Below, one piece after another: positions 1 to 64,000 of a DNA stretch of 64,000 nucleotides. The position numbers and the translations under genes were made by a program. The notes beneath the pieces are model-generated. The model searched no databases, was not told where the DNA came from, and was given only the letters and a program-made list of their open reading frames with translations. Origin of the DNA: Lepraria neglecta (taxonomy: Eukaryota > Ascomycota > Lecanoromycetes > Lecanorales > Stereocaulaceae); the NCBI GenBank assembly GCA_033220425.1, contig CM065652.1, positions 744,001 through 808,000 on the forward strand, given 5' to 3'. Within the stretch, counting starts at the first letter, position 1. Each line of letters begins with the position of its first letter.

Positions 1-948
1 CCCCGAGAGCTCCAAGTTCGGATTTTACAACATCTTCTTTACTCCCCTGAGCCACTAGGGATGAAGTTTGATATCAATAATGACAAATTGAAACGTCTTT
101 TAGTCAGACCCAACAAAAGAACCTTTACATTCTATCCAGCTATCCTATGTGTGTCTCAACAAGTCCATAACGAAGGGTATGAAATACTATATCGTCAAAA
201 TACTGCAACGGCCACTATAAACCTGGATCCTGAAGATGAATATTCCACTGTTGAATGTCTTGACAATCTTATACCCCCTGATAATCTTGGTGCAGCAATC
301 GCTTGCCGCTTCACTAAATGGGAGGTCACCGTCAAGCTCAATATAAATGTCCCGAAGGATGCGACCAATATAATATTCGATTTTGTATCTGGTATCCTTC
401 GTGCGATCCCAAATATGAACAAGCTGAAGGTCCAACTTAATCTTTGGGATTACCCAGAACGTCGAGAACTAATCACATTCGCCAATCCTTATGATTTTGA
501 CGACATCGCCGAGCAAATCTTTCGTCCTTTCTCAACCATACGGGTCAGGCAAGCTGAGTTTGTTGATAAATCAGGATACCCAATTCGCTCAGCCTTGTCA
601 TTGTCTAGGTTGATGATGAGTGATACTGCTCCTCCGGCTATCACGCTACATGAGCTGTTTAACGACCTGAGCTTATTTCTTGACGATTCGCTCTCTAAGC
701 AATCTCGCAGAGTGGTAAACGCCCGTCTTGTCCCTCTTGAGGTTGCTTGCGACCAGTATGACGTTGACACCTTTCGCTCCACTCTACGGTCACTTCTAGC
801 TTACTTCAGCTATTTTCGGGGTCTCGTGGCTCCACAACATCTCGTTAAATTTGCGCAGGACTCGGCATCTGCCGAGACTGGTAACGGAAGGATTCCGGAC
901 TGCCCGAAGGACGTGTTCGGTCAGTGGGCCAAATTAGCAGGCGACTAG
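1..948 (+). CDS. Fungal F-box-like hypothetical protein (5' end outside window)
   Basis: The frame is open from the first base to a TAG at 946-948, giving 315 visible codons. The first internal ATG is at base 61, but the residues before it (PRELQVRILQHLLY) look like the start of an F-box or 2EXR-type helix, so the true start probably lies outside the window. Next comes the block AILCVSQQVHNEGYEILYRQ, typical of fungal F-box-like/2EXR proteins (consensus roughly L-x2-C-K-x-I-x-x-E-x3-I-L-Y). The rest is a mixed globular region with no motif I recognise. No intron is needed. It is the only gene in the first 9 kb without an obvious break in the visible part. A substrate-adaptor role is only an inference from the family; the reading frame is much surer than the function. 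Confidence 0.72.
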   Translation, partial: PRELQVRILQHLLYSPEPLGMKFDINNDKLKRLLVRPNKRTFTFYPAILCVSQQVHNEGYEILYRQNTATATINLDPEDEYSTVECLDNLIPPDNLGAAIACRFTKWEVTVKLNINVPKDATNIIFDFVSGILRAIPNMNKLKVQLNLWDYPERRELITFANPYDFDDIAEQIFRPFSTIRVRQAEFVDKSGYPIRSALSLSRLMMSDTAPPAITLHELFNDLSLFLDDSLSKQSRRVVNARLVPLEVACDQYDVDTFRSTLRSLLAYFSYFRGLVAPQHLVKFAQDSASAETGNGRIPDCPKDVFGQWAKLAGD

Positions 949-1258
949 ACGTAGGAGAATCTAGGACGCTCATTATAGCTTTATTCGATGTCGTCTCAAG
1001 TGGGGTCTATTTAACGTCTGCTTTCTTGACGATTGCCATGAGTTTCAGCTGGTAGGAAGCAAGCTCACACGCTACCTACTGCGTGAGAGGGCCGGGAAAG
1101 CCACAAAGACGAGGACTGTAGAGGCATATTTTCAGAGTAATTCATCTTGCCAAGACCTTTCGCGCCATTGGCCACACCATTTTGTACGTTCCTGCAAAGA
1201 TCTTGTGCTGTTTCTCAACAGCGGCTACATAAAGACCTGCCCTCTCATCCCCATCGAC
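949..1258 (+). other. Intergenic stretch with an open frame leading into the next gene
   Basis: No ATG-started gene is seen. From about base 963 the frame of the next gene (ATG at 1,259) is open all the way, so an unannotated N-terminal extension or an upstream exon is possible. The encoded residues match nothing I recognise. Confidence 0.35.
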
Positions 1259-2268
1259 ATGGCCAGAGATCAAGCGAAGTCAAACAGCAGGAAGAATGGG
1301 AGGCAACTTCCAATAGTAAAGGATAAAGGTTAGTACTCGGATTTCATTGAGTGTTTGCGCTGACAGTCTTTAGGGAAGCCTCAAGGCATCAAGAAACGAT
1401 AAGCCGTTCGCAAAAGCTTACGTTTAAAAGCAATACAACAATTTCACGAGCAATCCTCATCTAAAAATAATCATATTCGGGGTGTACAAGCACTTCCGTC
1501 CCCTCCAACAAGCAACGTCCCCAAGGGCAGAAAAGTATGTGCCTTCATTGCTCCTCTTATAATGTCGTAGCGCTGACCTGATCGAGGCACCACAGCGCCC
1601 GCAAATCCTCCATAAATCGTCCACGTCCTCTCGAAAACGGAAACGAGGGCAAGAAGAACAAGACGCCGGACATCGCTCTCCTCCAATCCAAGACCAGCCA
1701 CCTTCGAAGCGACTACGAACCAAGCCTTCGAGCTGTACTGCTGAAAAGGAATTACATCCGGGGGCGGCGACTGACATCAGCGAGAACTGCCTTGACTCTC
1801 TCCAATATTGGATTCAGACCAGGAGGTGGCGTAAGGACTACTTCGAGCAAGACAGCCAGGTCAGAGAAGATTTCGAGAGGGGCAAGTCTCCAGAAAATTC
1901 GAACAAAGGGATTGGCTATGGGAGTTTTACGCTAAAGAGCCATCAGATCAATGCACGGTTTTCCTTATCTACCTCATCTGTTTACGAGGAAGAGGTCCTC
2001 ATCTTCCCTCAGCCGCAAGAAATCGCAATCAACCCTCCAGACACCTGGCGATCAACTGCCGCGGGAAGCCAAAAGTGCCCAATACAATAATCCAGAGTAT
2101 GATATTCGCCTGGAGCAAAAGGGCAGCTATATGTGTGAATATGATGATGTTGATGATGATAATAAACGAGAGAATATGAAGACTCTCTGCAAGACCTTAT
2201 TTCACTTATTCGACGCGGTAGATGACGACAGATGGGTAACAGGCAAAGGCACATTGATCATGTTTTGA
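1259..2268 (+). pseudogene. Broken copy of a Pezizomycotina DUF7924-type gene (N-terminal half)
   Basis: ATG at 1,259. Intron 1 is 1,329-1,373 (GTTAGT, branch GCTGAC, TTTAG) and intron 2 is 1,535-1,595 (GTATGT, branch CTGAC, CACAG). Exon 1 is basic (MARDQAKSNSRKNGRQ). Exon 2 holds KPQGIKKR, then a TAA that fits CAA to TAA, then RKSLRLKAIQQF. Exon 3 gives RKRKRG, PPSKRLRTKP and the marker block YWIQTRRWRKDYFEQD. After that the family pattern moves to a second frame (RDWLWEFYAKEPSDQ, around 1,910-1,950) and a third (LFTRKRSSSSLSRKKS and PREAKSAQYNN, from 1,951), so there are two frameshifts. The frame stops at 2,268, before the conserved C-terminal DUF7924 domain. The assignment is from memory of the family; its function is unknown. 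Confidence 0.66.
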
Positions 2269-2877
2269 CCCCAAAGCAGCGAAGAACACTTCCCCTTATT
2301 GGGAGCACGAAAACACTACCGAAGAAGGGAAGAGCCGCGTTCCCAAGGGATTTAAGGTTAAGGTGGTAGATGGCACAGTCAAGATGACCAAGTAGGCCGC
2401 AGTTTGAAGGGTCGATCATTTGGTTTCCTGTTTCCTGGCCGATCCACAATGTGATCGAGATATCTTAGTTTTGATCTTTGGGAATCATTGTTGTCAAGCA
2501 GGCCGTAGTCTGTTCTGCAAGTTCCCTTTCCACTTTTCATTAATGGCTAGTCTGAACCGCGTCAGAAAGGAGTCTGCTCAAGAGCGATTTCTGATCGGTT
2601 GGTGCTTTCGAGAACAAGTACTGAATTTCTACAGCAGATACTTTTAGTAGTGCCTTGTGCGTTATGAAAGCTGTTGCTTACACCTACTTATTTGCGCCGT
2701 CGACGATTGAGTCTCCGTTCCTGCCATCTGGGTTTGTCCTGTAGTCGTTGAATGCTAAATTAGATCCGGGAAATGAGACCAAGTGTCATACTATTCATAC
2801 CTTCTTCGTGGCCTGCTTGGGCTTGCAAGGGCGGGGCCGCTCTGTCATCAGCCGAAATGTCCTCTATATTACCCCGA
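2269..2877. other. No gene seen
   Basis: Mixed-composition DNA after the DUF7924 relic. Short frames at 2,420-2,647 and 2,773-2,973 show no family features. The missing C-terminal part of the relic was not found here. Confidence 0.5.
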
Positions 2878-3744
2878 TTATCCAAGTCTGATCACCTCGT
2901 TAGGCCGTTGATAACTTTGCATCGAATAGGACGGACCTTTCAGGAACTCGCGGTACTCGTAAGATTCCTGTAACGGCTCTTCGGTTGCCAAACCGCCCAA
3001 CATTTCGCATACCCCAGCCGGCCATGTTTGGACCTCTTCTGGTTCAGCATTCTTTAGAAGGTGGTCAAACACTTCCTTTCCCATTGAGCCTTAAACCCAC
3101 AGATTAGGCGCGAACGTCGATGCCCACGAAATAACACCGTCAGGACTTAGTGCACGTATTTGTTTATATCTCTTCCGAGTCGATGCTTTCCTCGACTTAA
3201 TTTCATTGGAGTCGAAGGTTGAGGTTCTAGGGCCTTAGAAAATCAAGACGATGTTTCGCCTGAACGTCACTAGATTCTTTAATTGACCGTTTGCCTTAAG
3301 GTATTCCTTGATGGATTCGGTGTAGGACACACATGTGGCGCTTTCCTGGCGAACCTGCTTCTCGCGTGTATCCTTGAGAGCATCGGTGACATGTGAAAAT
3401 TCTGCTGCAACCTCTTTGAGCCTCGAGCACAAGGTCTCCAAGGCTTGAAATTGGGCGCTTGTTGGATGGACACCTGCGATTTGTTTCACTACGCGGTCAA
3501 CCTTTTTAAATCGAGACCTGGACGTGCGATATAGCAACGGCTGCCGACATACTGAAGGCACGCGTGATGTTCGCGTTGTAAAAATGAGGTATTGGAGGCC
3601 TAATTACCGAAATCTTCGATCCTTTAGTGGGTGAGTGAGAAGGTAAATTTTGAATTCTGCGAGGTCACCAGGAATCTGGCGACCGGGGTTGTATATACGT
3701 CTCTGCAGCAGTTGGATCGGGCAGATGTTGCCCCGATCCCACCC
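2878..3744 (-). pseudogene. Unrecognised host gene relic with three in-frame stops
   Basis: On the minus strand one reading frame can be followed from about 3,744 down to the TAA ending at 2,878, interrupted by three TAA codons (near 3,604, 3,235 and 3,085). Each would be CAA (Gln) before a C-to-T change. Readable blocks in order are RRIYNPGRQIPGDLAEFKIY, HPLKDRRF, a charged helical stretch (SRLKEVAAEFSHVTDALKD), RKRYKQIRALSPDGVISW, STFAPNLW, MGKEVFDHLLKNAEPEEV and SYQRPNEVIRLG. An acceptor-like AG lies at the upstream end, so earlier exons are probably missing or unrecognised. I do not recognise the family. Sustained protein-like composition in a single frame is the evidence that this was a gene. 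Confidence 0.55.
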
Positions 3745-4487
3745 TTAGCTCTAGCGGCCATTGCTATTGATTCTCTTGCCAAATGAGGTTGAGTCTAGCT
3801 GATACGCCCAACTTCTGCAGCTCTGCCTATTTGATATCGAAGATCAAGAGTTGAGAAGTGACCTGGTCGTACAAATTATATGGATTTTCGGTTACAGAAT
3901 TTGGAAGAGAGGATATACAGAAACCTCGGACGACGTACCGTTCTTAATAAACCCCGCTAGGATCTCATGCAGCCCAATCACGTTCACTCCTTCTCCATCG
4001 ATTTTGCTCTAAATCCTCATAAGCGGGAGACCACCGATGCTATCACAGCACCTTTAATCATCCCAGGCACATTCAGCTACTGCGTTCCCAAAGTTCCTTG
4101 CCACGAATAATCTTGCACTTGCGCGAGACAGAAGTCTACGAGTAAAGAGACCTTGCGACCCGCTACTGCAATCGAGTCCTTGCACTCGTGCATGAAATAA
4201 TTTCCTCGAGGGGGCATCCTCGCCGGCAAAAAGGGAAGAGATTACGCAGGACAGAATGAGGCGCGTAGAAGGATAGGCTCGATTAAGCTCTGGGAAGAGA
4301 TATATAAATGTCGTTCCCAGCTGCTTCCAGCTCTTCTCTTCCGTCCAGGATCCTTCACTTATCACGCGACAGCCCAGATTGACCGACTTGCAGGGCTCAC
4401 CTAATGAACACAAAGCATATTTCTCAATCGACCATATCACTCGCGTTCGATATCTTTATCCTCAGCAACCGCTTTCTCCCTGAGATA
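3745..4487. other. No gene seen
   Basis: An open frame on the minus strand (4,054-4,440) lacks recognisable features and lies over the likely promoter of the AAA ATPase relic. Nothing else is resolved. Confidence 0.45.
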
Positions 4488-5995
4488 ATGGCGTTAATAG
4501 ATGTCGTTCCAAAGCCGCCTGCCTCTCCACAACCCTTGGATCTACCTCCGAGCAGCCCTATGCTGCCCGCGCATCAGCAGATGCTTACATTGGAGCACAT
4601 TCAACAATTCTTGGAACTGCTGAAAGCCGTTCAAGCCCTACCGGCTCCAGGAAATGCCACCAAGACTGAAGAAACACCCGGAGACGGGCAAGGAGCAAAG
4701 ACCAGAGCCTCGAAGCTAGAGTTCAAGACCGTCAATGAGATGTGAGCGTGATAGGTTTCCTGCTTGAATGCCAGGATCGCTCACAACTATTGCTTATAGC
4801 TGGGATGCAAAGACGTACGAGTATAAGATTACGGAGTCATCGAAACCGTCCGAAGAATTGACAGACCTGGATCAATACGTGTTCGTTGTCCACCAGCGAG
4901 TTGGTAAGTTCGTTGAAGTCTGTGTACACCTCTCCAACTGATGATGCTGGTCTAGACAATAGGACTATAGACCCAATATACTATATTAATATTAAATTAG
5001 AAGGGTTGCGAGACATCTTAAGAATAGTCCTACGAGAGATCCACGCGATTAATCTGAACGATAACAAGCCTGCGGTATTACCCTTTCCAAGCCTATCAAT
5101 TCGAGTTTACCGCTTATTTGAACCTAGATCGAATAAAACCTGTTATATAACTACCTCAGTGAATTAGAGTTATATCGGAACAACGCAACGAGGCCTCAAC
5201 GTATATTTGCAGTAAGATCCTTAACATCCCTCTCTAAATAGACTGACGGGCCACATAGTAGAATACCAGGCGTCGGAAAGATCTTGACGGCCGAGGCGGT
5301 ATCGGAGTACCTTCAAAGGCCGCTCTATTCGGTGCGTATATCTGCTTAGAATCCGTCTACCAGTCGTTCCAACTCTTCACATCTCGACCGGAGAATTAAG
5401 TATCAACTCAGCAACGCTGGACCTCCAGCTTTCGCGCGTCTTCCAAACTGCCAGCTACTGGAATGCGCTTATCCTCCTAGACGAAGCAGACGTATTTATA
5501 GAACGATGCTTAAAGCAGGATATCGTTTGTAATAAGCTTGTCTCGGTGTTCCTTCGCAAACTAGAATACTGCGAGGGGATTATATTCCTTACTACGAATC
5601 GAGTGTCTGACTTCGATAAAGCGATCCTTAGTAGGATCTATCTCATATTAAAATACAACGGACTAGGAGCCGACACGAGAAGCAAAATCTGGGGACACTT
5701 TCTCCGGAGGGCGCGCATATCTTACGGAGCAGCGTTAATAGGCCGTAAGGATATAGAACGCCTGGCCAGCACGACCTTTCACGGTGGATAGGTAGGTTGC
5801 TATACCGTGCATCTGGAGACGTCTTCCACTGATCAGCTTCATTAGATCAAGAATATCGTTGCTATAGCTCACGCTCTAGCTACCAAGAAGAATACTCCGG
5901 TGGCCTATTCGCATGTCCGACAGGCGGTCAAGGCGAGCGAGAATTTTATCCGCGAATTCAACGGCGTGAGCATCGTCGAAATTTTATTCCATTAA
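4488..5995 (+). pseudogene. Broken AAA+ ATPase of the fungal DUF7025/AAA family
   Basis: ATG at 4,488 opens a proline-rich leader followed by RASKLEFKTVNE. An intron at 4,742-4,799 joins it to WDAKTYEYKITESS and LDQYVFVVHQRV, the DUF7025-type pattern; a second intron is 4,904-4,955. The family's long middle section is missing: the frame fails near 5,167 and only about 100 bases later comes a damaged Walker A region (PGVGKILTAEAVSEYLQ). Walker B (NALILLDEADVFIE) and sensor 1 (IIFLTTNRVSDFDKAILSRI) follow. After HGG the codon at the next donor site is TAG where family members have Gln (5,789-5,791). The last intron is 5,792-5,845, then KNIVAIAHALATK and VRQAVKASENFIREFNG, ending with TAA at 5,993. 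It was a soluble ATPase of unknown client. The internal deletion makes this copy non-functional. Confidence 0.78.
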
Positions 5996-6252
5996 CCTTA
6001 TGATGGACGGAATCAAACTGTTCAAACGTTTCTTGCTGTTGGTGTTCGACATTAGGTGGCACAGGACATAATCGGAGGTTGAGCATAGTAATAAATGAGC
6101 TTATAGCAAATCAAGGTTTACAGTCCGCGGCTTGAAGAGCGTATCTCTCGCTCCACGTCTTAATGCCGCTTAACTCCGTTGAAGCAGGTTTAGAGAGCCA
6201 GAACTACTGTCCATTAGTCGCGTCTCTAAATGACGGTTGACGACGGCGAAAC

Positions 6253-6975
6253 ATGCCGGGCCAACCAATTTTAGATCCTGAGTACGAGCGGCGTTATCGG
6301 GGCAACAGTACGTCCCAGGTTCTCGTGACTTTCCTGCTTATCGTTCGTTTTATCAGACAGCCTACTCTGACACAATACATCCCACCTGGTGCAACAGATC
6401 ACTTTGAAACCGGATCGACTGCCAACATCTGGCGACATCCAACACTTGCCGGCGTTGTCATAAAATCTCTAGCGACAGAGCCACAAGACCCGCGACATAA
6501 GCACAAGTTTCGCATTGAAGTAAATATCCTGAAAGTATTAGGCGTACATCCGAGGATCGTCCAGTAGGTACTGTCACTGGCATTATCTTTGCTACATGAT
6601 TGCGACTATGTGGTTAGATAGCTAGGATGTTTGCAACCATCAGAACCCAGTCGGGATCTTCTCTTCATGGAGGCTGCCAACGGAAGTGTGCAGCAATACT
6701 TGAATGTCCTGGGCAGTTCAATCGATGATCGATTACGACTCAAGTGGTGCAAAGAAGCAGCTAGAACCCTCTACTACTGTCACACATGGAATGACCTGCG
6801 CCCAGACAACATGCTCCTCAACGCCGATTTAGATCTCTCTTTGTATAATTTTAGAGGCTCAAAAAATGAAGAATGTGATGGAGGAGGGCTTCCTGATTAT
6901 GGGTTCTTTGATCCACAAAGTGACTCTTTAGCTGTCACTGAAGCCACAGAGACATTCGGGTTGGGCTGTAGCTGA
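6253..6975 (+). pseudogene. Broken protein-kinase-like gene
   Basis: ATG at 6,253 begins a leader, then TGSTANIWRHPTLAGVVIKS, which resembles the glycine-rich loop and the VAIK lysine strand. KFRIEVNILKVLGVHPRIV matches helix C and the start of strand 4. A codon TAG (6,565-6,567) lies just before an intron (6,568-6,621). The second exon carries DLLFMEAANGSVQQYL (hinge), RLKWCKEAARTLYYCH (helix E) and DLRPDNMLL, the catalytic loop, but residues between CH and D are missing compared with the usual GVIHSDLRPDN. Further on GGLPDYGFFDP and EATETFGLGC match the activation segment and helix F, where the frame ends at TGA 6,975. The C-lobe is absent. The pattern fits a kinase-like family expanded in Pezizomycotina. 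Confidence 0.72.
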
Positions 6976-7197
6976 AAACAACTTTGGAATCTCCACGGCA
7001 GGCAGTTCAACACCCCTGAAAGGATCGGTGATGTTCAATGGAAGGCCGGAGGGGAAGTTGACTTCCATAGTGTGCTTGTCAAACTCATGCTGCATCAACG
7101 AGCGCATCAAAAGCTCTTTTTCGTATCACAAATCACCAGACATGTCACCGGCAACGAGAACAAGATATGATGATCACTTCAAGGCCACAGAAATCTG
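6976..7197. other. Unassigned protein-like segment
   Basis: The plus strand reads VDFHSVLVKLMLHQRAHQ and ITRHVTGNENKI in one frame, ending near 7,170. It looks like part of a protein but I cannot name it. The minus strand is also open here (6,928-7,110). Confidence 0.3.
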
Positions 7198-7251
7198 CCC
7201 TTCCAAGACAGAGGACTTCCCACTGGATTGATCACCGACCACAACAAGCTG
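7198..7251 (-). pseudogene. Fragment of a dynamin-family GTPase (G1 motif only)
   Basis: On the minus strand the sequence encodes QLVVVGDQSSGKSSVLEG, the P-loop of dynamin-like GTPases (GDQSSGKSS) with its preceding beta strand. Upstream residues are not dynamin-like and downstream the similarity stops at once; neither the switch regions nor G4 are seen. It is an isolated scrap of about 18 codons, presumably left by rearrangement. The motif itself is very specific. Confidence 0.65.
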
Positions 7252-7708
7252 TAACAGACGCGTCAGGATTGTGCCTGAGGTTACTTGGAGCCTCTTCGTG
7301 TCTTCTCTTCCGGGTAGATTATTAACCTCTAAGCAGCGTAGTGGGGAGACAACAGCTAGAGAAGATATCACGTTATACGACGACGCAAGACCGTGGAAAG
7401 AGAGGTCGAAAGCTTGACGGAGAGAAGAGCGAAGATTAGTGACGGCAAACTAGAAATTTAGGAACCTGGGTTTAGGAGTCCTGGTTGGGAGGAATAGCGC
7501 TTACCTTCCATACTAAGCCGTTGCATTAGATGGTAGCTCTGGCACTCCATAAGGATAGTCACTTCCGACGTTAGCTACATATGGAGCATAAGTTGAACGA
7601 AGACATGAAAATGCACCATCTGCCAAAACTGCCCTCTTATGATACGCGCTTGCACATCGCTAGGCCAAAAGAAAATGGGGCGGTAGTTGGTCGAGAGGGA
7701 CTATTGAC
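7252..7708. other. No gene seen
   Basis: Mixed-composition sequence between the dynamin scrap and the chromo-domain relic. No family was recognised on either strand. Confidence 0.45.
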
Positions 7709-8880
7709 TCAATGCCTACATTTTGACGCCTTCGTCTCCTAGTTTCGTAGTAATTCTGGCGAGGTGAGTCAGCCTCCGTCCACCCAGGACGGTTTCTATC
7801 GAATTAGGTATTGCTTACGGGGTCTTCCGCGCCCTTGCTTCATACCTCTTTCGTCGACAATCTCTCCTTTCCAACTATACTACTCGTAGATAACAGCCAT
7901 CCGAGATGTTTGAGGCCATTTCGACTGTCCGCCTATCTCCATCTCATTGTCATCGCTGGTATCTTCCCTAATACCGGTCAAGCGACATAAAGTCGGTTAA
8001 GAAGATATAGTGCGTTGGGGTTCGGTAGATGCGTAACTGCTGATATCCGACTCGTTCCCCGTCTCCTCGGTTTCCTCGTCTGACGAAAGCGGTGACGAAA
8101 AGCGGCGGTATTTGGTATCGCACTTCTCGGGAAGTTTCTCTCCGGCGGCAGGAAGAGACCTCGTCTTCATAGCACGCAGTAAAGACGTATTCTTCTCGTA
8201 GCGATTGCTGACGTTTTATTCTCCTTCATCTTATTCTACCGCTTCTTTATTATATACCTCCGCCTCTTTACCGTCGCATTGATCTTTCTTATCCTCATAG
8301 TTTGAGGAGCCGGGCTCGGTGTACTTGCCATCGTTTTTGATATCGTATATCTGTTTGCCGCGTGACGATAAAAGGCCGTTGCGGCACGGAGGACGAGTAT
8401 TTGAGGTAGATGATTGGTTCGTCTTGTGGGCGGTGGTCGATCTGGATCAATACAATCTTCGTTAGTATCAGACTAATCGAGTAGGGGCTAGGGGTCCTAC
8501 CTAGTTTCTGAGCCCGTCACAGAAGTCGGTTGAGTATTGAGCGAACCTTGCTCCACACCATGTCCGTCAGCATTTGAGTTACCGCTGGCGTAGCCGCAGC
8601 CCTCCGAGTGATCGTCATCCAATATCGTGGGCTCGTCTGTAGACCATCAGCCTCGTTTTCAGCAACACGTAGGCTGATATACACACCTTCTTCTTCACCT
8701 CGTCTCGATTTAGGGGTGGTAACCCCACTGTTGTTCTCGGACGAATGTTCTAAAAGTTACTCTGTGTTCACCGCTCAAGCCCACTCGTTCGAATTTCTTA
8801 TCTCTCCGATATTGAGTATCAACTCCTCAACGGTTGGGAGGTCATCGTGGTCTTCGCTAAGGCTGTGATCATGTCACAGC
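7709..8880 (-). pseudogene. Decayed chromo-domain-like gene
   Basis: Read from about 8,880 down on the minus strand. The start has SEDHDDLPTVEELILNI, an acidic motif common in fungal chromatin-like proteins. A frameshift lies near 8,640. An intron at 8,442-8,500 has a perfect TACTAAC branch and joins VTGSET to RSTTAHKTNQSSTSN. A long low-complexity acidic region follows (SSPLSSDEETEETGNESD). The C-terminal part reads WKGEIVDERG, then GRPRKQYLIR and a stop where a chromo domain has Trp (YLVRW pattern), then KPSWVDGG and LTSPELLRN. Several in-frame stops are TAG where Trp is expected, or TAA or TGA reachable by one transition. It probably bound chromatin. The family is an inference from this short C-terminal pattern. 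Confidence 0.52.
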
Positions 8881-9227
8881 TACTTCTTGACCTCATACCT
8901 CGATCAAGCTCTACCGTAGCAGCCAGCGGTGCTATCATCAAAGTTAGCCTCGCCGAACGCCTCGCAGGACCCTTGGCAGCGCCCTCGCAGTGCGGATCTT
9001 CGTACATCTATTGCTGGTCGCTGCTGATCCACCAACTGTACATGGTCCAGCGTCGTTACAGCAGACCATCACAACTATAAGCTCGAGACATGTCGCTATA
9101 ACTGGCGCAGGTAATAAGTGCTCGGCAAGATGGCACATTAAAAGTTTCACATTTCCAGGAGGCCCGTCCCCGATAGAAAGAAAGAAAGAAGGAGTTAAGA
9201 GTATTGAGGAAGACGGGAAGAAATAAG
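8881..9227. other. No supported gene
   Basis: Several frames overlap here on both strands because the GC content is high, but none has family features. The relic's first exon, if any, could lie here. Confidence 0.4.
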
Positions 9228-9451
9228 CTTAGAAGGGTTCACCCTCTGAGTCGTCAAACCCCCTGAGTTGTCAGTTGGGCCCTAGAGAGGCTCCTTCGGG
9301 GAGCCGGATTGGGCCCCGAGACGGATTAAATCCGAAATCTCTGGGGACTACTGCCACCCCCCAGACGACCAGCTTTAGACCATGTTTAAGGGCGGCCCGG
9401 GCGGGTGATAACTCAGGGGGTTTGACAACTCAGGGGGTGAACCCTTCTAAG
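9228..9451. mobile_element. MITE-like foldback element with about 45-base inverted ends
   Basis: The left end (from CTTAGAAGGGTTCACCC) and the right end (GGGTGAACCCTTCTAAG) are inverted copies over about 45 bases with a few mismatches. Within each end a CCCCCTGAGTTGTCAAA-type unit is partly repeated. The centre has small hairpins (AGGCTCC/GGGAGCC and CGGATTAAATCCG). It is about 224 bases long and non-coding. No clean direct target duplication is visible; TTA/TAA lie at the borders but belong to the inverted ends. It is GC-rich and not visibly RIP-mutated. Confidence 0.72.
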
Positions 9452-9832
9452 GGAGCGACGTTGATAATTAGGTGTCCTTCCTATTATCGCCGCTTTTCTA
9501 TGGAGACACGGCGCTCGAAAGGTAGATCTGGAATGGCCTGAATTTCAACCAGGCCATCAGATTACGTAGTAACGAATCGCCCACCTGGAAGGCGAAAGAA
9601 CCCACCTCCAAGGGGGCGCAGTCACCCAGGATCACCCAGGCTCGCGCGACGATCACCTGCATCGCACGAGAATAAAGCGGCGCTCACCCTAGACCCGGTG
9701 GGGGGTGAGGTCGGGGCAGATTTCTGTCACCTTGGTGCGGAATTTCTCCGAGAAAAAGCCAAGGGTTGAGCAAACTGTCATCCTACGCATCTCTCCACCT
9801 AACAATTTCAACCACCCCATAGAAGCTCCACA
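9452..9832 (+). promoter_or_regulatory. Upstream region of the SVP26-like gene
   Basis: These 380 bases lie before the ATG. They hold a direct repeat TCACCCAGG at 9,622 and 9,632 and an inverted pair TGGCCTG (9,534) / CAGGCCA (9,550). No clear TATA box is seen. The regulatory roles are unproven. Confidence 0.35.
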
Positions 9833-10681
<849 letters not shown>

Positions 10682-10788
10682 CGTTTACCTTGGAGATGTT
10701 GTTATTTATAATGGTAAATTGGGGCTTGGGAGGGAAAGCGTCTGAAACAATATCAATCATACGAATCCTTCGACCTCCTTGTGAAGAC

Positions 10789-10842
<54 letters not shown>

Positions 10843-11385
10843 GCTACGAGAAGCCTAGCCTGCTCTGACGACGCCAAATAATGACGGTTGAGGTCTGCGT
10901 TGAGACCATTGCAAGCAGAATGGGATGATCACGATTTAGCTAACTCGAGGAATGACAAATTAAAGATTGACTTTACTAACTGCAAGGGTATTGTTCTAAA
11001 AGTAAATGCATATGTACAGGCGTACGAATCGAATCTGGGCCTTGGTAGGCGTCCTCATCGCTCGTGCGGGCTTTCCCCAGCTCAGTAGCTTCATGCTTCG
11101 TGATCAGAATGGTTACTGCATTCACAATGACTTGATCTCGTTTACTTTGATATCATGGGTTTCTTTTGTCCAGCCTTTTCTATGGCGCTATGTGGCCATA
11201 AAGAACGATAGCAAACTCACTAACGAGAGGTGTTGCGCATAAACAGATCCGAAATGCTGTAGAGCCACAAGACTAGCGAGTCATATAAGATATGTCATAC
11301 TGGATGAGAAAATCACATTGCAGGCTCGGTCGTGGATCTGGAACCATAAATGCCGACGTGATCGCATGAAGGGCCACGAACGCCG
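10682..11385. other. Shared 3' intergenic region of two convergent genes
   Basis: It presumably holds both 3' UTRs. Apart from the GTA repeat, short frames at 10,888-11,242 have no protein features. No other gene is seen. Confidence 0.6.
10791..10842 (+). repeat. (GTA)n microsatellite
   Basis: About 17 perfect trinucleotide units lie about 110 bases past the stop of the SVP26-like gene. On the minus strand it makes a false poly-Tyr open frame. Confidence 0.95.
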
Positions 11386-13495
11386 TTAAGAAGAAGGTGG
11401 CCGATGTGGCCGATTTTCGCGTCCAAGTATTCGTCCAGCGTAAGCAAGGACAGAAAGCGGATCGGCATCCGGACGAAGAGGAGGGTCTTGGGAATCATCA
11501 CGTGACATGGAAGGGAGGGTTGGCAGGTTAGGATGGTGGGGAGGATGCCATGGAGAGGGGAGAGATCGCGAGCTTGTTAGGGTAGCAGATTTTTCCTGAT
11601 CAAGGGTCAGGTTCCTGAGCGAGTTCCGTTCCCGGGGTATATCTTGGAGATCGAAAATGTTAGCGAGCTTTCCCTCATGCTCGGGACGTGGCTGAGGATG
11701 CTGACCAAATGCGATGTTGTATGGCAGTGGGAGTTGAAGAGATTCGAATTTCATACCTGATGGGGACGGATTAAAAGGAGAATCCGGACCTCGCTGTGGG
11801 GCGAAGGATGAAGCGGTTCGGCTAGTGCGTGGTGGAAAATTGCGTTGAGGGGCTGAGTCGAAAGACGAGGCGCCACCGACCGAGTTCGTCGTAAGGTTCG
11901 CAAGAGCTGGGAGTGACATAGCCGCTCTCTTTTCTTCGTCTAATGTCACAGCCGAGAAGATGGATGACGGCGCTGTACTGGTGCTAGATACGGTGGAGCC
12001 AATCGAGGATTTCGACGATGAATCCGATGTACTATGCTCAAGGAGGTTGGGAATGTGATTAGACCGGCACAGTTGTTCAAGCGGGCTAGTCCGACCCCGT
12101 ATTGGTTTCGGATCGTTGAATGGCCCTGAAGCAGAGCCTTGCGCTGTTTGCTTTTCCCGGTTGTCGTTTGGGAAGAATCGGTGGTTTTGCTGGCACATTC
12201 CAGGTGGCCCCCCTCGCTCCGAGTACGTGTCGATAGAAGGCCGGTCTTGTAATGTACCATGGAGCGAGGACCAGGTCGAGGACAATCTACGGACAGATGG
12301 CGTAGAAGGTGATGTGGGCATTGGAGACGCGGTCCCAAGGGGAATGATTGATGAGACACCTCCCCGTAATGCAGGAGTCACAGAGGTAACGCTCGCTGGT
12401 GATGGAAGCCCGCTGGCGGATGAGTAGGGGCCCACTGAGCTCATGGAGTCGAATCTTCGTTCTCTTGGATCGGTACTAGCAGATGAAGGCTCTTGACACT
12501 CGACATAGCTTGAGCTTCCGATGCTTCCACTACTTGTAGTACTTTCCTCTTGCACAAGTTTAGGTCGCTTTCCATCTGGTAACATTAGCTTCAATCAACG
12601 ACTCAGGAAAACATTGGTCTACCTGATGTCGACGAGTTCTTGGCTTTGAACTCCCCTAAGTACTGTTGGTACTCTCTGTAGGATCTGGTGGTTTTGTACT
12701 CTGCCATCCCGGTATGGTATCTCTCTTTCGCTGTCAACGCTTCCGATTCGTAAGGCTCCTTCTCATCAGCCGAGAGTTCTTGCCAGCGCTCCCCGACCCT
12801 TTTCGCAATAGCGGTGAACGATAGGTATTGCGGTTTCAATTCTTCCCGTATTTCTTATTGCTGTCAGTATTCCGACTGAAGGAGAAGGTGCATCAAGCGT
12901 ACTGTTTGAAAAAATGACATAAGCGGAAGGTGCTCGTTCAGGGGCGTTCTCATCGGCCTATGTATCGTCAACAAGTCAGCAGATTTTCTTTTGCATGATA
13001 TGATCGGGGCGCCATCAATGTCGTCCTGTTAGGAATGGTAATAAGGTACGTACCTTAGGGTGACGTCGGTATTTCCGCTTACCCCCTACACCAGTACCAC
13101 TCTTCACATCTGCCCTGTTTTCTCCACCCCGACCCTTCCCAGGCGAACGCGAGCCAGTGGGGGAGCTTAATTGCTCAACACTCAAGCCCCGCGCTTGCCC
13201 TATCTCTTTCTGCAACAACTGCGTGATGTCAGTTCCATGCTCCCTGCTCCAAGAAAAGGACGGCCGCATAGCAATAAGTCAGGGTATGACTGACCCTGCG
13301 ATGTCCAAGTTTGACTCCCAAGGCATCACTGCACGAGCTGTTAGCCAGGTGCAGGCCAATCACGTGTGTGGGCCAGTACAGATCAGACTCAGTGATATCC
13401 AAGAGCGTCTCCCACGTCTCGAAGCCCTCCTCTTTGAATTTCTCGATATACTGCGCAAGGCCCAGGCGAGACAGAGGTTCGTGGAGATCAGTCAT
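11386..13495 (-). CDS. SAM-domain plus HMG-box DNA-binding protein, complete
   Basis: Six exons on the minus strand: 13,380-13,495, 13,295-13,328, 13,054-13,218, 12,903-12,957, 12,623-12,853 and 11,386-12,575. All five introns (51, 76, 96, 49 and 47 bases) are GT-AG and keep frame. The product is 596 residues. Residues about 1-65 form a SAM domain (LHEPLSRLGLAQYIEKF, ITESDLDALGVKLGHRRLLQ, rebuilt across two introns). A basic linker leads to an HMG box at about 100-180 (KRKYRRHPK, APERAPSAYVIFSNKIREEL, FTAIAKRVGERWQELSADEK, YKTTRSYREYQQYLGEF). The rest is Ser/Pro-rich and disordered, ending with DPLSVLAYAGRILG. SAM domains mediate oligomerisation and HMG boxes bend DNA, so this is probably a nuclear transcription or chromatin factor; its targets are unknown. 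There are no breaks. Start chosen: the first ATG giving an intact SAM domain. Confidence 0.9.
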
Positions 13496-15059
13496 TCACG
13501 CTGCGGGCGATGGGGTTACTCGGATCGGAGGTCCAATTGGTTTGAATGAGTGACACGTCGGCGGCACAATGTCGTTTATGAGAGCTTGGCCTCTCGAGTC
13601 CCATGGGTTTATGTGTAGATTGTGGTTGAAGTAATGTACGTGTTTCCATAGACGGCTTGAATCGATGTGAGCGTGAAGGGCGATAGAAGCTGGTGTGGCA
13701 GGTGTTGAGAAGAAACAGAGTCCGAGGTGAGGCAAGGAAAGGCTAATAGTAATGAGTGTGGTTCGGGGTAGTTCAGGGTAGTTCAGGGTGGCGTTCAGGG
13801 TTCCAGAGGACACCAAGGTATTGGATAGGTGTGGGAGATGGCGAAGTTGTAGATTGTGATGTAAAATTTAGATGCTGACACCAAATGGACGCCGGATGCG
13901 AGATCTCGATGAAGATAAGAAGTTGAAAGGCAGAAGCAGTGAGAATAGGCTGTCGAACGGAGGTTGTCTGGGCTTCGGACTGGACTGTGGATTGTATCAG
14001 GTATCAGGGAAAGGGAAAGGGAAAGGTGAGGGGAGGGACATCATGGAGTTGCGGGAACGAAGTCGATGGGATCGAGATCGTCGGAATAATGATAATGCCA
14101 TTAGGCATGCATTGAAGAAAAGGGCATCGAGAAATTGATGGATTGCGATACAAGACGTCGATGATCCTCGGTGGAATCCTTGAACCAAGGGTCCACGGAT
14201 AGACCGAATGCGAGGGGATCTCATGTTAACGTTGTGCATCGAGATCTGGGGATGGCAGGGCCAAGCAGGGCCCTGCCTTTTGATAGGGTAGATTACCGCT
14301 AAGAAGATGGATTTCTTTACATTTCTATATGACCAGGCCTATTCTATCAGATACAAGCCCGAGGACAAAATATCGCCTTGCTATTGGCCCCCACCGGCCC
14401 CGAAACCAAGTTTAGGCAAGCGAGCCGGTTTTCTGGAATGTCTGGCACCGCCTAGGCGTATCTTTTGTATCTTTCCCTTATTCTTTGTCAAACGCCTCAG
14501 AGGCACTGCATCTCGATCTGCCCTCCGAGCTTGGTCACCCTTTTGCCTCAACCCTTCCACCCAGTCATCCGCTTCTACCGCTGATGACCGCGAATCGCAT
14601 TAACATCAAGGGATTGGAATTTTTACCAATTGAAACCTCAATGTGGCCCATGCTACCGTGCAGGGCAAAAAGGCAATTTGCCCCCGTGACATTATGCTCG
14701 TACAGAAGTGGTGGAGTACCTGGACGATCAACGATCATGCCATCCTACTCCAAATTTCTAGCGGTTGACGCAATGTGCCCTGCCTACCGAGTACTACTTA
14801 ATGCCAGTCCTAGACCTCTCTTGAGCCAACTATTTGCGAAGCATGTCAGCCTGTTGTTTTGAGATTCATCAAAGCTCGCAGACTATTGAAGGGAGACTGC
14901 GTACGCCGGTAGTCGGACGCGTCGTCTGTTTCGCAAAGCCAAGGAACAGGAATAAAGGTCAAGCGAGAATAATGGCACTGTCTTTCCGAAGCATTGATGA
15001 CGATAGTTATGGTAAGGTGCCCGCCCGGTCGGGTTAGTCAGCTCCCGCCGCTCTGCTCA
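13496..15059. other. Upstream region of the SAM-HMG gene, no supported gene
   Basis: It holds GTTCRGGGTA units repeated at 13,761-13,800, a purine tract (GGGAAA)n at about 14,007-14,025, and an inverted pair GGCAGGG (14,254) / CCCTGCC (14,271). Open frames at 13,872-14,138 and 14,307-15,191 have no family features or convincing introns. Confidence 0.5.
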
Positions 15060-15260
15060 CTCGCGGGTGAAAAAGAAGCTGGCACCCCCCTAGATTTTAA
15101 AGTTTCAGGTCTAGAGCTTCTTACCAACTATAATCCGCAAGCCAAGTTTGTAGCTGCCCTCCTGGGGGAGTCGTGCTGTTTTAAAGCCTAATTAGAACTT
15201 TAGAGAGTTACGGGCTTTTTTGACCCGCGAGGGGGGTGCCATCTTTTTTTCACCCGCGAG
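15060..15260. mobile_element. Short terminal-inverted-repeat element (MITE-like)
   Basis: The left end CTCGCGGGTGAAAAAGAAG with TGGCACCCCCCT is mirrored at the right end (GGGGGGTGCCA then TTCACCCGCGAG) over about 33 bases with a few mismatches. It is about 201 bases long with no coding capacity. No obvious target duplication is seen. It lies exactly at the change from gene island to AT-rich repeats. Confidence 0.65.
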
Positions 15261-15416
15261 GCACCGCCGCATCACCTACTACTCACTTCTACTCACCTTT
15301 GCGCACCTACTACGCAGGTACTACTCGCTCCTACTCTCTTAACGGTCTATTCTAGGGACTCTTAGTGCATCTTACTAGCTTGAACTCGTTAGCTTTAGAC
15401 GGCGAACCCCAGTAAG

Positions 15417-15626
15417 TGTCAGGGGCCTGCCTAGAGCGAGTCGATAGGGGTGAAGTATGACTAGAAGAACATATCTAAGGAGAGAAGATAGATACATGAA
15501 GCCTGCGCGTCTTGGAGACGCGCTAAGCCGCTAGCCATAAGCGATAAGTAATGATCGAACGTTTGATAACCATGCTCTATACTACGCGTATCGGCACTAA
15601 CAGTAAGCAAAGGCCAAGCCGTAACA
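15417..15626 (-). repeat. LTR (210 bases) of a minus-strand retroelement
   Basis: The plus strand runs from TGTCAGGGGCC to GGCCAAGCCGTAACA (TG...CA). Directly to its right is CTACCCCCCCTCTC, which on the minus strand is a purine-rich tract (GAGAGGGGGGGTAG) ending at the LTR. That places this as the 3' LTR of an element reading leftward. No partner LTR was found. Confidence 0.6.
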
Positions 15627-16104
15627 CTACCCCCCCTCTCAAGCAAGCATCGTCCCTGATATAGAAGGCAAGACGACTATAGCCGACTCGGACTACCTGG
15701 TTTATTCGGGTAGCGCGCATAGAAGTCGTCGACTATATCCTAAGTGTTACCAAATTCGCCGCCGTCCGCATAGTACTATTAGCGGTCCGGTTATTACTCG
15801 TTCTTCTATCGGACCCGGAACTGCAGACGGTAGCTACAACCGAATAGTCTAGCATCTAAGACGTCGTCGATCTCCCACTCTTCCTAGTTATCTACTATAA
15901 TAGGTCTTGGTAGCTCCGTTCGCTAACTAAGTAAAGGGTCTATAGATACTTTTCGTAGTAGACTAGGGTAGAAGACGTTATATATTTATATACTAGATAG
16001 GAGTTCTAGTCGGTATAATAATCTAACTTTATCTGATACCTTAAACGGTCCTAGTATCTTGTTATCCAGTTTCCTACTCGGACGTTCTATATTTATATTC
16101 TAAC
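15627..16104 (-). mobile_element. Body fragment of the minus-strand LTR element
   Basis: Sequence next to the polypurine tract, increasingly AT-rich to the right. No coding motif was resolved; presumably the 3' part of a decayed element. Confidence 0.35.
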
Positions 16105-16390
16105 TACATCAGCAAGTCGGGAGCACCGGCTCAGGGTCCAAGGGGCTAGCCCCGGGCGCGAGGGGCCGATCTGCCCAAGTGCCAGCTCACGGGAGCTAGG
16201 GGCTGGTCGAGCCCCTATATAACCAGCTAGGGGCTTCCCGAGCTGGTCGAGCTGGTCGAGCTGCTCGAGCTGATCGAGCTGGAAATGCGGTTTCGTTAGA
16301 GATCCTTGTCAGAGAGAATAAACTTTCCAGTATAGAACCTGGGCCCAGCTTGGCCGGAGTCTTGGCCTAAGTAAAATTACTCTGCTTACA
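16105..16390. repeat. GC-preserved segment, possible solo LTR, with tandem repeat
   Basis: A 286-base island of normal GC content in AT-rich DNA, bounded by TACATCAGC and TGCTTACA. It contains CCTATATAACC (TATA-like) and GAGAATAAAC (poly-A-signal-like), as a solo LTR would. At 16,239-16,282 a 9-base unit (CGAGCTGGT) is repeated about five times. No matching target duplication is visible. Confidence 0.4.
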
Positions 16391-18899
16391 TTTATTATAT
16401 ATAGTAATTATAATTATACTAGAGATTGATAAATACTTAGTACTACTTATATTCGAGGTAACGGTGATTTGAAGTTATTATTATCGCCTATAGTAATATC
16501 TACTTACTAATCTCGACGAGCGACTTGCTATAGCCTTTTATATATAGTCTTATCGAGTATAACTACTAGAGGCGTCTTTGGCGTTATACGGTACTATACC
16601 CTATAGCCCTTCTTCACCCCAAGTTTCTTATACTATATAGTATATATAATCCCTAACCTCATGCGTTATAGCTCGTTGATACCCTTTACCTTTATTATAT
16701 ATTCGTCCGCTAGTATATCTAACTCTTATATATTATTATTCTTAGTAATCTCCTTATTAGGTATATCGCCCTATTATAAACCTTTTATAAGTACTAGTTT
16801 TATTATATATATCTATATCTACTATACTTTATATTAGGCTTGCGATAGTATAATACCGCCGGAAGTTTCTCCCTTATTAATCGGATCCGATAGAGATAGG
16901 ATTATTATATTATCGCCCTAGTACCTTATATTTAGTAGGTACTTACTTCTTCGATAATCGGGATAATAATTACCTTTATATTATTTTACTATCCTCCGCT
17001 ATCCTTATCTCCTATATTAAATACTATATCTAAGTTTAACGAGATACTCTAGTAAAGAGTAAATAATATATCTTAGTAAAGATAAATCGAATAATAAACT
17101 ATTTGACTATTCCGATCTATATCGCCTTTAGATCTATTAATTAGGTTATCTCTATTACCTAATCGCTAACTTTATATAGAAGGACGAGAATATAGAATAG
17201 AGTTATTAATATCGCTTAAACTATCTATAAATAGGTCTATAAATTCGTTTTCTTTAGGATTAGCAGTCTTATCTATAAGGGTATATACTACGATTTCTAT
17301 TTATATAATATATTAGATTTTCTCCTATCTACTCGGAGGGACGATATTCCACTAGGAATTAAGTCTTTAGAACGTTTCTATATATTTGGGTACTATTAGT
17401 TTATATTTATTATATATCGTCAGGTATTATCCTATTTACTATCTACCGCTAGTCTCTTAAACTTAATTATTCTCTTCTCTCTATATTTATATTCCCTAAT
17501 ACTATACCTAATTATCGTTATAACCGTTATAATAGTCCTCCTAGTAATAGAGTTAAATATATATTTAGTTAACCTTATTCGACTAAAGCTATCCTTCTAA
17601 TTCCTGAGAAAATAGAGCTAATCGCCTTAACGATAATATCGGAATAGCCTTTACCTTTACCCTAGTATATATTCGTTAGTAGTAGACGCGTATTAGGGAT
17701 AATATAAACCTATATCTCGTTCTAATAGACGAAACGATTATCTTTTAATAAGCCTACTATAAACCTATAGGGATCTCTCTGCTTATTAAAGCTATAATAG
17801 TAGTAAACTATCTCTTATACCTTCTCTATTATATATCCCCTAAAGTCGCCGATATAGTCGTAGAGCTATATCGTATTAGTATAATTCTTGTATCTATAGG
17901 AGTAGAAGTATATATAATTCGCGCCTCTTCTTGTTCTAGGGTCTTCTTTACGTCGATATCTCTATAACCTAGTACTTAACTAAGGTTAGTAGCCAGCTTT
18001 CTCTATATCCTACCTATTAGTTTACTAAGTAGCGTATTCTAGTAAATATTTGGCTATAGCGAGTAGCCTTCTATATCTAAACTACTTATAATAGTAGCCT
18101 TTATAAAGTACTTGGCCTAATCTATTACGGGTTTATATACCTTAGTTAATATATAGCTAGGCCTCCTATTTATTTTTCCCTAGAGAAGCTATATCTCTAT
18201 ATACTAGGGGGATAATATATATATTAAGGAAGAGGAGCTTAAGGATACTATAGAGCGAGAGTAGAAGGTCGAGGATATCTTAGAGCGAGAGTCGCGGGAT
18301 AACTAGTTCCGAGAGGAAGGTAAGGATACTAGCGACGTAGAAGGCCTCTTATATACGTTTAGTAAGGAGGATAATAACTATAACTAGTTAGCTAAGGTAT
18401 TTTGCGCTATATAAACTATAGATAGGTATAGATACCGTGCGTTGTATTTGCGAAGGCGTGTAGATATCCCTCTCTAGACTATTATATCTATTATTTATTC
18501 GTTATCGTTTACTACTAGGTTACTAAATATTATTACTATTACTAGACGTATCGCCCTAGTCTCTATAGTAGTCCTTATTTACGCTATTAGTCTTAAAGTA
18601 ATAGGGAAGGAAATATATACTTAATAGACTATATACTTCTTCTCCTACTCTCTAGCTATTATTCTCTTACTATAAGCTATACTAATTATATAGGGTAGAC
18701 GGGAGCCGATATTAATAAACTTAGATATAAAATATAATTGGGATATAAAGGATATATAGGTATAAGAAATAGCGAGAATAGTAGATTAAAATAAAGGGTT
18801 ATTAGTATATCAATAGACTAGTATCAGCCGACTCGGTCTAGCTTAATCCGGCTTGGCCCGGCTTGGCCCCGGCTTGGCCCAAGCTCCGCCCCAGCTCCG
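16391..18899. other. Strongly AT-rich decayed repeat DNA, unresolved
   Basis: Stops in every frame and very little CpA or TpG. An acidic-coding patch is visible at 18,220-18,380. I could not place a family or element borders. Confidence 0.5.
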
Positions 18900-19226
18900 T
18901 CCAAGTATACTTAGACCCTTATTATTTCAGTTAATAGAATATATAATAGTATTTATATTAGTAAGTGTATATTCTATTACTATAACTCCTATTATCGGTA
19001 GTATAATATTCAGCCGAGACTATTACTTATATTTTAGCCCGTTACGGTTACTAATATTATTATCTAGATCCTTCTAAAAGTAGTCTATTAGAGTAGTATA
19101 TTATATTATTTCCATTGCCACGCGAAATAAGCCGGCCTTTAGATACTAGATACTCTCGATATACTATAGCCGTATTAGTAATCTATCTTTAATATAGAGA
19201 GATACTTTATTAAGAGGGAATAAAGG
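18900..19226 (-). pseudogene. SNF2-helicase-like copy E1, distal part
   Basis: It aligns by eye with E2 (about 51,080-51,400), including a shared stretch reading AATCTATCTTTAATATAGAG. In E2 this part encodes the helicase C-terminal lobe on the minus strand. The copy is cut at 19,226 by element A and resumes at 46,357. Confidence 0.6.
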
Positions 19227-19677
19227 TATAAGGTATACTCCCCGTTAGCGGGCCGTTATCGCTCTATAAACTAGGCTCCTCGCTAGCGGGCCGTTGCTGC
19301 GCCCTAGGAACTGTATCCCGCTAGCGCTACGATATCGGGCTGCGGCTTAGCTTTCCGCTATTACTACGCTACTATATATAAAGGTATTCAAAGACGTGAA
19401 GTGGTTATATCACTGGCACAGTATAGGTAGTTCTATATTAGAACTAATTACTAAGGATCCTTAGGAAAGAAGTAGGTAGACTACCCCTTAAGCTTCTCTC
19501 TACGGGTAATATATAGTCGCTATTAGGCAGCTAGCGTACTACTGAGAGCCTAGCTCCTAATGTCTACCAAGTCGGTTGAATATTATCCCGATATACTCCG
19601 GCGCTCCGCGTACTAGGAGGTATCGGAATAACTTTACTAACAAGATAGACCCTTCTAATATAATAGTTGGTATTATA
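19227..19677 (-). repeat. LTR of element A (left copy)
   Basis: It has the same length as the copy at 45,906 (451 bases). Ends are TA...TA where the other copy has TA...CA, consistent with an original TG...CA. It is the 3' LTR in the element's own orientation. Confidence 0.9.
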
Positions 19678-20236
19678 ATTATCTCCCCCCTTAAGTACTG
19701 GCCCTCTAGTATAAAGCTATAGCGGCGCGCCTTTGCGGCGCGTATATAGCAGAGAGGCTAGATAGTTATTAGGTAGAGCTTATTAAAAACCTTCTAAAAC
19801 CCAATAGGAAAAAGGAGGGAAAAGAGTCCCTACTTTATATAAGCTCTGAGATAACGTAAGTATATCTACTATCGAAATAACGAAATTACGAGGTGAATTT
19901 ATTGCGAAGTAAATGTCGCGTAATATTAGCTAACCGCTGTCGCTATAACGAAATTATAAGGTAAATTTATTTCGAAGTGAATCATCGCGTAATACTAGCT
20001 AACCGCTATGGCCATATTAAAACCCTACGGATTTCCCTTTTCACTTTCTTCCTTTATAACTCCTACTACTTATAGTATACACCCTATAATCTAATATTCC
20101 TTTAGTAGGTATAGACTCTAATTAATAACAGATTATCTCGTTATAATAATTCTCGATTTCTAAGTAAATAGAGCTATCGTAGAGTTATCGTAAAATAATA
20201 TTAATAGTTTAATAGTTAATAATAGTAGCAGCGGTA

Positions 20237-20760
20237 TATTACGAACACGTTACGTGCTATATATCGTATATAGATTGATTCTCAATAGGGATAGAGATAC
20301 AACTAGACAAGAGTATAAAGCAGGCTTCAAGTGATACTAAGCGGGTCTGGTATATAATTAGATGATATATATTCAGTGCCTAGCCTAAGAGATCTATCGT
20401 ATATAGTAGATACTAGATGAAAATAGAAGTTAAGCACGATACTCCAAGTAGTAAGTAGTGCTCCGCATATATAGATATACGAAATCCATACCAAGCATTC
20501 TTGATCGCACTGATCGTACTGATCGCATCTGCGCTCATTGCGACCACTACGCTTATCGCTTAACATGCCAAGCCTTCCTAATCGCACTAATCGCACTAAT
20601 CGCACTAATCGCATCTGCGCTCATTGCGACCACTGCGCTCATCGCTTAATATGCCAAGCCTTTAGGGTCTATCTGAGTCGGATACTAACTCATCGACTCG
20701 AACTATAACGGGCGCTATACTCTATAAGCGTATCCCTGATTATATTTCCTAATCGTAATA
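20237..20760 (-). repeat. LTR of element B (left copy)
   Basis: It contains a duplicated unit of about 85 bases built of ATCGCACTG-like steps followed by CTGCGCTCATTGCGACCACT (about 20,500-20,660). Confidence 0.88.
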
Positions 20761-21932
20761 TTAGCTTCCTCTCCCAGATTTCTCGTCCTGAGAAACTATC
20801 TATCCTTTATACTACCCCGATATACTAAACGTTCAGATAAACCGACCGTCCGCCGAACGGTGTTGGCCAGTAAGCTAAACGAAGTTATTATACGGCTGTA
20901 CTCCCGATATATTGCCAGCGGTAAATAGTACCTGATAGGTACAGGGTCCGATAGGTATTCTAACTATATAGGTAGCGGTAGGAAATATAACCTTATAGTA
21001 TCGCCCCTTAAAATATATTATATTAAGACGGAACGAAAGGAAGTATAGTTATAGTTAAAAAACGCGCGCGAAGAGCTTAAGGATTATATACAAAAATCAA
21101 TAGAGGAATCTATATATCTTTAGACTACGCTAACGCGCCTTTAGATATAGTATAAATATCTTGAAAATAAAAAGCGGAAGATTATAGACTAAGAGATATA
21201 GAATATTAAGGAGTTAGAAGAAGACTAGCGGTCTATCCCAAGTATTCCTAATAATTAGATATTCAACGTCTCGTCCGAATAATTTGGCTTCCTAGCCGGA
21301 ACTGATTGGTCCTCCTTCCCGATCGTTCCCGGAACTCCTATAGAAGGCCCTAGCAGTTCCGGAGGTTCTTAAGGGGTTCCTAGGTATTTTCGATATTATT
21401 ATACCCTTTCTATTTAACTAGATATTTCTAATTAACCTAATTTAGAATCCTCTTAACCTCGAACTCTATTTCTTCCTTAATATTATAGTAAAATATTTCT
21501 TAGAGAGGTATATTAGAGTCCGCTGGCTCTAAGAGTAAGATATAGAATACCGGATATACTTTAGCGTTAGATAGTAGTTAGAGTTTATAGTTAACTAGTC
21601 CTTTTAACTATTTGATTAAGAATAGTCTAACCTTAATATAATCTAGTTTCTTACTTAGTCTCGTTATCCTTATATTTTTTATTAGGAGGTATACTTTATC
21701 CCCCTCTTTTAGCTAAGGAATATTCTTTCTTTTCTTATTAATCTATTCCTTTAACTTCTTATTAGAGCTCTTAATAGACCTTTATATATCCTTATATAAA
21801 TTCTTTAGCTCTTCTACCTTAACTAAGGCTCTTTCTATATTAGGTCCCTCCCTTAGTTATAGAAATATATTTATATTCTTTCTATAGTTAGTAAAGAATA
21901 GAGTCAGTCCGGTTATATCTAACCGCTTATTA

Positions 21933-22343
21933 TATTACGACCCACGGTGGTTGTATACCTAATGGTGCGATAGCTACGTATAGGTTCGTGCGTCTTATGC
22001 TTCTATAGGAGAGGAGTTACTCAGGTAGAATAGCAGTCTTCGTATCGATAGGTAATTAATACTTTCTATATTGATAACTAGTAAAGTATAGTACAAGGAG
22101 TACCAGGAAGATTAACCAAGTTGAATATACTATTCCAAACAATAGGTAGAGCCCCGTATATATAGATATAGGGAACCCTACTAAGCAATCCATAAGCGTT
22201 ATAAGCGCACGACGCTCATTGCGCTCATCATTCTTGAGCGCCATGAGCGCACGTCGCTCGTTGCGCTCATCGCTTCAGCTGCTAGTCCTGTCTATAGTAC
22301 CTTGTCCTACAGGATAGTCCTGTTAGAACCAATAGTTCTAATA
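21933..22343 (-). repeat. LTR of C1 (left copy)
   Basis: 411 bases, from TATTACGACC (TGTTACGACC in other copies) to GTTCTAATA. It contains GAGCGCA-type repeats and a TATATATAGATATA box. Confidence 0.92.
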
Positions 22344-22860
22344 CTAGCCCCCTCCTCCAGATTTCTCGTCCTGAGAAACTATCTATCCTTTATACCTCCT
22401 TATCGAAATATCTATTCTAAAGACCCCCTTATCCGTCGCAAAGAACTCTCTAGTAAATTATCTAGATTCGTAATACGTCCTTATACTCCCTGTATAAAGG
22501 GTAATAAATAGTACTTGGTAGGTGTCCGTTTAGACCGTTATTCTAACTATATTATAGCGGGCAAAAAGTATAATCTAGTTATATCTATCGACGAGATATA
22601 TTATATTAAGAAAGTTTGTAATAATACTTAGTTAGAAATAAAGGAAACGCAGGCGAAATTTATACGCCTTTAATTATAATTCGATTATATCTAGGATAAA
22701 GAGAAAAAGTTAGTTAAGCGCGAGTTATAGAATATTAAGGAGTTAGAGAAGGATAAGGACCTCCCCTCTAATACTCCTAATAGTTTAATATTCAACGTTA
22801 GCTCCGAGCAGTTCGACCTCCCCCCGGCCTAGAGGGCCCCGAGAGTTTCGACTAGTCTTC
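22302..22860 (+). other. Antisense accessory open region of C1
   Basis: It lies on the strand opposite gag-pol, between the left LTR and the end of pol. It starts at the LTR border (FLVLRNYLSFIPPY) and is followed by a charged, coiled-coil-like stretch. The same region is found in C2, C3 and, more diverged, in B. It is broken here. Confidence 0.5.
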
Positions 22861-25800
22861 TCTTATCTCTAATGAAACTCTTATAGGCGTTCCCCGTAAT
22901 TCCTCGCAAGGTTCCTAAGAGGTTCCCAGGTACTTTCCGTTTCGTTATACCCTTTCTATTTAACTAGATAGAACTAATTTCTTCTATCTAGGATCCTCTC
23001 GACCTTATACTCTATTTCTTCCTTAATATTATAATAGAATATTTCTTAGAGTAGTATATTTAAGTCTACTAGCTCTAGAAGTAAGATATAGAATACTAGA
23101 TATACCTTAGCGTCAGGCGGAAGCTCGAGTTTATAGTTAATAGCCCCCTTTACCTTCTTGATTAAGAATAGTCTAACCTTAATATAATCTAGTTTCTTAC
23201 TTAGTCTCGTTATCTTTATATTTTTTATTAGGAGGTATACTTTATCCCCCTCTTTTAGCTAAGGAATATTCTTTCTTTTACTATTAAGTTATCCCTTTAA
23301 CTTATTATTTAAGTTTTTAATTATCTTTTATATATCCTTATATAAATTCCTTAATTCTTCCGCCTTAACTAAGGCTTTTTCTATATTAGGTCCTTCTCTA
23401 GGTTATAGAAATATATTTATATTCTTTCCGTAGTTGGCAAAGAATAGTATTAGACCTGTCGTATCTAACCTTTTATTATTATACGCTAGTTATACTATTA
23501 GAAGTAGTAAAACCTAGTTATCTTGTTTTTAGTTCACGTAATATCTTAGATAGGCTTCTATTATTTAGTTTACACGTTCTATTTATCTATTAGTCTATAG
23601 ATAGTATATAGTTAATATCCGAAGTTTAGTTCTAATTACTACGATTAGCGTTCTCTAATAATTAGAAGTAAATAACTTGTCTCTATCGGATATTATTAAC
23701 TTAGGTATACTATAATCCCTTATTAGCTTATCGAGTAATATAAAGGCTAATTAATCCGCTTTATATATTTCTTTAAAAGGTATTATAATCGTATACTTCG
23801 TAAGTTTATCTATAATAACTATAATCGAATTAAAGATATTCTACGTAGCTAGATCCTTTAAAGGCGGTAACTTGACTATAAAGTCTATTATGATATCATC
23901 CTATAGTAATTCTAGTATAGGCGTAAACTGAATTTGCCCGTACTTGGCGTATCGTGCCGCCTTGTTTTATTAGTACTAGATATATTCTTTAATATATTAT
24001 TTAACGTGTATCCGAAGCTTCGGCGCTACGTACCCTCGTCCTAGGAGCTCTATAGTCTTAGATAATCTAGGGTAACCTTATAAAGGGTTATTGTAGTAAT
24101 CCCTAATTACTTCTTTAACGTATATATCGGGTACGTAGGTTTTATCCTAATATTTGAGTAATACTAAATCTAGTTAATCCCGTCGTAGCTTTGTTGCGAA
24201 TATATCATTATTGTAGGCCTTTACGATCCTATTAGTCGTATCGGGTCCTAATATATAAAGGGTTATTACTAATACCTGGTATAGCACTAATAATCCGTCG
24301 GCTTCTCGTTTTAGGATTGGTTATTCTATAATATTCTTTTCTTCTATATAGTCCGATTACCTACTAAGTATATCTACTTAACTATTATCTTTTCCTAGGG
24401 TATAGGTTATCTTGAACTTATATTATCCGAGTAGCTCTAACTATCTAACTTATCTTCTATTTAACTCTTTTATTATTATAAAGTTAAGAAGATTCTTATA
24501 ATCCGTAAAGATAGTTAGGTCTAAGTAGCTTTCTACGTATACTCTCTAATTTTAAAGTATATATACTATAGTAAGTAGTTCCTTATCGTATATATTATAG
24601 TTTTACTCTACTACTAATATTTTTCGCGAAAAGTAGGTAACTAGATACTACTTTTAGTCCTTTATTTAATAAAGGTATACTCCTATTATAAGATCCGAGG
24701 TATCTATTTTAATATAAGCCGGTTCGTTAGCTTAAAAGTTATAGAGTACTAGAGGATCCGTATATACTTTCTTTAATATATTAAATAACTTCTATTATTT
24801 ATATCCCTATATAAATCCGATATCTTTCTTTATAATATCTATAAGTAGAAGTACTTTCTTTAAGTAGCCTTCGATAAACTTCCTATTAAAGTTAGTAAAT
24901 CCTAAGAAACTTTATACTACTTTAATATCCTGTAGTATAGGCTATTCCGCTATAGCTTTGATCTTTTCTAGGCTTATACTAATACCTTTTATACTAACTA
25001 TAAATCCTAGGAACTTAATAGAGTCCCTATAAAACTCGTACTTTTCTAGTTTAAGGAGAAGTCCTACTTATAATAGGTATTTAATAATATCCTATATATA
25101 CTTAACATATTCTTCCTTTTTCTCGGAGTAAATCAAGATATTATCGAGGTATAATATCGCTATTCGATCTAAGTATACTTATATAACGTTATTAATAAGT
25201 ACTTAGTAGGTTACTAGTGTGTTAGTAAGTCTAAACGGTATTACTAGGTACTTATAGTGGCTATATCTGGTTCGGAAGGCAGTTTTCCATTCTTCGCCTT
25301 CTTTTATCCGAATTAGATTATATATACCTCTAAGGTCTAGTTTCGTAAATATCTTTACTTTATCAAGCCGATCCTATAGCTTACTAATATTTAGTAAAGG
25401 GTAATGATTCTTAATAGTAATATCGTTCAACTTTCGATAGTCGATATATAGCCTTAGACTTCTATCCTTCTTTAGTACAAAGAGGATTAGATAACCTACT
25501 AGTAATTTAGATTCCCGAATAAATCCCTTCTTAAGGTTCTTATCGATATACCTACGAAGTATAGTAAGTTCCTTTTCTAATAATATATAGATAGGTCTAA
25601 ATATTGGCGCCTTACTAGGTTCGAGTTCGATCTTATAATCCTATAGTTAGTATTTAGGTAGCGCTTTTACGCTCGTCTCTTCCTCGAATAGGTATACCTA
25701 CCGTTTATATTCCTGAGGGATTATAGAAGGTTCGTCTTTTCCTTTAATAGCTCTCTCTTTAGTATCCCGCTAACCTTTACTAGTAATAGAGGAGTTAAGC

Positions 25801-28061
25801 CTTCTCTTTTAGAAGTCGCTCTTATTATTTAAGAATAAAGTAATATATACTTCGACCGGTCTTCGGTTCTTTCTCTTATCTATTATCGTCTACTATTAAC
25901 TAATAGGTCTAATACTAGTAACATCTCTAGATCGTCCGAATTTAAGTACTTTTATCTTCTAGTTAATTTCTAGGTTGTATTTATTTAACTAAGGTATTCC
26001 TAAAATAATATTATAAGTAGCTATCCTAACTATATCGAATATAATCTCCTTGTAGTATTACTAAATTATTACTAGTAGGGAGTATATTTCCTCCTCTACT
26101 TTTCCTATTAAAAATACTAACCTATCGGCTAGGCGTAGCTCGTAAGATAATTTCTTCTTCCGAGTTAGTAGGCCGCTTAAGTCTACTAAGTTCCTTGAGA
26201 TGAAATTTCCTGTAGCTCCGCTATCTATTATCGCTACGGTTCGCTATCTATCGATATTTACTAGTATAATAATATAAGTATAATACTGCGCGGAATATAA
26301 TTATTATTTAGGGAATAATATATTAATCTCCTTATACTTCCCCGTAGTATAAGGGATTACTCTTTTCCCTGTAATAGTAGGAATCTATATACTTCCTTTA
26401 TACCTTTATACGGAATGTATTCGTTATATAGATAGCTATACTATAGTACTTAGTTATAAGCTCCTCTCTTAAAGACTCTAAGTGAGTTATTTCTTTCCTT
26501 CTCCTACTTCTCTATAAAGTATAGGAAGTACTAGTACTTCCTCTTACTTATAAGATACTATTAATATTTATCTTCCTTATACTTATACTACTAGGTCTCT
26601 CTATAAGGAGTTCTCTTTAGTAAAGGTACCGTATACTCTTTTACTAGACGGCCTCTTTCTTCCCTATATATAGAATAATCGGGTAATATATATTTAGTAT
26701 ATGGAATCTCGCTATATTACTAATATTCCCTATTATATCGATAGTCTCGTATAGGTTCTTCCTATCCGGGTTTTATAGATAATTACTCTTTTAGTATACC
26801 TTATACTTTTCCTTTAATTTTATCGAAAAGTTTATATTTATCTTCGTCCGATTAAGGTTCTCTATTTTCCGGTAATTTTCCTTCTACTCGGGATATAATA
26901 GATCTAGGTTCGGGTATCGATACTAGTCTTTCTAGACTAGCTTTCCGTTGTTCCTAATCTGTCTTATACTATTAAGACCTATTACTATCCCTATAGTAAT
27001 ACCTCTATACTTCTTTATTAAATTCTAATTCGAAGGTATTATCTTCCGAATCTTGACTGGATTCTTCTTTATCGTAGGATTACTATATTTCTTCGGAGTC
27101 TTCCTTATTATCTAGAGGTCCTCCTTCTATTACATTAATCTATAGTTAGTATACTATATTCTTCGACCTATAGTCTCTAGCTATATATCCCAGTTTACTA
27201 TAGCTATAGTAAGTAATTACTTTCTTTCCCCCGTGCTACTTTTTCCCTTTAAAGTTTCCTTTCTTCTTTCCTATCTATATAAAGTTAATCTCTATTAGTA
27301 CCGTACTACGATAAGTATTACGTTCCCTGTAGTCCTATCGGTAATTCCTTGTTTTTAAAAAGAATCCCTTATATTAGGTTCCGCTAACTCCTCTATTATA
27401 CTACTTCTCTATAGATCGTTTAAATAGCTTATTATTAATCTCGATCGCATTTTAAATAAGTCTATCTAGAGTATTAATTACTCCTCCGAACCTTATAAGC
27501 TCGTCTTTAATATTATCTTTAAGGCTATAATAATATATTATTATTAGCGTATTATTATCCTAACCTATTTTAGTAGCGTATATTTAAAACTGAGTTAAAA
27601 ACTCTAACGCTAACTTCTTCTACTTTATATATTAAATAATACGTATTACTACATTTACCTTATTAGAAGGTCCGAATATATAGTAGATTTCGACTATAAA
27701 CTTTGGTATACTTTCTATCTAAGATTTAATATCGCTATCCTCGTCGTCGTCTTCTATATACTTCTTTAGGAAAGGTTCGACCCACTTTTAGGCCTGTCCT
27801 TATAGGTATAATATAGCGAAGGTAGTATATCTAGTTACTAAGAGTAAGTCTCCCTGGAACAAAAGGTATAGTTATACTTGCGTAAGCCACGGCTCAAGCT
27901 TGTCCCTATCTCCGTAGTACAGGTCTAGTACTATAACCTTGATCCTTTTTCTAGATCCTTCGTCTATAGTATAGCGTCTCTAGCTTAGTAACCGTTGAGG
28001 TGCTTAGGGTAGGGTTTCTGCCTGAAGTTATTAAAGAACTTATCCCTTAGGGTATTCAAAG

Positions 28062-28472
28062 TGTTACGACCTATAGTAGTTATATACCTAATAGTGCGAT
28101 AGCCACGTATAGGTTCGTACGTCTTATACTTCTATAGGAGAGGAGTTACTCAGGTAGAATAGCAGTCTTCGTATCGATAGGTAATTAATACTTTCTATAT
28201 TAATAACTAGTAAAGTATAGTATAAGGAGTACCAGGAAGATTAACCAAGTTGAATATACTATTCCAAACAATAGGTAGAGCCCCGTATATATAGATATAG
28301 GGAACCCTACCAAGCAATCCATAAGCGTTATGAGCGCACGGCGCTTATTGCGCTCATCATTCTTGAGCGCTATGAGCGCACGTCGCTCGTTGCGCTCATC
28401 GCTTCAGCTACTAGTCCTGTCTATAGTACCTTGTCCTATAGGATAGTCCTGTTAGAACCAATGGTTCTAATA
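28062..28472 (-). repeat. LTR of C1 (right copy)
   Basis: It starts TGTTACGACC after TTCAAAG and ends GTTCTAATA before TATTA. It has the same length as the left copy; differences are nearly all transitions. Confidence 0.92.
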
Positions 28473-31400
28473 TATTATTATACGCTAGTTATACTATCGG
28501 AAGTAGTAAAACCTAGTTATCCTATTTCTAGTTTATATAATATCTTAAATATACTTCTATTATCTAGTTTATACGTTCTATTTATCTATTAGTCTATAGG
28601 TAATATACTATTAATATTCGAAGTTTAGTTCTAATTACTACTATAAGCGTTTTCTAGTAGTTAGAAGTAAATAACTTATCTCTATTAGATATTATCGACT
28701 TTAGTATACTATAATCCCTTATTAACTTGTCGAGTAGTATAAAGGCTAACTAATCTACCTTATATATCTCCTTGAAAGGTATTATAATTATATACTTCGT
28801 AAGTTTATCTATAATAACTATAATTGAGTTAAAGGTATCCTATATAGCCGGATCTTTCGAAGGTAGTAGTTTAACTATAAAGTCTATTATAATATTATCC
28901 TATAGTAATTCTAGTATAGAAGTAAACTATATTTGTCTATACTTGGCGTATCGTGCCGCCTTATTCTACTAGCACTAGATATATTTTTTGATATATTATT
29001 TAACGCGCGTCCGAAGTCTCGGCGCTATATATCCTCGTCCTAGGAGTTCTATAGTCTTGGCTACTCCTAGGTAACCTTGTAAAGGGTCGTCGTAGTAATC
29101 CCTAATTACTTCCTTAACGTATTATTTAGATAGATAAGTCCTCTCCTAGTATTTAAGTAATATAGTATCTAGCTAATCCTTCCTTAGGGTTATTACGAAT
29201 ATATTATCTTTATAGGCCTTTACGATCCTATTAGTTATATTAGGTCCCGTTATACGAAGGGTTATAGCTAATATCTAGTATAGTACTAATAATCCGTCCG
29301 TTTCTTTCTTTAGGATTAGTCGCTCTATAATATTCTTCTCTTCTATATAGTCTAATCGCCTACTAAGGGTATCTACTCGACTATTATCCTTTTCTAGGGT
29401 ATAGGTTATCTTGAATTTATATTAACCTAATAGTTCTAACTATCGAACTTATCTTCTATTTAGCTCCTTTATTATTATAAAGTTAAGAAGATTCTTATAA
29501 TCCGTAAAGATAGTTAGATCTAAGTAGCTCTCTATATATACTCGCTAGTTCTAAAGTATATAAACTACGGTAAATAGTTCCTTATCGTATATATTATAGT
29601 TCTATTCTACTACTAATATCTTCCTTGAATAGTAGGTAACTAGATACTACTTTTAGTCTTTTATTTAATATAGGTATACTCTAATTATAAGATCCGAGGT
29701 ATCTATTTCGATACAAGCCGGTTTATTAGCCTAAAAGGTATAGAGTACTAGTAGATCCGTATATACTTTCTTTAATATATCGAATGATTTCTATTAGTCT
29801 TTTCCCTATATAAATCCGATATCCTTTTTCATAATATCTATTAGAGATAGTACTTTCTTTAAGTAGCCCTCGATAAATTTCCTATTAAAGTTAGTAAATC
29901 CTAAGAAACTTTATACTACTTTGACGTCCTATAGTATAGGCTATTTAGTAATAGCCTTAATCTTTTCTAGGCTTATACTAATACCTTTTATACTAACTAT
30001 AAATCCTAGAAATTCTACCGATTCTTAATAAAATTCGTACTTTTCTAGTTTAAGAAGAAGTTTCGCTTATAATAGGTATCCGAGGATATCCTATATATAC
30101 TTAATATACTCTTTCTTATTCTTAGAATAAATTAGTATATTATCGAGGTACGCTATCGCTATTCAATCTAAGTATACTCGTATAATATTATTAATAAGTA
30201 CTTAGCAGGTTACTAGTACGTTAGTAAGTCTAAACGGTATTACTAAATACTTATAATAGCTATATCTTATTTAGAAGGTAGTTTTCTATTCTTCGCCTTC
30301 TTTTATCTAAATTAAGTTATATATACCTCTAAGATCCAGTTTAGTAAATATCTTTGCTTTACTAAGCCGATCCTATAGCTCTCCTATATTCGGTAATAAA
30401 TATCTATTTTTAATAGTGATATCGTTTAACTTTCAATAGTTAACGTATAGTCTTAAGCTTCTATCCTTCTTTAGTATAAAGAGGATAGGGTAACCTACTA
30501 GTAATTTAGATTCTCGAATAAATCCCTTCTTGAGGTTCTTATTAATATACCCGCGAAGTACCTTAAGTTCCTTTTCTAATAATATATAAATAGGTCTAAA
30601 TATCGGCTATTTACTAGGTTCAAGTTCGATCTTATAATCCTATAGCTAGTATCTAGGTAATACTTCTATATTCGTCTCTTCCTTAAATAAGTATACCTAT
30701 TTACTATACTCTTAAGGGATAGAGGGTATATTGGTTCCTCTCTTAACTCTTACTTCCTTATTCTAATAACCTTTACCGGTAACTATAGAGTTAGACTACC
30801 GTTTAGTACCGTCCTTATACGAAGCTAAGGTAATATATACCTCGACCGGTCTTCGGTTCGACTTCTTATCTACTATTAAACACCGCTAATATATAGGTAT
30901 AATCCTGGTAATATTGCCGAATTAATCCATCTTGAGTACTCCTCGAGCCTAATCGATTATTAGGTTATACTTCTTTAACTAAGGTATTCCTAAAATTATA
31001 TAATAGATAGCTATCCTAATAATATTAAAGGTAATCTCCTTATAGTAGTACTAAATTATAATAGGTAACGAAAGTATCTCTTCGTTTACCTTTCCTATTA
31101 ATAGTATTAACCCGTCGGCTATCTAGAGATTATACTACTGCGACTTCTTTTAAGTTAGTATTCTAGTTATCCGTACTAGATCTTATAAGATAAAGTTTCT
31201 AGTAGCTCTAGAGTCTATTATCGCAACGATCCGCTATCTATTAACAATTACCGGTATCTTTATATATATATCGTATTGCGCGGAATATAGATATTATTTG
31301 GGGGTTAATATATTAATCTCCTTATAGCTACCCCTGCTATAAGGGATTACTCTTTTCCCGCTTATAGGAGTAGGAACCCTACCTTTAACTTCGACTATAT

Positions 31401-33068
31401 ATACTTCTCGTAGTTATTATATAGATAGGCGTACTATTCTATTAAATAGTATTCTCTAGCGCTTAGGTTATTATTTAATTTATAAATAACTTTCTTTAAC
31501 TATTCCTTATCGTGTCCTAGGAAGTATTAGTATATTCTTTTCATCGCGAGGTACTATAGATATCCGTTTTCCTTATATTCGTAGTAATAGCTATATCCGT
31601 AGGGTAGTATTCTTACTAGCCCCTTGGCTATATTCCTCGGCGTACTATACTATACGTAGTAAAGCGATATATATTCTTCCTATAATATACTCTTGTAACC
31701 TTAGTAATTCCGATCCATCTAATAGTCTAGCTATATATATTCCTTAGAGCTTTCTTCTTCTTCCTTAGATATAGTAGTTTTAGGTATTATCCTTCTTAGT
31801 AGTCGTATTTCTTTCTACTTAGCTTCTAATATACTAAGGGCTTCTTCCTACTCTAGATCTATTTTACTTTCTTTCTAATCCTACTTAGACTTTTCTTCTT
31901 AAGCCTTACTACCGTCTTTAGTATTTAGGTTGTTCCTATATTATTCCCTAATACGCGTATTAAACTTCCTTATAAAGTCGTTATCGCTATTTTCGAATTC
32001 TTTATTAAATTCTTCTTATATTATTCTATTATACTAGGAACTAACGTCTTCTTTAACTTTATCCTATACTAGTAGAATCTCCTTAGGCGTGCCGTCTATA
32101 TTATCCTAGGTATATACTTTCTCTAGTATATTTAGCTACGGTTAATACACTATATTTTTCAACTTATAGTCTCTAGTAAAGTAGCCCGATTTACTATAGC
32201 TATAATACTTTAGTATTTTCTTATTACCCCCTTACTACTTCTTGCCCCTAGCTAGCCCCCTAAAGGCCTATTTACCTTTCTTCTCCGTAAAGTCCAGTTC
32301 TATAGATATATACCCGTAGGGATCGTATTCTTTATATCCTAGATAATAGCTCCTTGATTTAGCGAAAAAGCTTAAGTATTCTATTCCGCCGACTCCTTCG
32401 TTATACCTCTTCTCTATAGTCCTTTTAAATAGCTTATTATTAATTTCGATTACTTCTTTAATTAGTTTATTAAGGGTATTAATAATAATCCCTAACCTTA
32501 TAAGCTCGTCTTTAATATTATCCTTAAGACCTCTCCGGTATATAGTTATTAATATATTATCGTCCTAGTTAGTCTTTACTATATATTACTAAAATTAAGT
32601 CGAGTACTCTAATATAGATTTCTTCTAGGTTATATACTAGATAGTTTATATTACTATATTAACTTCGTTTAATAGACCGAATATATAGTAGATTTCAAGT
32701 CTAAATATAGCTATACTCTCTATCTATTATTTGATTTCGTCGTCTTCGTCGTTATCTTCTATATACTTCTTTAGGAACGAATTAACCTACTTTTAGGCTC
32801 TTCTATATAAATAAGTAATAGTAAAGGTAGGATATTATTATATAGGTATAAGGTCTCCTTAGAACTTCAAGTAAAGTAATATCTAGGATAGCTATCCCTC
32901 GAGCTTATCTCTCTCTCCGTAGTATAAGTTAGGCTAGGCTATCTTAATATATCTACCAAGTCCTTTATTAATAGTTAGGCGTTATTATCCGCTTCCTCCT
33001 CCTAAGGAGCTTAGGGTAGATACTCTAGGGTCTCTTAGTATAGCACTTATTCTTAAGGGTGCTCAAAG

Positions 33069-33583
33069 TATTATAAATACGTTACGTACTATATATCGTA
33101 TATAGATTAATTCTTAATAGGGATAGAGGTATAACTAGATAAGAGTATAAAGTAGGCTTCAAGTAATACTAAGCGGGTCTAGTATATAATTAGATGATAT
33201 ATATTTAGTGCCTAGCCTAAGAGATCTATTATATATAGTAGATACTAGATGAAAATAGAAGTTAAGTATAATACTCCAAGTAGTAAGTAGTACTCCGTAT
33301 ATATAGATATACGAAATCCATGCCAAGCATTCTTGATCGCACTGATCGCACTGATCGCATCTGCGCTTATTGCGACCACTGCGCTTATCGCTTAATATAC
33401 CAAGCCTTCCTAATCGCACTAATCGTACTAATCGCATCTACGCTCATTGCGACTACTGCGCCCATCGCTTAACATGCCAAGCCTTCAGGGTCTATCCGAG
33501 TCGGATATCGACTCGTCGACTCGAACTATAACGGGCGCTACGCTCTATAAGCGTATCCCTGATTATATTTCCTAATCGTAACA
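33069..33583 (-). repeat. LTR of element B (right copy)
   Basis: It matches 20,237-20,760 across its length and ends TAACA, followed by CGTTA. Confidence 0.88.
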
Positions 33584-34240
33584 CGTTAGTAGAAGTAAAT
33601 ATAATTTAATACGCAAGAGCTCCGTTATCGGGATACTACTAATATTCGCAGTAGCGGACCTCCTATATAGGCCGTGCCTTCGGGTATAAGTCTAGTACTA
33701 CTATAGGCTAGTACCTCCTTATACTTAGTATAAGGGGGTATAATATAGAGTAAACCGTTGTATTATAGTATAAGTATTACTTAATATTCTACCTGCGTTC
33801 CGCTGATATTAAAGATACTACTAGAGTTTAGGGCAGAGGTCCGGGTACTCTCCGCCGAGTCGGCTAGTAGTGTAGCAGCGGCGGGCGTGTTACGCCTATT
33901 AGTCTAGCGTATTAGGGACCTACTTCGGCAGGTTATATAGTAGCGTAAGGACTATAGTATAACCCCCGCCACGTCGGGTAATCGGTCGGCTCGGCAGGTG
34001 GCTGACCTAGAAGGGAGGGTACGGGTATTAGTAAGAAATCCGAATCTATAAGTTAACTCCGCTAACTCGCCGTAGGAGGTAAGTTATATTCTATTCTTTC
34101 CTTTTCTATCCTTCTATTATACCGCTTTCCTTAACTCTACTTATACGCCTTATACGCTACGCGTATACCGACTAATTTTTTCTAGGATAAGGTAGAAGGG
34201 CTATATATTATAAGCGCGGAGGTAAGCGTAGCGGAGGAGG

Positions 34241-34400
34241 AGAGCGATAAGGAAGAAGAGGAAGTAGAAGAGGAAGAGGAGTAGGAGGGGTTTAGGGAAA
34301 GTAGGGAGGATAATAAAGAGGAGATAGAGGAAGAAGAGGAGGTAGAGGAAGAAGAGGAGATAGAGGAAGAAGAGGAGGTAGAGGAAGAGGTAAGCTCCAG
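34241..34400 (+). repeat. Glu-coding GAG/GAA minisatellite in element A
   Basis: Repeats of GAGGAAGAAGAGGAGGTA and close variants (GTA or ATA at the end) give an acidic tract on the plus strand, opposite to A's gag-pol. It keeps its purine bias although its surroundings are AT-rich. Confidence 0.75.
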
Positions 34401-37400
34401 CGCCTCGCAGGCTACCGCTATATACTAAGTTATATAGCTACCTGCAAGCTAACCTCGGAGTGACGTCGTTAGGGGTACTATATTAGAGGAGCGGGAGGAG
34501 AGGAGGATAGAGGAGAGGAGGGCGGCGAGGAGGGAGAAGAGAAAAGAGAGGAGGAGAGCTATAAAAGTAGTAAAGAGGGTAAGCGATATTACTCCGCTAC
34601 TACCGCTCGTACTAACTTTCTAGGCTCGGTCCTCTTAGATTATATTTAATCAAGATAACTTTCTCCTACGCTTCCTTCTACGCCCTATATACTCCTTATA
34701 CTTTCGCTTAAGGACTAGCGTATTAATAAGTTTATCCTCTAGTAACTATTAGTTATAGATATTACCCTATCTAGTCTATTTAACTTTATACTATATACCT
34801 TCCTTATTCTTTACCTTATTAATAATTTCTTCTACCTCCTACTATTCTTTATTATTAACGAGTTCTAGGGGCTATATAAAATCCGCTAACTCCGCGCTAT
34901 TATATAAATAATAGGGTTCAAGTAAGGATATATAAAAGGTATTATAGATACGATAATCCGGTAGTAGTATAAGTCGGTACGCCTACGCCCTAACCTTATC
35001 TTTAATTCTAAAAGGGCTAACGAACCAATAGGATAGCTTCTTGCTTAGCCGCCTTTACTTAAGGTTTTTAGCTAATAGTATTACTAATTAACCTACTTAG
35101 TACTCTTTAGGCTTATATTCTTAGTTATAATACTTCGCCTGCGCCTCGATAGCTCCCTACTAATACTCCTTAATCGTTTTACGATAGTACTATAACCGCT
35201 CTACCCGTTCCTTTACTAATAGTATCTCCCCCCTTAGGGAACCATCCCCGGCTTCCTAACGAATTTCGGGGTTATAACTATATCCTATAAAAAACGGCGA
35301 GTAGCTAACGGAGCTATAGAGGCTATTTATATAAGTAAATTCAGCTACGGGCAAGAGCTTTGCCTAATTTGTTTATTCTAAATTTATAAACGTCTATAAG
35401 AAGTACTCTAATATCTAGTTTTGGCGTTCTATCTAACTATCCGTCTACGGGTAAAAAGCGGTACTTATATACCGCTTGATCTTCGTATAATAGTAAACCG
35501 CTAACTAGAACGCACTTATAAATATAGACCCTCTGTCGCTTATAATGCCAGTTAGTATACTATATTAGTAGATAACTTTATTAAAGAAGAGGTTCGCTAG
35601 CTCGGCGGCGGCGATAGTTTTAGTAGTAGGTAGATAACGAGCTATCTTAGTAAATCTATCTACTACTACCAAAATCGAGTTATATATAACGCTACCTCGT
35701 TTACTCGGAGGTAATCCCGTTATAAAATCTATAGTTAATTCCTACTATAGACCTTTTAGTAACGGTAATAATTATAATTCGCTATAAGGACGATATCTAG
35801 CTACTTTGATCCTTTAATAGATATTATATATACGTATATAGCTCTGCGTCTACTCCGCGATATTACGCTAATAGTATTTGCGCTATAGGAGCTCTAGCGT
35901 CTTTTCGGCTCTAAAGTGTCCTACTAGGGGGTTATTATAGTATTTATTAATTAATTCTTGTCTTAAAGTACTATCTTTAGGGATATATAGTTATCCCTTA
36001 TACCGAAGGAGGTCCTTATTATTAAAAGACTAATATTAATCTAGAAGGCGCCGGCGCCCCTCTAACTCTATACTATTACTTCTATATTTCCTAATCTACT
36101 TATTATAGTATTATAAATCAGAAATTAGCGACTTAAGTAGTCTTTGGGTGTCTATATAAGGCCCTTCCTTAAGATCTCTAACGGTTTTCCTTAGTATAAC
36201 TACCTAAATACCTGCAACTTACGACCCTAGTTATAGTATCGCCTTATCGGCGCGCTTATATATACTTATATCCTCTATAGACTAAAGTACTAACTTATTC
36301 TATAACGTTAGTAATAGCTTAGTATTTAATAGTAAGGCCCCTTTATAATCTAGGCGCCTAGAAGGAGGATCAGCGGGATTAGTTTTGCCCGCTCTATAGA
36401 TTATCTCGAAGTTATAAGCTACGAGCTTCAGTGCCTAGCGTACTTACTGCGGCGTTAACTCTTTCAGCTTTATAAATCCCCGTAGATTATTATAATCCGT
36501 TAGAACCTCTACCGGGAAAAGGCTTCCTTCTAGGTAGTATCGCTACTACTTGAACGCCGTAATAACTATAAGTAATTCCTGGTTATATACTTCGTAATTC
36601 TACTTAGCAGGAATTATTTTACGAGACTAGAATATAATAGGCCGCTAGCTCCCCTAGTCATCCGGTTATAATAGGATATCTATAATAGTAAAATTCGATA
36701 TATCGGTCTTAACCCTGATTTTCTAAGACGGATTAAAATATTATAGTAGGGGGGCTTCGGTAAACTTCCTATATAGTTATTAGAACGCTATCTGCGTATT
36801 ATCGGACCACTCAAGTAGTCTCGTTTTCCTTCTATCCTTACTACCTTTTAGTAGGCTAGTAAGTAGCGCTATAATAGCCGAATAATAATAGATAAAACGA
36901 CGATAGAAATTCGCAAAGCCTAGGAATACCTGGACTTCTCGATAAGTCTTCGGTATTAGCTAATCCCGAATTATCTTAACTCTGCGCGTATCTATCTCTA
37001 TACTAGCGGTAGAGACGATAAAGCCTAAGTACTTAACCCGGGTTATAAAAAACTTATACTTCTTCTAATTCGTATAGAGTTAGAATTACCGAAGTCTTTA
37101 GAGTACTCCTTTAATATACCTTTAATAGTCCGCTAGGGTTTCTGAAAAAACCAAGATATCGTCTAAATATACTATACACGTCATATCGACTAGGCCTATA
37201 AGGGCCCGATTAATATACGCTTGGAAAGTAGTAGAGGTATTTACTAACCTAAATGGTATAACAAGATATTCAAAGTGACCGTAACGCGTGCGGAACGCTA
37301 TTTTCTATTTATTACTACGCTTAATTCGGATATAGTAATACGCGTCCTTAAGGTCTAACTTTAAGAATACTTTGGTACCGCTTAAGCGGTCTAGTATCTC

Positions 37401-38264
37401 GGTAATTAGGGGCAATAGGTGCCGATTCTTGATCGTTATCGTATTTAACCCTCGATAATCTATATAAAGACGTAGCTCCTATCCTTCTTCGGTACGAAAA
37501 GTATAGATACTCCTACCGGCGAAACGGAGTGGCGAATCTACTTCTTTCCTAGTATATCGTTAAGGTACTACCGAAGCTCCGTTAGCTCTATTCTTAATAG
37601 ATTATAGATAGGACTATAAGGTAGCTCCCTACCGTCTAACTTAATAGTATAGTCTCTCTACTTTTATTTAGGCAAGATCCCGGCTTTCTCGCTTAAGAAG
37701 ATATCTTTATACTCCTATAATTTAGGAGGAAGGGTTATATCAAACTCGTTAGTCTGAGGTTACTCCGCTATTACGGTGCTAGCGTAAACTATAGCGAATA
37801 CTTTCTATTCCTATTATAAAACTTTGCCAAATTCGATCGGTCTATCTAGCTATATTAGCCTAGGATTTATTTGGTACCGCTATTAGCGCGCTAGCGTATT
37901 AACTATAATATCTGACTTATAAAGCGCTAGTATCCTAATAATCAAGTCGGGACCCTCCTGGTCTACGGCGTAGAATAAGGAATTATATTCCTTTTCTTGC
38001 CCCTAGTTATTAGTAGCTATATAGCTTAACTAAAACGCCCTATAATAAAAGGCGCCTTATCCGCTCGGCTATACTGGTATCGGCAAGATAGCGCGTTCTA
38101 GCTATAAATTATATTGTACTACGAACCGCTGAGAGACCAAGCTAACTATTGCCCTAGGGTCAATTAGTCCCTTGATAGGCTATTAACTACCTAGGAGGAT
38201 TACTTGTCCCGTAAGGTAAAGGGGTTCTAAGGCTTCTATTTATCTATCTTCCCCCGCTTACTCG

Positions 38265-38634
38265 TGTTACGACCCACGGCGGTTGTATACCTAATAGTGC
38301 GATAACCACCGTATGGGTTTCGTGTGTCTTATGCTTCTGTGGGAGAGGAGTTACTCAGGTAGAATGGCAGTCTTTGTGGTTATAGGTAGTCAATACGTTC
38401 TATATTGATAACTAGTAAAGTATAGTGCAAGGAGTACCAGGAAGATTTAACCAAGTTGAACACGCTGTTCCAAACCGTGGGCAAGACCCCGTATATATAG
38501 ATATAAGAAATCCTGCCAAGCATTCTATAAGCGCTTGATCGCTTAGCGTTCCAGCGCTTATCGCTTCAGCTACCTATCCTATCTATAGTAACTTGTCCTA
38601 CAGGATAGTCCTGTCAGAACCACTGGTTCTAACA
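38265..38634 (-). repeat. LTR of C2 (left copy)
   Basis: TGTTACGACC...GGTTCTAACA, with intact TG and CA ends. It lacks one unit of about 40 bases that is present in the right copy. Confidence 0.93.
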
Positions 38635-39150
38635 CTAGCCCCGTCCTCCAGATTTCTCGTCCCGAGAAACTATCCATCCTTTATACTACCTCGATATACT
38701 AAACGATCCAAGGACCCTGTTGTCCGTCGTACCGAACTCTCTAAGGAGCTCTTAGAAGCTATTATACGTCCTTGTAACAATTATACCCGCCTAGGTAGAT
38801 AGTATCTAGTAGGTTCTAATTCCGACCGTTGTTCCGCCTGCGTAGCTAGTAGTAAGAAGTACGACCTTATAGTGTCACCCCTTGAGATACGCCGTATTAA
38901 AAGTGCGCGAAAGAAAGTTCGTACCGAGATCCGTGAAATAGTCGCTAAGCTCGCATGGCTATAAGCGGAGGAGGACTATATTAAAGAGGAAAAACGGAGA
39001 CTTGTTAAGAGAGAGCTTTTAAATATTACGGAGCTGGAGGAGGATTAACGAGCCTCCTTAGCTACTCTAGATAACCTTATATTCGATATTAGTTCCGAGC
39101 GGTTCGATTTCCCCGACAGTTTAGAAGTCCCTGAGGGCTTCGACTAGTCC
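38593..39150 (+). other. Antisense accessory open region of C2
   Basis: It begins at the LTR border (FLVPRNYPSFILPRYTKRSK) and runs opposite to gag-pol. Next come cysteine-bearing and coiled-coil-like stretches, homologous to those of C1 and C3. It is broken. Confidence 0.5.
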
Positions 39151-42100
39151 TCTCTTGCCTCTAATAGAACTCTTATAGACGTTCCCTATAGTTCCCCGTA
39201 AGGTTCCTAAGAGGTTCCTAGGTACTTTCCGTTTCGTTATACCCTTTCTATTTAACCAGATAGAACTAATTTCTTCTATCTAGGATCCTCTCGACCTTAT
39301 ACTCTATTTCTTCCTTAATATTATAATAAAACATTTCTTAGAGTAGTATATTAGAGTCTGCTAGCTCCAGAAGTAAGATATAGAATACCGGATATACCTT
39401 GGCGTCAGGCGGAAGCTCGAGTTTATAGTTAATAGCCCCCTTTACCTTCTTAATCAAGAATAGTCTAACCTTGATATAATCTAGTTTCTTACTTAGTCTC
39501 GTTATCTTTATATTTTTTATTAGGAGGTATACTTTATCCCTCTCTTTAAGCTAAGGAATATTCTTCCTTTTACTATTGATATACTCCTTTAACTTATTAT
39601 TTAAGCTTTTAATTATCTTCTATATATCCTTATATAAATTCTTTAGCTCTTCTACCTTAACTAAGGCTTTTTCTATATTAGGTCCTTCCCTAGATTATAG
39701 AAATATATTTATATTCTTTCCGTAGTTGGTAAAGAATGGTGTTAGACCTATTATATCTAACTTTTTGTTATTATACGCTAGTTATACTATTAGAAGTAGT
39801 GAAACCTAGTTATTCTATTTTTAGTTCACGTAATATCTTAAGTACGCTTCTATTATTTAATTTATATATTCTATTTATCTATTAGTCTATAGATAGTATA
39901 CCGTTAATATCCGAAGTTTAGTTCTAATTACTATAATTAGTATTCTCTAATAGTTAGAAGTGAATAACTTATCTCTATCGGATATTATCGACTTAGATAT
40001 ACTATAATCCCTTATTAACTTGTCGAGTAATATAAAGGCTAATTAGTCCGCTTTATATATTTCTTTAAAAGGTATTATAATCGTATACTTCGTTAGTTTA
40101 TCTATAATAACTATAATTAAGTCGAAGGTATCTTATATAGCTAGGTCCTTCGAAGGTAGTAGTTTGACTATAAAGTCTATTATAATATTATCCTATAGTG
40201 ATTCTAGTATAGGCGCAAATTGAATTTGCCTATACTTGGCGTATTATACCGCTTTATTTTGCTGGAAGTGAATATATCCCTTAATATATTATTTAACGCG
40301 CGTCCGAAGTTTTGGCGCTACGTATCCTCGTCCTAGAAGTTCTATAGTCTTAGATACTCTAGGATAACCTTATAACGGGTTATTGTAGTAATCCCTAATT
40401 ACTTCTTTAACGTATATATTAGGTAAGTAAGTTTTATCCTAATATCTAAATAATACTAAATCTTATTGATCCTGTCGTAGTTTTGTTATAACTATATCGT
40501 TATCGTAGGCCTTTACGATCTTATTAGTTATATTAGGTCCTAATATACGAAGGGTTACTACTAATACCTAGTACGATACTAATAATCCGTCGGCTTCTCG
40601 TTTTAGGATTAGTCGTTCCGTAATATTCTTTTCTTCTATATAGTCCGATCGCCTACTAAGCGTATCTACTCGACTATTATCTTTTCCTAGGGTATAGGTT
40701 ATCTTGAACTTATATTATCCGAGTAGTTCTAACTATCTAACTTATCTTCTATTTAACTCTTTCGTCGTTATAAAGTTAAGAAGATTCTTATAATCTATAA
40801 AGATAGTTAGGTCTAAGTAGCTTTCTATATATACTCTCTAATTTTAAAGTATATATACTATAGTAAGTAGTTCTTTGTCGTATATATTATAGTTTTATTC
40901 TACTACTAATATTTTTCGTGAAAAGTAGGTAACTAGATACTACTTTTAGTCTTTTATTTGATAAAGATAAGCCCCTATTACGAGATCCGAGGTATCTATT
41001 TCGATATAAGCCGATTCGTTAGCTTGAAAGGTATAGAGTACTAGAGGATCTATATATACTTTCTTTAATATATTAAATAACTTCTATTATTCTTATCCCT
41101 ATATAAATCCAATATCTTTCTTAGTAATATCCGTAAGTAGAAGTACTTTCTTTAAGTAGCCCTTAATAAACTTCCTATTAAAGTTAGTAAATCCTAAGAA
41201 ACTTTGTACTACTTTGACGTCCTATAGTATAGGCTATTCCGCTATAGCTTTGATCTTTTCTAGGCTTATACTAATACCTTTTATACTAACTATAAATCCT
41301 AGGAACTTAATAGAGTCCCTGTAGAATTCGAACTTTTCTGGTTTAAGGAGAAGTCCCGCTTGCGATAGGTATTCGATAATATCCTATATATACTTAACAT
41401 ATTCTTCCTTTTTCTTAGAGTAAATCAAGATATTATCGAGGTATACTATCGCTATTCGATCTAAGTATACTTGTACGATATTATTAATAAGTACTTGGCA
41501 GGTTACTAGTACGTTAGTAAGTCTAAACGGTATTACTAGGTACTCGTAGTAGCTATATCTGGTTTAGAAGGTAGTCTTCTATTCTTCGCCTTCTTTTATC
41601 CAAATTAGATTATATACGCCCCTAAGATCTAGTTTTATAAATATCTTTGCCTTACTAAGCCGATCCTATAGCTCGCTAATATTTGGTAAAGGGTAATAAT
41701 TCTTGATAGTAATATCGTTTAACTTTCGATAGTCGATATATAGTCTTAGACTTCCGTCCTTCTTTAGTACGAAGAGGATTAGATAACCTACTAGTAATTT
41801 AGATTCCTAAATAAATCCTTTCTTAAGGTTCTTATTAATATACCTACGAAGTATAGTAAGTTCCTTTTCTAATAATATATAAATAGGTCCAAATATTAGC
41901 GCCTTACTAGGTTCGAGTTCGATTTTATAATCCTATAGTTAGTACTTAGGTAATACTTTTACGCTTATCTCTTCCTCGAATAGGTATACCTACCGCTTAT
42001 ATTCCTAAGGGATTATAGAAGGTTCGTCTTTCCCTTTAATAGCTCTCTCTTTAGTATCCTACTAACCTTTACTAGTAACTAAGGAGTCGAGCCTTCTCTC

Positions 42101-44352
42101 TTAGAAGTTACTCTTATTATTTAAGAATAAAGTAATATATACTTTAACTAGTCTTCGGTTCTTTCTCTTATCTATTATTATCTACTATTAACTAATAGGT
42201 CTAATACTAGTAATATCTCTAGATCGTCCGAATTTAAGTACTTTTATCTTCCAGTTAATTTCTAGATTATATTTATTTAACTAAGGTATTCCTAAAATAA
42301 TATTATAAGTAGCTATCCTAACTATATCGAATATAATCTCCTTATAGTATTACTAAATTATTACTAGTAGGGAGTATATCTCCTCCTCTACTTTTCCTAT
42401 TAAGAATACTAACCCGTTAGCTAGGCGTAGTTCGTAGGATAATTTCTTCTTTCGGGTTAGTAGGCCGCTTGAGTCTACTAAGTTCCTTAAGATAAAATTT
42501 CCTGTAGCTCCGCTATCTACTATTACTATAGTCTACTATCTATCGATATTTACTAGTATAATAATATAAGTATAATACTAAGCGGAATATAATTGTTATT
42601 TAGGGAATAACGTATTAATCTCCTTATACTTCCCTATAGTATAAGGGATTACTCTTTTCCCTATAATAGTAGGAATCTATATACTTCCTTTATACCTTTA
42701 TACGGAATATATTCGTCGTATAAGTAGCTATACTATAGTACTTAGTTATAAGCTCCTCTCTTAAAGACTTTAAGTAAGTTATTTCTTTCCTTTTCCTACT
42801 TCTTAGTAAAGTATAGGAAGTAATAATACTTCCTCTTACTTGCAAGATACTACTAGTACCTATCTTCCTTATACTTATACTACTAGGTTTCTCTATAAGG
42901 AGTTCTCTTTAGTAGAGGTACCGTATACTCTTCCGCTAGATAGCCTCTTTCTTCCCTATATATTAAATAGTCGGGTAATATATATTTAGTATATAGAATC
43001 TCGCTATATTACTAATATTCCCTATCGTATTAATAGTCTCGTATAGGTTCTTCCTATCCGGGTTTTGTAGATAATTACTCGTTTAGTATACCTTATACTT
43101 TACTTTTAATTTCGTCGAAGAGTTAGTATTTATCTTTATCCGATTAAGGTTTATTAATTTCTAGTAATTTTCCTTCTACTTAGAATATAGTAGATCTAGG
43201 TTCGGGTATCGACGCTGGTCTCTCCGGACTAGCTTTCCGCTGTTTCTAATCCGTCTTATATTATTAAGATCTATTACTATCCCTATAGTAATACCTCTAT
43301 ACTTCTTTATTGAATTCTAATTCAAAGGTATTGTCTTCCGAATCCTAACTGAATTCCTCTTTATTATAGGGTTACTATATTTCTTCGGAGTCTTCCTCGT
43401 TATCTAGAGGTCCTCCTTCTATTATATTAATCTATAGTCGGTATACTATATTCTTTAACCTATAGTCTCTAGCTATATAGCCTAGTTTGCTATAGCTATA
43501 GTAAGTAATTACTTTCTTTCCCCCGTGCTACTTTTTCCCTTTAAAGTTTCCTTTCTTCTTTCCTATTTATATAAAGTTAATCTCTATTAGTACTATACTA
43601 CAGTAAGTATTACGTTCCCTATAGTCTTATCGGTAATTCCTCGTCTTTAAGAAGAATCCCTTATATCGGGTTCCGCTAACTCCTCCGTTATACTACTTCT
43701 CTATAGATTATTTAAATAGCTTATTATCGATCTTAATCGTATTTTCTATAAGTCTATCTAGAGTATTAATTACTCCTCCGAATCTTATAAGCTTATCTTT
43801 AATATTATCTTTAAGGCTATAATAATATATTATTATTAGTATATTATTATCCTAGCCTATTTTAGTAGCGTATATTTAAAACTAAGTTAAGAATTCTAAT
43901 ACTAACTTCTTCTATTTTATATACTAAATAATATATATTACTATATTTACCTTGTTAGAAGGTCCGAATATACGGCGGATTTCGACTATAAACTTTAGTA
44001 TACTTTCTATCCAAGATTTAATATCGCTATCCTCGTTATTATCTTCTATATACTTCTTTAGAAAAGGTTCGACCTACTTTTAGGCCCGTCCTCGTAGGTA
44101 TAATATAGCGAAGGTTATATATCTAGTTACTAGGAGTAAGTCTCCCTAGAATAGTAGGTATAGTTGTACTTGCGTAAGCTATAGCTTAAGCTTATCTCTA
44201 TCTCCGTAGTATAGGTCTAGTACTATAACCTTAATCCTTTTTCTAGATCCTTCGTCTATAGTATAGTATCTCTAGCTAGTAACCGTTGAGGTGCTTGGGG
44301 TAGGGTTTCTGCCTGAAGTTGTTAAAGAACTTATCCCTTAGGGTATTCAAAG

Positions 44353-44762
44353 TGTTACGACCTACGGCGGTTATATACCTAATAGTACGATAACTACCGT
44401 ATGGGTTTCGTATATCTTATACTTCTATAGAAGAGGAGTCACTTAGGTAGAATAGTAGTCTTTGTAGTTATAGGTAGTTAATACGTTCTATATTAATAAC
44501 TAGTAAAGTATAGTGCAAGGAGTACTAGGAAGATTTAACTAAGTTGAATACGCTATTCCAAATCGTAGGCAAGACCCCGTATATATAGATATAAGAAATC
44601 CTGCCAAGTATTCTATAAGCGCTTGATCGCTTAGCGTTCTAGCGCTTATCATTCCTAATTACTTAATCGCTTAGCGCTCTAGCGCTCATCGCTTCAGCTA
44701 CCTATCCTATCTATAGTAACTTGTTCTATAGGATAGTCCTATTAGAACCACTAGTTCTAATA
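44353..44762 (-). repeat. LTR of C2 (right copy)
   Basis: 410 bases. Versus the left copy it has an extra CGCTTAGCGCTCTAGCG-type unit, and many TG and CA dinucleotides have become TA. Confidence 0.92.
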
Positions 44763-44866
44763 ACTCGGCGGTAGTAGGGTACTATCTTTTTTTAACTATA
44801 CCTAATTAATAGGGGTAAAGCTTGGATTATCCCTACGGGGATATTCTGGTTTCTAATACCCTATCT

Positions 44867-44900
44867 TACCGTAATAATAATAATTATTATTATTACGGTA
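44867..44900. repeat. Perfect 34-base palindrome
   Basis: TACCG, then an AAT-rich arm and its exact complement ending CGGTA, with no spacer. It lies in the gag part of element A. Confidence 0.9.
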
Positions 44901-45905
44901 GTTAGGGTTAGCCTTAGGTACTAGGTAAGACTTAGAATTTCGTCTCTTCTTACTACCTCGCTAATATCCCGCTAGCTCTCCGCTAGCAGACTTAGTCGGA
45001 GTACTAGATACCCGTTCTTCTAAAGGCCTACCCTTACTACTAGACCTAGGCGTTAATAAATAACGCTTAAGGTTCTTTTCCTATATAATCGCAAGTACTA
45101 AGAGACCGTCACGCCTCGTCGGGACGCTGCCGGTACTTAGGATTTTAGACTTTAACTTAGGGCGGAGTTTGGTTAAAAAGCTATTTACTCGGAACTCTTC
45201 TGATAGGGGAGTAATATAGCTTTCTAGTTCTTCTAGGTAAGCTTTAAAGACGGAAACCTTCTATCCCTACTATTACTTAGTACTATTCAAGCGCTTATAG
45301 GTAAGTAGTCGGCGATTAACTAGATCTACTACTAAATCTAAGAGAAACTAAGAAAAGTTCTTAAAAGAATAATTATCTAGCTGTTCCTTCCGAAAGTATT
45401 GGCGCTACTATATCGCTATATCCCCTTCTAGGGACTATATATAGTAGAGGATTTTCGCTCTATTAGTAGTGAAATATTTAGGACTTAGAAGGAATTTGAT
45501 TTCGATGTCGGCGAACTAGCGGATATACTCTCCTTCGCTGTTCCCGTAATAGAGTTATATCTTTTCAGGGCGTATTATCTTTACCGCTAGTAAGACTAAT
45601 AGCGTATCGCTATCGCTAAGCCTATTAAAGTCTTCTATATTAGCTTCGGCTCCTAGTCGAAGCCCCGCGTTCCGAGCTTCTAACTCCCGAACGCGTTTTT
45701 CTTCTAATAAGCGTTGGTTTTCTACCTTAAGTTGGGTAATCCTCTACTAGAGTACCGGAGATAAAAGGGTCGAGTCTAAGGACGCCGCTGTCGGCGCGTT
45801 ATCGGGGCGCGTAGTCTCTATTTCTAATTCTTCTAAAGAGCGCGGTTATCTTGCTATAATATCCTACTCCGGGCCTTTGGCCTTAAAGGTTAGAGTAATT
45901 AGAAC

Positions 45906-46356
45906 TATAAAGTATACTCCCCGTTAGCGGGCCGTTATCGCTCTATAAACTAGGCTCCTCGCTAGTAGGCCGTTACTGCGCCCTAGGAACTATATCCCGC
46001 TAGCGCTACGATATCGGGCTGCGGCTCAGCTTTCCGCTATTACTATACTACTATATATAAAGGTATTTAAAGATATAAAGTGGTTATATTACTAGTATAG
46101 TATAGGTAGTTCTATATTAGAACTAATTACTAAGGATCCTTAGGAAAGAAGTAGGTAGACTACCCCTTAAGCTTCTCTCTGCGGGTAATATATAGCCGCT
46201 ATTAGGCAGCTAGCGTACTACTGAGAGCCTAGCTCCTAATGTCTACCAAGTCGGTTGAATATTATCCCGATATACTCCGGCGCTCCGCGCACTAGGAGGT
46301 ATCGGAATAACTTTACTAACAAGATAGACCCTTCCAATATAATAGTTGGTATTACA
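45906..46356 (-). repeat. LTR of element A (right copy)
   Basis: 451 bases, ending GGTATTACA, followed by AAAGG. It is the 5' LTR in the element's orientation; gag-like sequence lies directly to its left. Confidence 0.9.
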
Positions 46357-46915
46357 AAAGGTAACGACGGCTAGAACGTAGACTAGTAATATACTTTAGA
46401 AGTCGAATATACTAGAGAGTATAGTTCCGCTACTACTAGAAAATTAGTTATATATATTAACTTCTTAGTACTAGTAAGACGTCGTATAAGAAGCTTCTCC
46501 AAGAATTTGACCTTACCGCTACGTTAGTAGAGCTTAGCGGCTCGCTTATATTATAGAAAGGTCTTATCGTCTAGATACTACTTTAACTTCTACCCTTCGC
46601 TAATCGTATAGGCTAACCGCTATTCTCTTACCAAGTCTACTATATCTAGCGAATCCGCTAGACCGCGTAGTCGATTTGCTATCCTAAGTACTATACGTGC
46701 GAAGCTAGTCTATTTAAGCTACCTTTAACCTAGTCCTTTTAGCCTTCTCTCGCTTTTAAGTAAAGTCCTTAATAATACTAGTATAGAGGTCCTAGATCTT
46801 TTCCTTCAGCTGCGAGGGGATAATATATTATACTAGTTAGATATATAGGTCTAATAGCCTAATTAGTTCATTACCAAATAGTAGGGTTTTATAGATTCAT
46901 CTATTGAGAAATAAT
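46357..46915 (-). pseudogene. SNF2-helicase-like copy E1, middle part
   Basis: It continues the alignment with E2 (about 51,400-51,970) directly from element A's right target duplication. In E2 this part encodes the LRRT region (FLIRRTDKTLLF) and the following helical linker on the minus strand. It is cut at 46,915 by element F and is broken. Confidence 0.6.
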
Positions 46916-47093
46916 TGTCACGGCCTGATCTAGTAGTGGTAGAACGGTAGCTATCAATGAGGTGATATAGATAAAATACTAATGCTAAGGAAAGAAGGCT
47001 ATATGGGCGCGCGAGGAATCTATATAGGCGTGCGGCGGCAAGCCTCTAAGCTAGGCCCAATGAGGTATGCGTATACATGGCCAGCCCGTGACA
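46916..47093 (-). repeat. LTR of F (left copy)
   Basis: 178 bases, TG...CA, nearly identical to 49,498-49,675. Confidence 0.92.
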
Positions 47094-49497
47094 TTACCCC
47101 CCTTCTACTAGATATCATCCCGATACCTGCAGCCAATTAGGATTTCGCAGGCCTGGCGCTAGCGGAGGCTCGTGAAAGATTTCAGCCAATTAGGTGTATA
47201 GGTGGTAGCTACTCCCAGGAATTGCGAAATGGGCATGTCGAATACTGAACTTGCGACAGCAGAAAACGGTGGCGTTCAGATACCAAGCCAGCTGGTCATC
47301 AGGGGCAACTATAGTATACAGCGACTGAAGGGCGGCCTTAGGTATCAAAAGATATATACTATTACGGTAGAATAGCGGCCGGTAGTTGGAAGAAGGTAAA
47401 GGATGTATAGTATTATATGAAAATATATAAGCATTCAAAATCGGTAATAGCAATTATTAAATAGTAGCGTTTATAAGTCTTGGCGCCCGTGCTTTAGCTA
47501 GAATAGGCTAGCTTGTTGAATCGAATAGATGAGCAAGCTGCTTCCGGGCAGGCATGCCAGATATAGGGCTATATAGAGCTGGTATCTGCTACTATATAGG
47601 ACGGCGTATATAAGGTGGTTATCAGCGGTGTTTCGGCGCGATGAGGGACGGTTAGTATCAGGGATCAGATATATAGCGGTGCGGTTGCATATGGCGGAAC
47701 CTGGGCGGAGCTCGCCTGGAAGAAGGAACGTTAACTAGGTGCTGGCGCAGGATAGCTCATCAAACGAGGTCTCTGTAATAGCAGTATAGATTTGTATGGC
47801 GTCAGGCGGAGAGGTGTTCCACTAAATGAAGAAAATGGATTTTTTGGTATTGGTGTTTTAGGTATTTTGGTGCTTCTATCCCCCTTTTTAGCAAGGTAGC
47901 GTCCGCGATACCTACTAGATATATATATCTTTTCTGATCCTGTATATATATGGCTATCTCTTTTGGCTTATTGGATAGCGGAGGTAGCGGAGGTAGTCGT
48001 CTTTATTGAGGTGGTCGAAGCCTCGGAAGCGGTAGCGGAATTCATAGATTTGGCGGTAGTAGTATAGCTAGATTAAGTAGAACAGTGAAATTCGGTAGGG
48101 CGGCCGACTTTAGTAGAATTAGTAGATCTGGTAGTAGAGGATTTGGCAGTAGTAGAACGTTATCTAAATAGTCGAGATAAATCACTCATCCTAAGGTATA
48201 GAGGTATATACTTATTGGTAGCTCTTAGAGGTGTATATCTTATATAAAGGTCTTTGACGGTAAGGTAATCCTTAATAGCTTTATAAGCTGGCGGTGGAGG
48301 CGAAATCATTTGATATCTCGGAGGTAGCGTAGCTGGTAGAGTCGCTAGCGTAGATAGCTGCTTCTAAGGTAGAGGTAATATAGCTATAGGATTAGCAGCT
48401 GAGCACTTAGTCCGCAAATGCTCGTATAGCTGGTTTCTAGAGGTGAAGATCTGGTCGCAACGCTTGTATACGGGCTTATTACAATTGCTTTCTTGCGTAT
48501 AACGTATAAAGCGGGCTATCGATAAGAATGCAGCTGAGTATAGCTTGCAATAGTAGTATTCGGGTGCTTGGCTTGATTCCATTGGCTGCGGAGCTACTTG
48601 CGGAGCTGCTTGCGGGAATTGAGCTTTCATGGCTTGTATATATTTGGATAGATCCTAATGACTTCTCGATTGGTTGAACTAGGTAAGGGCTCCGCCGCGG
48701 AGGCACTTGGGAAGAAGCGCTAGGATATTAGCTTCTAGGAATTGTAATCGGGATTGCTCGATACGGTTATAAAAGGCGTTTATGTTATGAAAAAGGCATA
48801 GATTAGGAAAGTTATATTGTAGCGAAAGATCTAGAAATCCGATATCTTTTGGCACTGGCTTTGGCGATAGCTTTAGCGATGGCTTTAGCGGGGATATACG
48901 CGAAGATAACTTTAGTAGTCTCTTTTGGAATATTGGGCAGCTTTCTAAGTAGATTAGATACTTAATCTCAGGATTATCTTCTAGTTCCTAATCGTATAAG
49001 CGGGTATTATATATCCGGTAGACAACGTTATCTATATAGCTAGCTGTAGGTATATAGCTAAATCTAGCTTCTACAAGATCTTCTAGGGTAGGAGAGGTAT
49101 ACGGCCATGAGGCGAATAACGCAAGATATTTAGTATATATCGACATCTTGATAGATTCGGTAGTGAGGAGTAGCGGCAAGATAGCTAAGTCGACGGCTTA
49201 GTAAAGAGATCGATCTAGCGGTAATACGTTGGGTGATAGGGTCGGTAGGTAGTTAGATAGTTGGATGGCTAGATGGCTAGATGGCTGGATGGTTGGATAG
49301 TTGGCTCGTGTTTCGAGGGTTATATAGATAGTTTCAGTAAAGATAATATATAGGATGAGGTATAGGATTTGGTTTGATTGCGAGCTCGGTTTTTTGGTAG
49401 TATTATTAGGAATACCGCGTTTACTGCCGGCCTAATAGCAGCTAGTAGGATATATATAAAGATACACCCCGGTGGCTTGTTTGGAGCATTAGTATTA

Positions 49498-49675
49498 TAT
49501 TACGATCTGATCTAGTAGTAGTAGAACGGTGGCTATTAATGAGGTAATATGGATAAAATACTAATGCTAAGGAAAGAAGGCTATATAGACGCGCGAGGAA
49601 TCTATATAGACGTGCGGCGGCAAGCCTCTGAGCTAGGCCCAATGAGGTATACGTATATATGGCCAGCCCGTGACA
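49498..49675 (-). repeat. LTR of F (right copy)
   Basis: 178 bases. It starts TATTACGATC (TG lost) and ends GTGACA before ATAAT. Confidence 0.9.
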
Positions 49676-50563
49676 ATAATAGTAGCGTTTTAGGCGAATA
49701 CTCTTCTACCTCTATAAGCTTAGTTATCTTTTAGGTAATAGTCTTATCTCGCTACTCTCTTTCCTTAATATTTAAATAGTTCTTAAATATACCTCCCTAT
49801 CTCTCTATAAATACTTATTAGTTCTTATAGTATTTAAATTTCTTCTATAACTAGCCGGATCGCCGTAGGTAAATTATAGAACCTATTAAATCGCTAAGGG
49901 AGATATCTATAGGCGTTCTCGAGAGGATCTATTTAAATATTCGGTCCTTATTATAGAAGCCTAGAAGGTTTAAATAAGTACTAGGGGCAAGGTCTTTGAA
50001 TTTGTCTTTTAAGACCCCTAGTAAATTAGTTAATAGTAGTAGTAGCGTATTAGAGAAGGTAGGTAACGTACTATCTACCCTAGTTGATACTATCTAGGGC
50101 TTATATATATTCGGTTCCGTGACTATTTTATACAAATTTGGAGCCGTAGTATAGAGTATATATATTTACTCTAGCTTCGGTTTCTAATCCTCGTTAACAA
50201 CGATATTATAAACGTCCTTAGCTACTAAGTACTAGTACCGCTTTAGGTAGCTAGTATAGTTATTCTAGAAAGTATAATATTAATTTTAAAGTTTTTCCGA
50301 TCTTCTTCGAAAGCGTTATATAGCCTAGATTATAATATCTCTCCGATAGATAGTTAATAGTATAGAACTAATCTTCTACTTCCGGCTATAAGTATACGAG
50401 ATCTTCAAATTCTAGAGAGAGTATATAGTCAAGTCTAGCTAGAGTAGACTAGGTCTATTAACTATCTAAGCTTCTTAGCTAAAGTTAGTAGTATTAGCTA
50501 TTAATTTAATAATCTTGAACAAGTTAATTAGCTACTATATAGTATAGCTACTTACAGAGATAC
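49676..50563 (-). pseudogene. SNF2-helicase-like copy E1, proximal part
   Basis: The first about 360 bases align with E2 (about 51,970-52,340). The rest, up to the direct repeat at 50,564, diverges and is shorter than the matching part of E2. It is broken and heavily AT-mutated. Confidence 0.5.
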
Positions 50564-50815
50564 TGATTACGAGAGGTAGAGGTAATATCGCCATCGCGTA
50601 TTATAGGCGGAGCTAGGGCCAAGCTTGGGCCAAGCTGGGGCGTAGTTTAGGCCAAGTAGTAGCGGAGCTAGCGACGATCTAGGGCGGAACCCTAGCTCGG
50701 GTCTTAGGCCAAGCTTATCTATAGCGACGATCTTATTCCTATAAATAATAATGTAGCTTATAGATATTAGTTTCAATTCGATATCTATTCGTATTAGAAC
50801 CGTATAGACTACTTC
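50564..50815. repeat. Direct repeat flanking E2 (left copy)
   Basis: About 252 bases matching 55,151-55,406. It contains a GC-rich core of GGGCCAAGCTTGGGCC-type words and a CCTATAAATAATA box, so it may be an LTR. The exact ends are uncertain. Confidence 0.6.
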
Positions 50816-50899
50816 TAATAGAGTCAACCGCTATTAATATACTAAATTATAGGGTTTGGCGCCGATAGTACCGAATTAGGCTAGTAACCTCTTATATAT

Positions 50900-52800
50900 T
50901 AACACCCGTATCTAGTATCTTAATATCTTCAGGCTTTAATTTATATACCTTATTAATAAATATTAACTTCTTCTCTACCCTTACTATAACGGCCTTCTTA
51001 TCTAGCGAATCTTCTTAGAGAAACTTCTATATAGTATATTCCCGCTTTTAGCCTATCCGATATATTCTCTTATATATCTATCTATCTATCCCTAAAGAGT
51101 AATAGATATTAAACTTGACAAGATTATTAGCTATAGTAAGTGTAAATCCTACGGCTATAACTCCCGTTACCGCTATTAGAATATATAGCCGGAAGTCCTA
51201 CTTATATTTAGGCTCGGCGAGGTTATCGTTATTAGGGTCGAGATACTCCTAAAAGCTATCTACTAGGGCTTTATATATCCCTAGCTTGGTTCTACTATAG
51301 AAAAAGCTAACTATAATATATAATACTCTCTTGATATACTATAGCCGTATTAGTAATCTATCTTTAATATAGAGAGATACTTTATTAAGAGGGAATAGAG
51401 GTAAAGATAGTAGAGACGTAGAGTAGGAATATACTTTAGAAGAAGACGAATATACTAGAGAGAGTAGTTCCGCGATAATAGAAAAGTCGGTTATATATAC
51501 TAACTTCTTATTAGAAGGGAGTATTCGTATAAGGAGATTCTCTAGGAAAGTAACCTTACTACTCCCTTTATAGACCTTAGTAACTTGTTTATACTATAGA
51601 GATTTCTTATTATTCAGCTACTATTTCATCTTCTGCGCTTCGTTAAATATATATACTAAATACTATATCCTAACCAAGTCTACTATATCTAGTAGATCTA
51701 CTAGTACGCGTAAGTAATATATTAACGTTAGGACTATTTTATTCGCTAAGAGCGGAGCTATACCTAGAGAGCTATTCTTTACCCAGTCCCTCTATACCTT
51801 CTCTTACTCCTTAGTAAGATTATTAATAATCTAGGTATAGATATCCTAGATCTTAGTCTTTAGCGGCGGCGGGGTAGTATATACTACTATTTTTATATAT
51901 AGGTCCGGTAGCTTAAGTAGTTCCTTACTAAATAGTAGGGTTTTATCGGTTCGTCTAATTAGAAATAATAGTAGCGTTTTAGGGAAATACTCTTCCGCCT
52001 CTAAAAGCTCGTTTCTCTTTTTAGTAATAGTCTTCTCCTACTACCCTTTATTATTTATATTTAGATAGCTTATAAATACCTTTCCCTATCTCTCTATAAA
52101 TACTAATCTATAATTATAGTATTAGGATTCGTCCTTCTTCGACTAGCTCGGTTACTCGAGGTAAGATATAGAACCTATAAAGTCGCCGGGGGAGGTATCA
52201 ATAGGTATCCCTAAGAGGAACTATTTACGTAGTCGGTCGTTATTATAGAAGCCCGGACGTTCGCCGAAGTTAGTATCTCTAAAATCCGCGAATTTACTAT
52301 TAAGTCCCCTAATAAACGTTATAACGTTAGTAGTAGCGTTTTTCTATCTATAGGCTTCGTTAAATATAATACGGCTATAATATACTCTATATTAACTATT
52401 GAATTTTCTCCCTATTCGTTTTTTCCCCGTGATTTAGATCTATATCTTCGATAGGTTTTTATTTATAAGTTTCTTATAAGACTATAGAGTTATAATATAG
52501 AAGATACGAGTCTATCCTAGTTTTAGCTTCTAGTTATCGCCTATAATAATATCGTTATAGTCCCTTTTACGATTAAATTAGTATTACTTTAGAGCGAGGG
52601 GGGTCTAGTTCTAGATTAGGATAATCTTAACCTTATATTTCCCCTCGCTTTTTCTAAACATCTTATAGATTTCGTTAATCTATATACTAATATTTCCTAG
52701 AGGGATGATTAAAAGAATAGGCCCGCGCTTCGGCTTGAGCTAAGAGGTATATAAGGTTTCTATATATAGATAGGGAAAGGGTAGATCAGGCTAGCCGGGA
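50900..52800 (-). pseudogene. SNF2-family helicase-like copy E2
   Basis: On the minus strand, from right to left, SNF2 marks appear in family order. First is GPILLIIPLGNIS near 52,710 (motif Ia-like: a hydrophobic strand then PL). Next is FLIRRTDKTLLFSKELLKLP near 51,960 (the LRRT linker of SNF2 proteins). Last is a helicase C lobe at about 51,060-51,330: ILIAVTGVIAVGFTLTIANN (motif V) and KRIYRIG (motif VI). Such proteins are DNA-dependent ATPases that remodel chromatin or repair DNA. The copy is RIP-mutated and non-functional. Having two copies (E1, E2) between direct repeats suggests a repeated unit and not a unique host gene. The N-terminal ATPase motif I was not found. Confidence 0.6.
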
Positions 52801-55150
52801 TAGACGGTATTACTTGGCTATTTATAGCTCTCCCTCGAGGGTTAATAGTACTTATAAGCTATTTCGCTATTCTTGACTCTCGATATATTAATTTTATACT
52901 ATATAATATCTAGGAATATCTCGAAATAGCAGACGAAAAGCTTAGTGAATATCTAGAGTAGGCCAAGCTAGCCTGAGCTCCGCCCTAGCTTGGCCTAAGC
53001 CCGGTATAAGCTTTTATACCTAGATATATAGAAGGGTATATATCTTATCTAGTCCTATATTATTAGTAAGCTAACCTCCCTTATATTCGCCTCTCTCGTA
53101 GAAAATTATCTAGAAACCCGCGATAAGTTAATATTTATATAGGGTGACCTCGAGGCTAATAATCTTGACTATAATAGCTTGATCGGTCTTTTTCGGTAGA
53201 TATCTAACGATTTCATAATCTCGAACCTAGTTATCCTCGTCCTACTACTCGTAAAGTAGGGAATTCTATATCGCTATAAATCTAGATAAAATATTAGCTA
53301 ATAGCCAAGTTTAGTAGATATAATATATACTTTTCCTATAGAGCTTTAGGATTATTATTATCCTCCTCCTTACTATTATCTATAAAAATCGAGCTTTTAT
53401 TATTACCTATAGCGTTATCCTCGTTAATAGTTATATTCTTTATACTAAATAGCGACTCTAGTAGCTTTAGTATTACGATTAATAATCGCGAAGCACTCTT
53501 ATTTTCTTTTTTACTCCCCTCCTTACTACTTATATTATAGTCTAGATCGAAGGATAAGGAACGGCCTATATAACGCGTATAGCGTATACGGCGCGAGGGA
53601 GGATAGATAGTATCTTCGTTATCTTTACTAGAGGGATCCTTTCGCGGGGATAGAGTTCTCGGCTATTAACCTTAGTATAATAGTAGCTTAGCTTTTCTAG
53701 ACCCTAGAGACGTTAATCGCGAAGTACTATATAGGTCTAGAATAATTATAATAACCTACTATCCTTTACCTATAAGCCTTCTATATATCCTATTACCCGA
53801 CTATCTCCCTTAGACGAAGGAGCTTTCTTCTTAGACGCCTATACCTTAGGCGAGACTAGTCTAGATTTCTCCTTATTTAACTTATATAATTTTGAGAGGT
53901 AGTAGGAAGAGAGATATAGATCTAATTATAGTATTAGCTTAGCTACGATATTATATAGAAAAGAATTATATACCTAGGCTAATCCGGCCTTCCGCTACCG
54001 GTAAAAGGATCTAAAAGAGATTCTTACAGCGTCGCTGGCCTTATATATACCGAATAGTATTATAGAGATATCGATAGTTTATTATAGGCTTTAGGGTCTT
54101 AAGTAGCCCGGTAACTAAGCGCTTATTACTATCTTTTATAAGATTATCGGCCTTAAGGAGTTCGAGTAATACTATAAATAAGAGGTTACTAAGCTCTAAT
54201 TAGGACTCTAACTTCTAAACTCCGGGGCGTTTTAGTATAGCGACACTATAGGTATACTAGTAGCTACTATCGGGAAGACCACGGCGAATAACGATCCCTA
54301 GCTCGCTGATAGATCGAACTAGCCCTTTATAGACGGCCGGTAAGGGTATAACGGACGCAGACGTCAATCTAGAATACTCCGATATAGCTGCTCTCCTATA
54401 TTTAGATTTTGCTTCGAGGTTAAGTTTAACCCTAAATCGCTTCTCTAAGATTAGGTAGAAGACTAGACTTTTCCCGGCCTAGAGTTTCTACTTGTCGGTA
54501 GCGTTCAGGTTAGTATTTAAGTTATTAGCGAATTATTATACCTATTTTTTAGTAATCGTAGTCAACTTAGTTTAGTTAGTAGATCGGTAATTAGGAATAG
54601 TTCTATCTTCTAGCTCTAGTAAACCGGCTGCTCTAATCGCTAGCTCTAGCTATACTATCTAGTTCCTCTATACTCTATTTTAGATAGTATTATCTGCGAA
54701 TTATAGGCTACTTATAATATATATCTTAGTAAATTATCTTAGGGGCTATTAACTCTAGTCGAAGCCTTAGAAGCCTAATATAGTATATAGGGTAAGGGGC
54801 TAAGATATAAAAGGTAAGGGATAAGTAATTATACTTGTCTAAGCTTAGTAATAGTAGGTACTATATTATCTAGTAAATATTATCGAATTAGAATATAAGT
54901 AGCGTTAGTAGTAGATAAAGATAGCTAGTATTATCTAAGATTAATAAAAAGAGATAGAATAGTACGAAAGAAGATAGTAGGTAATAACTTTATTTATAAA
55001 TTTACTGAAAATTCTACGCGCTAAGACTATCGTATTATTTATAAATTTATATAAGGAGCCTAGTATTCGATCCTCTAGACGAGAGTACTAAATAGTTACG
55101 AGTAGTTCACGAGCTTTAGGCTAATATAATATAGCGTATTATAAAGACGT
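52801..55150. other. AT-rich DNA upstream of the E2 helicase region, unresolved
   Basis: It should contain the N-terminal part of E2. No motif can be read with confidence. A GC-rich AGCTCCGCCCTAGCTTGGCC-type island lies at about 52,965-52,995. Confidence 0.4.
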
Positions 55151-55406
55151 TGGTTGCGAGAGATAGAGGTAATATCGCTATCGTATATTCTAAATGGAGC
55201 TAGGGCGGAGCTTAGGCTAAGCTAGGGCTAGGCGAGGGCCAAGCGGGGGCCAAGCTAAGGCCCACCTAAGGCGAAACCCTAGCTTGGGTCTTAGGCCGAG
55301 CTTATCTAGAGCGACGACCTTATTCCTATAAATAATAGCGTTCCTTATAAATATTGGATTAGATTCGATATAATATATATTTATACTAGAACTATCTAGG
55401 CTACTT
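55151..55406. repeat. Direct repeat flanking E2 (right copy)
   Basis: It starts TGGTTGCGAGAGATAGAGG and shares the GC-rich core and the CCTATAAATAATA box with 50,564-50,815, in the same orientation. Confidence 0.6.
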
Positions 55407-57078
55407 AAGCTAAGGACTAATACGGATATAAAATATATAATTATACTATAAGTATAAATAGTATAATAACACCCTAATCTAATATAACTACTTATATTCT
55501 ATATTACTTATAGTATCTTTAATATCTTCTAATAGTAGTAACTACTCTATTTACTATCCCTTCACGACCAACTTTATTTATTAATCGTCTATATACGAAA
55601 TACTAATATGAATTATACTATAGACAACTATATAGCCGTCCGATATATGCGTATTTAGCCAGATTAGCTATACTATCGAGTTCTATAGTTTCTAGAGTCT
55701 TCTCTCTATCTCAACTACTATTATCTTTCTATTTCCAGCCTCCTAGTATTATAAAGAGGCTTAAATCTAGGGCTTAAGCCTAGTACTAGTAGAAGACTTA
55801 AATTATACCTTCTCTTTTTCAAGGTTAACTAGAACCGTAGTAGTAGTAGAGGAGCGCTAGAATACGGTAGAGAAGGGCTTATTAGTATTAAAGGTAGTAG
55901 AGGAGGGCTAGATAGGAAGACTTCTAATAATGAAGCCGTTAATAACGACGTACTCTTGTAGTCTATCTCTAGCGAACCTATCCTAGTACTATTCGCGTAG
56001 AGAGATAGTTCTAACTCTTTAAAGAGATCGTCCTTAAGGCTTAAATCCTTTACGCTCAGTTTAATATAAATCCTCCCGTATAAATACTCTTCCCTTAGGC
56101 CTATATTCAGTCGATCCTAGTTATTACCGCTTAACCTAAACTATAGGTCTATATATAGCTACTCTACTAGAGGCTTTAGCTCTCCTCGCTACTTAGGCAG
56201 GAGGTAGTAAGTCTCGAGGACTATCGATAGTATCTCTAGAATAGCGTATATATACTATTAGTGCTATTAAAAAATACTATATTAATATAGTCGATATCTT
56301 TCTAATTAGAAGGGATTTCTAGATAGGGAGGCTAGAACCGGGCGGAGTTCTCGAAAGTAACGGCAGGGAATATATTCGGAGGGGCGAAATCGTCTATAGT
56401 AGTAGCTATATATAGGTCTAGGGACGAAGAGAGGGTATAGAATATATATTATATATACTCCCTATACTAGGACGATCGAATCCGGGATAGTAATAGAAGT
56501 ATTAGTTATTAAACACCTAGGCTAAGAGCTTAGGCCAAGAACTTGGGCTAAGTACCTAGGCCAGGAACTTGCGCTAGTACTTTAGGGCCCAAACCCTCCT
56601 AAAGGTATTACGTACTAATTCTTTATTTACTTAGTACGCTTTCTATATTCCTCTATAGGCGATAGGAAGAAAGATAGCTTTCTATAGCGACTTTCTATTA
56701 CTAAAGACCTTTCTACTATAACTAGACAATATAAAGCCTACGGGTTTATCTCCAAGTCCGGTAATAACTTAGTATTTATACGTTATATTAATAAATACCT
56801 TATAGTATACGGTATAAAGAGAAGGCGAATAGTTTATAACGAAGCTATTAGTATAAGAGAGGATTAAGTACTCCTCTATCTAGATATAGATATTAATATT
56901 AATAACGACGAGACGAACGAAAACGGACTAATATTAGTCTCTATAATAGAAGAGGATGATCTAGTAACCCTCGCTATTAGTAAAGGCTATCGCTGTTAGT
57001 AAGACGTACTAACGAAGATAGATACCTATTGAACCCGCGATAAACGCCTTCCTAATCGCGCTATAGATATTTAGTACT
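55407..57078. other. AT-rich decayed DNA, unresolved
   Basis: No element borders or coding motif were resolved. A GC-richer patch of AGGCCAAGAACTTGGGC-type repeats lies at 56,510-56,590. Confidence 0.45.
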
Positions 57079-57312
57079 TGTTACGGGCGCGTATATATAG
57101 TAGCTACTGTCGCATCGCAAGCCTCAATCGTTGTATATATAGCAGGTCTCAATAGTACTTCTTAGTACGACTACGTACGTCTTAGCCCGCGTAGTAGCTT
57201 GGTACTAGAAGTAATACCAAATATCGTATATATATGCTCCTTCTTCTCCTTTAGCTTAGTTATCTTAGTTAATTAATACCTATATAATTCGCTCTATACT
57301 AGCTACCTGACA
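57079..57312 (+). repeat. Probable left LTR of G
   Basis: TGTTACGGGC...ACCTGACA, 234 bases, with a TATATATAG box near the start. There is no second copy in the window to confirm it. Confidence 0.5.
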
Positions 57313-60300
57313 CTATAACTAAGCTCCAAATTACTTACAAGCTCGTACTAGTTATAACTACGAGTCGAAACAAAGTAACTACGGCGGTATAGAACCCTAA
57401 GCAACCTAAGGACTCCTCTATACCAAAATACCCAACCTATAATACCCCCCCCTCGGCGTTCTAATTCGACTACCTATAAGATACGTAGTAAGCCCTCGCC
57501 CGTAAATCGCGCTCTAAGCAAGTTTCTAGTACGGTTTAGCTATATATCGCGTAGTAAGAGTAGGTAGTAATCTATATAAGAGAAGAAGAAGAAATGTTAG
57601 GATAGTAAATCTATATATCCCCGAGTTAATAGAGGACTAGCTAAAATGTAAGGAGATTATCGATAAGGTATTAAAGATACGGTATACTTCGGTACTACCG
57701 GTAGATATACTAGGTAGAGCTAAAGAGGCAAAGACTACTTAGGAAGTAGTTAGTATAGCTTAGTTATAGTACTAGGCTTAATACTCCCCCCTCGAGTTTT
57801 TTAAGATACTAAATAAGCTGAGATATAAGCGGGATACGGCCCTATATTACTTGGATAAATAGGATATAATAATCGAGCGAGGATAGAAGGTAGTAAAGAT
57901 AGACTATAACGCTTAACGTTAGAGAAAGGAGGCTAAGGTAAAGCTCGCCGCTTAAGAGGAGGAGATAATAATACTCTAAGACCGGGTATATATACTAGAA
58001 GGGAATATTAGCTAATTAAATGACGCCCTATATACCGAGAGGAGCTATAAGGTTACTCCTACCCCCTTAATACTATAGGCTAGTAAGAGGAGCGTACGTT
58101 ACCCTAATCTACCGATCTTGACTAATAGAAAAGACCCCGAGTTCGAGGGTTAGATATAAGATATACAAGATAAGCTAGATATAAATACGGACTATTTCTA
58201 CAGCGACCTTAAGTAAGCGAAATATATAATTAGACGAACTAGAGGCAAAGCGAAAGGTATAGTTATATCTTACCGCGTAGGCGACCTAGACTACTTCTAG
58301 AATATATAATCTATTATTACCCTCCTTACTAGCCTATTCGGTAATTCTAATAAAGAAAACCGTTATCGACGAGAATATACCCGCTTATACTAAGGTAATA
58401 CCCCCTTTAATAAATTCTATATAGAGTTCTATAAACTTACTAGCTACCTAGGTTACTAAGATAAAACTATAATAGATAGATTAAAGGATAAGGTTAACCC
58501 CCGTCTAAAGGAAGCCCTTACTACTATACCTACCGATTTTACCTCCGTAGAACCCTTGAGGATATATCTATAGAAGGTAGATAACTTATAAGCCGTACTT
58601 ATTATAGACCGCGAACGGGCGAGCAAAGCCCGTACTGCGAGAGTTACCCGTTAGCTAACTCCCGGTCTCTTATAGCCTATAGCCCGAGCTCCTATCGGAG
58701 GAAAAGACTCTCGTCCCTATACCCCGTATAGTAAAAACAAACCTATATCCCTCTATACGCAATCCGTCCCTATACCCCGCACGCCCTTTATACCTTATAG
58801 CTCGTACTATAACTATAGAGAAGACGGATACTTTATGTCTAACTACCCTAAACCCTATATTATAAAGCCTTATAAGGTAGGTCTAAATAAGATAGATACC
58901 GTAGAAGGGGAATATAAGGATAGTCTAGATAATAATAAGGCGGAAAATAAGTAGCCTTTAATAAAGACGCGTTAAGTAGCGGATTATTAATTTCTTCTTT
59001 AAGCTTTAATCGAGATCTATTTATAAGGTCTCTACTTATAATTACCTATATACTATTTAGTTAAAAAATAAAGTATACGGTTTCAGCTTTACTAGATACG
59101 GGTACTATAGGTTACTCTTTTATCGACGAAGAAGAAGCGTAATTTATCTATACTAAACTAGGGATCTAGCCCCTACTACTCGCTAAACCTCGCCCGTTAC
59201 GTAGCTATAATGGATAGCTATTAGAAGGACCAATTATATATATAATATACCCCTCGTTGGATATTAAAGGCTATATAGAAGTTACGGTACCTATACTTAT
59301 TACCCGGTTAGGCAACTATAAGGTAATATTAGGTAAACCGTAGATGAATATAAATAGTATCCTTCTCGATATAAGAGAGGATAGACTTATCTTTCCCTAT
59401 AATCGATAACCTACTAACCCGAAAGATCGCGAAGACGTATAGCCAAAGACCGTATATATAATCCCCGCTAGGAGAACCACACCGGTAATAATTCTCTAAC
59501 GCCCTCTTACGGCAAGCCCGCCTCCCTAACCCCCTAGTAAAGAAGCTCTACTACCGCGCCTAAAACCAAGCAAAAGACCTACTCCTCTGAATATTATACC
59601 TATTAGCGCCGGTGCGTTCTATAGATAGAGTAAATCCTGGGCGAAATAGAAGGGTACCCGCTGCTTCTCACTAATAATATACCAAATCGATAAGGCTATT
59701 AAGGGATTAAACGCCGATAAGGCTATAGATCTCTATAAGATATCTACCTAAGTAAAAGACGAGATTCGAAACAAGCTGCTATTAGAATATCACGACTTCC
59801 TCGATATCTTCGATAAAACCTAAGTAGATAAGCTACCCCTTTATCGGTCCTATAATTATAAGATCGAGCTTAAGGCCAACGAATATCCCCCGTATAGTCG
59901 AATCTATCGTATATCGGGTAAGAAGCTCCAAAAGGTCAGGGAATACTTAGAGGAGAATCTACAGAAGGAGTTTATCAGTCCTAGTACAGCCCTTTATACC
60001 TTACTAGTACTATTCGTCTAGAAACCGAATAGAAGCCTTAGATTCTATATCGACTACCGAAAGCTTAACGCTATTACTCGAAGAAATCGCTACCTAATCC
60101 CCCTAATCGATAAGACCCTCGCGAGGGTAGTAGGATATAAGTATATTACTAAGCTAGACATTATTGTAGTATTTAACAAGCTCCGGATATATCCCGATAG
60201 TAAGGAATATACCACCTTTATTATATCTCTAGGGGTCTATAAGTATTATATATTGCCTTTCGGATTAACCAATAGCTCGTTGAACTATTAGTATTATATA

Positions 60301-62305
60301 AACGATATCCTCTTTAAATTTATTAATAAGTTCTACTAAGTATATCTCGATAATATCCTTATCTATAGTAAGACGAAGAAAGAGTATATAAACTATATCC
60401 GCCTAGTACTTACAAAGCTCAGGCAGGCTAGCCTACAAGTCGATATCTATAAATACGAATTCCACGTCCAAGAAACTATATTCCTAGGCGTAATACTATT
60501 AACGGAAGGATTAAGGATAGACCCAAAGAAGGTATAGGTCGTTTTAGAGTAGTCTACTCCTACGTCGCTAAAATAGATACAAGGGTTTATTAGCTTCTGC
60601 AACTTCTATCGCCGGTTTATTCAAGACTTCTTAAAAATCGTCCGACCTATAATAAAACTGACTTAAAAGGATACCCTATTTAAATAGTCACCCGCTTATT
60701 AGTCCTCCTTCGATAGTCTAAAGGAAAAGATTACCTTAGCCCTAGTACTATACTATTATAACCGTAGTAAGAAGGCGGTACTAGAGATAGACTTATCGGA
60801 TTATATTAATAGTAGTATACTATCCCAGGAAGACGACAAGAGAGATCTCTACCCCGTAGCCTTCTATAGTAAAAACATACTACCCGCGGAGTATAACTAC
60901 GAGATCTACAATAAGGAACTACTCGCTATTATCCGTTATTTCGAGTATTAGCGCCCTAAACTCAAGTCTACCGATATACTAATTAAGGTAGTTATAGACT
61001 ATAAAGGTCTCAAGTATTTTATAAGTACTAAGGAGCTATCCCGCCGTCAGGCCCGATAGTCCGAGAAACTGGTAGACTATAACTTCAAGATTAGATACCG
61101 TCTAAGATAAAAGAATAAGTACGCTGACGCGTTAACTAGAATACTAGGTTCTACCCTAGCTAGCTAAGACGATGTGTATATTAAATACTAATACCAAACT
61201 ATCCTAACGCTAGACCGCCTAGATATTACTTCTATTAAGCTAGGTAATAATATAAAGGAGGACTTAGTATACTAAGAGGTCCTTAAGGCTAACAGGTTAG
61301 ATAAAGGATACTTAGGCTACTATACTATAGTTAAAAAAGGAGATAAGGCGTAGAAGGGGATCTCTCTATAAAATTACTCGGTTAAGTAAGGTACCCTCTA
61401 TAAAAACGATATATTATAGGTACCTAAGGACGAGCGGCTACTCGCAAGGTTGATTAGAGAGGTTTATAATCCGCCTACTTCTAGATATCCTAGAGTATAT
61501 AGAACGATAGACCTACTACGACGGCACTATTACTAGCCCCGTATACGAGACGCGATAGCTTAGTTCGTATGTAACTGCTATAGTTACTAGAGATCTAAAG
61601 CGCCTAGGGACAAGTATAACGGTCTACTCTATCTGCTATTAATACTAGAGTAAAGATAGAAAGATATCTCTATAGATTTCATTACCGGACTACCCGAGGT
61701 AGACGGACGCAACGCTATCCTTATAGTCATTAATAGGCTATCTAAGGAATACTATTATATCGCGTATACTGCGTCGGAAGAAGGTACCTCAGCCGAAGCC
61801 ACTACTAGATTATTAATCAAGGGCGTATTCCGCCTATATAGTCTGCCGGACTCTATAGTCTCGGACCGTAGACTACAATTTATAGCGGATATCTGGAAAT
61901 CCTTCTACAGGAGACTCGGTATTACTAGTAAGCTCTTAACGGCTTTTTACCCTGAAATAGATAGGTAAATAGAACAAGCGAACCAGGATATCGAGCGCTA
62001 ACTGCGTATCTACTACTCCTATATATAAGACAACTAGTTATAGTAGTTACCTATTACGGAATTCGCTAATAATAACGCTACCTCCTCCGCTACTAAGCTA
62101 ACCCTGTTCTTCGCCAACAAGGGTTTCCACCCCCGTATAAGCTTTAGCCTCGATCCTATAACCTATAGCTCTATACGTGCCAGATTACAAGCCGCGAAGG
62201 CGGGAGATATCACGGGAATAATATCTAAGATACTGGATTATATAAAGACTAACGCCGAGGACGCTAGCTAGCGGATAGCCGAGCAGGCAAATAAGAGAAG
62301 GAAGG
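57079..62305 (+). mobile_element. Plus-strand Gypsy-type LTR element G, right end missing
   Basis: A probable left LTR is at 57,079-57,312. Gag lies at about 57.6-58.9 kb with a zinc-knuckle-like area near 58,820; protease near 59.1-59.4; reverse transcriptase at about 59.9-60.4 kb ([32 protein letters not shown]); RNase H at about 60.7-61.1; integrase at about 61.5-62.2 (ISIDFITGLPEVDGRNA). The element stops at 62,305 where H begins, so its 3' LTR is outside the window or lost. It is a fossil with many breaks. The gene order is complete. Confidence 0.85.
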
Positions 62306-62434
62306 TGTTAAGAATTCAGCGCTTAGTAAGCGCTTGGCGCTTGGCAAGTAGCTTTTAGCTGAGCAAGCTTCTCTTACTTAGAACAACCAACCAATCAATT
62401 ATTCAATTGTATAGAAAGCTCCTTGTCCATGACA
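62306..62434 (+). repeat. Left LTR of element H
   Basis: 129 bases from TGTTAAGAATTC to CCATGACA. Two bases later comes TGGTAGCAACGGG, a typical tRNA-primer binding site. It has AGCGCTTAGTAAGCGCTTGGCGCT-type repeats and little RIP mutation. Confidence 0.65.
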
Positions 62435-63202
62435 AATGGTAGCAACGGGTCTCATGTCTTGCCGAGTACCATTCCAATTGCTCGACAGATATCCAAAGAT
62501 CCAACCAGCTCGCCGCCGTTCCTAGGAACGCCGGAGCACCAGCTACCTAGCAGCCACCAGTCCTCCCTATCCTCCCTATCCTCCCTATCCTCCCTATCCT
62601 TCCGCTACGCCAGTAGCTCCTCTAAAGCCTTATCAAGCAGACTCTACACTAATACCTCAAGCTCGTCGAGTATTACAGGCACTTGCCGGGAAAAGAATCT
62701 ATACTACGTGTTCCTCCTTAAAAGGTCTTCTATATCCTTGATACCTACTATTATAAGAAGTCTTCACTATAGCTTCCTCGAGCCATAACCCGGTCAGCCG
62801 TGATACTATCGTTATCGCTTTCTAGCTTAATAAATTCATTAAGTCAGAATACTTCTACGCTGAGGCCGTTAGCAATCTTACTCGCTACGTTATTTCTTAT
62901 CTTATTAAGAATAATTTCAGACCTACCTAGCAAGACCGCATTCTAAGTGCCTGAGACTACCGAACTCGATCACGGTCTATTGAAGCACCATCTTGGCTAT
63001 CCGACTAGGCTCTAGATCATTCTATTTTTAGAGCCGCTCTGACTAAATTCGAGAAAGACACCGAGCGTTCTAGACGACTTCTCCAGGAACCTCCATCTAT
63101 AGGGAGTACGCCTCCTAGGACGCCGGTATTAACAGCCTCGAATTTTACAGATAGCAGTACTACTACTACAAGAGAAACTTCCGCCGAAGAGACTATCTAT
63201 AA
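62435..63202 (+). mobile_element. Element H, internal start, cut by C3
   Basis: A primer-binding site at 62,437-62,450 is followed by a gag-like Ser/Pro-rich stretch (SSPPFLGTPEHQLPSSHQ). A CCTCCCTAT microrepeat at 62,563-62,600 encodes Leu-Ser-Ser units. CpA dinucleotides are frequent, so it is young or has escaped RIP. It is interrupted at 63,203 by C3; the remainder is outside the window. Confidence 0.55.
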
Positions 63203-63609
63203 TGTTACGACCCACGGTGGTTGTATACCTAATGGTGCGATAGCCACGTATGGGTGCGTGTGTTTTATGCTTCTGTAGGAGAGGAGTTACTCAGGTAGAA
63301 TGGCAGTCTTCATCTATGTAAGTAGTTAATGCGTTCTATATTGATAACTAGTAAAGTATAGTGCAAGGAGTACCAGGAAGATTAACCAAGTTGAACACGC
63401 TGTTCCAAACAGTAGGCAGGGCCCTATATATATAGATATAGGAAATCCTACCAAGCGATCTATAAGCGCTCGATTACCCAGCGCTCTATTGCTTATCATT
63501 CTTGAGCGCTTGATCGCTCAGTGCTCTGGCGCTTATCGCTTAAGCTGCTAGTCCTGTCTATAGTACCTTGTCCTACAGGATAGTCCTGTTAGAACCAATA
63601 GTTCTAATA
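63203..63609 (-). repeat. LTR of C3 (left copy)
   Basis: 407 bases, close to the C1 and C2 LTRs but with its own arrangement of GCGCT/GATCGCTCAG units at about 63,460-63,540. Confidence 0.92.
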
Positions 63610-64000
63610 CTAGCCCCCTCCTTCAGATTTCTCGTCCCGAGAAACCATCCATCCTTTATACCACCCCAACGTACTAAATAATCCAAGGACCCTGTCGTCC
63701 GTCGTACTGAACTTTCTAAGGAACTCTTAGAAGTCGTTATACGCCCTTATAATAACTGTACCCGACTAGGTAGGCAGTATTTAGTAGGGTCTAATTCCGA
63801 CCGTTGTTCCGCCTGCGTAGCTAGTAGTAAGAAGTGCGACCTTGTGGTGTCGCCCCTTGAGATACGCTATATAGAGAGTACGCGAAAGAAAGTTTGTATC
63901 GAGATTCGCGAAATAGTTGCTAAGCTCGTACGATTGTAAGCGGAGGAAGACTATATTGAGGAGGAGAAGAAGAAGCTTGTTGAAAGGGAGCTCCTGAATA
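63610..64000 (+). other. Antisense accessory open region of C3 (runs off the edge)
   Basis: This is the clearest copy. At 63,796-63,843 the plus strand encodes SDRCSACVASSKKCDL (C-x2-C ... C), preceded by another Cys-bearing segment and followed by a long charged stretch with heptad-like spacing (IREIVAKL, EEDYIEEEKKKLVERELL). It resembles small fungal zinc-binding/coiled-coil proteins often found in repeat-rich genomes. Function unknown. Confidence 0.55.

Follow-up and report, generated by a model that had tools for sequence, protein, structure and literature searches.

Antisense gene and U3 half-site array as an exchangeable cassette in LTR retrotransposons of Lepraria neglecta

Genes read antisense to gag-pol and lying between pol and the 3′ LTR have been described in plant Gypsy elements (Grande gene23, RIRE2, Retand, PvRetro13), where they are kept in most copies; some of their proteins are nuclear and a regulatory role has been suggested, although their function is given as not known (PMC7264820). 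A fungal counterpart, brtn, is reported from the Boty-like Ty3/Gypsy elements of Botrytis and Sclerotinia, which have a gag-pol with chromodomain and the extra antisense gene between pol and the 3′ LTR (Zhao et al. 2011, cited in PMC8365987, PMC7264820 and PMC4227169), and the earlier note on the DNA studied here was therefore wrong to take the fungal form for undescribed. Among retroviruses, HTLV-1 has HBZ, described as an antisense-encoded leucine-zipper protein whose expression is driven by the 3′ LTR and which in turn acts on LTR transcription. Mosaic LTR elements are also documented. Tf1 and Tf2 of S. pombe and Tosmo1-3 of S. osmophilus have a near-identical Pol (98% for Tf1/Tf2) and a strongly different U3 segment, and recombination between elements, possibly in reverse transcription, has been proposed for them (PMC10085805). 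Modular evolution of U3 was likewise described for Tnt1, with a conserved coding part and a sharply different U3, in a paper that also cites a mosaic BARE-1 (PMC1838419).

The DNA analysed here, which we call the window, is a stretch of 64,000 nucleotides (positions 744001-808000, G000:C7) of the 42.0 Mb genome of Lepraria neglecta. Its antisense gene fits the aORF-3R class, being located between pol and the 3′ LTR, antisense to gag-pol, and under protein-level constraint in 51 copies. It shares position and orientation with the plant aORFs, which differ in their hosts and in proteins without clear similarity to others, and for which the relevant passages of PMC7264820 mention neither an operator array nor a shared cassette. 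With brtn it shares its setting, a fungal Ty3/Gypsy gag-pol with chromodomain and an additional antisense gene, a likeness of description and not of sequence, and the passages citing brtn speak of no six-cysteine motif, U3 array or cassette exchange. In Tf1/Tf2 and Tosmo the second variable part is gag with the adjacent 5′ UTR, whereas in Lepraria it is the antisense gene by the 3′ LTR, gag and pol being constant; the word "antisense" is absent from the text of PMC10085805. No linked coding gene appears in the passages on Tnt1 and BARE-1 (PMC1838419). HBZ is a retroviral bZIP protein, whereas the Lepraria protein is cysteine-rich and would only by inference be transcribed from the LTR and act on it. 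In the open literature we found no antisense gene that moves with U3 as a cassette. The antisense-gene class and U3 mosaicism are known; what seems new is a six-cysteine antisense protein whose gene is exchanged as one cassette with the array.

Position and state of the antisense gene

The gene is present in four elements of the window, C1, C2, C3 and B, which lie on the minus strand, C1 being nested in B. In all of them its start is just inside the polypurine tract, at a distance of some 50 bp from the 3′ LTR, and it is read on the plus strand, opposite to gag-pol. The 3′ LTR of C3 (63203..63609), which is its left LTR, ends at about 63609 and matches the LTRs of C1 and C2, is followed in the sequence by a polypyrimidine stretch, the complement of the polypurine tract (63614..63624); the 5′ part of the antisense gene (63658..64000) then runs past the window edge. 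In C2, whose LTRs are at 38264..38632 (3′) and 44353..44762 (5′), the gene occupies 38683..39210 and its last codons are opposite the chromodomain end of pol (39164..39262), the two genes thus meeting tail to tail. The same overlap is found in B, where the gene (20809..21372) meets the chromodomain end at 21329..21424 between LTRs at 20237..20758 (3′) and 33069..33581 (5′). In C1, the gene lies at 22392..22919, with an approximate end given that the frame changes before it, the chromodomain end at 22872..22970 and the LTRs at 21935..22343 (3′) and 28064..28472 (5′). In C2, one LTR is about 40 bp shorter than the other, and we suspect that the difference lies in the array region of U3.

Integrase or chromodomain-side pieces of pol were located on the strand opposite to the gene in 22 of 23 contexts, comprising 20 fetched loci with C1, C2 and B. 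When the fetched loci were turned gene-forward, minus-strand pol pieces were seen in 19 of 20, L027 having none; the chromodomain-side piece, recognised by eye, stood alone in L020, L026 and B, while the integrase piece was identified with Pfam as Integrase_H2C2, with rve below the cut-off. Since the minus strand carries the pol pieces in C1, C2, B and these 19 loci, the plus-strand reading from 63658 in C3 is antisense to gag-pol, in accordance with the strand and place, beside the 3′ LTR, that the earlier note had assigned to it. In the tail shared with pol, pairwise transversions at codon positions 1, 2 and 3 were 202, 122 and 210 when counted in the antisense frame and 202, 210 and 122 when counted in that of pol, so that the antisense frame fits the tail somewhat better than the pol frame. 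A length difference in the pol overlap alters the antisense tail of L001, L007, L010, L047, L048 and C1 (at about 22830) and spans two antisense types, as would be the case if the pol backbone, rather than the cassette, included this stretch.

The window copies are broken remnants. The start codon, judged by the ATG position of other copies, is lost in all four, and in-frame stops number 2 in C3 (within the window), 5 in C2 (ahead of the terminal stop) and, over the opening 176 codons of the frame, 8 in C1 (the last two at or after the frame change) and 11 in B. C1 and C2 show a RIP-like dinucleotide bias, with TpA/ApT of 1.57 and 1.62 and (CpA+TpG)/(ApC+GpT) of 0.25 and 0.24, as compared with 0.80 and 1.13 in positions 1-15000 of the window. 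In the window elements and the pol alignment, C/T columns were highly variable before A in 76 of 218 cases and before G in 42 of 63; since those before G vary too, the decay is wider than the CpA context. In the codon alignment, 191 of the 209 in-frame stops are a C-to-T or G-to-A change from a codon present in another copy at the same column.

A genome search with a 131-residue query gave 501 candidates, 150 of which scored as matches, and 13 of these 150 places (counted by eye) were stop-free within the matched stretch, so that less damaged copies of the gene exist. The codon alignment was built from 55 tblastn gene matches, which left 52 copies after removal of three duplicates and 51 after the omission of L031 (G000:C3:3836215-3836959), where the gene departs from the family after codon 93 and yet keeps a long open frame; a single genome supplied all copies, most of which are mutated. 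On its reverse strand, L008 has a second, B-like antisense gene (match at 2868) about 1 kb from its C-like one, pointing to nested or adjacent elements.

Thus, the earlier statement that C1, C2, C3 and B hold the same gene is borne out, and the gene is found genome-wide. Its presence in two families, which had been taken as evidence of a service to the elements, holds for B and C, but has little weight alone given that the two are 81-84% identical over long pieces of their internal DNA. The region had also been described as open and as filling the space between pol and the 3′ LTR: the antisense frame is constrained but not open, and the gene adjoins the LTR while its 3′ end overlaps that of pol.

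Constraint and architecture of the protein

Openness is a weak signal here: stops per 125 codons average 4.1 in the antisense frame, and the mean is almost the same, 4.08, in one of the opposite frames. Constraint was evaluated on transversions, which are not caused by the C-to-T decay. On the tree of 51 copies, transversion parsimony in the antisense frame gave 119:81:271 changes at codon positions 1:2:3, the third-position excess being reached by none of 20000 permutations and the excess of position 1 over position 2 by 446 of 20000. The transversion-only nonsynonymous/synonymous ratio was 0.156 in the antisense frame (bootstrap over codons 0.106-0.225), 0.274 in the mirrored minus frame, which shares its third positions, and at least 1.34 in the remaining four, and the LTR control was near flat (14, 21 and 16 variable columns modulo three). 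The antisense frame is a protein gene once under purifying selection.

Six columns of the alignment are occupied solely by Cys or Tyr in 51 of 51 rows, in the arrangement C-x2-C-x6-C-x8-C-x2-C-x6-C; all six cysteines are kept in 7 of the 51 rows, and Tyr fits the decay of a Cys codon. C3 has lost two cysteines of the first triplet. After this module, the heptad hydrophobic excess is 0.432 as compared with 0.189 in shuffles, and 42 of 51 rows are above the 95th percentile; insertions of 7, 14 and 18 codons occur in the helix in 7 of 51 rows, the coiled coil of B being 18 codons longer. Behind the coiled coil comes a tail that contains aromatic residues and is acidic, with 11-14 acidic as against 1-3 basic residues in the six copies inspected. 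The encoded protein is some 175 residues long, with a basic N-terminus, a six-cysteine module that probably binds two zinc ions, a pairing coiled coil and an acidic aromatic tail. For a 93-residue N-terminal piece that is naturally open, modelled by AlphaFold with 16 natural rows, the mean pLDDT was 60.2; one helix is confident (66-92), another moderate (12-25), and confidence is low in the cysteine region (block means 38-48).

The GAL4-type binuclear zinc cluster has six cysteines with a usual spacing, and its basic residues usually come after the second cysteine. The number and spacing (2-6-8-2-6) of the cysteines in the antisense protein fit this Zn(II)2Cys6 pattern, and a coiled coil lies behind them as in the fungal regulators of that type (PF00172), but the basic residues are not in the usual place and there is no Pfam match to PF00172. 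The 68 PF00172 places in the genome, compared by eye with the 150 listed places of the antisense gene, showed no coincidence. With all rows set against 20 host Zn2Cys6 domains, hhalign gave 11.8%, where 50 full shuffles reached 9.3%. With 15 rows chosen for at least five cysteines it gave 57.8% over one half-motif, where 60 full shuffles reached 20.7%, and at least one of 60 Cys-keeping shuffles was higher (69.8%). In global mode the figure was 1.4%. Profile similarity to the PF00172 family was thus not found with Pfam, hhalign or the genome places. Judging from the cysteine pattern, the antisense protein may work like a Zn2Cys6 regulator, and we do not claim membership of the family.

A Pfam match to Phage_GP58 (E 0.0033, below cut-off) was taken for a chance match, and a comparison with the PDB gave nothing convincing, with just two matches at E 0.46 and 0.55. 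The origin as a captured host protein, which had been offered as a possibility, is accordingly neither supported nor contradicted by Pfam (one match below cut-off), the PDB or the genomic PF00172 places. In one scan of viral contigs with the alignment, eight stretches matched a pattern and none of them coded a relative. A spliced first exon in the LTR was also considered, C3 having an ATG followed by GTAAGT near 63300-63330, and was set aside as the donor-like word seemingly is not conserved in the other copies inspected.

The cysteine motif and the coiled coil noticed at the outset are both real, except that the motif quoted then is only the second half of the six-cysteine one. The proposal that the gene served the elements, perhaps as a nucleic-acid-binding regulator, fits with the purifying selection, the six conserved cysteines and the heptad coiled coil. 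The claim of the earlier note survived its own refuting conditions in the one genome covered: constrained relatives on the same strand were found, and the signal was not an effect of gag-pol codons only.

Exchange of gene and array on a constant backbone

In the part of the LTR adjoining the polypurine tract, we scored arrays of two direct and two inverted 7-mers in the 32 copies with enough upstream sequence. The array beats all 100 dinucleotide shuffles in 28 of the 32; one shuffle reached the score of the array in each of C3 (L001), L004 and the second gene of L008, and 14 shuffles did so for the second gene of L027. For a control stretch further up, scores were 20-29 in 31 copies; in L026 the score was 32, equal to the array of that copy. 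Within the window, the four half-sites are at 63504..63534 in C3, at 38529..38559 and 44617-44647 in the left and 5′ LTRs of C2, at 22235..22269 and 28364-28398 in those of C1, and at 20598-20631 and 33344-33377 in the 3′ and 5′ LTRs of B. The layout is similar across copies, while the words vary with the antisense type (GATCGCT/AGCGCTC, TGAGCGC/GCGCTCA, TGGTCGC/GCGCCCA, GATAGTA..TGCGATC and others). C1, with TGAGCGC words, thus has another type of array than C2, and its antisense gene also differs in type from those of C2 and C3.

Five antisense types sit on the same backbone, two of them as single copies in our sample. The comparison of 21 copies was made within one outer-LTR cluster and one pol cluster and includes L013 in spite of its odd right LTR. 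In transversions per site, the gene differed by 0.179 in the 139 pairs of different type and by 0.012 in the 71 pairs of the same type, pol by 0.0113 and 0.0114, and the outer LTR by 0.0737 and 0.0718; since the types are clusters of the gene itself, the contrast of 0.012 and 0.179 in the gene follows from their definition, and the real test is that pol does not differ. C1 and C2, for instance, differ at 77 of 400 sites in the gene, 12 of 1200 in pol and 8 of 165 in the outer LTR. Five pairs of different type were compared along pol and gag between +500 and +5500 bp, and each 500 bp held 0-9 transversions. In the profiles, the cassette is bounded in U3 between about -250 and -150 and at the gene end between about +400 and +450, and the 50 bp around the polypurine tract are common to the types. 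The reverse case also occurs, with near-same genes and outer LTRs far apart, in L014/L017 (14/400 in the gene, 46/146 in the outer LTRs) and L025/L028 (15/400 and 45/146).

The array words track the antisense type. Among 22 copies of one backbone, which here include L003, left out of the 21 for having its own pol cluster, the 6-mer cosine was 0.609 for the same type and 0.239 for different types, a contrast reached in none of 5000 permutations. The outer LTR did not track the type (0.481 and 0.477; 2165/5000), and the 95 bp between array and gene did so slightly (0.667 and 0.604; 8/5000). Gene and cis sites have therefore been exchanged jointly on a conserved backbone, in the manner of a phage-like cassette, and the sites are candidate targets of the protein encoded by the gene. 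However, the array and the gene are neighbours, and their joint transfer may be plain linkage.

Readings of the cassette

The reading that we favour, with a probability of about one half, is that of a real antisense protein gene transcribed from U3, the dimeric product of which binds the U3 array of its own element and regulates the LTR, the cassette being swapped between near-identical elements. Transcription would most likely start in the U3 part of the 3′ LTR; a dimer formed through the coiled coil would bind the two direct and two inverted half-sites, and this would regulate, in one direction or the other, the LTR of its own family. Gene and array would be inherited as one cassette, and its exchange would probably take place by template switching in reverse transcription between co-packaged RNAs, which would explain its presence in both LTRs of the new copies.

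The alternative that survives best, which we nevertheless find doubtful, is that the protein is a nucleic-acid-binding accessory for some other step, such as nuclear import, integration targeting or RNA packaging, the array being an enhancer for host factors that is only linked to the gene. The tail-to-tail arrangement with the pol chromodomain and the distance of less than 500 bp between array and gene would suit such an accessory, and similar roles are discussed in a source that describes the plant Grande antisense protein as nuclear (PMC7264820). On the other hand, a partner of the particle or the integrase should track pol, and among 29 copies (with distances resting on too few sites set to 0.5) the Spearman correlation with pol distance was -0.007 for the gene as compared with 0.66 for the outer LTR; moreover, the array layout persists though its words change.

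It could also be that genomic copies already inserted produced the mosaic, through ectopic gene conversion or recombination with one another, and that it is without meaning for the biology of the elements; in Cochliobolus, retrotransposons are reported to recombine ectopically (PMC4112212). L013 (G000:C3:1686943-1695335) would be such a case, its left LTR having words of the TGGTCGC type and its right LTR of the TGAGCGC type, suggesting a later recombination between elements. We consider this rather improbable as a general account: of the 22 elements examined, 18 yielded a right LTR, and the same words were present in both LTRs in 16 of these 18 (L014, L016, L017, L023, L025, C1 and C2 among them), the other two being L013 and L024, where the match belongs to a neighbouring element. 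A double swap after insertion being unlikely, the mosaic elements were themselves copied.

That the antisense transcript outweighs the protein, forming dsRNA with the gag-pol RNA and so dampening the element, is an idea discussed for plants (PMC7264820) and one that the tail-to-tail overlap with pol would allow; we judge it quite improbable here, as an RNA role needs neither constraint at the amino-acid level nor six fixed cysteine columns. A chance open frame from codon bias or composition, for which one could invoke the opposite frame equally poor in stops, we regard as already refuted by the codon-position pattern, the comparison of frames, the cysteine columns and the near-flat LTR control.

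Returning to the regulatory reading, a more specific form of it can be proposed only tentatively, and we think it unlikely as it stands. In this form, the antisense coiled-coil protein of each family would recognise its own U3 operator and repress elements of the same type, so that a foreign cassette would let the backbone escape and spread. Phage immunity regions consist of a repressor and its operators, and near-identical backbones carry different regulator-and-site cassettes. The likeness lies in the cassette exchange and is used as an analogy only, regulation in the Lepraria elements being hypothetical. If true, such an immunity-type switch would account for at least five strongly diverged cassettes on one near-invariant gag-pol backbone. 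Escape from homology-based silencing is a less likely driver of the exchange, because gag-pol is unchanged.

Plant and fungal elements as well as retroviruses are known to have antisense genes by the 3′ LTR; here, the architecture of the protein is readable and a candidate target lies in the same element, and the natural recombinants on one backbone amount to a ready experiment. If the gene and the array cooperate, LTR retrotransposons would own a self-encoded, type-specific switch, swapped like a phage immunity region, and this, if true, would have a bearing on the control of copy number and on why some elements burst.
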